Source: a virus. From it: a stretch of DNA of 44,809 bases. The translations under genes and the position numbers were made by a program. Numbering within the stretch: position 1 is the stretch's first letter; each line of letters begins with the position of its first letter. Shown in pieces: positions 1 to 44,809 of this stretch. The DNA is taken from positions 1 through 44,809 of IMG/VR virus record IMGVR_UViG_3300025096_003536; one strand, given 5' to 3'. The notes beneath the pieces were generated by a model. That model was not told the DNA's origin. It made no database searches and saw nothing but the letters and a program-made list of their open reading frames with translations.

Positions 1-1024
<1,024 letters not shown>

Positions 1025-1027
1025 ACT

Positions 1028-1663
1028 TTATTCTTCTCTAAATTTGTATCCAAAATATTCAATATCTTTTTTATAGTGTTGTGCTACAATCTCTTGCAGT
1101 TCATCATTATAATATTCCCAATATGGCTTGTGTTCGGTTCTAAGATAGTGTGGAAGTTGACTACGGGGAATTCCTATCTTGTCAGATATAAAATCAAAAT
1201 CTTTTTGCAAATTTTCAAATTGGCCAATAAAATCAAAATAATCGCATGAATTGTTTCTATCTCTAAAGAGATCATACATGGGACGCATGTGTGCCACCAC
1301 TGGTCCGCTGTGTCCAAAGAATGGTTTATGTTTTACAAACATTTCAAATGAAGAAAATTTATCTCTGTTAATCCAGTTTTTAGTCAATACATATTTTTTA
1401 CCCGTTACAAACATATAAGCGGAAAGCAGACGATCCCAGGGGTTTCTTACAAAGGTATATTTCCAAGAATTATTAAATATTTCTAAATGACTTCTTTTAA
1501 ACAGCTCGACGGTACCATTAAGAATCAAGTATAAGTGGCAGTCATCAAATGTAAGAATCTGATGCTTGCCCTTCTTCTCGTGTTTCTTCGCCTGTTCCGA
1601 AAGGCATATTCGCATACTGCTCCAGGCACATTTCGGAGTGCCTACCCATATAATATTTTTCAT
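1028..1663 (-). CDS. sulfotransferase-family protein
   Basis: A 211-residue protein resembling the sulfotransferase family 2 of carbohydrate sulfotransferases. WVGTPKCAWSS at residues 6-16 fits the 5'-phosphosulfate loop that binds PAPS, and FVRNPWDRLLSAY near residue 71 is the typical 3'-phosphate-binding stretch. The C-terminal YKKDIEYFGYKF is also characteristic. It would move sulfate from PAPS to a sugar hydroxyl, most likely on the glycan built by the neighbouring genes. Its ATG overlaps the preceding stop as TAATG. The acceptor cannot be told from sequence. Viral sulfotransferases are uncommon. Confidence 0.82.
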   Translation of the reverse strand: MKNIIWVGTPKCAWSSMRICLSEQAKKHEKKGKHQILTFDDCHLYLILNGTVELFKRSHLEIFNNSWKYTFVRNPWDRLLSAYMFVTGKKYVLTKNWINRDKFSSFEMFVKHKPFFGHSGPVVAHMRPMYDLFRDRNNSCDYFDFIGQFENLQKDFDFISDKIGIPRSQLPHYLRTEHKPYWEYYNDELQEIVAQHYKKDIEYFGYKFREE

Positions 1664-2208
1664 TATTTTATTGCCTCCAAATTTAAGCTCATAAGTTTGC
1701 CACTCTCCTTGTCCAGGTGTGGCAAATATGCTTGGCTATAATCATCAATATGCGAATGTTTGGTTTCGCGCCAGTCGTAATGTTTGATTTCTTTAAAACC
1801 GACACCTTTCAATGCTTTAGACAAGCTTTTAAAATCAAAAATCACTTTATGATAATCATAGATATTTCTTTGGCCACCGACAACGAGCCCCATAATATCT
1901 TCAACATTCTTATTTTCCTGATACCACTGATTGACCGCTTCGAAGTTTGGAACTGATATTCTTATTTTCCCTCCGGACCTTAGTTTAGAATACCAACACT
2001 GAAGGACTTCCTTATACTCATTTCTCCCGAAGTGTTCGAGAACATGACAACCATAAATTAAACTTACAGAATCATTATCGATCTTGTCAAGCTTAGAGAC
2101 ATCGTCGATTAGAACCCCTTCCTTATCACTCAAAATATCAATATTTATAAATCCTGGAATTATTTTCTCGCCGCAGCCTAGATGTAACCTCGTCATGTCG
2201 CCCTCCAT
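1663..2208 (-). CDS. class I SAM-dependent methyltransferase
   Basis: A 181-residue Rossmann-fold methyltransferase. LHLGCGEKIIPGFINIDI at the N-terminus is motif I with the acidic residue after strand 2, followed by IYGCHVLEHF and GGKIRISVPN. It resembles the Methyltransf_11 type common in polysaccharide clusters. The target is unknown, but its position between sulfotransferase and sugar methyltransferase genes suggests glycan decoration. Two starts are possible: ATG at 2208 behind AAGGA, or ATG at 2196 (MTRLHLGCG) behind GGAGGG. The second leaves motif I nearer the usual distance from the N-terminus. Confidence 0.8.
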   Translation of the reverse strand: MEGDMTRLHLGCGEKIIPGFINIDILSDKEGVLIDDVSKLDKIDNDSVSLIYGCHVLEHFGRNEYKEVLQCWYSKLRSGGKIRISVPNFEAVNQWYQENKNVEDIMGLVVGGQRNIYDYHKVIFDFKSLSKALKGVGFKEIKHYDWRETKHSHIDDYSQAYLPHLDKESGKLMSLNLEAIK

Positions 2209-2229
2209 TGAAATCCTTTTACTCCAAAA

Positions 2230-3315
2230 TTAAAGAAATTCTTTGCCAATTCGTTGATAAAGAAATTCTTTATAATCTCCGTCATGGCCATGAAACAAAT
2301 CAAATTGTTTATAAATAAGCTTGAATGCACTTTCGTTTATCTGATATTCGGAAGCTGGAGTTCTTTCGAAGCCTCTATTTATTACCCCCTTTCTGTCCAT
2401 ATTGTTATGCAAAAAATACAGCCTACATATCTTTTCTATGCACTTAATATATTCTGTAGATGTTGATTTCGGCATTTCGGATAAACTGAAGCTATTGTAA
2501 AATACATCCACCGCTTGATTGGGAAAATTCGGCAATTCAAAATTCGGCAAGAACAAACAATCATAATCATCTAGATTTATTTCTGCCACATTGTCATACT
2601 CTCCATACAATAATACCTTCTTATCTGGGGCGGCAGACATAATGTAATACGCACCAATCACCAACATTTCTGGCAGATCAAAATCTATATAAGTAAGGCC
2701 CGGTATTTCCTTGAGCATATAATACGCCAAGCCACAATAACCGGCACCAATTTCTGCAAATATCGGATGAGAAATATCTTTAGTTAAATTCTTTACTTGT
2801 TGGCCGTGAGTATGATAACGAGTGGCTTTCGGGACTACCACTTCTCCTTCTATCTCAAGACCCCAATGATTGCCAACATCGGGTACTCGCAAATCTTTTA
2901 CATCGAGGTCGAACAGCTCCTTCCATATTAAATAATTTTTTGAAACTCGATTTACAAACCTCTCAACAAACTCAACTTCATCATTAATGATTTGATCATA
3001 TTTGGCGTACTCCTTTACAATCGGACTTAGATCATTTCTCCAAAAATTCGACAAAGTTTCATAAATTCTATCATAGTTATCTTCAAGCAAATCATTATAG
3101 AAAGAATGGCGCTCTGCTATATAATTGTCCCACTCGCCGCCCGCAACATACAATTCGTTTATATTTTTGCTGTCGGCTTTAAGCCTTTGATACATTTTGC
3201 TTATTCGTTTTAATATCTCTATTTTATCCCCACTTGACTCAGCCCTTTCCTTCATCCCGTTTGCCAAGCTCAAAGAAGGTATATTACTTTTGTCAAATCT
3301 TTTTAAAAAATTCAA
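2230..3315 (-). CDS. putative sugar O-methyltransferase
   Basis: A 361-residue protein with a long helical N-terminal part (about 1-180) and a Rossmann half with AEIGAGYCGLAYYMLKEIPG near residues 187-206, where GAGYCG is a SAM-binding motif I. This resembles the 'putative sugar O-methyltransferase' family seen in bacterial O-antigen clusters. It begins with TTG behind a GGGGTGA site. Upstream, between it and the PseG-like gene, lies the hisH relic. Its exact substrate is unknown. Confidence 0.68.
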   Translation of the reverse strand: MNFLKRFDKSNIPSLSLANGMKERAESSGDKIEILKRISKMYQRLKADSKNINELYVAGGEWDNYIAERHSFYNDLLEDNYDRIYETLSNFWRNDLSPIVKEYAKYDQIINDEVEFVERFVNRVSKNYLIWKELFDLDVKDLRVPDVGNHWGLEIEGEVVVPKATRYHTHGQQVKNLTKDISHPIFAEIGAGYCGLAYYMLKEIPGLTYIDFDLPEMLVIGAYYIMSAAPDKKVLLYGEYDNVAEINLDDYDCLFLPNFELPNFPNQAVDVFYNSFSLSEMPKSTSTEYIKCIEKICRLYFLHNNMDRKGVINRGFERTPASEYQINESAFKLIYKQFDLFHGHDGDYKEFLYQRIGKEFL

Positions 3316-3336
3316 TTTATCACCCCGCCCATCGTG

Positions 3337-3417
3337 TCATTTTATTATATCAGCTTGTAGGGTTGTATTAAACACAAAAACAAAATTACCGGGACCACAA
3401 TCAACAATTCCTACCAT
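3337..3417 (-). pseudogene. hisH-like relic (N-terminal 26 codons)
   Basis: ATG at 3417 opens a 26-codon frame reading MVGIVDCGPGNFVFVFNTTL, which matches the opening of HisH, the glutamine amidotransferase subunit of imidazole-glycerol-phosphate synthase (usual start MIGIVDYGMGNL.SV.NAL). It stops at TGA (3339-3337) before any catalytic residue, and I see no continuation in other frames. The start overlaps the PseG-like gene by 17 bases, as an intact operon gene would. HisH-like proteins occur in O-antigen clusters, where they feed ammonia to sugar amidotransferases. I infer a deletion removed the rest. Confidence 0.55.
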
Positions 3418-4423
3418 AGTGGCACCGCCCTTTTATCATTATTTCGTATATTCTATTTGATGCCAAGCCATCTATGACCCCTTTAGAGTTCAAGTGCATT
3501 ATAAATAATTCTCTTCTATTCTTATTATAATATTCTATTTTTTCTGTTAGTTCTTCAGAGTCTATATTATTAACCTTATCACACAGATTGTTCTCTACCA
3601 ACTCCTGAATTAAAAACCTTTGAGATGGGTTTTCGACAAAGTTAATTGTGGGTAAACCAGCATATACAGATTCATATGTTGTAATACCACCGGGCAATAT
3701 AAGAAGCGAGTTAAGACTTAAAATCTTCCACATTGAAGAATTGGTCTTAGCTAATATTATTTCATGATAAGATTTTTTCGTTTCCTCTATTAGTTCGTCA
3801 TATGAATGTTTATAGCCGTGCCCCAACATGATCCAAACAACATATTTGTTCTTCAACTTGTTAAGCTGTTTAATCACTTTTAAGGTTTTGTTGGCTGCGT
3901 CTCCACCCCCCATTGATACAGCAATGGACATCCGGTCTTCATTCAAGTATTTTTTGTATGAAGCCGTATCTATTTGCTCACAACCTTCTTGGATTAAAGC
4001 GTACTCAAGACCCTTATGAACTGTCGTTTTTTTATTGAATAAATAATTGTGGTATTTGGTTCTATGAAAAATTGTCTCAACCTTATCCATATGATTAAAG
4101 AATGGAGAAAGCGAAACAATACAACTTGACGAGTTCGCCAAATTGAATAATTTATCTCCCACGGATAATAAATCAAAAATAACTATACCATCTAAAAAAA
4201 GCTTCTCTCTCTGAGAGAACAGCTCTTCTTCCGATTTAAATATCTTATAATTGAAACACACATTAAATAACAAACCATCTAATGTTTTATTCCCGATTAC
4301 GTAGTAAAAGACACGATCACTCTCGTGTTTTAATTCCTGAATAGAGCTTGCGAGCGTCTTACTTCTGATTAAATGTCCATAACCAATTTCAGTAGACGCC
4401 TTTATTATAAAAGAAAAGTTCAT
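3401..4423 (-). CDS. PseG-like nucleotide-sugar hydrolase or glycosyltransferase (GT-B fold)
   Basis: A 340-residue GT-B-fold protein. IIKASTEIGYGHLIRSKTLA at the N-terminus matches the G-x-GH-x-x-R signature of PseG, which removes UDP in pseudaminic acid synthesis. The C-terminal half has ILPGGITTYESVYAGLPTI, the nucleotide-binding loop of MurG/PseG-like enzymes. The adjacent NeuB-family gene supports a nonulosonic-acid role. Divergence is large, so a transferase function is possible. The gene starts with ATG three bases after the neuB-like stop. Confidence 0.66.
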   Translation of the reverse strand: MNFSFIIKASTEIGYGHLIRSKTLASSIQELKHESDRVFYYVIGNKTLDGLLFNVCFNYKIFKSEEELFSQREKLFLDGIVIFDLLSVGDKLFNLANSSSCIVSLSPFFNHMDKVETIFHRTKYHNYLFNKKTTVHKGLEYALIQEGCEQIDTASYKKYLNEDRMSIAVSMGGGDAANKTLKVIKQLNKLKNKYVVWIMLGHGYKHSYDELIEETKKSYHEIILAKTNSSMWKILSLNSLLILPGGITTYESVYAGLPTINFVENPSQRFLIQELVENNLCDKVNNIDSEELTEKIEYYNKNRRELFIMHLNSKGVIDGLASNRIYEIMIKGRCHYGRNC

Positions 4424-4426
4424 CGT

Positions 4427-5431
4427 TCACTGTAAATATTTCTTGGTAATTCCCGTGTGTTTTTTTACATTTACATTTACTTTTTTTCCTATCACAAAAT
4501 CAATCTCATCGGCATTCATTTCTCCTTCAGGTCGGACCACTAAAATATCTCCGGATTCGATTACATGCCCCCTGGGCAAATCTTTTGAAGCATATAACGA
4601 GCGTCGCGCTCTTTTGCGAGTATATAATTCAGCCTCAGAAAGTTCTTTTTTTTCGTCTCGGAGGGCCTCAAGCGTCATTGTAATATCTTGAATATATTTA
4701 ATTAATTCATCTTTTTCCATCGCATAGGCATGATCTAGCCCCGGCTGGGATTTGTCTTCTGTAAAATGTTTTTCAAACCACGTCGCCCCCATCTGCAGGG
4801 CCAAGCAAGCCGCTATACTATCACCCGTGTGGTCAGAAAATCCAACTTCCACCTCAAATTCATTTTTTAAAGTTTTTATATACTTTAGGTTGGCTTGATC
4901 AAGGGTGGCTGGGTACGCTGACACACAATGCAATAACACAAAATTGTCAAAATTAAGCTTCGACAGCTCATTAACCGTTTTTCTGACATCCTCAATCGTT
5001 GACATTCCCGTCGATATAATCATTTTAATATTACGAGTTGCGACCTCTCTTATCAAGCTTGTATGATTTAGGTCGCAAGAAGCTATTTTTATATATGGTG
5101 GATTAAACTCCATCAATAAATCAAGCCCATCAACATCAAACACAGATGCACTAAACGCAATATCAATTTCCCTACAATGTGCTGCCAATTCAGCATACTC
5201 AAAATCTTCCATTTGGCCGCGCTCTCTGATTTTTAAAACTTCCTCGATATCGTAATGGCCATACTCATAGTTTCCAGGAAGATATAAACCCCATGGATTA
5301 ATAATTTGAAATTTTACAGAATCAGCGCCAGCCACATTTGCAATTCTTGCTAAATTTTTAGCTTTTTGTAAATCCCCATTGTTGTTGGTGCCAGCCTCAG
5401 CTATTATATGAATATCTTCCCTTTTTAACAT
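4427..5431 (-). CDS. NeuB-family nonulosonic acid synthase
   Basis: A 334-residue enzyme with two domains: an aldolase-type barrel (about 1-265) starting IIAEAGTNNNGDL, and a C-terminal antifreeze-like SAF domain (RRSLYASKDLPRGHVI onward). GFSDHTGDSIAACLAL and ATWFEKHFTEDKSQPGLDHA are classic NeuB/PseI/LegI motifs, the latter with metal- and substrate-binding residues. It condenses phosphoenolpyruvate with an N-acylated hexose to make a sialic-acid-like nine-carbon sugar. Which one (sialic, pseudaminic or legionaminic) cannot be decided here. It overlaps the next gene upstream by seven bases. Confidence 0.92.
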   Translation of the reverse strand: MLKREDIHIIAEAGTNNNGDLQKAKNLARIANVAGADSVKFQIINPWGLYLPGNYEYGHYDIEEVLKIRERGQMEDFEYAELAAHCREIDIAFSASVFDVDGLDLLMEFNPPYIKIASCDLNHTSLIREVATRNIKMIISTGMSTIEDVRKTVNELSKLNFDNFVLLHCVSAYPATLDQANLKYIKTLKNEFEVEVGFSDHTGDSIAACLALQMGATWFEKHFTEDKSQPGLDHAYAMEKDELIKYIQDITMTLEALRDEKKELSEAELYTRKRARRSLYASKDLPRGHVIESGDILVVRPEGEMNADEIDFVIGKKVNVNVKKHTGITKKYLQ

Positions 5432-6495
5432 TTTGAATCTATCACCAATCTTGCAAATTTTTCTGAGTTGTATGTCATTGTATTTCTTAAATCAGCCCAC
5501 GTAGATTTACAAAGTTCCTGCTTTATCTCCTTCAGCTCTCCTAGCCTATTGATTCTATCCTCGACCGCTGGCAATAATTCTTGTTTAAGCAAATCAATAT
5601 TCCACTCATCCATTCCCAGGGTATCCACCATACTTATGGCCCTTTGATCATAACTAATTTTAATGGCCGGGACATCATAAGAGATGCAAGGAATAAATGA
5701 ATGTAAGCGAAAAGACACACTCAACCTAGTGCTTCTCAAATATGTTAAGTACGCGTACACATCCTCCGTATACAGGTAATCCATCTCCGCAAACGAAGCT
5801 GCAAACGGTATATCTCTATGATCGTGACATAAAAATTTTACATTCGCATATCCCTTTTTTTTCAACAGCTCAATCATATCAACTAGTTGGTTTCTTAGCT
5901 CATATTGATAATTCACCGGTATACTCATAAGAGAGGGAGTTCGAATAGAAATTAAAGCATCGGTCTTATTTGCTTCCGTTATTGGTACCAAGTGCTGGAG
6001 AATTTCATTAATAAACAAGGTAGGGCAGCCGCCCAGTATGTTGTTACAGCCTATAGAATCTATATATTCTTTTGTTGCCTTGTCTCTTGACAGGGAGATA
6101 TCGGCTCTATTGTTTATCAAAGCAATCTTTTCACTTGGCATTACGTCAGTCCTGTCTACAAAGTCAAGTTTTTGATTATAAATCTTCCCCCTCGACACGC
6201 TAAAAATCATCATAGGTTTTTCTAACGCCGATAAAGCCGTAGAATCAACTTCTAGCTCACCATTTTCGTAAAGATTGCCGCCGCCTACAATAACGCCATC
6301 TCCAAATTGGTTAATTTCATAAACGGTCTGAGCACTTAGCCCCGATTTTCTTTGATTCTCATACTTGCCCGTTGCTGGGAGTGAAATAACATTAATATTT
6401 TGTCCGAAGGCCCTCTTTATAAAATGATTTAGACCAAGGTGAATTACGTCATTACCAATATTGAATCCCTTTGGCCGTATGCAAAAAATATTCAT
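5425..6495 (-). CDS. polysaccharide pyruvyl transferase-family protein
   Basis: A 356-residue protein of the polysaccharide pyruvyl transferase family (CsaB/WcaK type, GT-B-like fold). The N-terminus NIFCIRPKGFNIGNDVIHLG has the N-x-GD motif; DGVIVGGGNLYENGE and the later VSFRLHSFIPCISYDVPAI with its R-x-H are also typical. It would add a pyruvate ketal from phosphoenolpyruvate to a sugar, or act as a related transferase. ATG at 6495 overlaps the previous stop as ATGA, so I prefer it to the in-frame upstream codon at 6510. Confidence 0.8.
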   Translation of the reverse strand: MNIFCIRPKGFNIGNDVIHLGLNHFIKRAFGQNINVISLPATGKYENQRKSGLSAQTVYEINQFGDGVIVGGGNLYENGELEVDSTALSALEKPMMIFSVSRGKIYNQKLDFVDRTDVMPSEKIALINNRADISLSRDKATKEYIDSIGCNNILGGCPTLFINEILQHLVPITEANKTDALISIRTPSLMSIPVNYQYELRNQLVDMIELLKKKGYANVKFLCHDHRDIPFAASFAEMDYLYTEDVYAYLTYLRSTRLSVSFRLHSFIPCISYDVPAIKISYDQRAISMVDTLGMDEWNIDLLKQELLPAVEDRINRLGELKEIKQELCKSTWADLRNTMTYNSEKFARLVIDSKC

Positions 6496-7154
6496 ACAAA
6501 ATCTCTCCACGTTTTTGATGTATCGTTGTCTAGCAGCTTATTGAGTTTTTCTAGATCCAGGGGGAAGTCAACAGTGAACCCCAAATCTTTGTTGAATTCT
6601 ATTTCGCTCTTTATATTTAACAAATTAAATTTATCACTGTTTTGATACAAATAGCTTGTAACATGCTCTCTCTGAATTTCATTCATTTTTGAATAAGCAG
6701 TTTTAAAACTAGATGTTTTGATAATCTCCATCGATATTCCATATGGGTAACTTCTTTCATGAATGTTTGTAATTAAATCGTAATCAGTGTTCTGACATAT
6801 TTGCAGTCCTCTAGAAATAAGTTGCAGATCAATCATTGGTGAATCAGCATTTAGCCTAACAAAGTAATCTGCATTATATTTTAATGCGCAGTTCAGTACT
6901 CTACCAGCAACATCAAGTAAGTCGCCTCGAAAACACTCTACGTTATTTCTATCCGCAATATCATTAATTCTATCATCTGGTGAATTTATACTTGTGGCAA
7001 CAATCACTGGCCACGGGTGGAGTGCTTTTTCCGCCCTGTTTATTACGAATTGCAATAGCGGTATCCCGCACAACAATTGTTCCATTTTTCCCGGAAACCG
7101 CGTAGAGTTCATACGACCAACGACTATGCCAACTATTTTTCTGTTAGACTCCAC
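6492..7154 (-). CDS. CMP-nonulosonate synthetase-like cytidylyltransferase (SpsF/NeuA type)
   Basis: A 220-residue GT-A-like cytidylyltransferase. IVGIVVGRMNSTRFPGKMEQ is the nucleotide loop (R-x-x-S-x-R-x-x-x-K), and FVRLNADSPMID near residue 98 carries the metal-binding Asp. It activates a sugar as its CMP derivative, matching the NeuB-type synthase two genes downstream. The start is GTG, sharing a base with the preceding stop as TAGTG. SpsF-like proteins are less specific than true NeuA, so the sugar is unknown. Confidence 0.83.
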   Translation of the reverse strand: MESNRKIVGIVVGRMNSTRFPGKMEQLLCGIPLLQFVINRAEKALHPWPVIVATSINSPDDRINDIADRNNVECFRGDLLDVAGRVLNCALKYNADYFVRLNADSPMIDLQLISRGLQICQNTDYDLITNIHERSYPYGISMEIIKTSSFKTAYSKMNEIQREHVTSYLYQNSDKFNLLNIKSEIEFNKDLGFTVDFPLDLEKLNKLLDNDTSKTWRDFV

Positions 7155-8005
7155 TATAACACCGTTTCTATTATTTTACAACCAGATTCGACAGTAATTC
7201 CCCCGCTTGATAAGGTGCAGGTTTTTATCCCCGCGTTATTCAAGCTTGTCACATAATAACTAAAATTTCTAATATTTGCCGATGCCGGCGGGAGGTGGCC
7301 GCCCCAAAAACGTTTGCCAACTTCCCTAGAGGTGCCGAACTTGCCCTCAAACCCAGGAACTTTTCCCAGAATATATTCAAACTCTTTATGCACGTTGTGA
7401 GCCTTGGCCCACATGTCGTTGCGATCATAACAATATTCATTCCAGTATTTTCTACTCTCTAAGATGCTTCTTATATTTTTTTGCATCTTGTCTTCCAAAT
7501 CATCATTCCCATTCCAAAAATGAGTATTATATTTTTCTTCAAACCCAATATAAACAATTTGGGCAGCACCCATGATATAGGCGAGATGAGTTGCCAACAG
7601 TAACACGCTGGTGTTGCCCCTAAGCGAAATGTCACTTTCATTTTGTTTTTTATAAAGAGGCGACGATGGAGGATCAGAAGAAAAAATAACAATTTTTTCG
7701 TCATCCCAAAAAAAGTCCTTCATATATGAGAAGGCTCGCCTTTTCTCACCTTTGTTGAAGGCTACGAACAAGGGCAACTCTTTTCGTGTATGTTCAAATA
7801 AATAAACAGCAGGTGATATATGAGCGGAAATAGCATATGATAAGCTATTAATACCTTCATAGGTATAATTCACTCCAATCGTGGTTTTATTTTCTAGAAA
7901 TTCTAACTCATCTCGCGTTAAACTTTTGAGGGAGGGGGCAGACCCCAATATGTAGATGGTCTCCCCGGCGTGCTTATCGTTATAATCATACAGTGTCTTT
8001 TTCAT
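7154..8005 (-). CDS. DUF115/MAF-like glycosyltransferase
   Basis: A 283-residue protein. GETIYILGSAPSLKSLTRDE at residues 14-33 matches the nucleotide-sugar motif of the DUF115 / motility accessory factor (MAF) group, and GAAQIVYIGFEEKYNTHFW is a second conserved block. MAF proteins move pseudaminic or legionaminic acid from CMP to protein or glycan. That role would complete the NeuB and cytidylyltransferase steps encoded nearby. Family placement is moderately sure and the transferase role is inferred. Its ATG overlaps the preceding stop as ATGA. Confidence 0.66.
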   Translation of the reverse strand: MKKTLYDYNDKHAGETIYILGSAPSLKSLTRDELEFLENKTTIGVNYTYEGINSLSYAISAHISPAVYLFEHTRKELPLFVAFNKGEKRRAFSYMKDFFWDDEKIVIFSSDPPSSPLYKKQNESDISLRGNTSVLLLATHLAYIMGAAQIVYIGFEEKYNTHFWNGNDDLEDKMQKNIRSILESRKYWNEYCYDRNDMWAKAHNVHKEFEYILGKVPGFEGKFGTSREVGKRFWGGHLPPASANIRNFSYYVTSLNNAGIKTCTLSSGGITVESGCKIIETVL

Positions 8006-8706
8006 TCGTACCCTCCAAGTCTTTTTAATTCTTCTAGCACTATGGGCACCAAAGATTCAGATAACAAATGAATTGTATCATACCAATAGTTTTTTTCATG
8101 CATGGTACTCGTGATCTTCTCAAAGGTTTCTATATGACGAAACCCCTTCGCCATAGATTGCTCTTTTAAAATTTTATTAAACTTTCCAGTTATTTCCAGC
8201 CCACGTGAAGGGGCCTCACACGAAGGAACAAAACAAGTGCCTTCGTAGCCTCCATCAGTGCCACAAGAAATGTCCATCGTAAATAAATTCTTATATCCGA
8301 GTCTTTTTATTTCCTCATAAACAAGCAAATATCGCTCAACAACACTCTCAATAATTCTATTTACAGATACATTTTGTTTTTCTGCTTGTTTCTTGATGTG
8401 GGCGCGGCAATCAATTTCTCCATAAGATAAACAAACATTAGAATCCAAAGAAACATTTTTTAGCTTTGGCAATAAACTTGTTTGGGCTTTATCACATAGG
8501 GTATGTGCCAAACCGGCGTCTACGCGCCAACAATACAATTCATAGTCTTTGTGCTTATGCCACCGAGTCTGAGGGTGACCATACCTAACATCAAACCAGT
8601 TATACCTTCGATTTGGATTAACTGTCCCATCAGGTAAAAAGTGTTGTCCATCATTCCCTGATATTCCCAGTGCATGACTGTCGCCTATAAAATAAAACTT
8701 TTTCAT
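8002..8706 (-). CDS. SGNH-type esterase/acyltransferase-like protein
   Basis: A 234-residue protein. FIGDSHALG at the N-terminus is block I of SGNH hydrolases with the catalytic Ser; LSYGEIDCRAHI is a variant block III; WYDTIHLLSE contains the C-terminal Asp-x-x-His pair. In glycan operons such proteins add or remove O-acetyl groups. There is no signal peptide, so it acts in the cytoplasm. The gene abuts the GT10 gene and overlaps the MAF-like gene by four bases. Confidence 0.72.
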   Translation of the reverse strand: MKKFYFIGDSHALGISGNDGQHFLPDGTVNPNRRYNWFDVRYGHPQTRWHKHKDYELYCWRVDAGLAHTLCDKAQTSLLPKLKNVSLDSNVCLSYGEIDCRAHIKKQAEKQNVSVNRIIESVVERYLLVYEEIKRLGYKNLFTMDISCGTDGGYEGTCFVPSCEAPSRGLEITGKFNKILKEQSMAKGFRHIETFEKITSTMHEKNYWYDTIHLLSESLVPIVLEELKRLGGYE

Positions 8707-9591
8707 TTATAATACCCTCCCCGTATCAATAATTCTTTTAATGCTTGGCCACCAGTTGTATTGAGTCAGAATCCTAATTCTCGAATCAACAATACCGTTA
8801 ACAACCTCTTCATTAACTGAGTTTGAAATTATTTTCAGAAGGTCTTCACAAGCATCGGGGCTTTTTATATCTAAATTATAAAACGATTGAGACGAAAAAT
8901 ACTTATCAATATCTGGGGCTCCCCAGTAAATCGGCACTGTGTGCGCCATGAGTGCGTCGGTTATCTTCTCTGTAAAGTAGCCATTTAATTGGCCATTTTC
9001 AATACACAGTGCGTATTCATATTGTGATAACCACTCCAATTTTTGTATATCCCCAAACGTAGAAACCCCTTTATAATCGTCCCCCAAGCCCTCGTTCACC
9101 ATTCCCACGCCGTAAACATCTAAAACGCCAGGATGCTTACTACAAAACTCCTTAATAAATCGAAGTCTCTCGTGGTGGCCTGTGCATATTCTTTTGTTGG
9201 ATGTTATAGTACAAATTTTCTTTGTTCTTGGCTTCCACTTTATATCCTGCAATTCTCGATAAGAGAGGGGGAAAGAACACACGCCAAACAAATAAGAGTT
9301 TCCCAAACTATGTTTGAATTTATATGGAGTCGAATACCTATCCCAATTACACCCTCCTATCCAGGGCGGTTCTCTCCCGCATAAAATAATCTTATTTTGA
9401 TTAATTCTCGACATGTCGATATTGGAGTCCGCATCTTCAATCGCAATGAGCCAATCCGCGTCATATGGGTCAGCGACGCCAATTAGATTTTCCCATATAC
9501 CATCGCCGCTTGGGGTTGATCTTTTAAGGCCGCTCAATAATCTTGAACCACTCATCCCCCACGGACAACAAAATGCAACCCTAATCATCAT
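8707..9591 (-). CDS. GT10 alpha-1,3-fucosyltransferase-like protein
   Basis: A 294-residue GT10 protein. The diagnostic block YALCIENGQLNGYFTEKITD at residues 192-211, followed by DALMAHTVPIYWGAPDIDKY, matches the GDP-fucose-binding motif of alpha-1,3-fucosyltransferases (F-E-N-s-x-x-x-x-Y-x-T-E-K). With gmd and fcl in the same operon, GDP-fucose supply is encoded beside it. The acceptor is unknown. The first of two ATG codons overlaps the preceding stop as ATGA. Confidence 0.88.
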   Translation of the reverse strand: MMIRVAFCCPWGMSGSRLLSGLKRSTPSGDGIWENLIGVADPYDADWLIAIEDADSNIDMSRINQNKIILCGREPPWIGGCNWDRYSTPYKFKHSLGNSYLFGVCSFPLSYRELQDIKWKPRTKKICTITSNKRICTGHHERLRFIKEFCSKHPGVLDVYGVGMVNEGLGDDYKGVSTFGDIQKLEWLSQYEYALCIENGQLNGYFTEKITDALMAHTVPIYWGAPDIDKYFSSQSFYNLDIKSPDACEDLLKIISNSVNEEVVNGIVDSRIRILTQYNWWPSIKRIIDTGRVL

Positions 9592-10307
9592 GAACCTCGA
9601 TTATAGGAGGTAGTCAAATCTCGCAGGTGGCGTAAAATCTTTACTCTATCATAGAGATCTTTATTATTATGAATGTAATAATCATGAGATGAATATTTTA
9701 ATTTCTCAATAATATATTTTATATTTTTAGGGATAATATTAAGAAAACAAGATAGATTTCCACGATCAAGTGCACTATCTCCTATCATCAAATAAATGGC
9801 AGACTGAATATCGCGGTGCATCCTCTGATATATCTCGTCTATTTCTACCAACGGGTCCTGGCGGGCCAGAGAATTATACAAAGAGTTGTGAATTGGGTGT
9901 GGTTTCCCGTGCTTCATACACTCACCAGTACTTATCTGAGGATTAACTGCGATTGCGTTCGCACCTAATAATATAGCATGATATATCGACCCGTAGGCGC
10001 CCATCGATGACCCAAAAAAAGTAACATTGGGGGCGCCGAACTTAGAGACGTAAGGCTGCAGTAACTCTTGGTATTCTTTTCCTTGATCCTTCTCTAGATA
10101 CCAATTATTTTTGTTGTTAATAAACAATAAATTAGACTCAGGATTTTTGCTTAAAGTATTAAGCTTAAAAAACTGATGACCTTTATCTCGTATGATACCA
10201 TTTTTATCGTGCAGTCCGTGTGGAGCAAAAGAAACCAACAAAACTTGAGACTCTTCTTTGGGAATAAAAATATAATCTTTGTTTTTATAGACTTTCGTGA
10301 AATTCAT
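9588..10307 (-). CDS. alpha/beta-hydrolase-fold protein
   Basis: A 239-residue cytoplasmic protein with a nucleophile elbow FFGSSMGAYGSIY (G-x-S-x-G), a possible acid in YLMIGDSALDRGN and a His in KYSSHDYYIH, in the order of alpha/beta hydrolases. Such proteins occur in polysaccharide clusters as esterases or acyltransferases. The substrate is unknown. I chose ATG at 10307, which forms ATGA with the preceding stop, over a possible upstream codon at 10340. Confidence 0.65.
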   Translation of the reverse strand: MNFTKVYKNKDYIFIPKEESQVLLVSFAPHGLHDKNGIIRDKGHQFFKLNTLSKNPESNLLFINNKNNWYLEKDQGKEYQELLQPYVSKFGAPNVTFFGSSMGAYGSIYHAILLGANAIAVNPQISTGECMKHGKPHPIHNSLYNSLARQDPLVEIDEIYQRMHRDIQSAIYLMIGDSALDRGNLSCFLNIIPKNIKYIIEKLKYSSHDYYIHNNKDLYDRVKILRHLRDLTTSYNRGS

Positions 10308-10906
10308 TCCTGGCGCCCCTTCAAGTACCAATTTTCCCACACAAAAGCATAATCATAAGTAATCGAATGAGTTTCCTTTAAATTTTGGCGAATTTTATGT
10401 CTCTTTACCAAGGCATCCTCAACAAAAGAATGAAATTGCACTTGGATATTTTTCATTTTAGAGGTTAACTCACTTTCTATGCAATGAGATAGGAGAGGGA
10501 ATTCCCCTCCCTCAATATTAATTTTAATAAGATCTATATTGTCTATGGACAACTCTTGCATAACTTTTCCAATCTCTCGTAGTTGAATAACTTCCATTTT
10601 TTGTGCGCGCTTATAAATACTCGATGCATCACCATCGACACTAATTTCCTGATCCTGGTCTCTTTCTGCAAGACCATAATCACAAACCACAATATTCGGA
10701 TTGTTCGCAAACCGGCTTACAATTGATTCATAAAATTTTTCCACAGGTTCAAAAACATAAACCTTGCAGCCATATCTTTGATTTATTTGAGCAGCAAAAT
10801 CGCCACGGTAACCACCAACATCAAAAACAACGCTATCTTTATTTAAATTATAATTTAATCGGTGAACTAAGTCTCCCTTGTCTGCAAACCATCTTTGAAA
10901 TTCCAT
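10304..10906 (-). CDS. FkbM-family methyltransferase
   Basis: A 200-residue SAM methyltransferase. VVFDVGGYRGDFAAQINQRY is motif I and VYVFEPVEKFYE is the FkbM-type second motif; DLIKINIEGGEFPLL is the strand-4 block (usually LKIDVEGAE). FkbM enzymes O-methylate sugars or small molecules. ATG at 10906 overlaps the preceding stop by one base (TAATG), so I reject the longer start at 10930. Confidence 0.85.
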   Translation of the reverse strand: MEFQRWFADKGDLVHRLNYNLNKDSVVFDVGGYRGDFAAQINQRYGCKVYVFEPVEKFYESIVSRFANNPNIVVCDYGLAERDQDQEISVDGDASSIYKRAQKMEVIQLREIGKVMQELSIDNIDLIKINIEGGEFPLLSHCIESELTSKMKNIQVQFHSFVEDALVKRHKIRQNLKETHSITYDYAFVWENWYLKGRQE

Positions 10907-11688
10907 TATATTATCTCCCACCCTGCACAATAAAGGTCTTTGGTGTTATATGCCACACTGGGGCCAAACCACCGCTGTGGAGCAACCACCACCTTGTCTG
11001 TGTTGGCATTTAACCACGCGGCCCACCAAGAAAAACTACTATTAGCTATAATATTGTGCTTACACATTGACATAAGATACAAATCAATATAATCGGCTTC
11101 ATTCTCAACCACATGAGCCAATGATCCAAATTCGTTTTTGCACCACTCGGCATCATCACTAAACACCACTATATCATACTGATCAGCATCTTTAAACATG
11201 CTTAATGCTTTTTGATAATAGTGGGGAGAGCACGTTGGATGTATGTTTGGGTGATTTGTGTAATCCCCCCTTCGAACATGTATTCCTATTGTTTCTCCTT
11301 CTAGAATATGAGAATATTGTTCATCAATATACTGTTTTATTTCTTCGGTTGGCTCGAACAGGGCTTTAATGTCATCGGCCCTGTGAACAAAATATTTTTC
11401 TGATTGGAAATATCCCAACAAACACATATTTTTTTTGTAAGGGAGCTTCCCGTAATAAAAATTTGGTTCTCGGTATGTACATTCAATTTGTAAATCACGA
11501 GAAAACTCTACTTTTGAAAAAATGTTGGATAAGTACTTGCCACACTTTCTATCAAGAAATTGAGGGGGAAGGTAATGTGTAGTGGTATCAAAAATTGGTT
11601 TGTCGTCGTGGTCTTTAGCCAGAGCCACCACAGTGGCAATCTGAAACATCATGTTCCCCAGGCCGCCCATCAATTGTATTGTAATCAT
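10906..11688 (-). CDS. GT11 alpha-1,2-fucosyltransferase-like protein
   Basis: A 260-residue GT11 protein. The N-terminus has MGGLGNMMFQIA, residues 133-141 contain GIHVRRGDY (the HxRRxD GDP-fucose motif), and the C-terminal block is SSFSWWAAWLN. These are the three classic alpha-1,2-fucosyltransferase motifs. It would add fucose from the GDP-fucose made by gmd and fcl at the end of the operon. Having GT10 and GT11 in one operon suggests a branched, multiply fucosylated glycan. Confidence 0.92.
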   Translation of the reverse strand: MITIQLMGGLGNMMFQIATVVALAKDHDDKPIFDTTTHYLPPQFLDRKCGKYLSNIFSKVEFSRDLQIECTYREPNFYYGKLPYKKNMCLLGYFQSEKYFVHRADDIKALFEPTEEIKQYIDEQYSHILEGETIGIHVRRGDYTNHPNIHPTCSPHYYQKALSMFKDADQYDIVVFSDDAEWCKNEFGSLAHVVENEADYIDLYLMSMCKHNIIANSSFSWWAAWLNANTDKVVVAPQRWFGPSVAYNTKDLYCAGWEII

Positions 11689-11713
11689 TATTCACTTTTT
11701 CCAAATATGGTAT

Positions 11714-12703
11714 TTATCTCCATTCTGGATTATTTAAAAACCACTCTACTGTTTCTTTGAGTCCGTCGTTTAGACTAGTTTTCGGGGCCCACCCCATCTT
11801 TTTCATCTTCTTCCCACACAGGGAGTATCTAAAATCATGTCGTGGGCGCGTCTTTTTTGGATCCACTAGTTTATACTTTAGTGGCTTTCCAACTATTTCA
11901 GCTACCGATTTTGCCAAATCTAAATTATCACTCTCCTGATCGTAGACAATATTATATTTTTCCCCTACGGTGTGGTTAACCATCAAAAACATTACAGCCC
12001 TGCAAACATCTCTTGAATGCAGATAACAACGCCTGCTGGCTTTCGTTAGCTCGGGATTGGAGTGGATCTGGACCGTCTCCCCATTCAAAATCTTCTTGAT
12101 TATTAGAGGAATAAACTTTTCAGGATGTTGTCGAGGTCCGTATACGTTCATCGTGTGAGTTATGATGATTGGCATCATATACGTGTTTTCATACGCCACA
12201 CACAACTCCTCTGCACCAGCTTTTGTTGCGGCGTAGGGATTTCCAGCACGAAACCTGGAATCTTCGTCAAAAACAACTCCTTCGGGGGCAGCTCCAAAGA
12301 CCTCATCTGTGCTAAAATATAAAAACAACTTTAAATCTTTGCAGTGTAGCCTCGCATATTCCAAAAGGTTGCAAGTGCCAACAATGTTGTCCATAACGAA
12401 TTCCATCGGATACAACACGCTTCTATCAACATGGGAACCGGCAGCGAGGTGGAGGATATAATCAACTTTTCCCAATTTATCAATTGTGTAATCATTCGGG
12501 AATGCCTTCAGGTCATGCCACACAACAGTCAAGCGATTTTTCCATTCCGGATTTTGAGAGACCACATCCGCAAGACGGTTTAAGTTCCCAGATACGTCTA
12601 ATCTATCCAACGACACAACTTCAAAATTAGTGTTTTCCAAAAAATATTCTATTAACGCATGGCCAACAAAGCCCGCGCCGCCAGTGATTAATACTCGCTG
12701 CAT
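11714..12703 (-). CDS. NAD-dependent sugar epimerase/4,6-dehydratase (RmlB-like)
   Basis: A 329-residue extended SDR enzyme. VLITGGAGFVGHALIEYF is the NAD-binding motif, YFSTDEVFG the Ser/Thr block typical of dTDP-glucose 4,6-dehydratases, and YAATKAGAEELC the Tyr-x-x-x-Lys pair. It probably makes an NDP-4-keto-6-deoxyhexose or epimerises an NDP-sugar; the precise nucleotide is not clear. ATG at 12703 follows AGGAGG by seven bases and is preferred over 12709. No rmlA, C or D genes are visible. Confidence 0.82.
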   Translation of the reverse strand: MQRVLITGGAGFVGHALIEYFLENTNFEVVSLDRLDVSGNLNRLADVVSQNPEWKNRLTVVWHDLKAFPNDYTIDKLGKVDYILHLAAGSHVDRSVLYPMEFVMDNIVGTCNLLEYARLHCKDLKLFLYFSTDEVFGAAPEGVVFDEDSRFRAGNPYAATKAGAEELCVAYENTYMMPIIITHTMNVYGPRQHPEKFIPLIIKKILNGETVQIHSNPELTKASRRCYLHSRDVCRAVMFLMVNHTVGEKYNIVYDQESDNLDLAKSVAEIVGKPLKYKLVDPKKTRPRHDFRYSLCGKKMKKMGWAPKTSLNDGLKETVEWFLNNPEWR

Positions 12704-12716
12704 TACCAATCCTCCT

Positions 12717-13457
12717 TTAAATCTCTTCTAACAAATTATATTTTTTCATATGGCGGATTCTCATTTCAGAATCTAATAATTTTCGATGATCAACCTTGTC
12801 CTCATTCAGTGGATTGGCCCTGTTATAAATGTGTAAAATCTCTTTTATATAAAAACTTCTGGTCCCAGCCATCTCTAGCATCGGAAACATAAAAGCCAAA
12901 TCCCAGGCTCCGTCACAAAAGCGACCATCTTCTTCTTGAAGATCTTCCTTTTTGATTTTTGACCAAAGCTTATATTTAAACGTTCTCAGATGAGAGGAAC
13001 ACCAAGGCGCTTGTCGAAATGCCTTATTGGCAATGATTTGATCTGAAATCTGCTTTGCAAATTTTCCGCGCTGGCCGCTGGGGTATTCAGCGTAACTACC
13101 GTATGTTATCAAACAGTTGGTCTCCTCATAAACTTGTTTAAGCTTGGATAACACTTGCTTATTCGCAAGCCAATCATCACCATCGAGAGTTACGATAATA
13201 TCTTCAGGAGCAGGGTTTGAAAGCTCTATTCCATCATAAATGTTTTTCAGAGCAAGGGCTTTTTCTTTATTTTCTACGAAAACGAATCTCTCATCCCCTT
13301 CAATCTCTTTTTTGATAATCTTAGCACTATTATCTGTGGAAAGGTCATCTAGAACGATACATTGGAAATTTTCATAATCTTGTACCTTCACACTTCTCAG
13401 GCAAGCAGTTATCCACGCTTCGGCGTTGTAAAGGGGGGTGATGATTTTAAAATGCAT
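12717..13457 (-). CDS. GT2-family glycosyltransferase
   Basis: A 246-residue GT-A-fold transferase. FKIITPLYNAEAWITACLRS and CIVLDDLSTDNSAKI are typical GT2 opening motifs, and IVTLDGDDWL carries the metal-binding D-x-D. A cytoplasmic transferase using an NDP-sugar, probably in glycan chain assembly. It overlaps the upstream GT4-like gene by 11 bases. Confidence 0.9.
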   Translation of the reverse strand: MHFKIITPLYNAEAWITACLRSVKVQDYENFQCIVLDDLSTDNSAKIIKKEIEGDERFVFVENKEKALALKNIYDGIELSNPAPEDIIVTLDGDDWLANKQVLSKLKQVYEETNCLITYGSYAEYPSGQRGKFAKQISDQIIANKAFRQAPWCSSHLRTFKYKLWSKIKKEDLQEEDGRFCDGAWDLAFMFPMLEMAGTRSFYIKEILHIYNRANPLNEDKVDHRKLLDSEMRIRHMKKYNLLEEI

Positions 13458-14283
13458 TTTCTATTACCGTGGGAATTGTATCTCTTTGATCCACAAAATA
13501 TTGAATTAATTCTTTCCCCTTCTTTTTAAACCAGGGCTCTTTTGTTGCTCCGATTAGATTATTAGACATAACAGCCATTCCCATCATCCTGGCTTCAACC
13601 ACCACCCTGGAGAGGGTTTCGGGCGTGAGAGGAAAAAACACTAAATTTTTATTTCTAGATAAATTTTCTAAAAACTTTTGGGGTGGGGCTGGATCTATCA
13701 GATCATATTTCATATTCTTCTTTTTGCAAAATCTAATCGCCCCGAAAGTATTTTTATGAGAAATATTAGAGTTCATTATTGAACTGCAATCTCGTTTTTC
13801 TCTCGTCGATAGTTGTTCTAAAAGTTGAAGAGAATCGGGCGACCACAAGTTTCCACTTAAATTTACAATATTTTCTGTTTTCAAGTTATTTGAAACAATA
13901 TCAGCATGAAATTTTGTTTGACAAACAACAGCAGATGCTTCTTTATAAAATTCAAAATTTATTATATCTTCTTGGGGAGCGATATAGTCTTTATATGCTG
14001 CGGGGTTTCTCCCTCTTAAATATTTGTGATCATGCTCATATACAATATACGGAACCCCACTCTCAATAATTTGGTTACGAAGATTGGGCTTCAAGTTAAT
14101 AAAATTAGATATAATGATATGTTCTGAATTAAGAATATCTTTAGTCTGTACAAGATGACTTTGCCGTGGAACCACATCCCACAAGCGTGAAATTAGCAAG
14201 TCTATGAGTTCTTTATTATTTAATTCTGCGCCACCAGTTATCTGATCAGCAAAAAAGTCATCAATGAAAAGAAGCCTACTCAT
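13447..14283 (-). CDS. GT4-like glycosyltransferase
   Basis: A 278-residue protein that looks like a compact GT-B transferase. FFADQITGGAELNNKELIDL resembles the GGAE-x-x-x acceptor-side motif of GT4 enzymes, and FFPLTPETLSRVVVEARMMG contains the P-E-x-x-x-R-x-x-x-E nucleotide-sugar block. It is shorter than most GT4 proteins (350-400). It overlaps both neighbours by 8-11 bases. Confidence 0.75.
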   Translation of the reverse strand: MSRLLFIDDFFADQITGGAELNNKELIDLLISRLWDVVPRQSHLVQTKDILNSEHIIISNFINLKPNLRNQIIESGVPYIVYEHDHKYLRGRNPAAYKDYIAPQEDIINFEFYKEASAVVCQTKFHADIVSNNLKTENIVNLSGNLWSPDSLQLLEQLSTREKRDCSSIMNSNISHKNTFGAIRFCKKKNMKYDLIDPAPPQKFLENLSRNKNLVFFPLTPETLSRVVVEARMMGMAVMSNNLIGATKEPWFKKKGKELIQYFVDQRDTIPTVIENAF

Positions 14284-15556
14284 GAACTTCTACATTTAAT
14301 TCGTTGAGCCAGCCTTGTACATTAAAATCTTCTTCTGGGGCGTACTCCTCTAGGTGCCCCACAAATTGTCCCCACATTTTTCCTTCGGTGAATTTACTAC
14401 GTATATATTCTTGCAAATCCTTCGCTCGATTTTCATAAATTCTATATTTTTTATGAACATCGCGCAGCTTCATTTTGAAACTTCCCTGGTCAGCATAGGC
14501 CCACTGAGAATCCTCCTGTAAAACACCGGCCCAGACAGCATTTTTTTGGATAACATTCACAGTGAACTCGACTTCAGCGAATTTAGCCACCATCTGCTTC
14601 TTTCTTTTGCCTTTTATTTTTTCTGGGGCGTATAGAAAATCAGCTTGGCCGCCCCACGGATGCGTAACAATAGGCTTCCCGTATCCAGCCATCTCAAACA
14701 TCGGCAAACCAAACCCTTCTCCGTGAGCAATATTTATTAATGCTTTAATTTTTGGATGTTGATACAGCGCAGACATCTCATCATCTTTCAGATACCCGTG
14801 CAAGAGATGAACTGCACATTTTCTTTCAGAATATTTTGCGTCTGCTAATAAATTTTTAATACTATTTCTTGTGGTGTTCGCATCAATATAAGAATTGCTT
14901 GCTGAGCTGACCTTTAACAGCAGACCAACCTCTTGATCGTAGAACTCTTCTATAAACCAACGGATTGTATTCTCGACATTCTTTCGAGGACTAATTTGGG
15001 CTACAACAAGAAAATTAAAATCATATTTTAAATCAAAATCAATATTTGAAGGAATGTACGGTCTAAACGGATAATTTACAACTTCAACCGGACCTTTAGC
15101 ACCCATGTCCCTAACTTCGCCTGTTTCGGGGTTTGTGGCTTTATAGACAGTATTCACAAAAGCATGTTTTGAAAAATTCGAAACAACAATGATTTTATCT
15201 ACAAGATAAGATTTTTGAACCCACTCTGGAGATATTTTTGTTGTTTCAATTCCGGCTGTGCAGCCAATATTAATTGGAGCCAACTTTTCCCATTCATTCG
15301 GGATGGTGACTTGTAAAGAAATGTCAAACGTTCCCTTCTGCTGGCGATGGTGAACAGTCTTTAACAAAACAGAATCAATCCATTGTCGTTCTTCTGTATC
15401 TTCCCACAACCAACTTGTCTGGCCCCAGCTCAAATTTTCAAGATAAATATCAAATAAGTCTTCTCGACTTTTTAGTGCTCGCAATACAAATCTTGCATGT
15501 TCCCCATACCCGCTTTGACTTAAGGCAGGGCCCCTTATTAGTGCTTTTAATCTCAT
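14276..15556 (-). CDS. GT4-family glycosyltransferase
   Basis: A 426-residue GT-B transferase. It opens LKALIRGPALSQSGYGEHAR; FNFLVVAQISPRKNVENTIR begins the second domain, and INIAHGEGFGLPMFEMAGYG contains the E-G-F-G-L-P-x-x-E nucleotide-sugar motif. I chose ATG at 15556, which forms ATGA with the upstream stop. The next gene upstream is a second GT4 protein, so the two may add successive sugars. Confidence 0.88.
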   Translation of the reverse strand: MRLKALIRGPALSQSGYGEHARFVLRALKSREDLFDIYLENLSWGQTSWLWEDTEERQWIDSVLLKTVHHRQQKGTFDISLQVTIPNEWEKLAPINIGCTAGIETTKISPEWVQKSYLVDKIIVVSNFSKHAFVNTVYKATNPETGEVRDMGAKGPVEVVNYPFRPYIPSNIDFDLKYDFNFLVVAQISPRKNVENTIRWFIEEFYDQEVGLLLKVSSASNSYIDANTTRNSIKNLLADAKYSERKCAVHLLHGYLKDDEMSALYQHPKIKALINIAHGEGFGLPMFEMAGYGKPIVTHPWGGQADFLYAPEKIKGKRKKQMVAKFAEVEFTVNVIQKNAVWAGVLQEDSQWAYADQGSFKMKLRDVHKKYRIYENRAKDLQEYIRSKFTEGKMWGQFVGHLEEYAPEEDFNVQGWLNELNVEVHE

Positions 15557-16815
15557 AGCTCTTCCAATCTCCATGATTTATAATTCTTTCGAGAATCCCA
15601 AGACCCATATTTTTCATATACATCTGTTAAAACCCTATCCCATTCGGTTTGGTAGCGTTCGAAACTATAATTTTTTATAACATGTTCTCTACCTTGCGTT
15701 CCCATCTCGTGTCGCTCTTTTTCGGAGAGATTATAAAACTTTTCCAGAGTATCAACGAACTCATCGCCATTAATCCTATCTTCATAAATCCAGGGAATAT
15801 CTTGTGATCCAATTATTGCACGAGAAGAAGGGCTAATACCAAACCCAAACCAATTTTCTCCATCAGTCGCCTGCTCTTGAAGGCCCCCTGTCATGTTAAC
15901 AATGATGGGTATTTCACAAGCAAGAGATTCAAGAGTCGCGAGCCCGAAGCCTTCTGCATCAGATATATTAATTGTGCAATCAGACATATTATACAATAAA
16001 GATAATCCTTCGGCTGAGATTTTATCTTTTGAAAACATCACTTGCCCCTGGTTTAGCCCAAGTTCATTAACTATGGCCTCCAAATCTTGTCCATGCATAT
16101 CCTTTGGGTCGGTGTGCATAAGCAAAGCTGCCTTGTCGTGTCCAATTCGATCTAAAAAGTCCTTAAACCAAAAAATCAAAGTTCCCGATTGTTTGCGCCT
16201 CGCGTTTCGATTGTTCCAGAAAAATATCATCTTTTCTGAGTTGTTGAACTTTTTTAAATTTTCATTCTTGAATTCGGCAATTGTTTCAGAATCTACTTTC
16301 TTAAAAATTTCTGTGTTGACTGCGTGAGGAAGGTGAATCACTTCAGCCTCTTTCGCAACAATGTTTACAATCTCGTCGGTAAGCTTAGAAATAGTTACTA
16401 TTACATCCGTTGAATCGTATGCCAAGCGATTAAATTTCGGAGGAGGATAATTATCCCAGACATGATAATAAACCATGGGAACCAACGGACGAATCTCGTC
16501 CTCCATTTTCCAAAGCCATCCAAAAAATCGTGGATCAGTCATAAACCACAATATATCAGGTTTCTCATTTCTTAAAACCGAACGGACAATCTCTGCATTT
16601 CCATACCCATCAATTGGAAAAATTGTCCAGTCATCACCCCACTCTTCGGTTTTCATCGGCTGATAGTTCTGGTGTTTGACCGCCCCTCCGAGAGATACAA
16701 CTTGGAACCGGCCTGTCTTTAACAGGCCCTCAATCATATATTTTGTTTGAGTTCCGACGCCGGAAGGAGAGAGCGGATGGTCTGAAATCGTGAGGATCTT
16801 AATTTTTTTACTCAT
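15553..16815 (-). CDS. GT4-family glycosyltransferase
   Basis: A 420-residue GT-B transferase. ISDHPLSPSGVGTQTKYMIE is the N-terminal acceptor-side loop, MIFFWNNRNARRKQSGTLIF opens domain 2, and INISDAEGFGLATLESLACE is the E-G-F-G-L-x-x-x-E motif. It starts at ATG 16815, seven bases after the nuclease gene, making it the first glycan gene in transcription order. It is probably co-transcribed with phoH2 and the nuclease. Confidence 0.88.
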   Translation of the reverse strand: MSKKIKILTISDHPLSPSGVGTQTKYMIEGLLKTGRFQVVSLGGAVKHQNYQPMKTEEWGDDWTIFPIDGYGNAEIVRSVLRNEKPDILWFMTDPRFFGWLWKMEDEIRPLVPMVYYHVWDNYPPPKFNRLAYDSTDVIVTISKLTDEIVNIVAKEAEVIHLPHAVNTEIFKKVDSETIAEFKNENLKKFNNSEKMIFFWNNRNARRKQSGTLIFWFKDFLDRIGHDKAALLMHTDPKDMHGQDLEAIVNELGLNQGQVMFSKDKISAEGLSLLYNMSDCTINISDAEGFGLATLESLACEIPIIVNMTGGLQEQATDGENWFGFGISPSSRAIIGSQDIPWIYEDRINGDEFVDTLEKFYNLSEKERHEMGTQGREHVIKNYSFERYQTEWDRVLTDVYEKYGSWDSRKNYKSWRLEEL

Positions 16816-16822
16816 ATATCAC

Positions 16823-17605
16823 CTAAGTACAGTATTTTGTTTTATATAATTCGCAACCTCGGCAAGATAACCGATTTTTAATGAAATTCTTCTTATCGAT
16901 ATTGTACACAGCTTGATGAAGCAAGTTAAGGGCATTATTTGTTTTTTTTGGTCCGCTCGTAACTCTAAAGATCTCAACTTGATCTTTTTTGGCTGTGCGC
17001 TTGAGAAGAGCAAAGTAAGTCTCAATATCTTTTGGATCAATATCATATTTTTTTGCGAAGAAGTGCTTATACAATGTAAGCTGATATGTGGTCATCTTGT
17101 CTCTTCGGCGTTCGACATCCCAACCCCAACCACAGGTTTTCCAATCAATGATATTATATGTTCCATCTTCTGTTTTAATAATAAGATCGATGAAGCCCTT
17201 AAACTTTCTGTCTTCGATATCTAAATCTCGTTTTTCGATATCTTCATAGAGACGATCCTCGACCCCTACAAGTTCAAATTTTCCAAAATATTCTCTTAGG
17301 GCCGGGATTGCATGTGCTGCCAGCTCTACGCCCTGTGGAATCATAGATTCAAATAATTCTTGATCCAACTCTTCATGATCAGGGAGATTTTCAACCTCGT
17401 CAAGGAAAGTCTGCTTGAAAAGTTCCCCTGCTTCACCTTGAGGGGTTTTGCCCTGCACTACCTCTTCGCACACGTGGTGGACTGCTTTTCCAAAGGCGGT
17501 AAATAAGTTGCCCTCAAACGTGCTTACTCGATCAATATAGTTAACCTTGTGATAATGTGGGCACTTTACCCAGTACTTCAGTTCACTAAACGAAATGTGT
17601 GTCAT
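16823..17605 (-). CDS. PD-(D/E)XK nuclease, RecB/Cas4-like, with C-terminal Cys cluster
   Basis: A 260-residue RecB-family nuclease. FGKAVHHVCEEV near residue 38 has the conserved His, FKGFIDLIIKTEDG the catalytic Asp, and YNIIDWKTCGWGWD the D-x-K pair, followed by a Gln/Tyr motif (TTYQLTLY). The C-terminal CRGCELYKTKYC suggests an iron-sulfur cluster as in Cas4 and AddB-like enzymes, although the fourth Cys is not obvious (Cys16, in KCPHYH, is a candidate). Phages use such nucleases in recombination or host-DNA breakdown. No Cas1/Cas2 or CRISPR array is nearby. Confidence 0.86.
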   Translation of the reverse strand: MTHISFSELKYWVKCPHYHKVNYIDRVSTFEGNLFTAFGKAVHHVCEEVVQGKTPQGEAGELFKQTFLDEVENLPDHEELDQELFESMIPQGVELAAHAIPALREYFGKFELVGVEDRLYEDIEKRDLDIEDRKFKGFIDLIIKTEDGTYNIIDWKTCGWGWDVERRRDKMTTYQLTLYKHFFAKKYDIDPKDIETYFALLKRTAKKDQVEIFRVTSGPKKTNNALNLLHQAVYNIDKKNFIKNRLSCRGCELYKTKYCT

Positions 17606-17613
17606 GATAAACT

Positions 17614-18297
17614 CTATCTGTATTTGTTTATAAGAGTGGTGATTTTGTTATGAATCTGTGGACTAATTTTTTTAATTCGATGAGGACTTCTTACAAAGAA
17701 TCCCTCAAACCCATTAGCCCAGTATTCCTGAATGGATGTGGCTCCATACGGAGAATTAAAAAGGTCTGTGGTGTGAGCGGAAAGAATCGGGTACCCCACC
17801 CCCATATAAAGAAACTCATCAAACTCCTTTGAAAAGCCAACTTGGACAAAATCATCCAAATCAACATCCCAGCCATCAGACTTTAGACGCTGAAATAGTC
17901 TTTTTCTCTTGCCGACGAATTCCGCTTCAAGCTCACTATCATAGATGTACTCGGGAAACATCCTTTCCACTGCATGGGCAGTTTCATGGACGATATCGTC
18001 GAGGAGATCCTCATCAGTTGATTGTTTATTTGTGATGAACAAAGCACCATCAGAGTAGAATGCGTTTGAATCATTCTCATCAAACTCTTTGAAGTGTCCA
18101 ATAAAAATAGAATCAATATCATGAAAAAAAACTGATGGTACCCTCTCTTCAACTGTTTCAATCACGTGTTGAAGATCAATGTGTTCTGGGAGTGGCTGGA
18201 GTGTATATACGTTCACCCGTCCAAAGAGTGAGTGTTCTCCCAATTCTTTCTTTGCTTGTTTGGACGATTTAAGGTTGAACATCTTCGCTGTCAACAT
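17614..18297 (-). CDS. putative zinc metallopeptidase-like phage protein (HETAH)
   Basis: A 227-residue protein with DDIVHETAHAVERMFPEYIY near residue 101, an H-E-x-x-H zinc motif. E-L-E-A-E-F shortly downstream could offer the third ligand (Glu). The rest matches no family I know. Similar predicted metallopeptidases occur in large phages with structural or maturation genes. The start is either ATG 18297 or 18282, both overlapping the preceding gene. Catalytic activity is inferred from the motif only. Confidence 0.6.
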   Translation of the reverse strand: MLTAKMFNLKSSKQAKKELGEHSLFGRVNVYTLQPLPEHIDLQHVIETVEERVPSVFFHDIDSIFIGHFKEFDENDSNAFYSDGALFITNKQSTDEDLLDDIVHETAHAVERMFPEYIYDSELEAEFVGKRKRLFQRLKSDGWDVDLDDFVQVGFSKEFDEFLYMGVGYPILSAHTTDLFNSPYGATSIQEYWANGFEGFFVRSPHRIKKISPQIHNKITTLINKYR

Positions 18298-18658
18298 CTG
18301 AATTTAATTCCTGTTGGTGCTCATGATACCCCTTTACCCACTCATCATCAGTCAATTTATTCTCAGTACCTTCGTCTAGTTCTGCTCTGCGACCGGAATC
18401 CACGTCTTCCAGCGCCTGATGATATCCTCGAATCCAATTTTCTTCTGCGACGACCATGAGAAATTCTGGAAACTCCTTCGCAAAAAGTTCTACGACCATC
18501 TGCACAGTAACTTCGTTCTTCTCGCCACCGTAGTGTATAAATTCTTCTGAATTAATTCCAACATATTCTACAATCATATTTTTTAAATCAGAATCTGGTT
18601 CGACCATCTCTTTAAGGGTTGGATTGTTAGTCGCTTCCTCTTCGGTAATTGTTTCCAT
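18269..18658 (-). CDS. unknown acidic protein with two W-x-x-GYH repeats
   Basis: A 129-residue acidic protein of unknown function. It begins at ATG 18658 behind a good AGGAG. Two related segments stand out in the C-terminal half: NWIRGYHQALEDVDSG and EWVKGYHEHQQELNSDVDS, sharing W-x-x-GYH and a D-V-D-S ending. They may be a duplicated binding element. It lies between the PhoH2 and metallopeptidase-like genes. Confidence 0.65.
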   Translation of the reverse strand: METITEEEATNNPTLKEMVEPDSDLKNMIVEYVGINSEEFIHYGGEKNEVTVQMVVELFAKEFPEFLMVVAEENWIRGYHQALEDVDSGRRAELDEGTENKLTDDEWVKGYHEHQQELNSDVDSEDVQP

Positions 18659-18667
18659 TTTTTTCTC

Positions 18668-19000
18668 CTATCCTATAAGGTTATCGTACCATGTCTTCAC
18701 AGCACTACTATTCGCAATTATCTCAATTGTATACTCAATTTGGATGGAAGTAAAGAGAATTGTTCTGTTTTTTTCGACGATAGAGGTCTTACGTATGTTT
18801 GCTGGTGTCTTTACCGTCTCTCTAAATTTCCTTATCGCCTGCATGGTAGCCACCATATTTGAAGCTTCATCTTCATGGAGATAGATTTTAACGAAAGCCA
18901 TTTCATCAATATCCCACCCCGACTTATTCCCCCAGGAAGATTTCGGAAAAGAGGCCCCTAGAATTTCAAGATCATCCCACAAAATATATGGACTCTTCAT
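18668..19000 (-). CDS. unknown 110-residue protein
   Basis: No family recognised. The 110-residue product has no signal peptide or transmembrane segment and looks like a small mixed alpha/beta protein. Its ATG at 19000 overlaps the phoH2 stop (TAATG), so the two are translationally coupled. The gene density and coupling support it as real. Confidence 0.65.
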   Translation of the reverse strand: MKSPYILWDDLEILGASFPKSSWGNKSGWDIDEMAFVKIYLHEDEASNMVATMQAIRKFRETVKTPANIRKTSIVEKNRTILFTSIQIEYTIEIIANSSAVKTWYDNLIG

Positions 19001-20340
19001 TATAATATTTTGGCAGCGAGCGTGGCAACCCTACTCCTTTCACCTTTAATTAAGGTGACATGACCAGAAAGATCATATTCTTTAAATTTTTCGACAGCAT
19101 ATGTTAATCCGTTCGAAACTTCATCAACATACACATTATCAATTTGTTCTATGTCTCCGGTTAAAACAATTTTAGTTCCTTCTCCTACTCTCGTTATTAT
19201 AGTCTTTAATTCGTGCGTTGTCAAGTTTTGTGCTTCATCGATGATGATAAAAGCATTTGGAATGCTGCGGCCACGAATATAAGTTAAAGCCTCAATCTCA
19301 ATAACGCCTTGACCAATGTAGGAGTCCAAAGTCCCCTTATCGTTTCCCATAAGGTATTTTAAATTGTCTCGTATTGGAGCAATCCACGGCATCATCTTAT
19401 CCTCCATCGTACCTGGGAGGAATCCGATATCCTTGCCCATTGGCTGAACTGAGCGTGACACAATAAGATGATTATATTTTCCTTTGCCCTCCAGCACTTG
19501 TTCCAAACCAGCACTTAAAGCCAGCAGCGTCTTTCCACTACCCGCTTTTCCGATCAACGAGACTACGGGAACTTCGGAATCTCTCAAGAGGTTAAGGGCA
19601 AACCCCTGTTCTTTGTTTCTTGGTTTAACTCCCCACGCAGGTATTTTTTTCGTGGCGCCATTACACTCAGGAACCTTCAAGAGCGTCGTCGCCTTATTTT
19701 TAAACCTAGCTATGGCAGTTTTCTTCTCATTGGAGCTTGACACAAGCATTACAAACTCATTTGGATAAAATGTTCTCCCCTCTTCGTTCAATAGGATCTC
19801 TTCATCATCATAGAACTGATCAATAATCTGATCATCTACCAAAACGGTTTTAAACCCCGTGTAAATATCGGTTGTATCAGATACAACTTGTTCCTTAGCA
19901 TAATCTTCAGCGACAATCCCCACTGAATCACACTTCACCCGCATATTAATATCTCGGGATACTAGAATCACTTTTTTGGGTCTCTCGGCTTTATTCTGAA
20001 GATCAATTTGTGTTAACGCCGTTACAATAATTTGATTATCAGGAATTTTAATATTAAACCCTTCTGGGGCAAGTGTCGGGTCATAGTTTGCTGCACTCAG
20101 CAATCCCTTGCCGCGCTCAATCCTCACCCCCTTCACTAAACTGCCTCGCTCGCGAAGCGAATCTAGAAAACGAATAAACCCGCGGGCATTAACACCAACC
20201 CCATCTTGTCTCTGCTTGTGGTTATCAATTTCATCAAGCACTTTAAAGGGAATTAAAATGTCATTGTTTCCGTAAGACCTAACAGCGTTAAAGTCAGTTA
20301 GACAAACGCTTGTGTCAAGAACATATATTTTTTTTGCCAT
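19000..20340 (-). CDS. phoH2: PhoH2-type protein: PIN domain fused to PhoH ATPase
   Basis: A 446-residue fusion. The N-terminal PIN domain (about 1-150) starts KIYVLDTSVCLTD, with nuclease-site Asp residues, and includes VILVSRDINMRVK. The PhoH ATPase follows with Walker A GKAGSGKT near residue 260, Walker B FIIIDEAQN and VLTGDIEQID. PhoH2 proteins are RNA helicases/ribonucleases in bacteria, and phoH genes are very common in marine phages. It is the first gene of the long minus-strand operon, sharing an intergenic space with the divergent protease gene. Confidence 0.93.
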   Translation of the reverse strand: MAKKIYVLDTSVCLTDFNAVRSYGNNDILIPFKVLDEIDNHKQRQDGVGVNARGFIRFLDSLRERGSLVKGVRIERGKGLLSAANYDPTLAPEGFNIKIPDNQIIVTALTQIDLQNKAERPKKVILVSRDINMRVKCDSVGIVAEDYAKEQVVSDTTDIYTGFKTVLVDDQIIDQFYDDEEILLNEEGRTFYPNEFVMLVSSSNEKKTAIARFKNKATTLLKVPECNGATKKIPAWGVKPRNKEQGFALNLLRDSEVPVVSLIGKAGSGKTLLALSAGLEQVLEGKGKYNHLIVSRSVQPMGKDIGFLPGTMEDKMMPWIAPIRDNLKYLMGNDKGTLDSYIGQGVIEIEALTYIRGRSIPNAFIIIDEAQNLTTHELKTIITRVGEGTKIVLTGDIEQIDNVYVDEVSNGLTYAVEKFKEYDLSGHVTLIKGERSRVATLAAKIL

Positions 20341-20436
20341 AAGAGAAACTGCGTCGTGCGCTCTGCTTATAATTAGATATACATTTACAAAAACAGCATT
20401 TTTAGAAGTCTTTACAAAAAAATCGCCTATCTACTA
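20341..20436. promoter_or_regulatory. divergent promoter region between phoH2 and the protease gene
   Basis: This AT-rich gap separates two divergent genes and must hold promoters for both. A TATAAT (20367-20372) reads toward the plus-strand protease. On the minus strand, TATAAG near 20364-20369 reads toward phoH2. Neither has a clear TTGACA at the proper spacing, so exact promoters are unsettled. Confidence 0.35.
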
Positions 20437-20451
20437 ATGGAGGGTAAAAAT

Positions 20452-21357
20452 GTGTTGTATAAATCCTTAAAACTCGCGATAGCTCCTTTTCTCTGTTTAA
20501 TTTTCCTATCTTGTTCCTGTGTGACTCCCGGACCTACCGCTCCATCTAGTAATAACATGACTGTTCCACGGGCTTCCTTTGTGAAGGTCGAAGTGGACCT
20601 TTCTGTAAGAATCTGTGATGAAGAAACTGGAGCGTGTGAAATTAAGAGTGGGCCATTTATCTCTGGATCCGGCTTTGTTGTCGGTAAAGGACGCTATAAG
20701 GGCTCTTACGTTATGTCTGCTGGTCATGTTTGTGATCCAAGTGCATACGCAAAGGTAGTTGCTGGTGGCAATCCCTGGCAATTGGGCTTCTCCGGAGTTA
20801 CAAAAGAAAAAAAGGCCTATACGATGCACGTTCTTGAAGTTGATAACGATAAGGATCTTTGCCTATTATACGCGCCCGACTTAGAGCGGATTCCAATCAA
20901 AGTGGCAAAAAGAAAACTACTTCCTGGTTCAAGGATCTGGAATGTTGCTGCTCCGCGAGGAATTCTCTATAGAGGTGCCCCTATCATCATTGATGGTATT
21001 TTTAATGGAACGAATCAAGAAACAGGACACGATATGTACACAATGTTCGTCGCAGGAGGTTCTTCAGGGTCTGCCATTTTAAGCGAAGAGGGAGAAGTAG
21101 TTGGCCTAGTGAGCATGATGGACTTAAGATTTCCCTTTATTGTGTATTCGCCGTCACATGATGATATCTCGGAATTCTTTCACCGCGCTATTGCTTATCA
21201 CAGGAATGTTGGTGCGCCGGCAGAAAAAATATATAGAATTGTATTACCAAGCTTGCCTGAACTTCCCGACCTTCCAAAGATCGAGCTTCCAGATTTACCC
21301 AAAATGCCAGATTTGCTTGGTATTATTGAGGAGTGGCTAGAAAAGAAACTAGGGTAG
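20452..21357 (+). CDS. secreted trypsin-like serine protease, predicted lipoprotein
   Basis: A 301-residue protein from GTG at 20452, chosen because GGAGGG lies seven bases upstream; an in-frame ATG at 20437 would contain that site. The N-terminus has Lys residues, a hydrophobic run and LIFLSCSC, a lipobox, so it is probably an exported lipoprotein. The trypsin-like domain shows MSAGHVCD (His), DNDKDLCLLY (Asp) and AGGSSGSAIL (Ser). The C-terminus carries a Pro/Leu repeat (LPELPDLPK, LPDLPKMPD) before an amphipathic end. It is the only plus-strand gene for 20 kb either side. An exported protease suggests surface change or exclusion of other phages. Confidence 0.82.
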   Translation: MLYKSLKLAIAPFLCLIFLSCSCVTPGPTAPSSNNMTVPRASFVKVEVDLSVRICDEETGACEIKSGPFISGSGFVVGKGRYKGSYVMSAGHVCDPSAYAKVVAGGNPWQLGFSGVTKEKKAYTMHVLEVDNDKDLCLLYAPDLERIPIKVAKRKLLPGSRIWNVAAPRGILYRGAPIIIDGIFNGTNQETGHDMYTMFVAGGSSGSAILSEEGEVVGLVSMMDLRFPFIVYSPSHDDISEFFHRAIAYHRNVGAPAEKIYRIVLPSLPELPDLPKIELPDLPKMPDLLGIIEEWLEKKLG

Positions 21358-21588
21358 ATAGCGGAGTTTAACCATAAACTGTTTCCCGCCAGTCCCACAA
21401 CGCTTGACTTTAACCTGAAAATCTTGCCCCTTGTTGCTTTGTTTTTCGAGGCCCAGTTCAACAACTAGCTCATTCCTCTTTTTATCAGCTTCCTCAAAAG
21501 AATTAAAAAGCCCTTTCTTTTTCCAGGGCTTCCCTTGTTTTTGTTCTTCCACTTGATCTCCTTTTTTGTGTTTAGTATGGCGGGACAT
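21349..21588 (-). CDS. small basic protein, unknown
   Basis: A 79-residue Lys-rich protein starting MSRHTKHKKGDQVEEQK at ATG 21588; the N-terminal half is very basic. No family recognised. It overlaps the end of the glutamine synthetase gene by 17 bases, a pattern seen at many coupled junctions here, and its stop overlaps the end of the convergent protease gene by nine bases. A nucleic-acid-binding role is possible from charge alone. Confidence 0.55.
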   Translation of the reverse strand: MSRHTKHKKGDQVEEQKQGKPWKKKGLFNSFEEADKKRNELVVELGLEKQSNKGQDFQVKVKRCGTGGKQFMVKLRYLP

Positions 21589-22621
21589 ATTTGTTTCCAA
21601 CCTCAAAGCTTTCACGCTCATTGGCACAAGCAGTGTTTATTATTGTTTTTGTTACAAGGTAAGGGTCACAATTTGCGTTTGGTCTTCGATCTTCGATATA
21701 TCCCTGCCCCTCTTCTCGGACTTGCCAAGGAATTCGAACTGAAGCTCCGCGATCTGACACACCAAACTTAAAATCCTTATATGAGCAAGTCTCGTGGTTC
21801 CCTGTTAACCTTTTTTTTATTCCTGCACCATAGTTTTCAACATGTTTGCTGGGGTCTTTCGCCAAAGATTCACAGGCAGCAATACAAGCAGCATAAGACT
21901 TTCTCATTAGTGCTGTGGAAAAGTTGGTGTGACATCCAGCACCATTCCAGTCACCCCCAACAGGCTTACCATCAAAAGATACAACAATATCGTGATCTTC
22001 CGCTATCCTGTGAAGAAGCCATCGGGCAATAATCAAATGATCAGAACTTTCAGTGCCAGATGCTGGCCCAATTTGAAATTCCCATTGTCCTGGCATTACT
22101 TCAGCATTAATCCCAGAAATTTTAAGACCCGCGACCAAACAAGCGTCCAAATGTGCTTCAGCCACCTTTCGACCAATTGCCAAACCAGTTCCAGCTGAAC
22201 AATAATAGGGGCCCTGGGGAATAATTTTATTGTCCGACCGGCGAGCATGTTTAAAACCATACGGGTACCCGCCCGGTGTCAGTAAAGTATATTCCTGTTC
22301 AAGGCCAAACCAACACTGGTGTTCTGAATAAGCTTTTTGACTGCTTGCGCATCCCGCTCTCGTATTTGATCTATGTGGTGATCCGTCCACATTCAGAACT
22401 TCGCAGAGAACTAAAATATTATCTCCCTTGCGAATAGGATCTGGGCAAGAAAACACAGGGTTTAATACACAATCAGAAGAATGCCCTTCTGCTTGATTTG
22501 TGGATGATCCATCAAATCCCCAAACTGGAAGATTTTCTGATTCTTCAATTACTTTTGTTTTTGACCTAACTTGTGCTGTTGGTTCAGTGCCGTCAAGCCA
22601 AATATATTCTGCTTTTATCAT
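21572..22621 (-). CDS. glnII: glutamine synthetase, type II (eukaryote-like GSII)
   Basis: A 349-residue GSII enzyme, the size of eukaryotic and GlnII proteins rather than the 470-residue bacterial GSI. Signature blocks are PVWGFDGSSTNQAEGHSSD, GINAEVMPGQWEFQIGP and GNHETCSYKDFKFGVSDRG, covering substrate, metal and ATP sites. It makes glutamine from glutamate, ammonia and ATP in the cytoplasm. ATG at 22621 follows AGGAGG by six bases, so I reject the upstream extension to 22666. In a phage it would be an auxiliary gene raising glutamine for nucleotide synthesis or amidotransferase steps. Confidence 0.92.
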   Translation of the reverse strand: MIKAEYIWLDGTEPTAQVRSKTKVIEESENLPVWGFDGSSTNQAEGHSSDCVLNPVFSCPDPIRKGDNILVLCEVLNVDGSPHRSNTRAGCASSQKAYSEHQCWFGLEQEYTLLTPGGYPYGFKHARRSDNKIIPQGPYYCSAGTGLAIGRKVAEAHLDACLVAGLKISGINAEVMPGQWEFQIGPASGTESSDHLIIARWLLHRIAEDHDIVVSFDGKPVGGDWNGAGCHTNFSTALMRKSYAACIAACESLAKDPSKHVENYGAGIKKRLTGNHETCSYKDFKFGVSDRGASVRIPWQVREEGQGYIEDRRPNANCDPYLVTKTIINTACANERESFEVGNKYVPPY

Positions 22622-22638
22622 ATTTTTCCTCCTGGAGC

Positions 22639-23061
22639 TTACCACTCTTCTGGCTGTCCAACCCAATCGTTAAAAGAATCTTGTCCTCCGCGAATGCTCC
22701 AATCAGAATCAATCGTCAATTTAGAAGAAATGCCGCCTCTTGGATTACAGACTATCACAATCCTTAACCTTGCCGGGTCATAAACCTTTATCAAGTCATC
22801 ATAAATAACATTAATGATTCTTTCATATGAAAAAATTTGATTGCGAAATGCAAAGAAATATTCCTTAAGCGATTTAAGTTCAATGACCTTATCGGATGGA
22901 TAAAAGGTGAGATATAATTGAGCGAAATCAGGTTGTTCTCTCACTCCCTCGAATGTTAATTCAGGGATTTTCATTTTTATTTCATAAGCATCACGCGTGG
23001 GATTTGGGATTGATCTTAATAGATGTCTATTCTTTTCCCAGTTTTGATTCTTATTTTTCAT
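22639..23061 (-). CDS. QueF-fold protein lacking the nitrile-reductase Cys
   Basis: A 140-residue T-fold protein related to the single-domain NADPH-dependent preQ0 reductase QueF. It keeps QPDF (43-46, with the conserved Asp) and ELKSLKEY (61-68, the E-x-K-S-x-K QueF signature), plus PRGGIS. But the catalytic Cys position (usually S-L-C-P before QPDF) is occupied by FEGVRE, and the active-site His-Glu pair reads Tyr-Glu (SYER). It should therefore not reduce a nitrile and may do another 7-deazaguanine reaction. ATG at 23061 begins just after the tmRNA 3' end with no ribosome site, so its translation is odd. Confidence 0.8.
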   Translation of the reverse strand: MKNKNQNWEKNRHLLRSIPNPTRDAYEIKMKIPELTFEGVREQPDFAQLYLTFYPSDKVIELKSLKEYFFAFRNQIFSYERIINVIYDDLIKVYDPARLRIVIVCNPRGGISSKLTIDSDWSIRGGQDSFNDWVGQPEEW

Positions 23062-23063
23062 AA

Positions 23064-23339
23064 TGGAGATGGTGGGAGTCGAACCCACGTCCTGCTCTGC
23101 TTCAACTATTCTTTCATTCACAAGGTTAGTTGGTTTTAGGCTCCAACAAGCACAATCAATTAAAAATCAACATCAATACAGTGTTGGTTAGCAAGGCCAC
23201 TGCAAGCCCCGGCAATAACTAAGCTGCCATTGCGTATTCGAAGTAATCTTCGTCAATTAATATTTTTGAACTTTTTAAAGTCTGTTCAAACTTCCTTGCA
23301 AGAATACCCTCCACAACCAGTCGATACCATTTCATCCCC
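23064..23339 (-). ncRNA. ssrA: tmRNA
   Basis: A complete single-chain tmRNA of 276 nt. The 5' end GGGGATGAAATGG (from 23339) pairs with the 3' end CATCTCC (23071-23065) in a seven-base acceptor stem with one G-U pair. The T arm GGTTCGACTCC is canonical and the discriminator is A; CCA is not encoded. The central open frame ends DEDYFEYAMAA then TAG at 23221-23219, a typical degradation tag with an Ala-Ala end; the resume codon is not certain. It rescues stalled ribosomes and tags proteins for proteolysis. Phage tmRNAs are known but uncommon. Confidence 0.95.
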
Positions 23340-23340
23340 A

Positions 23341-23405
23341 AAGGGTGATCGCTACTCCTCGCGAGCGATCTAGCCAGCCTATCTTCAATGAAAGTGTGCA
23401 TCACC
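23341..23405 (-). other. structured leader upstream of the tmRNA 5' end
   Basis: On the tmRNA strand the leader forms nested stems: GATCGCT pairs with AGCGATC across a ten-base loop (23347-23370), and GGGTGAT near 23400 can pair with ATCACCC ending next to the mature 5' end. This may guide 5' processing, for example by RNase P. It is base pairing by eye only. Confidence 0.4.
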
Positions 23406-23489
23406 CCCTATTTCTGCGCTCGTTATAGACAATGAGTCGCTATTTTAGAAAATTATAAATTTAATTTTACGGACCTGCTCGAATATACA

Positions 23490-23864
23490 TCACCTTTCTT
23501 CAAAGTAACTGTAAAGATCGAATTTCTTATAAAGTTTGTGTAATTTTATACGATCAATGCCAAGAACCCTGGCAGCTTCAGTCCTAGATCTTGAGGCTGA
23601 GATAACATATTTTAATACTGCATCTCTCGTGATATTGGTTAGGGCTCCCCACAACGGAAGACCATACATCATATAACCCACAGACCTAGAAGCTAACTCA
23701 AGTCTAAGTGCAATAATCTCTTCCAAGGTTAAACTGGATAACATTATCTCAAATTCATCAGTTATCTTCTTTTCTTTTTTTAGTTTATTGGAAATTGAAT
23801 ACTCTTTTAAAGCACCATCGTGTCTTCTTGGCACTTTCCTGTAAAGTTTTCTTGTCCATGCCAT
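23490..23864 (-). CDS. Fis-type helix-turn-helix protein
   Basis: A 124-residue protein whose C-terminal segment (ITRDAVLKYVISASRSRTEA to LGIDRIKLHKLYKKF) matches the Fis-family HTH of NtrC-like activators, with A-A-R-x-L-G-I as the turn. The N-terminal 30 residues are basic; the middle resembles no domain I know. It is probably a DNA-binding regulator or architectural protein. It lies upstream of the tmRNA and downstream of the DUF3310 gene. Confidence 0.75.
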   Translation of the reverse strand: MAWTRKLYRKVPRRHDGALKEYSISNKLKKEKKITDEFEIMLSSLTLEEIIALRLELASRSVGYMMYGLPLWGALTNITRDAVLKYVISASRSRTEAARVLGIDRIKLHKLYKKFDLYSYFEER

Positions 23865-23875
23865 AATAAATTATA

Positions 23876-24088
23876 TCAAGTTTGTTTAAGTAATTTAACT
23901 TTTCTTTCTAGATACCAGAGTGCTTTTTCTAGATCTTCAACATCTGTAGAGAAATTCTTTTTACCGGCTCTACAAATATATTTTACAGTATTACCTAGAT
24001 GAAAGTCAAGGCTCCAATCTTCAATAACATCGATTGCTTCAATATTTCCATGATTATAGTGCTTGGGGTGATCTACTGATTTCTTCAA
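23876..24088 (-). CDS. DUF3310 small phage protein
   Basis: A 70-residue protein with DHPKHYNHGNIEAIDVIEDW and LGNTVKYICRAGKK, the two hallmark blocks of DUF3310, common in tailed phages and sometimes annotated as nucleotide kinase-like. Function is unproven. It starts at TTG 24088 behind AAGAG. Its presence supports phage origin. Confidence 0.88.
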   Translation of the reverse strand: MKKSVDHPKHYNHGNIEAIDVIEDWSLDFHLGNTVKYICRAGKKNFSTDVEDLEKALWYLERKVKLLKQT

Positions 24089-24137
24089 CTTTTACTCTTG
24101 ACTTTTTAAAAAAAACATGATAAAATCAAAAACCTAG

Positions 24138-24926
24138 TTAGAAACTAAACTCTTCTTCTTCTACTTCTTCACTATTACTCTCAAAAGTAGATTCTTCTTT
24201 AGTATTTTCACCATGAAGTTCAATATTCTTTGTTAACCATTCTTCATAAATTGCTGCAATTTCGGGATCAGGTAAAGCCATCTTATGAATTCTTTTAATT
24301 TGTTTAGTTACTTTGGGCCAAGTTGTTTCTTTGGCATATCTAAAACCAACTTTTTCTGCATCGGAAAGGGTTAAGAACAATTCTTCTTCTCTTGTTTCTT
24401 TCGGATCTTCTTCTTCAATCTCAACTTCACCCTCTTCTTCTTCTTTGTCATCAATAAACATTGCATGATCAGAGGGCTTAATCTTAATATCTAATCTATC
24501 ATCACCATCATCGAGAAATTCTTGTAAAACAATTTCTTGCGCCCCTTCAATATTCTCTTCGCCCTCTTCCCCGTGGTCTTCTTCGAAGTCGTTCTGCAAA
24601 GCGAGCATACAATATTTAATAAAACCATCCTGAACTTCTGGGTCTTTGAATTTAGATTGATCTGCTTTGATAATCTTAACGACGGCAAGAAGCGTATCCC
24701 TTACCAAGGAGATGGCAACATCTTGCTTCGTTTCTGTGGAGTCTTCGAAAAGAATTTTTGGAATAAGAGATCGCACAACACGCCTTAATGACTTCTCTTG
24801 TCTGTTGTGTTCTACTATAACAGATTTCGTTTCCGATTGCCAGCTGTTTGTCAGGCTTTTTAGAACTTTTTGAATATGTTCTCTAAGAAAAATCTCTTTT
24901 GCCAGTTCGTGTCTATCGATTTGCAT
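24138..24926 (-). CDS. large acidic protein, unknown
   Basis: A 262-residue protein, very rich in Glu and Asp in its middle and end (for example DDKEEEEGEVEIEEEDPKE). The N-terminal part (MQIDRHELAKEIFLREHIQK) is helical and mildly similar to the tags of region 3. ATG 24926 follows the preceding stop by one base. An acidic, helical composition fits a scaffold or prohead-core component, but this is inference from composition. Confidence 0.6.
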   Translation of the reverse strand: MQIDRHELAKEIFLREHIQKVLKSLTNSWQSETKSVIVEHNRQEKSLRRVVRSLIPKILFEDSTETKQDVAISLVRDTLLAVVKIIKADQSKFKDPEVQDGFIKYCMLALQNDFEEDHGEEGEENIEGAQEIVLQEFLDDGDDRLDIKIKPSDHAMFIDDKEEEEGEVEIEEEDPKETREEELFLTLSDAEKVGFRYAKETTWPKVTKQIKRIHKMALPDPEIAAIYEEWLTKNIELHGENTKEESTFESNSEEVEEEEFSF

Positions 24927-24927
24927 T

Positions 24928-25842
24928 TTAATCAACCCTTATAACATTAGTGTTCATTAAATAGTCATAAACTTCACGAATAATCGTATCTTGTTCATCT
25001 CTTTTTGTGTCTACACCACCACCCGCTACATTTCCACCTGCCATCGAAGAAACTTCTTCCATAGTTTCATCGCCCTCTTCCTCTTTTTCATCGTCTGATT
25101 CGTCTTCACTCAATAATCCTTGAATAGAGTTTTTAAGACTTTCAAGAATCATTTCATTTAATTGTTCGTTATCAATATTATTCACAGGTAACTCCCTCCC
25201 TAAGATCTTCTCCCAGATATATCCGGCCTTATTTAAGGAACTTTCCGGTATATATTCTTTAAATTCCTCAAAATTATTATTATTTATCGCGGCCCTCATC
25301 CCAGTGGCACTTAATTCTACCCCAGCACCTGTAACCGGCGTTACTTCAGTCTCCAAGCCCACTACTGTAATATCTGGTCTCTGTTTTGCTATTCGACTTT
25401 TGAAAACATCTGGACGTGTTTCATCTTTTTTGCTCGTTGGGTTGACAATAATACTGCCTTCAGGCACCGCTTCTCGGTCTAGGGCTATTTGTACCATCGC
25501 ATCCATAGGGTTTAATGGTCTAAGTCGGCCTGCCCTTCCTAAATCTCTGTTTCTTTTATTGTCTGTGTAGGGAATATCAGTGTTTCCCTTCACGGGAATC
25601 ACGTCCACCCTCCCATTTCCATTTCCAGAGAGGATACCCGCATCATTTAGGAAGATATTAAGCATTTCAAGGCTTTGGTCGAGGGTAATACCACCCCTTT
25701 CGCTTTGGCCAATAAATATCTTATAACTTGAGCCCTTAGCGGCGGCTTCTCCAACCGCAGCCTTGATCATATGGACGTGACCTTTGTGGGGTGGTTTAAA
25801 GCCAACAGCGCTCATAAAATACACGTTGTTGCCCTTTGCCAT
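24928..25842 (-). CDS. nucleotidylyltransferase (HxGH-type) with acidic tail
   Basis: A 304-residue protein. SAVGFKPPHKGHVHMIKAA at residues 11-29 is the nucleotidylyltransferase N-terminus with the HKGH version of H-x-G-H, and ELSATGMRAAI corresponds to the I-S-S-T-x-x-R motif. The catalytic part covers about 1-205; the C-terminal third is acidic and helical (SEDESDDEKEEEGDE) and ends in a conserved-looking REVYDYLM. Phage members are often annotated NMN adenylyltransferase or cytidylyltransferase; the substrate is not clear. Confidence 0.78.
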   Translation of the reverse strand: MAKGNNVYFMSAVGFKPPHKGHVHMIKAAVGEAAAKGSSYKIFIGQSERGGITLDQSLEMLNIFLNDAGILSGNGNGRVDVIPVKGNTDIPYTDNKRNRDLGRAGRLRPLNPMDAMVQIALDREAVPEGSIIVNPTSKKDETRPDVFKSRIAKQRPDITVVGLETEVTPVTGAGVELSATGMRAAINNNNFEEFKEYIPESSLNKAGYIWEKILGRELPVNNIDNEQLNEMILESLKNSIQGLLSEDESDDEKEEEGDETMEEVSSMAGGNVAGGGVDTKRDEQDTIIREVYDYLMNTNVIRVD

Positions 25843-25859
25843 TTTTTAGATTTCCTGAT

Positions 25860-26126
25860 CTATTCGTCGTCAGTCTTTTTAGACTTTTTTGAAGATTTGC
25901 GCTTTTTACGAGGTGTCACAACCTCTACAACTTCTTCGACGACATCTTCGACAACATCTACAACATCCTCGACAAGCTCTACAACTTCTTCGACAACATC
26001 CTCGACGACATCTTCAACTTTCTCAAGCAGGGTTTCTTCTTTCTCTTCTTTGGGGGCGGGGTCCAATCGACCTGCCCTTTCTAGTCTTAGCCGCTGCCGA
26101 ATCTTTCTCATTCTTGAACTAGCCAT
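25860..26126 (-). CDS. low-complexity V/E/D repeat protein with basic ends
   Basis: An 88-residue protein in three parts: a basic N-terminus (MASSRMRKIRQRLRLERAGR), a central stretch of about 35 residues built from VVEDVVEEVVE units, and a basic C-terminus (RKKRKSSKKSKK). The centre would form a helix with a Val face and an acidic face, possibly oligomerising; the ends could bind DNA. No family recognised. The DNA is repetitive too (see the repeat entry), so length may vary between relatives. Confidence 0.6.
   Translation of the reverse strand: MASSRMRKIRQRLRLERAGRLDPAPKEEKEETLLEKVEDVVEDVVEEVVELVEDVVDVVEDVVEEVVEVVTPRKKRKSSKKSKKTDDE
25917..26021. repeat. imperfect trinucleotide-phase repeat coding V/E/D
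   Basis: Plus-strand units like GACAACATCCTC and ACTTCTTCGACGACATCTTC recur in 9-21 base steps without breaking the frame of the overlapping gene. This is a slippage-prone coding repeat. Confidence 0.7.
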
Positions 26127-26138
26127 TATATTAATCTC

Positions 26139-26747
26139 CTATTTTGTCCACTTTTTTACAAGTGAGTCATAAAGTGAATTCTTATACCATTCTCTATCTG
26201 AAATCTTCTCCTCAGCGTTAATTATAACCTCTTCTGTAAGAACTTTTTCTTCTTTGTCTTCGAGGATTTCTTGAATCTTTTTTTGAAGATCTTTTTTTAC
26301 TTGTTCGCTCATTATGTTGTTCTCCTTTTTAATTTTATCCTCAAAATCTCGAAAGATCATAAGGTCGTCTCCGTTGCTCAGTAAATAGGCTTCAATTTCC
26401 ATTTTTCTCATGTGTTCGTCATCTTGAGCATATCCTTGGTCAACTTCTCGCGAATCATCGAATTCACCTCTACAGTTCTGCGCATGGTGGATAAGTTCAT
26501 GAGAAATTGACCTTAAAATATCTTTTGGGTGCCGATCATCAATATAAACGACCACTTCGTTGTTGTCTGGGTCATAATACCCGGTTTTCCCGAGAATTTG
26601 TTGAGCATTTGAGCTATCAGACCTGAGAACAATGGTAACGGGCTGATTTATACCAAGTCTTTCTTGGGCGTAGGGATAAAACCTGTTAACAAACCCTTCA
26701 ACGTCCGACAGATCCCTGCCAGATTTATTTAAGAGTTCAAATTCCAT
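26139..26747 (-). CDS. HExxH metallopeptidase-like protein with in-frame C-terminal extension
   Basis: A 202-residue protein. SISHELIHHAQNCRGEF near residue 86 is an H-E-x-x-H zinc motif, with KMEIEAYLLS downstream as a possible third-ligand Glu; together they resemble small phage and bacterial zincin folds. From residue 146 (Met at 26312) a helical tail begins MSEQVKKDLQKKIQEILED. That Met lies nine bases after AAAAAGGAG, a strong ribosome site, so the tail may also be made as a separate 57-residue protein or mark a past gene fusion. The gene overlaps its upstream neighbour by 19 bases. Confidence 0.68.
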   Translation of the reverse strand: MEFELLNKSGRDLSDVEGFVNRFYPYAQERLGINQPVTIVLRSDSSNAQQILGKTGYYDPDNNEVVVYIDDRHPKDILRSISHELIHHAQNCRGEFDDSREVDQGYAQDDEHMRKMEIEAYLLSNGDDLMIFRDFEDKIKKENNIMSEQVKKDLQKKIQEILEDKEEKVLTEEVIINAEEKISDREWYKNSLYDSLVKKWTK

Positions 26748-27883
26748 TTTTTCATTAGTTTATCACCAATTAGGTGACTTCTTCTTCTATAACTCTCGCT
26801 TAGTGTTTGGGGTTGATTATTAAGATACGGAGAGAGACAAATTAAAAGAATTTCTTCTCCATCCTTGGTCAATTGAGAATAATCAAGAGATTCTTTAAGT
26901 TGGTCCGCGCGACCACCCTTTATATAAAAGCTTTTTAGAACTTCAATTGCATTATCGAAAGCATCTGATAGTGGCTTAAGCCCTTTTTCTTTAAACTCCT
27001 TATTTATTTTTAAAAGGGCTTCTTTGGCCCGCCCCTTTTCCTTTGCGGTCACCCCGAAGCGCCCCACGTCCGCCTCGATTGCCCCATCAACAAACCCATC
27101 TATTCCACGCACGCTGCTGCTTTTATATGCGATAAGCTTTCTAATATACTCTTTTACGTCAAATATATCTGAATCGAGCAGATCAAGGGCTTGTTTCAAA
27201 CTATAACGTTGAAGAGCAGCCTCTTTTCGAGCATCATCTGGCGTTTCCACCGGCTCTGCGCGCCCATCAGTATCAATATCTGGTTCTTTTTCTTCTGGTT
27301 CCGCTTTTATATCTTCAGAACCGAGCGTAAAGTCGTATTCGTCGGCTTCTTCTTCTGGTTCTGGCTTGTTTTCTTCTCCAGGTTGCTCATGTTTGTCGAA
27401 AATGGCCGCATTTGCGTTCAATTGTTGCTCAACATCTTTAACCAGGGCCCTCAAAACGCTTGCGGGGGCCTTATCCCCGTCTATTCGAGGTACTGCGGCT
27501 AGGCTTTGTAGCAGAGATCGCCGCCCTTCTTCTTCGAATTTATACTCTCTTAGTGCTGATATCTCAATTTGACCGGGTGGAATCTTCTTATTTTTAAGAT
27601 AATCCAAGAAAAATTGGTGAATTATCTCTTTAACCTTCTTTGTGTAGCCACTTTGGAGGTCAAATCCCGCTGCCTTTAGTCGATTATTGATCAATTCCGA
27701 AGAAAAGACCTTTCCTGGCTCTTTTTTTACCCGTCCACCGACGTTTAAAGCGTGTGGTTCCCTTTTAACCTTTTCTATTTCCTTACCTAGAGTGGATTTA
27801 CTGGACAGCCCCTCCTCTAAAAGGGCCTTTTTTACCTCCTCCTGGACTATTTTATCTAGTTTTGAGCGCTTAATATGGGTCAT
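26729..27883 (-). CDS. virion-type protein with class B N-terminal tag
   Basis: A 384-residue protein of unknown function starting MTHIKRSKLDKIVQEEV, a class B tag (basic helix ending I-V-Q-E). The middle is a Pro/Glu/Asp-rich linker (about 175-225) between two helical domains. Other tagged proteins in the window are placed with structural-looking genes, so packaging into the head is a fair guess. It starts at ATG 27883, with a CTATTTA motif 53 bases upstream. Confidence 0.62.
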   Translation of the reverse strand: MTHIKRSKLDKIVQEEVKKALLEEGLSSKSTLGKEIEKVKREPHALNVGGRVKKEPGKVFSSELINNRLKAAGFDLQSGYTKKVKEIIHQFFLDYLKNKKIPPGQIEISALREYKFEEEGRRSLLQSLAAVPRIDGDKAPASVLRALVKDVEQQLNANAAIFDKHEQPGEENKPEPEEEADEYDFTLGSEDIKAEPEEKEPDIDTDGRAEPVETPDDARKEAALQRYSLKQALDLLDSDIFDVKEYIRKLIAYKSSSVRGIDGFVDGAIEADVGRFGVTAKEKGRAKEALLKINKEFKEKGLKPLSDAFDNAIEVLKSFYIKGGRADQLKESLDYSQLTKDGEEILLICLSPYLNNQPQTLSESYRRRSHLIGDKLMKKWNLNS

Positions 27884-27943
27884 TTTGGGTCCTCAGAGCC
27901 TCTTTTGGGGGGTATATAGGCCCCTTTTTACCCACTAAATAGC

Positions 27944-28930
27944 TTAAATCTTGGCTTTATCGCCGGAAAAATAGATAGAAATTCCGGTTTTGGAGAGATT
28001 TTGATGAATGAAACCCTGAAAATGACCTTCGGAGCTGAAATTTAGCAAATTTTCGCCAAAAAAGGCCTTCCAAACGTCGATTTCACGCAAAACATCCATT
28101 TTATTGACCACTAGGTGGGTTACACCATTGATTTTAATGGCTTTTTCGACCAAATCCCAGTTAAACCAGTTAATTTGGCGCTTTCTGCCCGTTGTAGCCC
28201 CATATTCTTGCCCAATTTCGCATATTTTCTCGAAAATAGGGTCATTTCCCTGAAAATCCTTCGTTCCAACGTAAGTTTCGTAGGCTTTTGCCACTCCCCA
28301 CACGTTTCTGACGGCTTTTGGGGGTATTCCATTGAGTAAAGCACCTGCAACAGTGCAGTGAGAGGACGTAACATAGGGGTAATCGCCCCAATCTATGTCC
28401 AAACCGAAGCCTTGAGCCCCCTCAAATAGGGCAATTGTGTCTTCCTGGTGCATTTCTTCGAGGAAATCGACCAAAAAAGGCTGTAATTCGGGTACTGATT
28501 CGGCTCGAACACCTGTTCTGGCGTACTTATCGCTGTATGCAGGCCCATTTCCACGCTTCGTGGTGCCTATTTTGGTGTCTGCTTCATCAAAATTGAGGTG
28601 TTCGGGTGTGATAATGTGTGTATTTTTCGCGATTTTTACTAAATTACGGACTTGAAGGCCCTCTGACTCCAATTCTTTGATCTCTTCGAAGAACTTTTGG
28701 GGATTTACGACGCATCCGGGCCCAATAATTGACTTAATTCCGAAAAAAACACCCGCAGGGATGTGATGAGTGACAAATTTCTTTCCATTATGGTAAATTG
28801 TGTGTCCTGCGTTGCCCCCACCGTTATATCTAACGACATGAGTGTACTTTCCTGTGCTACAAAGGTAATGGGTGATCTTTCCCTTACCACAATCTCCGTA
28901 TTGCAAGTCAACAATAACGTCCGCAATCAT
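27944..28930 (-). CDS. purA: short adenylosuccinate synthetase (PurA/PurZ family)
   Basis: A 328-residue enzyme, about 100 shorter than cellular PurA (about 430). It keeps the P-loop-like GDCGKGK (12-18), GGGNAGHT (37-44, catalytic His), TTKRGNGPAYSDKYARTGVR (IMP-binding region), FEGAQGFGLDIDWGDYPYVT and TTGRKRQINW. The canonical motif is GDEGKGK; here the catalytic Asp is kept and Glu becomes Cys. PurA joins aspartate to IMP using GTP. Phage PurZ relatives act on dGMP to make 2-aminoadenine; from memory these change the Asp, so retention favours a PurA-type reaction. ATG follows AGGAGG closely. Confidence 0.87.
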   Translation of the reverse strand: MIADVIVDLQYGDCGKGKITHYLCSTGKYTHVVRYNGGGNAGHTIYHNGKKFVTHHIPAGVFFGIKSIIGPGCVVNPQKFFEEIKELESEGLQVRNLVKIAKNTHIITPEHLNFDEADTKIGTTKRGNGPAYSDKYARTGVRAESVPELQPFLVDFLEEMHQEDTIALFEGAQGFGLDIDWGDYPYVTSSHCTVAGALLNGIPPKAVRNVWGVAKAYETYVGTKDFQGNDPIFEKICEIGQEYGATTGRKRQINWFNWDLVEKAIKINGVTHLVVNKMDVLREIDVWKAFFGENLLNFSSEGHFQGFIHQNLSKTGISIYFSGDKAKI

Positions 28931-28957
28931 AAATCCTCCTATAAAATGGTTTATTAG

Positions 28958-29203
28958 TTAGAAACAGTAACTTTCTTCGAAATTCCATCGACATTCATTG
29001 TATCCGTGACGATCTAGGTCTGAACACCAGACTTCCACGCAATGTCTCGACGCTTTCCACTCACAACACTCTTCGTAATATCGATTCACCCAACAATCTA
29101 TTGGATATTTACCTTTAATTTCGTAACATACGTCATCTTGGTCTTGGGGAACGACTAAACACCCAGAAATTACCAAAAAAAATAAAAATAGTGTTCTTTT
29201 CAC
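28958..29203 (-). CDS. small Cys-rich lipoprotein
   Basis: An 81-residue protein from GTG 29203. The N-terminus VKRTLFLFFLVISGC is a lipoprotein signal with lipobox I-S-G-C. The mature part is about 65 residues with eight further Cys, suggesting four disulfides outside the cytoplasm. No family recognised. It has its own probable promoter and sits behind a terminator, so it is expressed apart from the structural gene upstream. Small phage lipoproteins such as T5 Llp block receptors against superinfection; a similar role is inference here. Confidence 0.72.
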   Translation of the reverse strand: MKRTLFLFFLVISGCLVVPQDQDDVCYEIKGKYPIDCWVNRYYEECCEWKASRHCVEVWCSDLDRHGYNECRWNFEESYCF

Positions 29204-29225
29204 AGCAGTACCTTGTTGTAGGGTC

Positions 29226-29254
29226 AGTATAACGTATTGACGTTGACCTTTAAA
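29226..29254 (-). promoter_or_regulatory. probable promoter of the Cys-rich lipoprotein gene
   Basis: On the minus strand TATACT (29231-29226) lies about 23 bases before the GTG start, with TTTAAA 17 bases further upstream as a poor -35 box. It directly follows the terminator, which supports independent transcription. Confidence 0.45.
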
Positions 29255-29260
29255 CAAAAA

Positions 29261-29282
29261 AAAGCACCCCGAAGGGTGCTTT
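29261..29282 (-). terminator. bidirectional rho-independent terminator
   Basis: AAAGCACCC and GGGTGCTTT form a nine-base stem around a CGAA loop, with A/T runs on both sides, so it can end transcription on either strand. It should stop transcripts of the 29300-29740 gene. Confidence 0.9.
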
Positions 29283-29299
29283 TTTGTTAAGTACTAACT

Positions 29300-29740
29300 T
29301 TAGGTGAGTGGATTCCAGTCACCACCTCCAGGACCATCAAGATACCAAGTGACACCATCACAGAAGATTTCTAATTTTGCGCCCACGCTGGTCGTCCGGT
29401 TGCTGGCGCCTGAATTCGCCTGCACTCCGCTGTGGATACCAACAGCCAGCGGCTGCTCTGCCGGCACCATGCCGGCACTAACCCCAGCCTGCCCTGCGAC
29501 TGTATCGGTTACTTGGTCAACCCTTTCTACCGAGTGAGAGTGGTCAGATGCCAACAAGACTGTACAGAAGAAACCAGTTTCTACAGCAGAAGCAGACGGC
29601 AAAGAACAAGTCAACGCTGAAGTTCCGCTAACAATTAAAAGTTTCCCTGTATCAAACCGATCAAGAACTAAATCGGCATTTACTGCCTGCTGGTGTCTCT
29701 GTGAGACTCCAATTCCCGCAATGTTTACTTGTTGTGCCAT
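29300..29740 (-). CDS. putative small virion protein (Ala/Gly/Ser/Val-rich)
   Basis: A 146-residue protein rich in Ala, Gly, Ser and Val with few charges, beginning MAQQVNIAGIGVSQRHQQAV. SALTCSLPSASAVETGFFCT and the C-terminal KLEIFCDGVTWYLDGPGGGD look like beta-rich repeats as in phage head-decoration or tail proteins; no family is firmly recognised. A CTATTTA motif lies 40 bases upstream and a strong terminator ends it, so it is a single-gene transcript, common for highly expressed virion proteins. Confidence 0.6.
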   Translation of the reverse strand: MAQQVNIAGIGVSQRHQQAVNADLVLDRFDTGKLLIVSGTSALTCSLPSASAVETGFFCTVLLASDHSHSVERVDQVTDTVAGQAGVSAGMVPAEQPLAVGIHSGVQANSGASNRTTSVGAKLEIFCDGVTWYLDGPGGGDWNPLT

Positions 29741-29779
29741 CTTTTATTAAATCTCCTTGTGAATCTTAAATTCTAAACT

Positions 29780-29786
29780 TAAATAG
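29780..29786 (-). promoter_or_regulatory. CTATTTA motif, upstream of the 29740 gene
   Basis: Minus-strand ATACTATTTAAG, 40 bases before the start codon. A second copy is at 29854-29860. One of about ten similar sites in the right half of the window. Confidence 0.35.
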
Positions 29787-29789
29787 TAT

Positions 29790-29874
29790 CTAAACTGGGA
29801 AATCGGTTAAATCAATAAATTGTTTTTGATTATATGCCGTGTTTCCCTGCAAATAAATAGTATCTTGAACCCAT
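29790..29874 (-). pseudogene. possible tiny frameshifted gene
   Basis: ATG at 29874 follows AAGGAG well but its frame stops after 14 codons. One base away, a frame reads VQDTIYLQGNTAYNQKQF and ends PV-TAG at 29792-29790. Removing one G of ATGGG would join them into a 27-residue protein. It could be a degraded gene, a sequencing error or chance. Confidence 0.25.
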
Positions 29875-29883
29875 AATCACTCC

Positions 29884-30129
29884 TTAAACAGTAAGATTTT
29901 TTTGTCCCTTCCAAAAATCCCTCATCCATACGACCTGAAGAACATGAAGAGCATTTTCTCCCCCCTCGTATGGCAGTAAAATTATTAAATGTTCTGGAAA
30001 ACTTTTTATGTTGGCCGCAACGAATTCATTATAGGTTTTGAATTTTTTTGGATCAAGATAATCGTCGTCTGCGTCAATATCGAGAAAATCTAAATGACTA
30101 TTTACGGCCTCTCTTTTCTTATCCATCAT
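29884..30129 (-). CDS. unknown 81-residue protein
   Basis: No family recognised. An acidic N-terminal half (DIDADDDYLDPKKFK) is followed by a hydrophobic core (EHLIILLPYEGGENAL). It has ATG-ATG at the start. It is supported by gene density and orientation only. Confidence 0.5.
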   Translation of the reverse strand: MMDKKREAVNSHLDFLDIDADDDYLDPKKFKTYNEFVAANIKSFPEHLIILLPYEGGENALHVLQVVWMRDFWKGQKNLTV

Positions 30130-30153
30130 AATAACTATGCTTCACTTTTTTTA

Positions 30154-30375
30154 TCACGGAATTATCTTCCACAATGCAGTTTCATCTTCCCCGCAAAACC
30201 ACCCAAGCTCAAAATGTAGATAACTAACGAACAGTTCTTGTCTAAACCAATAAATTTCTATGTAACGATCTGCTTCTTCTCGGTTTTTAATTTTTGTGAC
30301 GATACCGATATCGGCTTTTTCAAAGAAGACCCCCTCTCTCTGAACGATCAAAGCGCCGACTCTGATATTCTCCAT
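30154..30375 (-). CDS. small predicted beta-barrel protein (VGALIV...GIV type)
   Basis: A 73-residue protein beginning MENIRVGALIVQREGVFFE. The pattern V-G-x-L-I-V, then D-I-G-I-V-T-K-I, then aromatic strands, resembles the four plus-strand paralogues at 37.9-38.8 kb and the 31483 gene. I group them as SH3/KOW-like small barrels by eye. Function unknown. Confidence 0.55.
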   Translation of the reverse strand: MENIRVGALIVQREGVFFEKADIGIVTKIKNREEADRYIEIYWFRQELFVSYLHFELGWFCGEDETALWKIIP

Positions 30376-30378
30376 ACA

Positions 30379-30945
30379 TTAGATTTTTATTTTTGTCAAA
30401 CCTTCTTTCTTCTCTGTTATATCGATACCGAACATTTCTTTCACCTCATCGTCGGTGAGGATCACCTCTAATTCTTCTTTGATGAGTTGTCGGAGATAAG
30501 ATTGGGTGATAATTTTATTTTCTTTTTTTAGTCTCGGAACAACCGCAGTAGTTCCCCCTAGAGAATGCGCCGACTGCGTCCTTGCATAGGGGTCAACTTC
30601 ATCATGTTCGTCAGGAACGCGCTTGCCAAGTGCCTTTAATGCTGGGGGCATCAGTTTGCCTTTCGCTGCTAAGGCTTTTTCGCCTGCTTGTGCGGGATCC
30701 AACTCAGTCCCGGCAAAACTTTGCCTTTCTCTCGTAGCTACGGCTCTCAAGAGTGATTGAAGTTCATTCCTCTGTTCCCGACTCAGTCTTTCGCCCGCCT
30801 TCTTCGCTGTTCGGAGATCACTAAATCGATCAAATTCTTCATCGGTAAGAAATTCCTGTGCCTTATAATGAATATCGAGAATCTCTCGGGCATTCTCTTT
30901 CAGCTGCTTTCTCACCATCTCTTCTAATGTTTCTCTGGTCATCAT
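30379..30945 (-). CDS. unknown helical protein with internal class B tag
   Basis: A 188-residue, mostly helical, charged protein. The N-terminus MTRETLEEMVRKQLKE is tag-like. Near residues 145-160, IITQSYLRQLIKEELEVIL is a clear class B tag placed internally, as if a tagged gene had fused in frame to a preceding one. The stop of the upstream gene abuts the ATG-ATG start. Function unknown. Confidence 0.58.
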   Translation of the reverse strand: MMTRETLEEMVRKQLKENAREILDIHYKAQEFLTDEEFDRFSDLRTAKKAGERLSREQRNELQSLLRAVATRERQSFAGTELDPAQAGEKALAAKGKLMPPALKALGKRVPDEHDEVDPYARTQSAHSLGGTTAVVPRLKKENKIITQSYLRQLIKEELEVILTDDEVKEMFGIDITEKKEGLTKIKI

Positions 30946-30946
30946 T

Positions 30947-31426
30947 TTATATCTTGGCCCCCATTTTTCTCAAAATACCGGCTAATATTTCTCTAAGGGT
31001 TTCATTGCTTTTTTCAAGCTCCTCCACCCTGGATAAAACATCATTTAATATAGCCGCTGTGCTTCTTTCTATTCCGGATTGCTTTTCTGTGGGGGCCCTC
31101 CCCCTGGGAATGGCTGGCGCGCCCTCTGGAGTGGTTGCGTCTACCGGCCCCTCTTCGAGGCGTGGATGAATTAAATTTAAATAAGGTGTTTCTTCATCCG
31201 GCTCTCCGGTTTTCTGACTATAGTCCATAGTCCCTTGCTGCCCTCGTCGAAACGCAGCCGACGTTGCAAGGGAAAGAGCTTCCTCCTTCGATAGTGAGGG
31301 ATCACCCCTCATCAATCTTGCTGCGATTTCTTCGACCTCTTGTTCGCCGGCCTCTCTGAGCAGCCCACTCAACTCTTCTTCAATAATTTTTAAAAGTTTA
31401 GTCTTGGGGAGTTTTTGAATTTTCAT
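30947..31426 (-). CDS. virion-type protein with class B tag
   Basis: A 159-residue protein starting MKIQKLPKTKLLKIIEEEL, a class B tag ending I-I-E-E. The middle is Pro/Gly/Glu-rich and the C-terminus (SRVEELEKSNETLREILAGI) is a probable coiled coil. A CTATTTA motif is 33 bases upstream. Function unknown; packaged-protein role inferred from the tag. Confidence 0.6.
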   Translation of the reverse strand: MKIQKLPKTKLLKIIEEELSGLLREAGEQEVEEIAARLMRGDPSLSKEEALSLATSAAFRRGQQGTMDYSQKTGEPDEETPYLNLIHPRLEEGPVDATTPEGAPAIPRGRAPTEKQSGIERSTAAILNDVLSRVEELEKSNETLREILAGILRKMGAKI

Positions 31427-31458
31427 TTTTTAGCTTCAACCACTTATTCGCGATATCA

Positions 31459-31465
31459 TAAATAG
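31459..31465 (-). promoter_or_regulatory. CTATTTA motif, upstream of the 31426 gene
   Basis: Minus-strand GAACTATTTATGATATC, 33 bases before the start. Confidence 0.4.
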
Positions 31466-31482
31466 TTCAGCGATAATGAATT

Positions 31483-31722
31483 TTATTTTTTAAATCTGCC
31501 GGGTTCTTTGGGCTTGTGGATTTCGCTTTCGATGAGAGAAAGTTCATCTGCGTGAACCATCTGAACCCACGGTTTTGCCTCATACGTGGTGCCCATACAA
31601 AAGATTACATAATACCAATTTTTTTTATTAGGAATATCAGACGGCATCAAGATAACCCCCTCCTCGGCGACACACTTCTTTAAACGAACATGATCTCCGG
31701 CCCTGAAGATTTTTTCTACCAT
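31483..31722 (-). CDS. small predicted beta-barrel protein
   Basis: A 79-residue protein. FRAGDHVRLKKCVAEEGVIL followed by YYVIFCMGTTYEAKPWVQMV and ADELSLIE fits the small SH3/KOW-like pattern (G-D-x-V, then aromatic strands, then an acidic L-x-x-I-E end). A CTATTTA motif ends only nine bases before the ATG, so the leader would be very short if that is the promoter. Function unknown. Confidence 0.58.
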   Translation of the reverse strand: MVEKIFRAGDHVRLKKCVAEEGVILMPSDIPNKKNWYYVIFCMGTTYEAKPWVQMVHADELSLIESEIHKPKEPGRFKK

Positions 31723-31746
31723 CCTAGTGTTAAATAGATCAACTTT

Positions 31747-32898
31747 TTAGTTAAGACCACTCATAGAGAGGATTGCGATGAGACCAGGAACATTCTTTCG
31801 TATATAGATACCAGAGAAAAGAGTTTCCGTGCGGCCCCCCACATAAGAGATGGCAGCATCAAGGTGTTTGCTTACTTCTGGGTCGTTCGCCATTTCAGGT
31901 GAAATTACGAAGAGCATTGTCCCAGTTTTTGGCTTGCCGGAAGGTTTTGAACAAGGGGACTTCTTCAAACAGTTTTGAAATATTGTTGCTCCAAGGTTTC
32001 CAACTCTTGGATTAGGAATAACTGTGGAGCCAATAAAAGTTCTTTTCGGAGTTCGCAAACACCTTTCAAGATCCTTCGAGTCAAAGGACTGGATTGGAGA
32101 CTGTTCACTAGCAAGCTTTAAAATTTGATGAAATAACTTTGCGAAAGCTCTGTTGGCGGTCGGGAGAAGATCAAGCACACCAACCTTCCCGCGAAGGAAC
32201 TGCATTTGTCTTTCGTTGTCGAGAATAATGTGTGGATATTTAATAATATCATTAACGAGAGATAAAGCATTTTTATTAATTGTTGAGTTCAAGCTTTCTT
32301 GAGCTGAGGGCCAAGTAACAATATATACAACATCTCCTTCGCCTTGAACAGATTGTAAATAGCGGTGAAAAACATTGTGGAGAACGGGACAGGAAGAGCC
32401 AGTTCCACCCCCACCACCAGCAAGAACAAAAATCCAATCCACCTTTCCAAGCTTCGTTCGGAGAGCATCTTCGACCACGGCACTGTTGCTTTGGAGCACG
32501 CTCTTACCAAAAGAAATATTCTTTGCAACCCCGTCAGCATCGGGAATTAGAATAATATGTTTAGGATCGACGCCTTCGGGTTGATCCTTCAGGGTCGTGT
32601 TAATCAAAAGTGTTTTGTTGAACCCGAGATCAAGAAAAGCCTTTGCAAGCTTACCTCCGCCTCCACCAAACCCAATAAAAGCACAATTTAAAGCAGAGAT
32701 AGCCGTGTTGTCGGGCAGCTGCTCCTCATGAGCCACATCTGCTTCGACATCATAGTGTTCTACAAAATCAAAATCGTCATTGGCTGAATCGTATTCATCT
32801 TCCTCTTCCTGAAATTCAGCAAAAACATCTTCTGCAACGGGTGGCGCTATTCCAATCGGAGGTTTCTCAACTTCGTTATTATCATTTTCTTCAGTCAT
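31747..32898 (-). CDS. tubulin/FtsZ-superfamily GTPase
   Basis: A 383-residue protein. After an acidic N-terminal extension (1-65), CAFIGFGGGGGKLAKAFLDL (73-92) starts the Rossmann-like GTPase, and GGGGGTGSS (161-169) is the tubulin signature G-G-G-T-G-S/T. NKNALSLVNDII may hold the nucleotide-contacting Asn. The C-terminal half is short and lacks an obvious FtsZ tail. Some jumbo phages encode tubulins (PhuZ) that centre replication compartments; this divergent member may form filaments, but polymerisation cannot be read from sequence. A CTATTTA motif lies 38 bases upstream. Confidence 0.86.
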   Translation of the reverse strand: MTEENDNNEVEKPPIGIAPPVAEDVFAEFQEEEDEYDSANDDFDFVEHYDVEADVAHEEQLPDNTAISALNCAFIGFGGGGGKLAKAFLDLGFNKTLLINTTLKDQPEGVDPKHIILIPDADGVAKNISFGKSVLQSNSAVVEDALRTKLGKVDWIFVLAGGGGGTGSSCPVLHNVFHRYLQSVQGEGDVVYIVTWPSAQESLNSTINKNALSLVNDIIKYPHIILDNERQMQFLRGKVGVLDLLPTANRAFAKLFHQILKLASEQSPIQSFDSKDLERCLRTPKRTFIGSTVIPNPRVGNLGATIFQNCLKKSPCSKPSGKPKTGTMLFVISPEMANDPEVSKHLDAAISYVGGRTETLFSGIYIRKNVPGLIAILSMSGLN

Positions 32899-32906
32899 TT
32901 TTTTCC

Positions 32907-33131
32907 CTAAGCTTCGACTATTTTATCGTTCATTATAAATAGTGTCTTTGTTACTTTAACTATTTTACCATCGGACATGTAAAAGATCATATCCTCTTCT
33001 TCAAAATCAACCGCAACGATTTCATCTTCAGAATATCCCATCGCAACAACTTGTCCGACAAAGGATTCCACATACATTTGAAAGGCAGCTTCAACCCCTT
33101 CGATAGAAATTTTATATTCTTCACTTGGCAT
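32907..33131 (-). CDS. unknown 74-residue acidic protein
   Basis: ATG at 33131 (MPSEEYKISIEGVEAAFQMY) overlaps the end of the nucleotidyltransferase gene by 11 bases, so I prefer it to a long upstream extension into that gene. Acidic, with aromatic residues; no family recognised. Its last codons carry the CTATTTA motif used by the tubulin gene. Confidence 0.55.
   Translation of the reverse strand: MPSEEYKISIEGVEAAFQMYVESFVGQVVAMGYSEDEIVAVDFEEEDMIFYMSDGKIVKVTKTLFIMNDKIVEA
32936..32942 (-). promoter_or_regulatory. CTATTTA motif, upstream of the tubulin-like gene
   Basis: Minus-strand ACACTATTTATAATGAA inside the 3' end of the previous gene, 38 bases before the start. Confidence 0.35.
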
Positions 33132-34377
33132 GCTTGAAATATTGTACTTGTTTTTCTCGATCTTGTGCACCCTTTTTTGAGGAATAACAGCCAAGCTTTT
33201 TTCTCTTTCCGTTGGTCTTCGATTTAGAATAAAGACACCACTTTGAGCCCACCTTTCGAATGGTCTCGGATACTGTCTCATTTTCATTTTCATCAAGGGT
33301 TAGTGCTTGATTTTCTACCGTTTCACCGCTCCGTTCTTCTTCCACGATGTTCGATGCGTCTGCGATCTTGGGATTGGTTTGTCGGCAAATATATTGCCCC
33401 GTGAGATTAAGTCTTTCTTTATTCTCGATCCAATAATCTTCAAGGACTCTGGGGATATATCCGCAATGGACCATCTCTCCTGTTTCTTCGTCTTCTACTT
33501 TGGTGCTCTTGGTGAAATTGAGAATTTTTAAATAAGCATCGATGGCTCTGTTTTTATCTTCCTCGGAAAGATTGTTGGTCATCCAATTGTAAATTGACGA
33601 AAAGTTCTTTAAATTAGAGGGGTTTACCTTCACGCTGTACAGGCCCCCCAAAAGCTTGCGGGCTTCTTTCGGTGTTGAGGCAACAATCTCACCGGTTGCT
33701 TTATCGGTCACGCCGGCAGTGTGACTGAAGCTGTGGTCTTTGACCAAAAACAGCGACAGCAATAATTGAGTCCGGTGGAGACCTTTGATGTATTCCTCAT
33801 CTTTTGGGACGACATCAGAAAAATAAGAAAAAGTTAACCACTCCAAGTTTCCAACCATCCAGTCAATCTGGATTCCAATCTCTTGTTGTTCTCCCGCTTC
33901 ATTAAACTGGGGGAAGCTTGTGAAGAGGTTCCCAGGTCTGATCTTTTTTAGATCAGCTTCAATCAAGTTAGAGTTGGCATTGATGTGGTTTGCGATCTCT
34001 GTAAGAAAGGCACGCCATCCAAGTTGAGCATCTGTTGCTGTACGCGCACGCTTTTTATATTTAAGAAAGGTTTCACGCCACACATCAGCATCAACGTTCC
34101 AACTTTCAAGCTCATCCGCATTGATCTCTCCATCTCCAAACATAACTTTAAGATCGAGGGCGAGATCAATATCTCCCGATACGTCCTTCTTACCAACGGA
34201 GCCAACCGGTTCAAAAGAATCAAACACCCCAGCGTGTTGTGGGAACAGGCGACCAAGCTCTTCATAATATTTATTTAAGGTTGGCTCAATAAATTCTCTG
34301 GGGATGTCGTCGGTCCCAGCAAAGATGTTGCCGCCCTCTTGAAGATATTTACGCCAATTTTCCATTATCAGTTTCAT
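33121..34377 (-). CDS. nucleotidyltransferase-fold protein with class A capsid-type tag
   Basis: A 418-residue protein. The N-terminus MKLIMENWRKYLQEGG is a class A tag ending L-Q-E. PVGSVGKKDVSGDIDLALDL (about 57-76) is a polymerase-beta-type nucleotidyltransferase core (G-S-x-x-K, then D-x-D), with IGIQIDWMV offering the third Asp. The C-terminus GSKWCLYSKSKTNGKRKKLG, ending QVQYFKH, is a small domain often seen on phage proteins. It may modify RNA, tRNA or protein by adding nucleotides. A packaged transferase delivered with DNA is an attractive hypothesis. Confidence 0.72.
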   Translation of the reverse strand: MKLIMENWRKYLQEGGNIFAGTDDIPREFIEPTLNKYYEELGRLFPQHAGVFDSFEPVGSVGKKDVSGDIDLALDLKVMFGDGEINADELESWNVDADVWRETFLKYKKRARTATDAQLGWRAFLTEIANHINANSNLIEADLKKIRPGNLFTSFPQFNEAGEQQEIGIQIDWMVGNLEWLTFSYFSDVVPKDEEYIKGLHRTQLLLSLFLVKDHSFSHTAGVTDKATGEIVASTPKEARKLLGGLYSVKVNPSNLKNFSSIYNWMTNNLSEEDKNRAIDAYLKILNFTKSTKVEDEETGEMVHCGYIPRVLEDYWIENKERLNLTGQYICRQTNPKIADASNIVEEERSGETVENQALTLDENENETVSETIRKVGSKWCLYSKSKTNGKRKKLGCYSSKKGAQDREKQVQYFKHAK

Positions 34378-34652
34378 TATTTTAAAGTCTTAATAAATTT
34401 TGGCAATTGTTGATAAACTTTTGTTAAAACAATTTTTGCGCCCGGGAGGGCACCTCCGTGTTTAATGATCGCCGCAACCAATTGCTCATATTCTTGTCTG
34501 TTATCAATGGCGGAGATATAACTTAAAACCCTCGCTACATCCGATTTCTTTTTCTCTTCTGGTTCCACCCCTGGTTGTTCTTCGGGTGTTCCTCCCTGAT
34601 CTTGTAACTCTTCTTTGATGATCTTAATAAGTCTTTCTCTCGTGATCTTCAT
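34377..34652 (-). CDS. class B tagged small protein
   Basis: A 91-residue protein starting MKITRERLIKIIKEELQDQG at ATG 34652, behind GGAGG with eight-base spacing; the tag ends I-K-E-E. A Pro/Glu linker is followed by a helical domain (VLSYISAIDNRQEYEQLVAA). Function unknown. Its stop overlaps the next ATG. Confidence 0.62.
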   Translation of the reverse strand: MKITRERLIKIIKEELQDQGGTPEEQPGVEPEEKKKSDVARVLSYISAIDNRQEYEQLVAAIIKHGGALPGAKIVLTKVYQQLPKFIKTLK

Positions 34653-34681
34653 TCCCTTGTCCTCCGTTTGAATCTCATTCA

Positions 34682-36034
34682 TTATTTCAAAACCTTAATT
34701 TTAAAAGTTTTCCTTTCTTCCAAATTAACGCGCTTCCTGGCTGCATTGGCAGCACGATCCGTCATTCGGGCCAACCCCTGCAGTGTTTCGCTAGAAGTGG
34801 AAGGGTTTGTGGCCACTGCAAGCCTAATACTAATCCCGTCGGTCCCTTCAATGTTCGCATTAGCTAAATAATCCAATGTATCTACTGGCGTATTGGGATT
34901 TCGAGCAGCATTGATGGTCAGTCCATACCGCAGGGCTGGGGTTTGGCGGCTCTGAAGATCAAAATCTATTATTTTAGTTAAAGTTTCTGGTGGCGTATTG
35001 GGGTGTTTAGCTGCGTCGATCATATAACCATATCTACCACCCTCGCCACCTAAAGCGCCTGGGCCTGAAGCTGAAGCTAAAATTTTATCAACAAAGTTTT
35101 TAAGTTCTTCTGGTGGGGAATTGCGGTCAGATAATAATATTTCCGTTTTCCACGTCTCGGATTGTTTTAACACTCTTGGATATTGTTCAATCTTTTCTCC
35201 AAGAGCATCAACAAGCACAGCGTGTAGCCTGAACAGCTCTGACGGCTCTTCATCAACAGGATAATCGTTGTGATCCATAAATTGACGAGAGCCATAATGA
35301 AACTGAAATCTCTGACCAGTTTCTCTGTCTTCAAGAAAAAAGAGGGGATCATTAGGACTATAATATTGCGCGAAGTAATCCAAACCCGGAGCAGCAGTGC
35401 ACCAGTCGGTGCCTTTTCCAAGCTCGCAGGCAGCACCCTTGTTGCTGATTATCGCGACCTTCCACATGGCGTCATCTCTTAATATTTCAGTTCCCGCGTC
35501 AGCATCTGCATATGCTCGTTTTTCTTGATCGGCCTTGATTGCGGGACCGGCTTCGCCGACAACCGTTTCTAGTTCTTGACGAGACTTTATTTTATTTATA
35601 TCTGGTTCTTCCATAAATCTTTGATTTTGAAAGAATAGTTCAAGGAGGTGGCTGAGGTGTGATTGCCGCGACCCGTATCCAACCACGTCTCCTCTAAACT
35701 CTGGGTCTTTTCTTGTTAGGCGAATAAGCCAAAGAAGAGCAGACCCCCGTTGGTTATCTTCAAGATCACGCGGGACTGTTTGTATCATTAACTGTTCATA
35801 GTCTTGTGCTGCTCTAAGCCACTTTGGATCGTACTTGTCCGGTTCCGCAAGCCATGCGGATGTACTCATGTGGGAAAAACTGCCTTCTGGTGGCTTCCCC
35901 CACTTATCATAATGATATCCTGAGACGATTTTTTTCGCAGCCTTCCACAGGTTTTCGCGAGCGTCTTCAAAAGATACTTCGACTAAGAGTTCTTCGTTTA
36001 AATGCTTCCGCCAATTTTCAAATAGTCGTTTCAT
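34682..36034 (-). CDS. class A tagged protein with WCTA motif and variant repeats
   Basis: A 450-residue protein beginning MKRLFENWRKHLNEELLVE, a class A tag ending L-N-E. The centre has LGKGTDWCTAAPGLDYFAQY followed by PLFFLEDRETGQRFQFHYGS, a motif seen in other phage proteins of unknown function. The C-terminal third contains repeats such as HPNTPPETLTKII and NPNTPVDTLDYLA, like variant leucine-rich repeats. It overlaps the upstream gene by 17 bases inside a duplicated DNA segment. Probably a virion or injected protein. Confidence 0.65.
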   Translation of the reverse strand: MKRLFENWRKHLNEELLVEVSFEDARENLWKAAKKIVSGYHYDKWGKPPEGSFSHMSTSAWLAEPDKYDPKWLRAAQDYEQLMIQTVPRDLEDNQRGSALLWLIRLTRKDPEFRGDVVGYGSRQSHLSHLLELFFQNQRFMEEPDINKIKSRQELETVVGEAGPAIKADQEKRAYADADAGTEILRDDAMWKVAIISNKGAACELGKGTDWCTAAPGLDYFAQYYSPNDPLFFLEDRETGQRFQFHYGSRQFMDHNDYPVDEEPSELFRLHAVLVDALGEKIEQYPRVLKQSETWKTEILLSDRNSPPEELKNFVDKILASASGPGALGGEGGRYGYMIDAAKHPNTPPETLTKIIDFDLQSRQTPALRYGLTINAARNPNTPVDTLDYLANANIEGTDGISIRLAVATNPSTSSETLQGLARMTDRAANAARKRVNLEERKTFKIKVLK

Positions 36035-36164
36035 ACAAGTTGCCCCTTGCTCGATATTCTGACATTTTGATGATGCCTGAAATTGTTTTCAACGCATCTT
36101 CATCCGTGGCAAGCTCTGGGCTTTCAAACAGACCGCCATTTTCAGAGTTATATGCGTTTAATTC
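36011..36164. repeat. duplicated segment, copy 1
   Basis: About 86% identical (21 differences in 154 bases by my count) to 39533-39686 in the same orientation. It covers a tag start plus the C-terminal coding end of the preceding gene. Confidence 0.92.
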
Positions 36165-36353
36165 ATCTGTTAAACCTTGGACATTCTTCCTGCCCATTTG
36201 ATATAGCTGAGAGGGAACATACGCATCGCTGGGTGTATGTATAATGACATAGTGATTTTTGCCCTTGATCTTTTTATCACGCTTAATTACATGAAAGGGC
36301 CCAGCCACCCCTTCATTTATAAAGTTATTCCAATTTTCAAATATAATCTTCAT
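36018..36353 (-). CDS. class A tagged small protein
   Basis: A 111-residue protein from ATG 36353 (MKIIFENWNNFINEGVAG), a class A tag ending I-N-E. A basic middle is followed by a C-terminal domain (NAYNSENGGLFESPELATDE, then ISGIIKMSEYRARG) that recurs almost unchanged in the 39540-39728 gene behind a class B tag. Function unknown. Confidence 0.65.
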   Translation of the reverse strand: MKIIFENWNNFINEGVAGPFHVIKRDKKIKGKNHYVIIHTPSDAYVPSQLYQMGRKNVQGLTDELNAYNSENGGLFESPELATDEDALKTISGIIKMSEYRARGNLYETTI

Positions 36354-36594
36354 CGTCATTTTCCTCTTCTATAACTCTGATCATTCGGCTAAGCAATAGC
36401 TTGCGATGGAACGTCTTTAAATAGTTCTCTATTTTAGCTTTTATCTCCTTATTCCACTCTCCTTCAATCCATACGAAGACCTGTCTCGTTTGGCCGTCAT
36501 ACTCGTGCCAATCAATTAGTGTGTCTGGGAATTCTTCGCTATCCACGAATTTCATAAATTTTTTCTTTAATTCCTTAACCGTAAAAAACGCCAT
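36337..36594 (-). CDS. unknown 85-residue protein
   Basis: Starts MAFFTVKELKKKFMKFVDSE at ATG 36594, behind AGAGAGGAAG, with a CTATTTA motif 25 bases upstream. Charged, with an acidic end (EEENDDEDYI). No family recognised. It overlaps the next gene by 17 bases. Confidence 0.55.
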   Translation of the reverse strand: MAFFTVKELKKKFMKFVDSEEFPDTLIDWHEYDGQTRQVFVWIEGEWNKEIKAKIENYLKTFHRKLLLSRMIRVIEEENDDEDYI

Positions 36595-36618
36595 ATGCTT
36601 CCTCTCTTATGGATATTA

Positions 36619-36625
36619 TAAATAG
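36619..36625 (-). promoter_or_regulatory. CTATTTA motif, upstream of the 36594 gene
   Basis: Minus-strand AATCTATTTATAATATC, 25 bases before the start. Confidence 0.4.
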
Positions 36626-36637
36626 ATTTGTGATTGA

Positions 36638-36994
36638 TTAACTCTCTGGGTAAAAGAGTTGAACCAGAAGGATCCCGACAGCCAGCGCAATACAAATGAG
36701 CACCTTCGGTCGGAACATACTTTCCCCCAACATATACCAAGTTAAAGCAGGGAAAATTGTGAAACTCAAAGCAAAGCCAATCAGCCTTGCAGACCACACA
36801 GAATTAAACTCCTGAACGGCGAAGGTCCAGCCGTAAAAGAAACAAAAGGCCGCAGGCATTGAAAAAATTAAAACTGATGCAATCTGGTGGTCCCTCCACC
36901 AACCCCAGACAAACTGTGAATTTGCCTGGAACCACAGAAAGATATGGCCCGCGATGGTCAGCAGACAAGAAAATACTACATATTTGATGTTCAC
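36638..36994 (-). CDS. four-helix inner-membrane protein, small-transporter-like
   Basis: A 118-residue protein starting with GTG 36994 (NIKYVVFSCLLTIAGHIFLW). Four hydrophobic helices are visible, the last ICIALAVGILLVQLF, with Trp-rich loops; size and layout resemble a small multidrug-resistance or DUF486-type membrane protein. No charged residue typical of EmrE (Glu14) is obvious in helix 1. It is divergent from the 37090 gene, and an inverted repeat lies just upstream. Confidence 0.68.
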   Translation of the reverse strand: MNIKYVVFSCLLTIAGHIFLWFQANSQFVWGWWRDHQIASVLIFSMPAAFCFFYGWTFAVQEFNSVWSARLIGFALSFTIFPALTWYMLGESMFRPKVLICIALAVGILLVQLFYPES

Positions 36995-36995
36995 T

Positions 36996-37010
36996 GTGAT
37001 ATAGTATCAC
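36996..37010. promoter_or_regulatory. inverted repeat, possible operator
   Basis: GTGATATAGTATCAC is a perfect six-base inverted repeat about TAG, directly upstream of the GTG start of the membrane-protein gene. TATAGTATCA recurs at the divergent promoter (37075-37084), hinting at shared control. Confidence 0.4.
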
Positions 37011-37051
37011 GTCCCCGTCGAGATGTATAAGCTTTAAGAAAAACAAAAAAC

Positions 37052-37080
37052 TTGCATTCCACCCTCAGAGGTGCTATAGT
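37052..37080 (+). promoter_or_regulatory. sigma70-like promoter giving a near-leaderless mRNA
   Basis: TTGCAT, 17 bases, TATAGT. The predicted start of transcription is within about four bases of the ATG at 37090, so the mRNA would have little or no leader. Confidence 0.65.
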
Positions 37081-37089
37081 ATCAACATT

Positions 37090-37455
37090 ATGGCTAAAGT
37101 AGGAAGAAAAACAGAAGCGCAGAAAAAAGCAGAAGAGTCCAAACTACAGAGGAGGAAGCGACTTGAGGCAGCAGTTGATTATCTGGTGGAACATTTTAAC
37201 ATCAAGAAGGCGGAGGTGGAAAAGAAAGGAACGCTCACCGAGAGATGGTACGAAATTTACGAAGAAACCAAGTCCAAGAACAAGATGATCATTGCGCTAT
37301 ATCATCCAGGATCCGACAAACGAGCCATCAAATTTTCCACATTCAAAGAAGACAACACTTATACCTTGGATATGGATCTTTGGTCCAACGATGACTGGAC
37401 ACCTTTCATCGAGGACACAAAAAAATATTATGCATTCATTAAGCGAAATAAGTAA
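37090..37455 (+). CDS. unknown 121-residue protein with basic N-terminus
   Basis: A 121-residue plus-strand protein beginning MAKVGRKTEAQKKAEESKLQ. The first 35 residues are strongly basic and helical, and the rest is a mixed alpha/beta domain. No family recognised. The basic tail suggests nucleic-acid binding. It has a good sigma70-like promoter and no ribosome-binding site. Confidence 0.65.
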   Translation: MAKVGRKTEAQKKAEESKLQRRKRLEAAVDYLVEHFNIKKAEVEKKGTLTERWYEIYEETKSKNKMIIALYHPGSDKRAIKFSTFKEDNTYTLDMDLWSNDDWTPFIEDTKKYYAFIKRNK

Positions 37456-37612
37456 AGAGGAACTTATTGAGAGATTGACCTTTTTAGAAAATTTTTTATA
37501 TGATACTTGTGGCCGGATAGATCTCAGCCTTCCGGCCATTAGTGATAGATTAGAGAATATCTGCGACGAATATCGGAGAAGATTCAAGAATTCAACAGAA
37601 AAAGATGAATAA
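37430..37612 (+). CDS. unknown 60-residue protein
   Basis: ATG at 37430 (MHSLSEISKEELIERLTFLE) overlaps the previous gene by 26 bases. It is a helical, acidic small protein with no known family. The start is my choice, since the frame is open further upstream but lies inside the previous gene. Confidence 0.5.
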   Translation: MHSLSEISKEELIERLTFLENFLYDTCGRIDLSLPAISDRLENICDEYRRRFKNSTEKDE

Positions 37613-37616
37613 ACCT

Positions 37617-37644
37617 TTTACAAATTTTTTTTATGACTTATAAT
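37617..37644 (+). promoter_or_regulatory. sigma70-like promoter of the structured RNA
   Basis: TTTACA, 16 bases, TATAAT. Transcription should begin near 37651, giving an RNA that runs to the terminator at 37853-37877. Confidence 0.7.
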
Positions 37645-37650
37645 TAAAGC

Positions 37651-37878
37651 ACAATGAAGTTACCCCGCAGGTAGAAAGAGTGGCGGAAACAGACGCAGGG
37701 TTCAACTGGTGACATGCATATACGACCCGGACCAAGTAATAAGACAACCAGGAATACTTGGTCACTTGCAGGAACAAAATCCTGCCTCTTTCACGCGCGG
37801 GTGGGCGGCATCAAAGTCGCACGGCAGGTTGGGGTGCCTGCCACCCCCCTATTCTAGCGAAGCGAGACGATTTTTTTC
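37651..37878 (+). ncRNA. candidate novel structured RNA, about 225 nt
   Basis: A transcript bounded by a promoter and a terminator with dense perfect pairing. An outer stem is CCCGC (37664-37668) with GCGGG (37797-37801), then GAAAGAG (37674-37680) with CTCTTTC (37786-37792). Inside are GACCAAGTA/TACTTGGTC (37730-37738 / 37755-37763), GCAGGA/TCCTGC (37768-37773 / 37780-37785) and GGGTT/GACCC (37698-37702 / 37724-37728). After the outer stem, GGCAGG/CCTGCC (37823-37828 / 37837-37842) competes with GGGGTG/CACCCC (37831-37836 / 37842-37847). I match it to no known class. A frame at 37709-37912 crosses it but its protein looks unconvincing. Confidence 0.72.
37853..37877 (+). terminator. terminator of the structured RNA
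   Basis: TCTAGC and GCGAGA form a short stem (one A-G mismatch) around GAA, followed by seven T at 37871-37877. Confidence 0.55.
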
Positions 37879-37911
37879 CAATCCTACTTATCTTTATAAT
37901 GAGGATGAGTA

Positions 37912-38175
37912 GTGCTTCCCGACAGACCAGACGATAAAGATAAAGTCCAGATAGGTGACTTCGTGCGTCTTTGCAACTGTGAAGAGTACGATGACGAAAT
38001 CTGTTTAAAGATACATCACCGAGGAATATACTTGGGCAAGTGGGACAAAATCAACAATCTCCAAACTGACCTTTTTGAATATTGGACAATCTTTGAAAAA
38101 GGTGTCATACGGTTTTATCTTTACACCTATCCAATAAGAATTATAAATGAAAGTAGGGGATCTAGTAAAAAATAA
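37912..38175 (+). CDS. small barrel-like protein, tandem paralogue 1
   Basis: An 87-residue protein starting at GTG 37912 behind GAGG. KVQIGDFVRLCNCEEYDDEI, then HRGIYLGKWDKI and a basic strand ending IRIINES, fits the small-barrel pattern G-D-x-V, G-I-x-x-x, aromatic strand, L/I-x-I-I. It is the most divergent of four tandem paralogues. Function unknown. Confidence 0.6.
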   Translation: MLPDRPDDKDKVQIGDFVRLCNCEEYDDEICLKIHHRGIYLGKWDKINNLQTDLFEYWTIFEKGVIRFYLYTYPIRIINESRGSSKK

Positions 38176-38353
38176 ACTCCCCAACCCAAAAGATTCTTGG
38201 GGTTCGTGGAAATTTGGTATTGGCCTGATCGTTGGAATAGAAATAATGGGTGGCGCCGAAGGTGCTTGGGTAGATTGGATAGGGAAAGGTACTTATTGGT
38301 CTCCCCTCAACCAACTAGAAATCATAAACGAAACAACACAATGTTCAAAATAG
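38147..38353 (+). CDS. small barrel-like protein, tandem paralogue 2
   Basis: A 68-residue protein beginning MKVGDLVKNKLPNPKDSWGS, continuing KFGIGLIVGIEIMGGAEGAW and ending LEIINE. It overlaps paralogue 1 by 29 bases. Its opening DNA (GTAGGGGATCTAGTAAA) resembles that of paralogue 4, showing recent duplication. Confidence 0.62.
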   Translation: MKVGDLVKNKLPNPKDSWGSWKFGIGLIVGIEIMGGAEGAWVDWIGKGTYWSPLNQLEIINETTQCSK

Positions 38354-38574
38354 GAGATTTGGTACAAATTAACTCTTCTTATGAGGATAGCCGACCTCCC
38401 AATCTAGGTATTGTTGTAGATATTCGAAAACACGATTCCATAGTTTTAGATATGATCTGGTATCGAGTGTGGGTTTGGGGCAGTTTTGTAGAATTCTTAG
38501 AAGAGGAGTTAGAGTTGGCAATTGAAATCGCCGAGAAAAATAAAGATAGGAGATCTAGTAAAGATAATAAATAA
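38341..38574 (+). CDS. small barrel-like protein, tandem paralogue 3
   Basis: A 77-residue protein, MFKIGDLVQINSSYEDSRPP, then NLGIVVDIRKHDSIVLDMIW and a Trp-rich strand (RVWVWGSFVEF), ending in acidic LEEELELAIE. ATG 38341 lies inside the end of paralogue 2. Function unknown. Confidence 0.62.
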   Translation: MFKIGDLVQINSSYEDSRPPNLGIVVDIRKHDSIVLDMIWYRVWVWGSFVEFLEEELELAIEIAEKNKDRRSSKDNK

Positions 38575-38770
38575 GTCTTTTGGACTTTATTTTTACTCAG
38601 GCCGGGACGACGAAGATGAAGACCCGCTTGGAATTGTGATTAGAGAGGAAAAACTACCCTCAAGCCTCCCGGAAGATGAGTGGGTTTACCACGTATTACT
38701 GATAGATGGCGCGGTGTGGTCCTTTTACGGAAGTGAAATAGAGGCTGTGGGAGATCAAAAATCCCCGTAA
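38522..38770 (+). CDS. small barrel-like protein, tandem paralogue 4
   Basis: An 82-residue protein. It opens KSPRKIKIGDLVKIINKSFG, with DPLGIVIREEKLPSSLPEDE and WVYHVLLIDGAVWSFYGSEI. The start is TTG 38522, overlapping paralogue 3 by 53 bases; a shorter start is possible. Its end overlaps the convergent 38755 gene by 16 bases. Confidence 0.6.
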   Translation: MKSPRKIKIGDLVKIINKSFGLYFYSGRDDEDEDPLGIVIREEKLPSSLPEDEWVYHVLLIDGAVWSFYGSEIEAVGDQKSP

Positions 38771-38970
38771 TAGATTATTCGTCCTTTTGCTTCTTCGTAC
38801 ACATAAGGTTCGCACAAGATCTTAGCTGCCTTAACCACCAGGAAAGCGAACTCAGGCTCAATGCCCCGAGCCTTAAGAGTGTCCATTGCGTCTTTTTCGT
38901 CCATTGTTTGAAGGAGTTCGCGCGCATGATTTATTAATTCCTCATAGTTTCCGGTTATTGTTTTTGACAT
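38755..38970 (-). CDS. unknown 71-residue helical protein
   Basis: Starts MSKTITGNYEELINHARELL; helical throughout, with no family recognised. Resembles a small UBA-like three-helix domain (DTLKARGIEPEFAFLVVKAA), but this is tentative. It is the last of the next minus-strand run and its 3' end meets paralogue 4. Confidence 0.52.
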   Translation of the reverse strand: MSKTITGNYEELINHARELLQTMDEKDAMDTLKARGIEPEFAFLVVKAAKILCEPYVYEEAKGRIIYYGDF

Positions 38971-38978
38971 TGCTTTTC

Positions 38979-39215
38979 TTATGTTGTGATTAGGGTTTGG
39001 ATGTTGGCAATTTCCATATCAAACGCGGTTGCCTGCGCTAAAAGCTCTCTAAGTTGTGTATAATTTCTAGCAATGCGTGCACGGTCCAAATTATTTATGA
39101 GCGTTTCAAGTCTTTCGTCTAAGTCTTCAAGATCAGGAAGATCTCTTTCAACTTCCTTGAGTTTCGCGAGTTCTTCTCGGATTAGTTGTTGTAGGTTTGT
39201 TTTTGTGATTTTCAT
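38979..39215 (-). CDS. class B tagged coiled-coil protein
   Basis: A 78-residue protein from ATG 39215 (MKITKTNLQQLIREELAKLK), forming ATGA with the preceding stop. The tag ends I-R-E-E and the remainder (LPDLEDLDERLETLINNLDR) is a predicted coiled coil. Function unknown; packaging inferred from the tag. Confidence 0.64.
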   Translation of the reverse strand: MKITKTNLQQLIREELAKLKEVERDLPDLEDLDERLETLINNLDRARIARNYTQLRELLAQATAFDMEIANIQTLITT

Positions 39216-39556
39216 GTTGTGATTTTCTCCTTGATTTTTTTCCACTTCAGCGCCTCTTTCACAATGTCTTGAGCAAGTTCTGGGTCGATCTCTTCAACCA
39301 TAGCTAGAGATTTGGTGGCTTTGTCGCTTTTGATCCAGTAGTCGGCATCATAATTGGCAAGCACCCTGGCGAGATCCTCGGGCTCACTTTCAAGGAGAGA
39401 CATCATATTGAACGCGTCTGCGAGGTTGTGATTCCAATTCTGACCTGCATGCCCTTCACCCGGCAACTTGCTATCGATGGCGAACATGCGCGCTGCAACG
39501 GGGTTTTCTTGTTGTTCGTTTAAGAAGCGGTTCCAATTTTCAAGTAGGAGTTTCAT
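39212..39556 (-). CDS. class A tagged small protein
   Basis: A 114-residue protein from ATG 39556 (MKLLLENWNRFLNEQQENPV), class A tag ending L-N-E, followed by a helical domain (NHNLADAFNMMSLLESEPED). No family recognised. It overlaps the upstream gene by 17 bases, as its counterpart at 36034 does. Confidence 0.64.
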   Translation of the reverse strand: MKLLLENWNRFLNEQQENPVAARMFAIDSKLPGEGHAGQNWNHNLADAFNMMSLLESEPEDLARVLANYDADYWIKSDKATKSLAMVEEIDPELAQDIVKEALKWKKIKEKITT

Positions 39557-39686
39557 ATAAGTCACCTCTTGCTCGGTATTCTGACACTTTGATGATGCCT
39601 GAAATTGTTTTCAGTGCGTCTTCATCCATGGCAAGCTCTGGATTCTCGAACAGACCGCCATTTTCAGAATTATATGCATTTAGTTC
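39533..39686. repeat. duplicated segment, copy 2
   Basis: The partner of 36011-36164. The match stops where the upstream coding changes from a class A to a class B tagged leader. Confidence 0.92.
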
Positions 39687-39728
39687 CTCTTGGATAATCT
39701 TTTTTAGTTGCGTTAGTGTAAGTCTCAC
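39540..39728 (-). CDS. class B tagged protein sharing a domain with the 36018 gene
   Basis: A 62-residue protein from GTG 39728 (RLTLTQLKKIIQEEL, a class B tag ending I-Q-E-E). The remainder (NAYNSENGGLFENPELAMDE) is almost the same as the C-terminus of the 36018-36353 protein. The start overlaps the Cys-rich gene by 59 bases and has only a poor ribosome site. This is a clear tag swap on one domain. Confidence 0.55.
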   Translation of the reverse strand: MRLTLTQLKKIIQEELNAYNSENGGLFENPELAMDEDALKTISGIIKVSEYRARGDLYETPT

Positions 39729-39849
39729 TTGCAACCCCGTCACAGCAATCACAACAATCGCAATTGCCATCGCATCCGCAGTCGCATCCGCAATTGCAGC
39801 ATCCGCCTTCGTTTAGTAGCTTTCCTAGTTTGTGAATTAAGTTGATCAT
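39670..39849 (-). CDS. Cys-cluster protein with N-terminal tag-like segment
   Basis: A 59-residue protein from ATG 39849 behind AGGAGGAGA. MINLIHKLGKLLNEGG ends L-N-E-G, like a tag cleavage site. It is followed by CCNCGCDCGCDGNCDCCDCC, with 11 of 20 residues Cys; a 12th Cys is near the end. A metallothionein-like metal-binding role is inferred from composition. No close family recognised. Its DNA is a GC-rich TGC/TGY repeat. Confidence 0.66.
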   Translation of the reverse strand: MINLIHKLGKLLNEGGCCNCGCDCGCDGNCDCCDCCDGVASETYTNATKKDYPRGTKCI

Positions 39850-39868
39850 GTGTATCTCCTCCTGATTT

Positions 39869-40309
39869 TCATTTTGTATATTTTCTCCCCCTCCGCCGAT
39901 TGGAGGATTGTTCCCCTTTCGCAAACCTATCAAGCTCCGCTTGGCTGAATTCAGGCTCAGGGTCTGGGGTATACTCTGGCTTTTCTCCGCCCATAATCTC
40001 ATATGAGATCTTCTTGATCGCGTACTCTAGTTCAGGGCCCGTTCCCCAAGGACCACCAATGTCCATAATCTTCTGGAAGGCTGAATGTCTCTCATTCGGT
40101 CGTGATGTCTTGGCGGCCTTTTTGGCCTCATACTCAAGATCAGCGCGATCTTCGGGCTCAAAGCCCGTTGCGGTCATCCATTTTTTAATAGCGTTGCGAA
40201 GCAGCAGCTCGTCCTTACTGAGTGGCTCGTCCCTACTGAGTGCTTCATTCAAGGCAGCGGTTACTTCTTCTTTGATGATTTGTTGAAGGTGTTTTGTGGT
40301 GAGTTTCAT
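39869..40309 (-). CDS. class B tagged protein
   Basis: A 146-residue protein starting MKLTTKHLQQIIKEEVTAAL, class B tag ending I-K-E-E. A helical middle (RNAIKKWMTATGFEPEDRAD) is followed by a basic Arg-rich C-terminus (NRRRGRKYTK). The basic tail suggests DNA binding inside a head. ATG overlaps the previous stop as ATGA. Confidence 0.64.
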   Translation of the reverse strand: MKLTTKHLQQIIKEEVTAALNEALSRDEPLSKDELLLRNAIKKWMTATGFEPEDRADLEYEAKKAAKTSRPNERHSAFQKIMDIGGPWGTGPELEYAIKKISYEIMGGEKPEYTPDPEPEFSQAELDRFAKGEQSSNRRRGRKYTK

Positions 40310-40461
40310 TTCTTGTCTTCCTTTTTGTTCTTCTTGGGAATTTCGACCAAGAAGAGTTTGTCGAGGGTGGCTTGGATTTGGTCCAACCGATCACTCAATT
40401 CTTGCCATTGTTCGTAGGTTAGTTCGTTGATTTCGGTGGTATTTTGGGTTTGCTCTTGCAT
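40306..40461 (-). CDS. small 51-residue helical protein
   Basis: A small gene from ATG 40461 (MQEQTQNTTEINELTYEQWQ), behind GGGGAGG and a CTATTTA motif 15 bases upstream. It has a central amphipathic helix (LSDRLDQIQATLDKLF) and a Lys-rich end (KKNKKEDKK). Its stop overlaps the next ATG, coupling it to the class B tagged gene. No family recognised. Confidence 0.6.
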   Translation of the reverse strand: MQEQTQNTTEINELTYEQWQELSDRLDQIQATLDKLFLVEIPKKNKKEDKK

Positions 40462-40475
40462 TATTTACCTCCCCT

Positions 40476-40482
40476 TAAATAG
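40476..40482 (-). promoter_or_regulatory. CTATTTA motif, upstream of the 40461 gene
   Basis: Minus-strand TTCTATTTAAGGGGAGG, 15 bases before the start; the site merges with the ribosome site. Confidence 0.35.
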
Positions 40483-40527
40483 AAGGTTGGGGCGTTAAAA
40501 CCTGCAAAATTTTATTGGCGATATTTT

Positions 40528-40556
40528 TTGCTATTTGGGTTGTTGTGTGTTATACT
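40528..40556 (+). promoter_or_regulatory. extended -10 promoter giving a leaderless mRNA
   Basis: TTGCTA, 17 bases, TATACT with TGT before it (an extended -10). Transcription should start within one or two bases of the ATG at 40563. Confidence 0.65.
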
Positions 40557-40562
40557 CATTGT

Positions 40563-40799
40563 ATGAAAACCATTATACACGTTAATCAGCACATTATCAA
40601 GCGAAATACGAAGACAGGGGGGACAGAACCCTGTTTAACCGTGAAAACCTACAAGGATAATCGCTACGCGCATGAAGCTATTATACGAGATGCGGATGGT
40701 AATGAGGTTGCACGTGTTGTCTATAGGCCGCATAAGCCATTGAGCTGTGGTGCGAGATGTTGGATTGAAACTACGGGGAATGTTGAGGTGGTTGGGTAG
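40563..40799 (+). CDS. conserved-looking 78-residue protein
   Basis: ATG at 40563 starts MKTIIHVNQHIIKRNTKTGG; the body has VKTYKDNRYAHEAIIRDADG, then VVYRPHKPLSCGARCWIET. I recall similar short proteins in phage and bacterial genomes without a known role. It has an extended -10 promoter but no ribosome site, so leaderless translation is likely. It is one of a few plus-strand genes in region 3, meeting the 1134-residue gene end to end. Confidence 0.66.
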   Translation: MKTIIHVNQHIIKRNTKTGGTEPCLTVKTYKDNRYAHEAIIRDADGNEVARVVYRPHKPLSCGARCWIETTGNVEVVG

Positions 40800-40805
40800 A
40801 ATTTA

Positions 40806-43800
40806 TTATTCTTTAATAAATTTACGCCAACCTTCGAAAAATAGTTTCATTCCGGGCTTTGTTGCTTCTTTGAGCTTTTTGGGTGGAAATTTTTCTCCCG
40901 GCATTGGAGGGGAGGGGGGCAAGCCAGGGAGATTTTCCGACTTACCGCCAAGACCATGCTTTTTGAGTTGGGCGCGGATGTCAACACCTTGTTCATTACT
41001 CTGCGTGCGGCGCGGCGACTCTTCGCCGGGTGACACTGACTTTTTTTTCGGCTTGCTTGTGCCGCCTGTCTCACCTTCTATCTTGTCTTCTTCGTCGAGT
41101 TCATTCTCCCGAGCGAAGTTGGCATCCTCAATAGCATCCCCAATGTTCCTCGCGGTGCTCCCGACTCCACCGCCCATGTCGAGGCCGAGATCTACGCCCT
41201 TATCCCGCGCGTCAAATTCGGCGTCGCTCCTGAACTCCCCCACGTTGGATGCGATGTTCTTCGCCCCCCATTCAGTGTCGAGCCCGAGCCCTTGGCCTGC
41301 CGAGTCCGCTTCGTCTGCAGCTTCGTCTGCAGGTGTGCGCGCGGCTGCGGCCACGGGGTCGTAATCGGGCCCACCGTCCTCCGTATCATGTTTGCGAGAA
41401 TACGGACGGGATGTCGCCGTCCCGGTGTTATCGTATTCTGGTCGCGGCTCATTGTCTATCCAAGGTCCCGAGCCTTGCGGCTTTGGATGGATTGCCGCCA
41501 CCTTTGGCCAATCATCCGGGTCGGCCTTGGGTGATTCGTGTTCTTCGCCGGTGTAGAGTTCTTTGATCATTCGACGCAATTCAGATTTTTTTATTTTTTT
41601 ATTTTTGATTGCTTCTTTGAGCGCGGCGTTACCAGATGTGGTTTTGTCTCCGCCGCCGATCCGCGGGTCCGGGCGCTCTATCGTCGGCGCAGACGGTATC
41701 GGGTGCGCCGTTCTCGAATAAATGCCCGCGTCCATCGTCGCCTGCAGACCGGAGTGGCCAAGAGGACCACCAAAGTCGCCCCCCGTTTTTGGTTTAATCG
41801 TGTCGGTATCGACACCAGATGTGGTTGAGGCTGTATCGTCTTCTTTGAGTTCATCGTCGCGTTTGTGTGCGTAACTCATTTTTGTTTTAGTATCAGATGA
41901 ATCTGGCAAATTCCGAGGCGCAGGCCGCATTTTGGGCGTTGGTTTTGCCGCTTTGGTCTTCGTGGTTGTTTTGTCCGGACGGGGCAGCGGATCTAGCGAT
42001 GAAAGCGCTGCGGTCTGCGGCGCTGTCCGCCGGGATCCGCTCTTCGACGCGACTTTGGGTTCAGACGTGACCGGCGCGTCAACTGGTGTGTCGATGACAT
42101 CTTCCGGCGTCTTTGGTGGCCTCAGCGGGATGTCTTGGCCCTTGACAAGTGCACCGGTGGTATCGTATTTTGGCCTTGGGTACTTGGGCGGATCCTGGAG
42201 CGCTATGCTTCCGGGCGCCGTGAACGACGGCTCCGGCTGCCAGTTTTGCTCGCCACCACTGTAGTTCCGGTCTCCATATTCCCATTGAAGCTCGATGGGT
42301 ATAGATGGTTCTGGCGAGGCGACCGGTGAGGTCGGCGCTTCATCCGCAGGCTCGGGCAGCGGACCCAGTCGAGGATCCTTGGTTTTTACGTAGGGGCCAA
42401 TATGTGCCCCTGGTCCTTGTTCTTCGAGATCAGGGACATCGATATCGGGCATATCGGGGACATCAATATCTGCCACATCGGGGATATCGATATTGCGAAC
42501 GTCCAAGGGCGGAGCATCCAGTTCCTTGAGGTCTTCCTCATTCACGAATTTGTTCCAGTTTTCAAATATTTTTTTCATTGGTTTGTTTGCCTCATATGTG
42601 TTTTCATGTAGTCTGTCAGATTGGCGGTCAATAAGATTGGTGTCAACGACTGTTTCTTTCGGCTTCCCCGGGTGACCACTCGTCGTAACTCCGGGCCCAA
42701 AGGCACGTTCGGCCCAGTCCCCCCCTGCTTTCTTTAACACGTTCACGCCGCCAGTCGCGGCCTTGTCAACTGCCCTGATACCGCCATGGGCGGCATCTGC
42801 GGCCACATTTACACCCATGTGTGCACGGTCGGCCGCCGAACCGCCGCCGGGTGCCGCAGCGCCCACCCCCAGGGTGACGGCTTTGTCAACGGTGTCAACG
42901 GTGTCTTTGGTGAAAGTCTTGCCCACATCGTAGGCGCCTGTGGCGACATCGGTACCCAGCTTTACCGCCCCCAAGGGGTCGTACCATGGATTCGTGTCCT
43001 GTTCTTCGAGATCATCGGGACCGAGTGCTTTGGGTTGTGTTGAGGTTGGAGGCCCCGGTGTGAATGCGTCACCTGTGGCCGGGTCGAGTTCAACGTATCG
43101 CCGTTCGCGCGCCTTGCCGCGCGCAATGTCCTTGGCGATATGCTCGGCACCCCACTCTGCCGCGGACGCGGCTTTCTCCCCAGGCCTGACAGCAGTATTT
43201 CTTGCAATGTCCTCCGCGCTGGTTACTGTATCGTTCGCGTCCCAATAACCCTCATCGTCAGCTACGGACGCCGCCAATCCCAGGTCCACTGGCGCTGCGC
43301 CATGGGTATCCTGTTCTTCAAGTTCTTTGATCATTCGACGCAATTCGGATTTTTTTATTTTTTTATTTTTTATGGCTTCTTTGAGATTGTTTTTCATTGT
43401 TGTTCTCCGTTTGCTTGTCCGAACAGGGGTATTTTCGTCGAGGCCTTCTTCCGACGCTGTGTCGAAGGTTGGTGGCTTGGGAATAGAAACTTCTTCCGAC
43501 GAAGCGTCAGAGCTTGAATATCCAACGGTGGTGTTCTTTGGGGGGGCCCATGCTTTTTCACTCTGCGCTTTGCTTTTTGCCATTTTGGAAGCAATGCCAG
43601 TTGCTGTGGGGATCGTTCCGGTCCCCTTGGCGGGTTTGCCAACTGGACGATCCAATTCTGGTGCTGTTCCTTTCGCCACTTGAATTCCTTTGCCATATGC
43701 ATGGGCGGTAGTTGATGGGATTGTACTTGGAACTCGTTTTCCGGGACCAGGATCTGGTGACGACTCGATTCCAGCAGGGTTCTTTTCGGTGCGGGCACGG

Positions 43801-44210
43801 TCGGGGTGAGCCCCAATACCATGATGGTGAGTGTCGGTTTGGTCGGGAAAACTATCCTGTTCTTCAAGTTCATCGTCACGTTTATTGTCGAAAGCCCGGT
43901 CAATGGCTGAAGATTCCCATTCACCGGTTCCAGTACCAAGGTCGAGTTTATAATCTGGTTCAAACCATTTTGGTTCTTTGGGCCGCGAGGTTTTCGACTT
44001 TGGTTCCTCTCCTGGGGGTGGTGCAGGTGCATAATATGACTTGCCTCCCGTGCGTGGAATTATTCGGGCAGCATTGGGGTCGTCACCTACGCTCGGCAGT
44101 TTTGGTTTTTGCAAAAAATCGGGCGTCTTCACAGGCACCAGTGGTTCCATGACGAGCTTTTGCTTATCTTCGTTTAGATAGCTACGCCAGTCTTTCATAA
44201 ACTTTTTCAT
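40806..44210 (-). CDS. 1134-residue multi-tag mosaic protein
   Basis: A long, Pro/Asp/Gly-rich, low-complexity protein with no catalytic domain I recognise, and GC-richer than its surroundings. The N-terminal class A tag is MKKFMKDWRSYLNED. A class B element (KKIKKSELRRMIKEL) occurs twice, at about residues 285-299 and again near 875, coded by DNA repeats (43321-43385, 41557-41621). Met272 opens the first element behind GGAG; Met545 (MKKIFENWNKFVNEED) is a full class A tag behind GAGG; residues 1121-1134 (MKLFFEGWRKFIKE) form a class A tag at the extreme C-terminus. LEEQ-D/G recurs several times. It may be a polyprotein-like scaffold or a run of fused tagged genes; internal starts are possible. 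Confidence 0.6.
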   Translation of the reverse strand: MKKFMKDWRSYLNEDKQKLVMEPLVPVKTPDFLQKPKLPSVGDDPNAARIIPRTGGKSYYAPAPPPGEEPKSKTSRPKEPKWFEPDYKLDLGTGTGEWESSAIDRAFDNKRDDELEEQDSFPDQTDTHHHGIGAHPDRARTEKNPAGIESSPDPGPGKRVPSTIPSTTAHAYGKGIQVAKGTAPELDRPVGKPAKGTGTIPTATGIASKMAKSKAQSEKAWAPPKNTTVGYSSSDASSEEVSIPKPPTFDTASEEGLDENTPVRTSKRRTTMKNNLKEAIKNKKIKKSELRRMIKELEEQDTHGAAPVDLGLAASVADDEGYWDANDTVTSAEDIARNTAVRPGEKAASAAEWGAEHIAKDIARGKARERRYVELDPATGDAFTPGPPTSTQPKALGPDDLEEQDTNPWYDPLGAVKLGTDVATGAYDVGKTFTKDTVDTVDKAVTLGVGAAAPGGGSAADRAHMGVNVAADAAHGGIRAVDKAATGGVNVLKKAGGDWAERAFGPGVTTSGHPGKPKETVVDTNLIDRQSDRLHENTYEANKPMKKIFENWNKFVNEEDLKELDAPPLDVRNIDIPDVADIDVPDMPDIDVPDLEEQGPGAHIGPYVKTKDPRLGPLPEPADEAPTSPVASPEPSIPIELQWEYGDRNYSGGEQNWQPEPSFTAPGSIALQDPPKYPRPKYDTTGALVKGQDIPLRPPKTPEDVIDTPVDAPVTSEPKVASKSGSRRTAPQTAALSSLDPLPRPDKTTTKTKAAKPTPKMRPAPRNLPDSSDTKTKMSYAHKRDDELKEDDTASTTSGVDTDTIKPKTGGDFGGPLGHSGLQATMDAGIYSRTAHPIPSAPTIERPDPRIGGGDKTTSGNAALKEAIKNKKIKKSELRRMIKELYTGEEHESPKADPDDWPKVAAIHPKPQGSGPWIDNEPRPEYDNTGTATSRPYSRKHDTEDGGPDYDPVAAAARTPADEAADEADSAGQGLGLDTEWGAKNIASNVGEFRSDAEFDARDKGVDLGLDMGGGVGSTARNIGDAIEDANFARENELDEEDKIEGETGGTSKPKKKSVSPGEESPRRTQSNEQGVDIRAQLKKHGLGGKSENLPGLPPSPPMPGEKFPPKKLKEATKPGMKLFFEGWRKFIKE
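41557..41621. repeat. class B element DNA repeat, copy 2
   Basis: Three differences in 65 bases from 43321-43385, same orientation, in the same reading frame of the long gene. Confidence 0.9.
43321..43385. repeat. class B element DNA repeat, copy 1
   Basis: The partner of 41557-41621; encodes KKIKKSELRRMIKEL on the minus strand. Confidence 0.9.
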
Positions 44211-44233
44211 TAACGACTCTCCCGCAGATGATA

Positions 44234-44240
44234 TAAATAG
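44234..44240 (-). promoter_or_regulatory. CTATTTA motif, upstream of the multi-tag gene
   Basis: Minus-strand GAACTATTTATATCATC, 24 bases before the start codon at 44210. Nearly the same as the 44607 copy. Confidence 0.42.
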
Positions 44241-44331
44241 TTCTCATGACGGTAAAGTCGTAACTTTTAAAGTCGTTAAGTTTGGAAGTTGATGCTGTTG
44301 TTGTAGGGGGGGGTTTTTAGGTAGAGATAGT

Positions 44332-44584
44332 TTAGACTTCTGGCATTAGCGGCGCGCTAGCGGCTTCTAGATAGTCACTGGCTGTCGTGAGGTGTGCTTT
44401 GAGGGTTTGGTGAAGGGTGGGGTCGATACCGGGCTGCCCAACGTCGTCAATCAATTGGTTGATTTCATCAAGCTTGCCTAATGCAGCCTGTATGAGTTCG
44501 AGGGGGGTCTTGTACTGTTGGGTGGATTTCTTTTAGGGTTACTTCTTGGATGATTTTCTTGAGTCTGGTTTTGGTGATTTTCAT
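44332..44584 (-). pseudogene. class B tagged gene with one-base frameshift
   Basis: ATG 44584, behind AGGAG, begins MKITKTRLKKIIQEVTLK and then runs to a stop after 38 codons (44468). From about 44533 the +1 frame continues as STQQYKTPLELIQAALGKLD and stops at 44334-44332. Removing one A from the AAAA run joins both into an 83-residue protein. It could be a real mutation, a programmed shift or a sequence error. A class B tag and helical domain match its neighbours. Confidence 0.62.
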
Positions 44585-44606
44585 TGGGGTTCTCCTACGG
44601 GTGATA

Positions 44607-44613
44607 TAAATAG
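44607..44613 (-). promoter_or_regulatory. CTATTTA motif, upstream of the frameshifted gene
   Basis: Minus-strand CAACTATTTATATCACC, 23 bases before the start. Confidence 0.42.
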
Positions 44614-44706
44614 TTGTGGGTTTTTAAATCTGCAATTTTCTCAGCCGTATCATGAATGTATAAGGCCGGCAGGCCCACGGAGCCCGTGATAGCCGGGACT
44701 TAGATT

Positions 44707-44732
44707 CCGGGGGGAGGGGGGGACCCCCCCGG
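44707..44732. other. G-run / C-run inverted repeat
   Basis: CCGGGGGG, A, seven G, A, then CCCCCCCGG; CCGGGGGG can pair with the C run, leaving a G-rich loop. The strand could alternatively stack as G-rich structure. The surrounding 44620-44743 segment has no gene that I can see. Confidence 0.5.
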
Positions 44733-44743
44733 TGTGCCCAAAT

Positions 44744-44809
44744 GTTGGCACGCTCTTTGACTTGCCACGTTGGCACGCTCTTTGACTTGCCACGTTGGCA
44801 CGCTCTTTG
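44744..44809. repeat. 25-base tandem direct repeat, 2.6 copies at the window edge
   Basis: GTTGGCACGCTCTTTGACTT followed by GCCAC, repeated without change at 44744, 44769 and 44794 (the third copy is cut by the window end). Confidence 0.95.

What the first reader, a model, noticed from the sequence alone, without database searches (positions are those of the whole stretch)
37617..37878. Probable new structured RNA with its own promoter and terminator
A good promoter (TTTACA-16-TATAAT), at least five perfect stems including a long-range closing helix, two mutually exclusive hairpins near the 3' end (GGCAGG/CCTGCC versus GGGGTG/CACCCC) and a T-run terminator define an RNA of about 225 nt. I cannot match it to tRNA, tmRNA, 6S, RNase P or a known riboswitch. 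It lies just before a tandem array of small paralogues.
Basis: partly seen in the sequence, partly recalled or inferred. Interest (0 to 1): 0.85.

Follow-up and report, generated by a model that had tools for sequence, protein, structure and literature searches.

The report
Phage tRNA-like RNA carrying swappable cargo
The stretch encodes a phage RNA built on a tRNA frame whose codon-reading arm is replaced by other RNA; it belongs to an apparently undescribed family found in over a hundred phages, in which that inner segment is swapped like a cassette between otherwise near-identical copies.

Summary
Positions 37674-37792 form a tRNA(Leu)-like core: a 7-bp acceptor stem, U8-G9, a tRNA-Leu D-arm, and a T-arm abutting the acceptor. 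In place of the anticodon and variable arms lies a 70-nt insert. It is not a tRNA gene: ARAGORN and Rfam find nothing, and there is no anticodon arm. The acceptor, T and D stems covary strongly. A covariance model built without the window finds exactly this stretch as its only match (58.6 bits, E=6e-14); a model from the second set also finds only this stretch (E=1.6e-4). Members lie in Lactobacillus, Listeria, Enterococcus, Leuconostoc and Bacillus phages, often in tRNA arrays, beside ROOL RNA, or ahead of terminase genes. In relatives the insert behaves as an exchangeable cassette: near-identical flanks hold unrelated inserts, and identical inserts sit in different scaffolds. Function is unknown; I favour a natural tRNA scaffold for variable RNA cargo. 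The proposed 3' switch and terminator are not supported.

The parts
37617..37644 (+). sigma-70-type promoter TTTACA-16-TATAAT
   Evidence: 11 of 12 consensus matches
37664..37668 (+). 5' strand of outer helix (CCCGC) extending the acceptor stem
   Evidence: pairs with 37797-37801; a comparable flank extension is seen in L058, not general
37674..37680 (+). acceptor stem 5' strand GAAAGAG
   Evidence: 7/7 pairs with 37786-37792; all 7 pairs covary in relatives
37681..37696 (+). U8-G9 and D-arm TG-GCGGAAACAGACGC; matches the tRNA-Leu D-arm but lacks G18G19
   Evidence: sequence; D-stem covaries in the second set
37697..37766 (+). insert (payload) replacing the anticodon and variable arms, 70 nt
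   Evidence: no canonical anticodon arm in the family; exchangeable in relatives
37698..37728 (+). stem GGGTT/GACCC in the insert, loop 21 nt (too large for an anticodon loop)
   Evidence: single sequence, no covariation test possible
37730..37763 (+). 9-bp hairpin GACCAAGTA/TACTTGGTC in the insert (variable-arm position)
   Evidence: single sequence
37767..37767 (+). U48 (expected partner of A15 in a Levitt pair), the base before the T-stem
   Evidence: T in 28 of 28 D-anchored members although not imposed by the search
37768..37785 (+). T-arm GCAGG-AACAAAAT-CCTGC, directly abutting the acceptor
   Evidence: 5/5 T-stem pairs covary in relatives
37786..37792 (+). acceptor stem 3' strand CTCTTTC, followed by A73; no encoded CCA
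37797..37801 (+). 3' strand of outer helix (GCGGG)
37823..37847 (+). two mutually exclusive hairpins (GGCAGG/CCTGCC; GGGGTG/CACCCC)
   Evidence: sequence only; outside the family core; unsupported by relatives
37871..37877 (+). run of seven T
   Evidence: not called a terminator by the scan

Best explanation
37674-37792 encodes a member of a phage RNA family that I find in no database searched: non-decoding tRNA(Leu)-like RNAs. Shown: an acceptor stem, U8-G9, a tRNA-Leu D-arm, A15/U48 and a T-arm abutting the acceptor are kept, with covariation; the anticodon/variable region is replaced by an insert of about 20-200 nt; in relatives the insert is exchanged as a unit between otherwise near-identical loci. 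Inferred: the core folds like tRNA, is trimmed and stabilised by host tRNA enzymes (RNase P, 3' processing, perhaps CCA addition), and serves as a natural scaffold that presents a variable RNA cargo. The exchange pattern suggests that the cargo carries the specificity (for instance against a host or rival-phage factor) and is under diversifying selection. For the window's own copy the cassette exchange is inferred from the family; it has no close relative.
For: D-arm-anchored scan: of 88 core hits, 23 have acceptor + T-arm at score >=11.7 against 0.15 expected, and 15 perfect ones against 0 of 1,760 shuffles. Covariation 12/12 pairs, score 0.965 against 0.229. T-arm-anchored scan: at least 120 contigs, nearly all with the same upstream D-arm and matching acceptor; covariation 12/16 pairs, D-stem included. 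Models without the window find it as sole match: R2 58.6 bits, 6e-14; R3 26.8 bits, 1.6e-4. Both D-loop types occur as paralogues in one phage, with the same acceptor GGAGCGG in G039. Non-decoding: anticodon arm in 9/139 (7.5 by chance) against 113/114 bacterial tRNA-Leu. Cassette exchange: upstream/insert/downstream identity 100/44/92%, 100/47/93%, 95/51/93% (random inserts: median 48%), and identical inserts in different scaffolds. Elbow: GG in 103/111 D-loops of T-anchored members, whose T-loop is nearly always TGCAAAT; of GG-less members 27/28 lack that T-loop. Not in Rfam.
Against: No expression data for any member. Highly transcribed regions near the tRNA genes of Listeria phage cka15 (PMC12282133) could not be tied to it: the stretch fetched has no model match. 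The window's insert has no close relative, so its structure and exchange are untested. R3 scores the window (26.8 bits) no higher than ordinary tRNA-Leu (24-29 bits), so its place in the family rests on R2 and the D-anchored set. Encoded CCA is rare and A73 variable, so tRNA-like 3' maturation is uncertain. The contribution of the cargo to function is inferred only.
Confidence: 0.6

Rival explanations
1. tRNA(Leu) decoy: the phage RNA soaks up a host factor that acts on tRNA (a tRNA-cutting or tRNA-modifying defence toxin, LeuRS, or a processing enzyme); the insert is mostly filler that removes the vulnerable anticodon loop.
For: The D-arm equals the tRNA-Leu D-arm; U48 and a D/T-loop association are kept; the anticodon arm is consistently missing; several members lie in phage tRNA arrays.
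Against: Filler does not explain whole-insert replacement between loci with 92-100% identical flanks, or reuse of one insert in different scaffolds; A73 and CCA, needed by LeuRS, are not conserved.
Confidence: 0.2
2. cis-acting processing or leader element: a tRNA-like structure in a longer transcript that guides RNase P/Z cleavage or regulates the downstream late/packaging operon; no free RNA function.
For: In Sha1 and Brochothrix phage BtpYZU01 it lies between a late regulator and the terminase genes, and in Leuconostoc Ln-9 next to an HNH gene; in LP65 and P100 it lies between tRNA genes.
Against: Positions differ widely among phages and no shared neighbour protein was found in the D-anchored set; three tandem copies with different inserts in about 0.75 kb (G044) are hard to read as leaders.
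Confidence: 0.15
3. Decaying tRNA gene with an insertion, without function.
For: No canonical anticodon arm, and the D- or T-loop consensus is partly lost.
Against: Compensatory changes in acceptor, T and D stems across unrelated phages, a D/T-loop association, multiple copies per phage and a good promoter in the window.
Confidence: 0.03

Closest known systems
Bacterial/phage tRNA-Leu (RF00005)
   Same: Acceptor length, U8-G9, D-arm TGGCGGAA...AGACGC, A15/U48, T-arm abutting the acceptor; canonical tRNA-Leu scores 24-47 bits with the family models
   Different: No anticodon arm; inserts up to about 200 nt; window D-loop lacks G18G19; not called by ARAGORN or Rfam
T4 species 1 RNA (rnaC), a small stable phage RNA of unknown role
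   Same: Encoded beside T4 tRNAs; a T-arm CCGGGTTCGAATCCCGG followed by a partly pairing acceptor-like stem around a long centre (my reading); role unknown (PMC3014915, PMC9697503)
   Different: Lacks the D-arm motif; no match to the family models
Bacterial Y RNAs (YrlA), tRNA mimics bound to Ro60
   Same: Non-decoding tRNA-like fold, reported from bacteria and phages (cited in PMC12282133)
   Different: Ro60/TROVE found in 1 of 42 member records; no match to an Rfam Y RNA family; arms here in normal tRNA order
tmRNA (RF00023)
   Same: Acceptor and T-arm closing a long non-tRNA insert
   Different: No Rfam tmRNA match; the window has its own tmRNA at 23061-23339
ROOL RNA (RF03087) and GOLLD
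   Same: Phage RNAs of unknown function near tRNA islands (PMC12286853); family members lie beside or near ROOL in L338, L313 and LP65
   Different: Much larger, unrelated fold; neighbours, not the same family

Membership tests
tRNA (RF00005) | Rfam tRNA match at gathering score | tested here: not met
tRNA (RF00005) | Anticodon arm with 7-nt loop at the tRNA position | tested here: not met
   Family 9/139 (7.5 expected by chance) against 113/114 tRNA-Leu controls; window loop is 21 nt
tRNA (RF00005) | Acceptor + T-arm + D-arm in tRNA spacing | tested here: met
Phage non-decoding tRNA-Leu-like family (this work) | 7-bp acceptor + UGGCGGAA-N-AGACGC + insert + U48 + T-arm abutting the acceptor | tested here: met
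   leave-one-out model 58.6 bits; separately anchored model, sole match
Phage non-decoding tRNA-Leu-like family (this work) | Exchangeable insert | tested here: inconclusive
   Shown for relatives; the window copy has no close relative
Bacterial Y RNA (YrlA) | Encoded near Ro60/TROVE | tested here: not met
   No TROVE in the window; 1 of 42 member records (many records are fragments)
Bacterial Y RNA (YrlA) | Match to an Rfam Y RNA family | tested here: not met
tmRNA (RF00023) | Covariance-model match and tag reading frame | tested here: not met
T4 species 1 RNA (rnaC) | Match of T4 rnaC to the family model | tested here: not met
   (T4 region L259 without a match)
Stable processed phage RNA | Discrete transcript in infected cells | not testable with these tools
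   needs Northern blot or RNA-seq

The most novel reading that the evidence does not exclude
Phages use a natural tRNA scaffold as a carrier for interchangeable RNA cargo: recombination at the conserved D- and T-arms swaps cassettes between phages, giving an RNA-based, rapidly diversifying weapon or counter-defence, a natural counterpart of the engineered 'tRNA scaffold'.
Probability: 0.4. Interest if true: 0.95.

Novelty: new variant of a known kind. Interest (0 to 1): 0.8.

Why it matters
An RNA family present in well-studied phages (LP65, Sha1, P100, phi3Ts) appears to have gone largely unannotated because it looks like a broken tRNA. It is testable at once in Bacillus subtilis (phi3Ts) and lactobacilli. 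Cassette exchange between constant flanks is a usual mark of an arms race, so the inserts may point to an unknown phage-host or phage-phage conflict; they could also explain unassigned small RNAs in phage transcriptomes. Whatever the function, it gives phage annotators a new RNA model.

Tried and rejected
Rfam at gathering score and low thresholds: no family. ARAGORN with introns calls the core a tRNA-Leu only at very loose settings that give 1,206 calls in the loci fetched by then, so it was discarded as evidence. First core pattern was off by one base and found nothing (corrected). Relatives by neighbouring protein or tubulin gene: no copy in 26 related records; the one hit there is an ordinary tRNA-Leu. 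Genome-contig scan flooded by normal tRNA-Leu, useful only as control. blastn against isolated phages and plasmids with GG-less members: nothing, a weak test. Exact window T-arm in viral contigs: only unrelated sequence without the architecture. L044, L046, L048, L057, L173, L234, L249 set aside as chance or probably coding; L062 and L244 left out as doubtful. Ro60 link and antisense target of the insert in the window (longest match 10 nt, shuffles 9-16): negative. Expression through Listeria phage cka15 data: no model match in the stretch fetched. Synechococcus metaG-MbCM1 hit is a normal tRNA-Leu. Shared neighbour genes in the D-anchored set: none.

Full report
WHAT IS THERE. The window is a 44.8-kb IMG/VR virus record with a tubulin/FtsZ-like protein, a NeuB-like synthase, a glutamine synthetase and a tmRNA. 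On the plus strand a promoter (TTTACA-16-TATAAT, 37617-37644, 11/12) precedes the RNA. The core, 37674-37792, reads: acceptor GAAAGAG - UG - D-arm GCGGAAACAGACGC - 70-nt insert - U48 - T-arm GCAGG AACAAAAU CCUGC - acceptor CUCUUUC - A. A further helix CCCGC/GCGGG encloses it. The D-arm is that of bacterial tRNA-Leu (UGGCGGAA(U)UGG(U)AGACGC) without G18G19. Rfam finds no plausible family, even at E<=10; ARAGORN finds no tRNA. Folding energy alone is unremarkable (z -1.76).

FAMILY, FIRST ANCHOR. Scanning viral contigs for the D-arm motif without GG gave 88 distinct hits. Asking each for an acceptor strand and a directly abutting T-hairpin, neither imposed by the pattern, gave 23 hits at score >=11.7 where shuffled downstream sequence predicts 0.15, and 15 perfect ones against none in 1,760 shuffles. 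In 28 aligned members all 7 acceptor pairs and all 5 T-stem pairs show compensatory changes (98.3% paired; covariation score 0.965 against 0.229 +- 0.025 shuffled). The members were chosen partly for pairing, so one search is the cleaner test. The base before the T-stem, position 48, is U in 28 of 28.

FAMILY, SECOND ANCHOR. A model from these (R1) found further copies in the same phages, now with G18G19 and T-loop TGCAAAT: G039 has one of each type with the same acceptor GGAGCGG, G044 has three in tandem, G064 four. In 25 of these the acceptor and D-stem covary as well. A model from this second set alone (R3), which contains no window sequence, finds in the window exactly 37674-37792 and nothing else (E 1.6e-4). 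The first set without the window (R2) gives 58.6 bits, E 6e-14, again the only match. Caveat: ordinary tRNA-Leu scores up to 44-47 bits with R1/R2 and 24-29 with R3, so the models alone do not separate the family from tRNA-Leu; the missing anticodon arm does.

NOT A DECODING tRNA. A canonical anticodon arm at the tRNA position occurs in 9 of 139 inserts (7.5 expected by shuffling), against 113 of 114 bacterial tRNA-Leu. D-loop and T-loop go together: GG is in 103 of 111 D-loops of the T-anchored members, whose T-loop is nearly always TGCAAAT, while 27 of 28 GG-less members have other T-loops, as expected if the elbow contact matters. Six inserts hold an internal canonical T-arm (0.13 expected), so some cargo may itself be tRNA-derived.

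THE INSERT IS A CASSETTE. Among 125 parsed T-anchored members there are 100 insert clusters and 75 acceptors. Pairs with near-identical surroundings hold unrelated inserts: L373/L396 (upstream 100%, downstream 92%, insert 44%), L402/Leuconostoc Ln-9 (100, 93, 47), L321/L328 (95, 93, 51); random inserts share a median of 48%. Conversely L402 and L395 share the whole insert and both arms but differ in acceptor and flanks, as do L301 and L335 apart from a few T-arm bases. In the alignments of the three exchanged pairs the breakpoints lie at ...UAGACG | insert | CAUG.... This is replacement, not drift.

WHERE. Lactobacillus Sha1 (after RinA, before HNH-terS-terL), Brochothrix BtpYZU01 (before terS/terL), Leuconostoc Ln-9 (beside HNH), Lactobacillus LP65 (three copies and a ROOL RNA in its tRNA island), Enterococcus phiSHEF16 (tRNA island), Listeria P100 (before tRNA-Asn), Bacillus phi3Ts. 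Only 3 of 199 sampled genomes of one bacterial phylum (that of G069) match strongly (strict filters), in keeping with a phage element. Ro60 is found in 1 of 42 member records, which argues against bacterial Y RNAs.

HOW IT MIGHT WORK. Shown: tRNA-like frame, lack of decoding arm, insert exchange in relatives. Inferred: tRNA-type processing and stability, and that the cargo carries specificity. Swapping of a central cassette between constant flanks is typical of diversifying selection, so a conflict role (defence, counter-defence, phage-phage competition) is my first guess; decoy and leader roles remain open. The 3' alternative hairpins and T-run of the window lie outside the conserved core and have no comparative support.

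KNOWN OR NEW. Paper searches (open-access papers only) gave no description. LP65 entries labelled 'tRNA-OTHER' are a reminder that such genes can be filed as tRNA pseudogenes; I did not establish that these entries are members. Nearest analogues are the T4 species 1 RNA, Y RNAs and tmRNA; none matches. I grade it a new variant of a known kind (phage tRNA-like RNA), with a categorically new reading (scaffold plus swappable cargo) left open.

Noticed in passing
   Followed up: partly
window 31747-32898 (-): Tubulin/FtsZ-like GTPase (Pfam E 3e-6), with 40 relatives in viral contigs and none in the isolated-phage collection.
   Followed up: partly
window 1-16815 (-): Long run of sugar and polysaccharide genes, including NeuB and probable glycosyltransferases, in a phage record.
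   Followed up: no
L294 (G044:C1:5900-6850): Three tRNA-like RNAs in tandem within about 0.75 kb, each with a different insert.
   Followed up: partly
L338:667-1384 and L423:5000-8861: Family members directly beside or near ROOL RNA in phage RNA islands; a functional link is possible.
   Followed up: no
L315, L339, L347, L352, L392, L408: Inserts that contain a second, canonical T-arm (6 of 139 against 0.13 expected), as if pieces of real tRNAs were captured as cargo.
   Followed up: partly
L259:1409-1547 (T4 rnaC, - strand): T4 species 1 RNA shows a canonical T-arm followed by an acceptor-like strand that pairs with its 5' end except for two U-U mismatches.
   Followed up: partly
L443 (G050): A TROVE/Ro60-domain protein in a 125-kb virus record that also has tRNA-Leu genes.
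   Followed up: no
L432 (Listeria phage P100 tRNA array): tRNAs annotated on the + strand are called on the - strand by ARAGORN, probably a strand error in the record.
   Followed up: no
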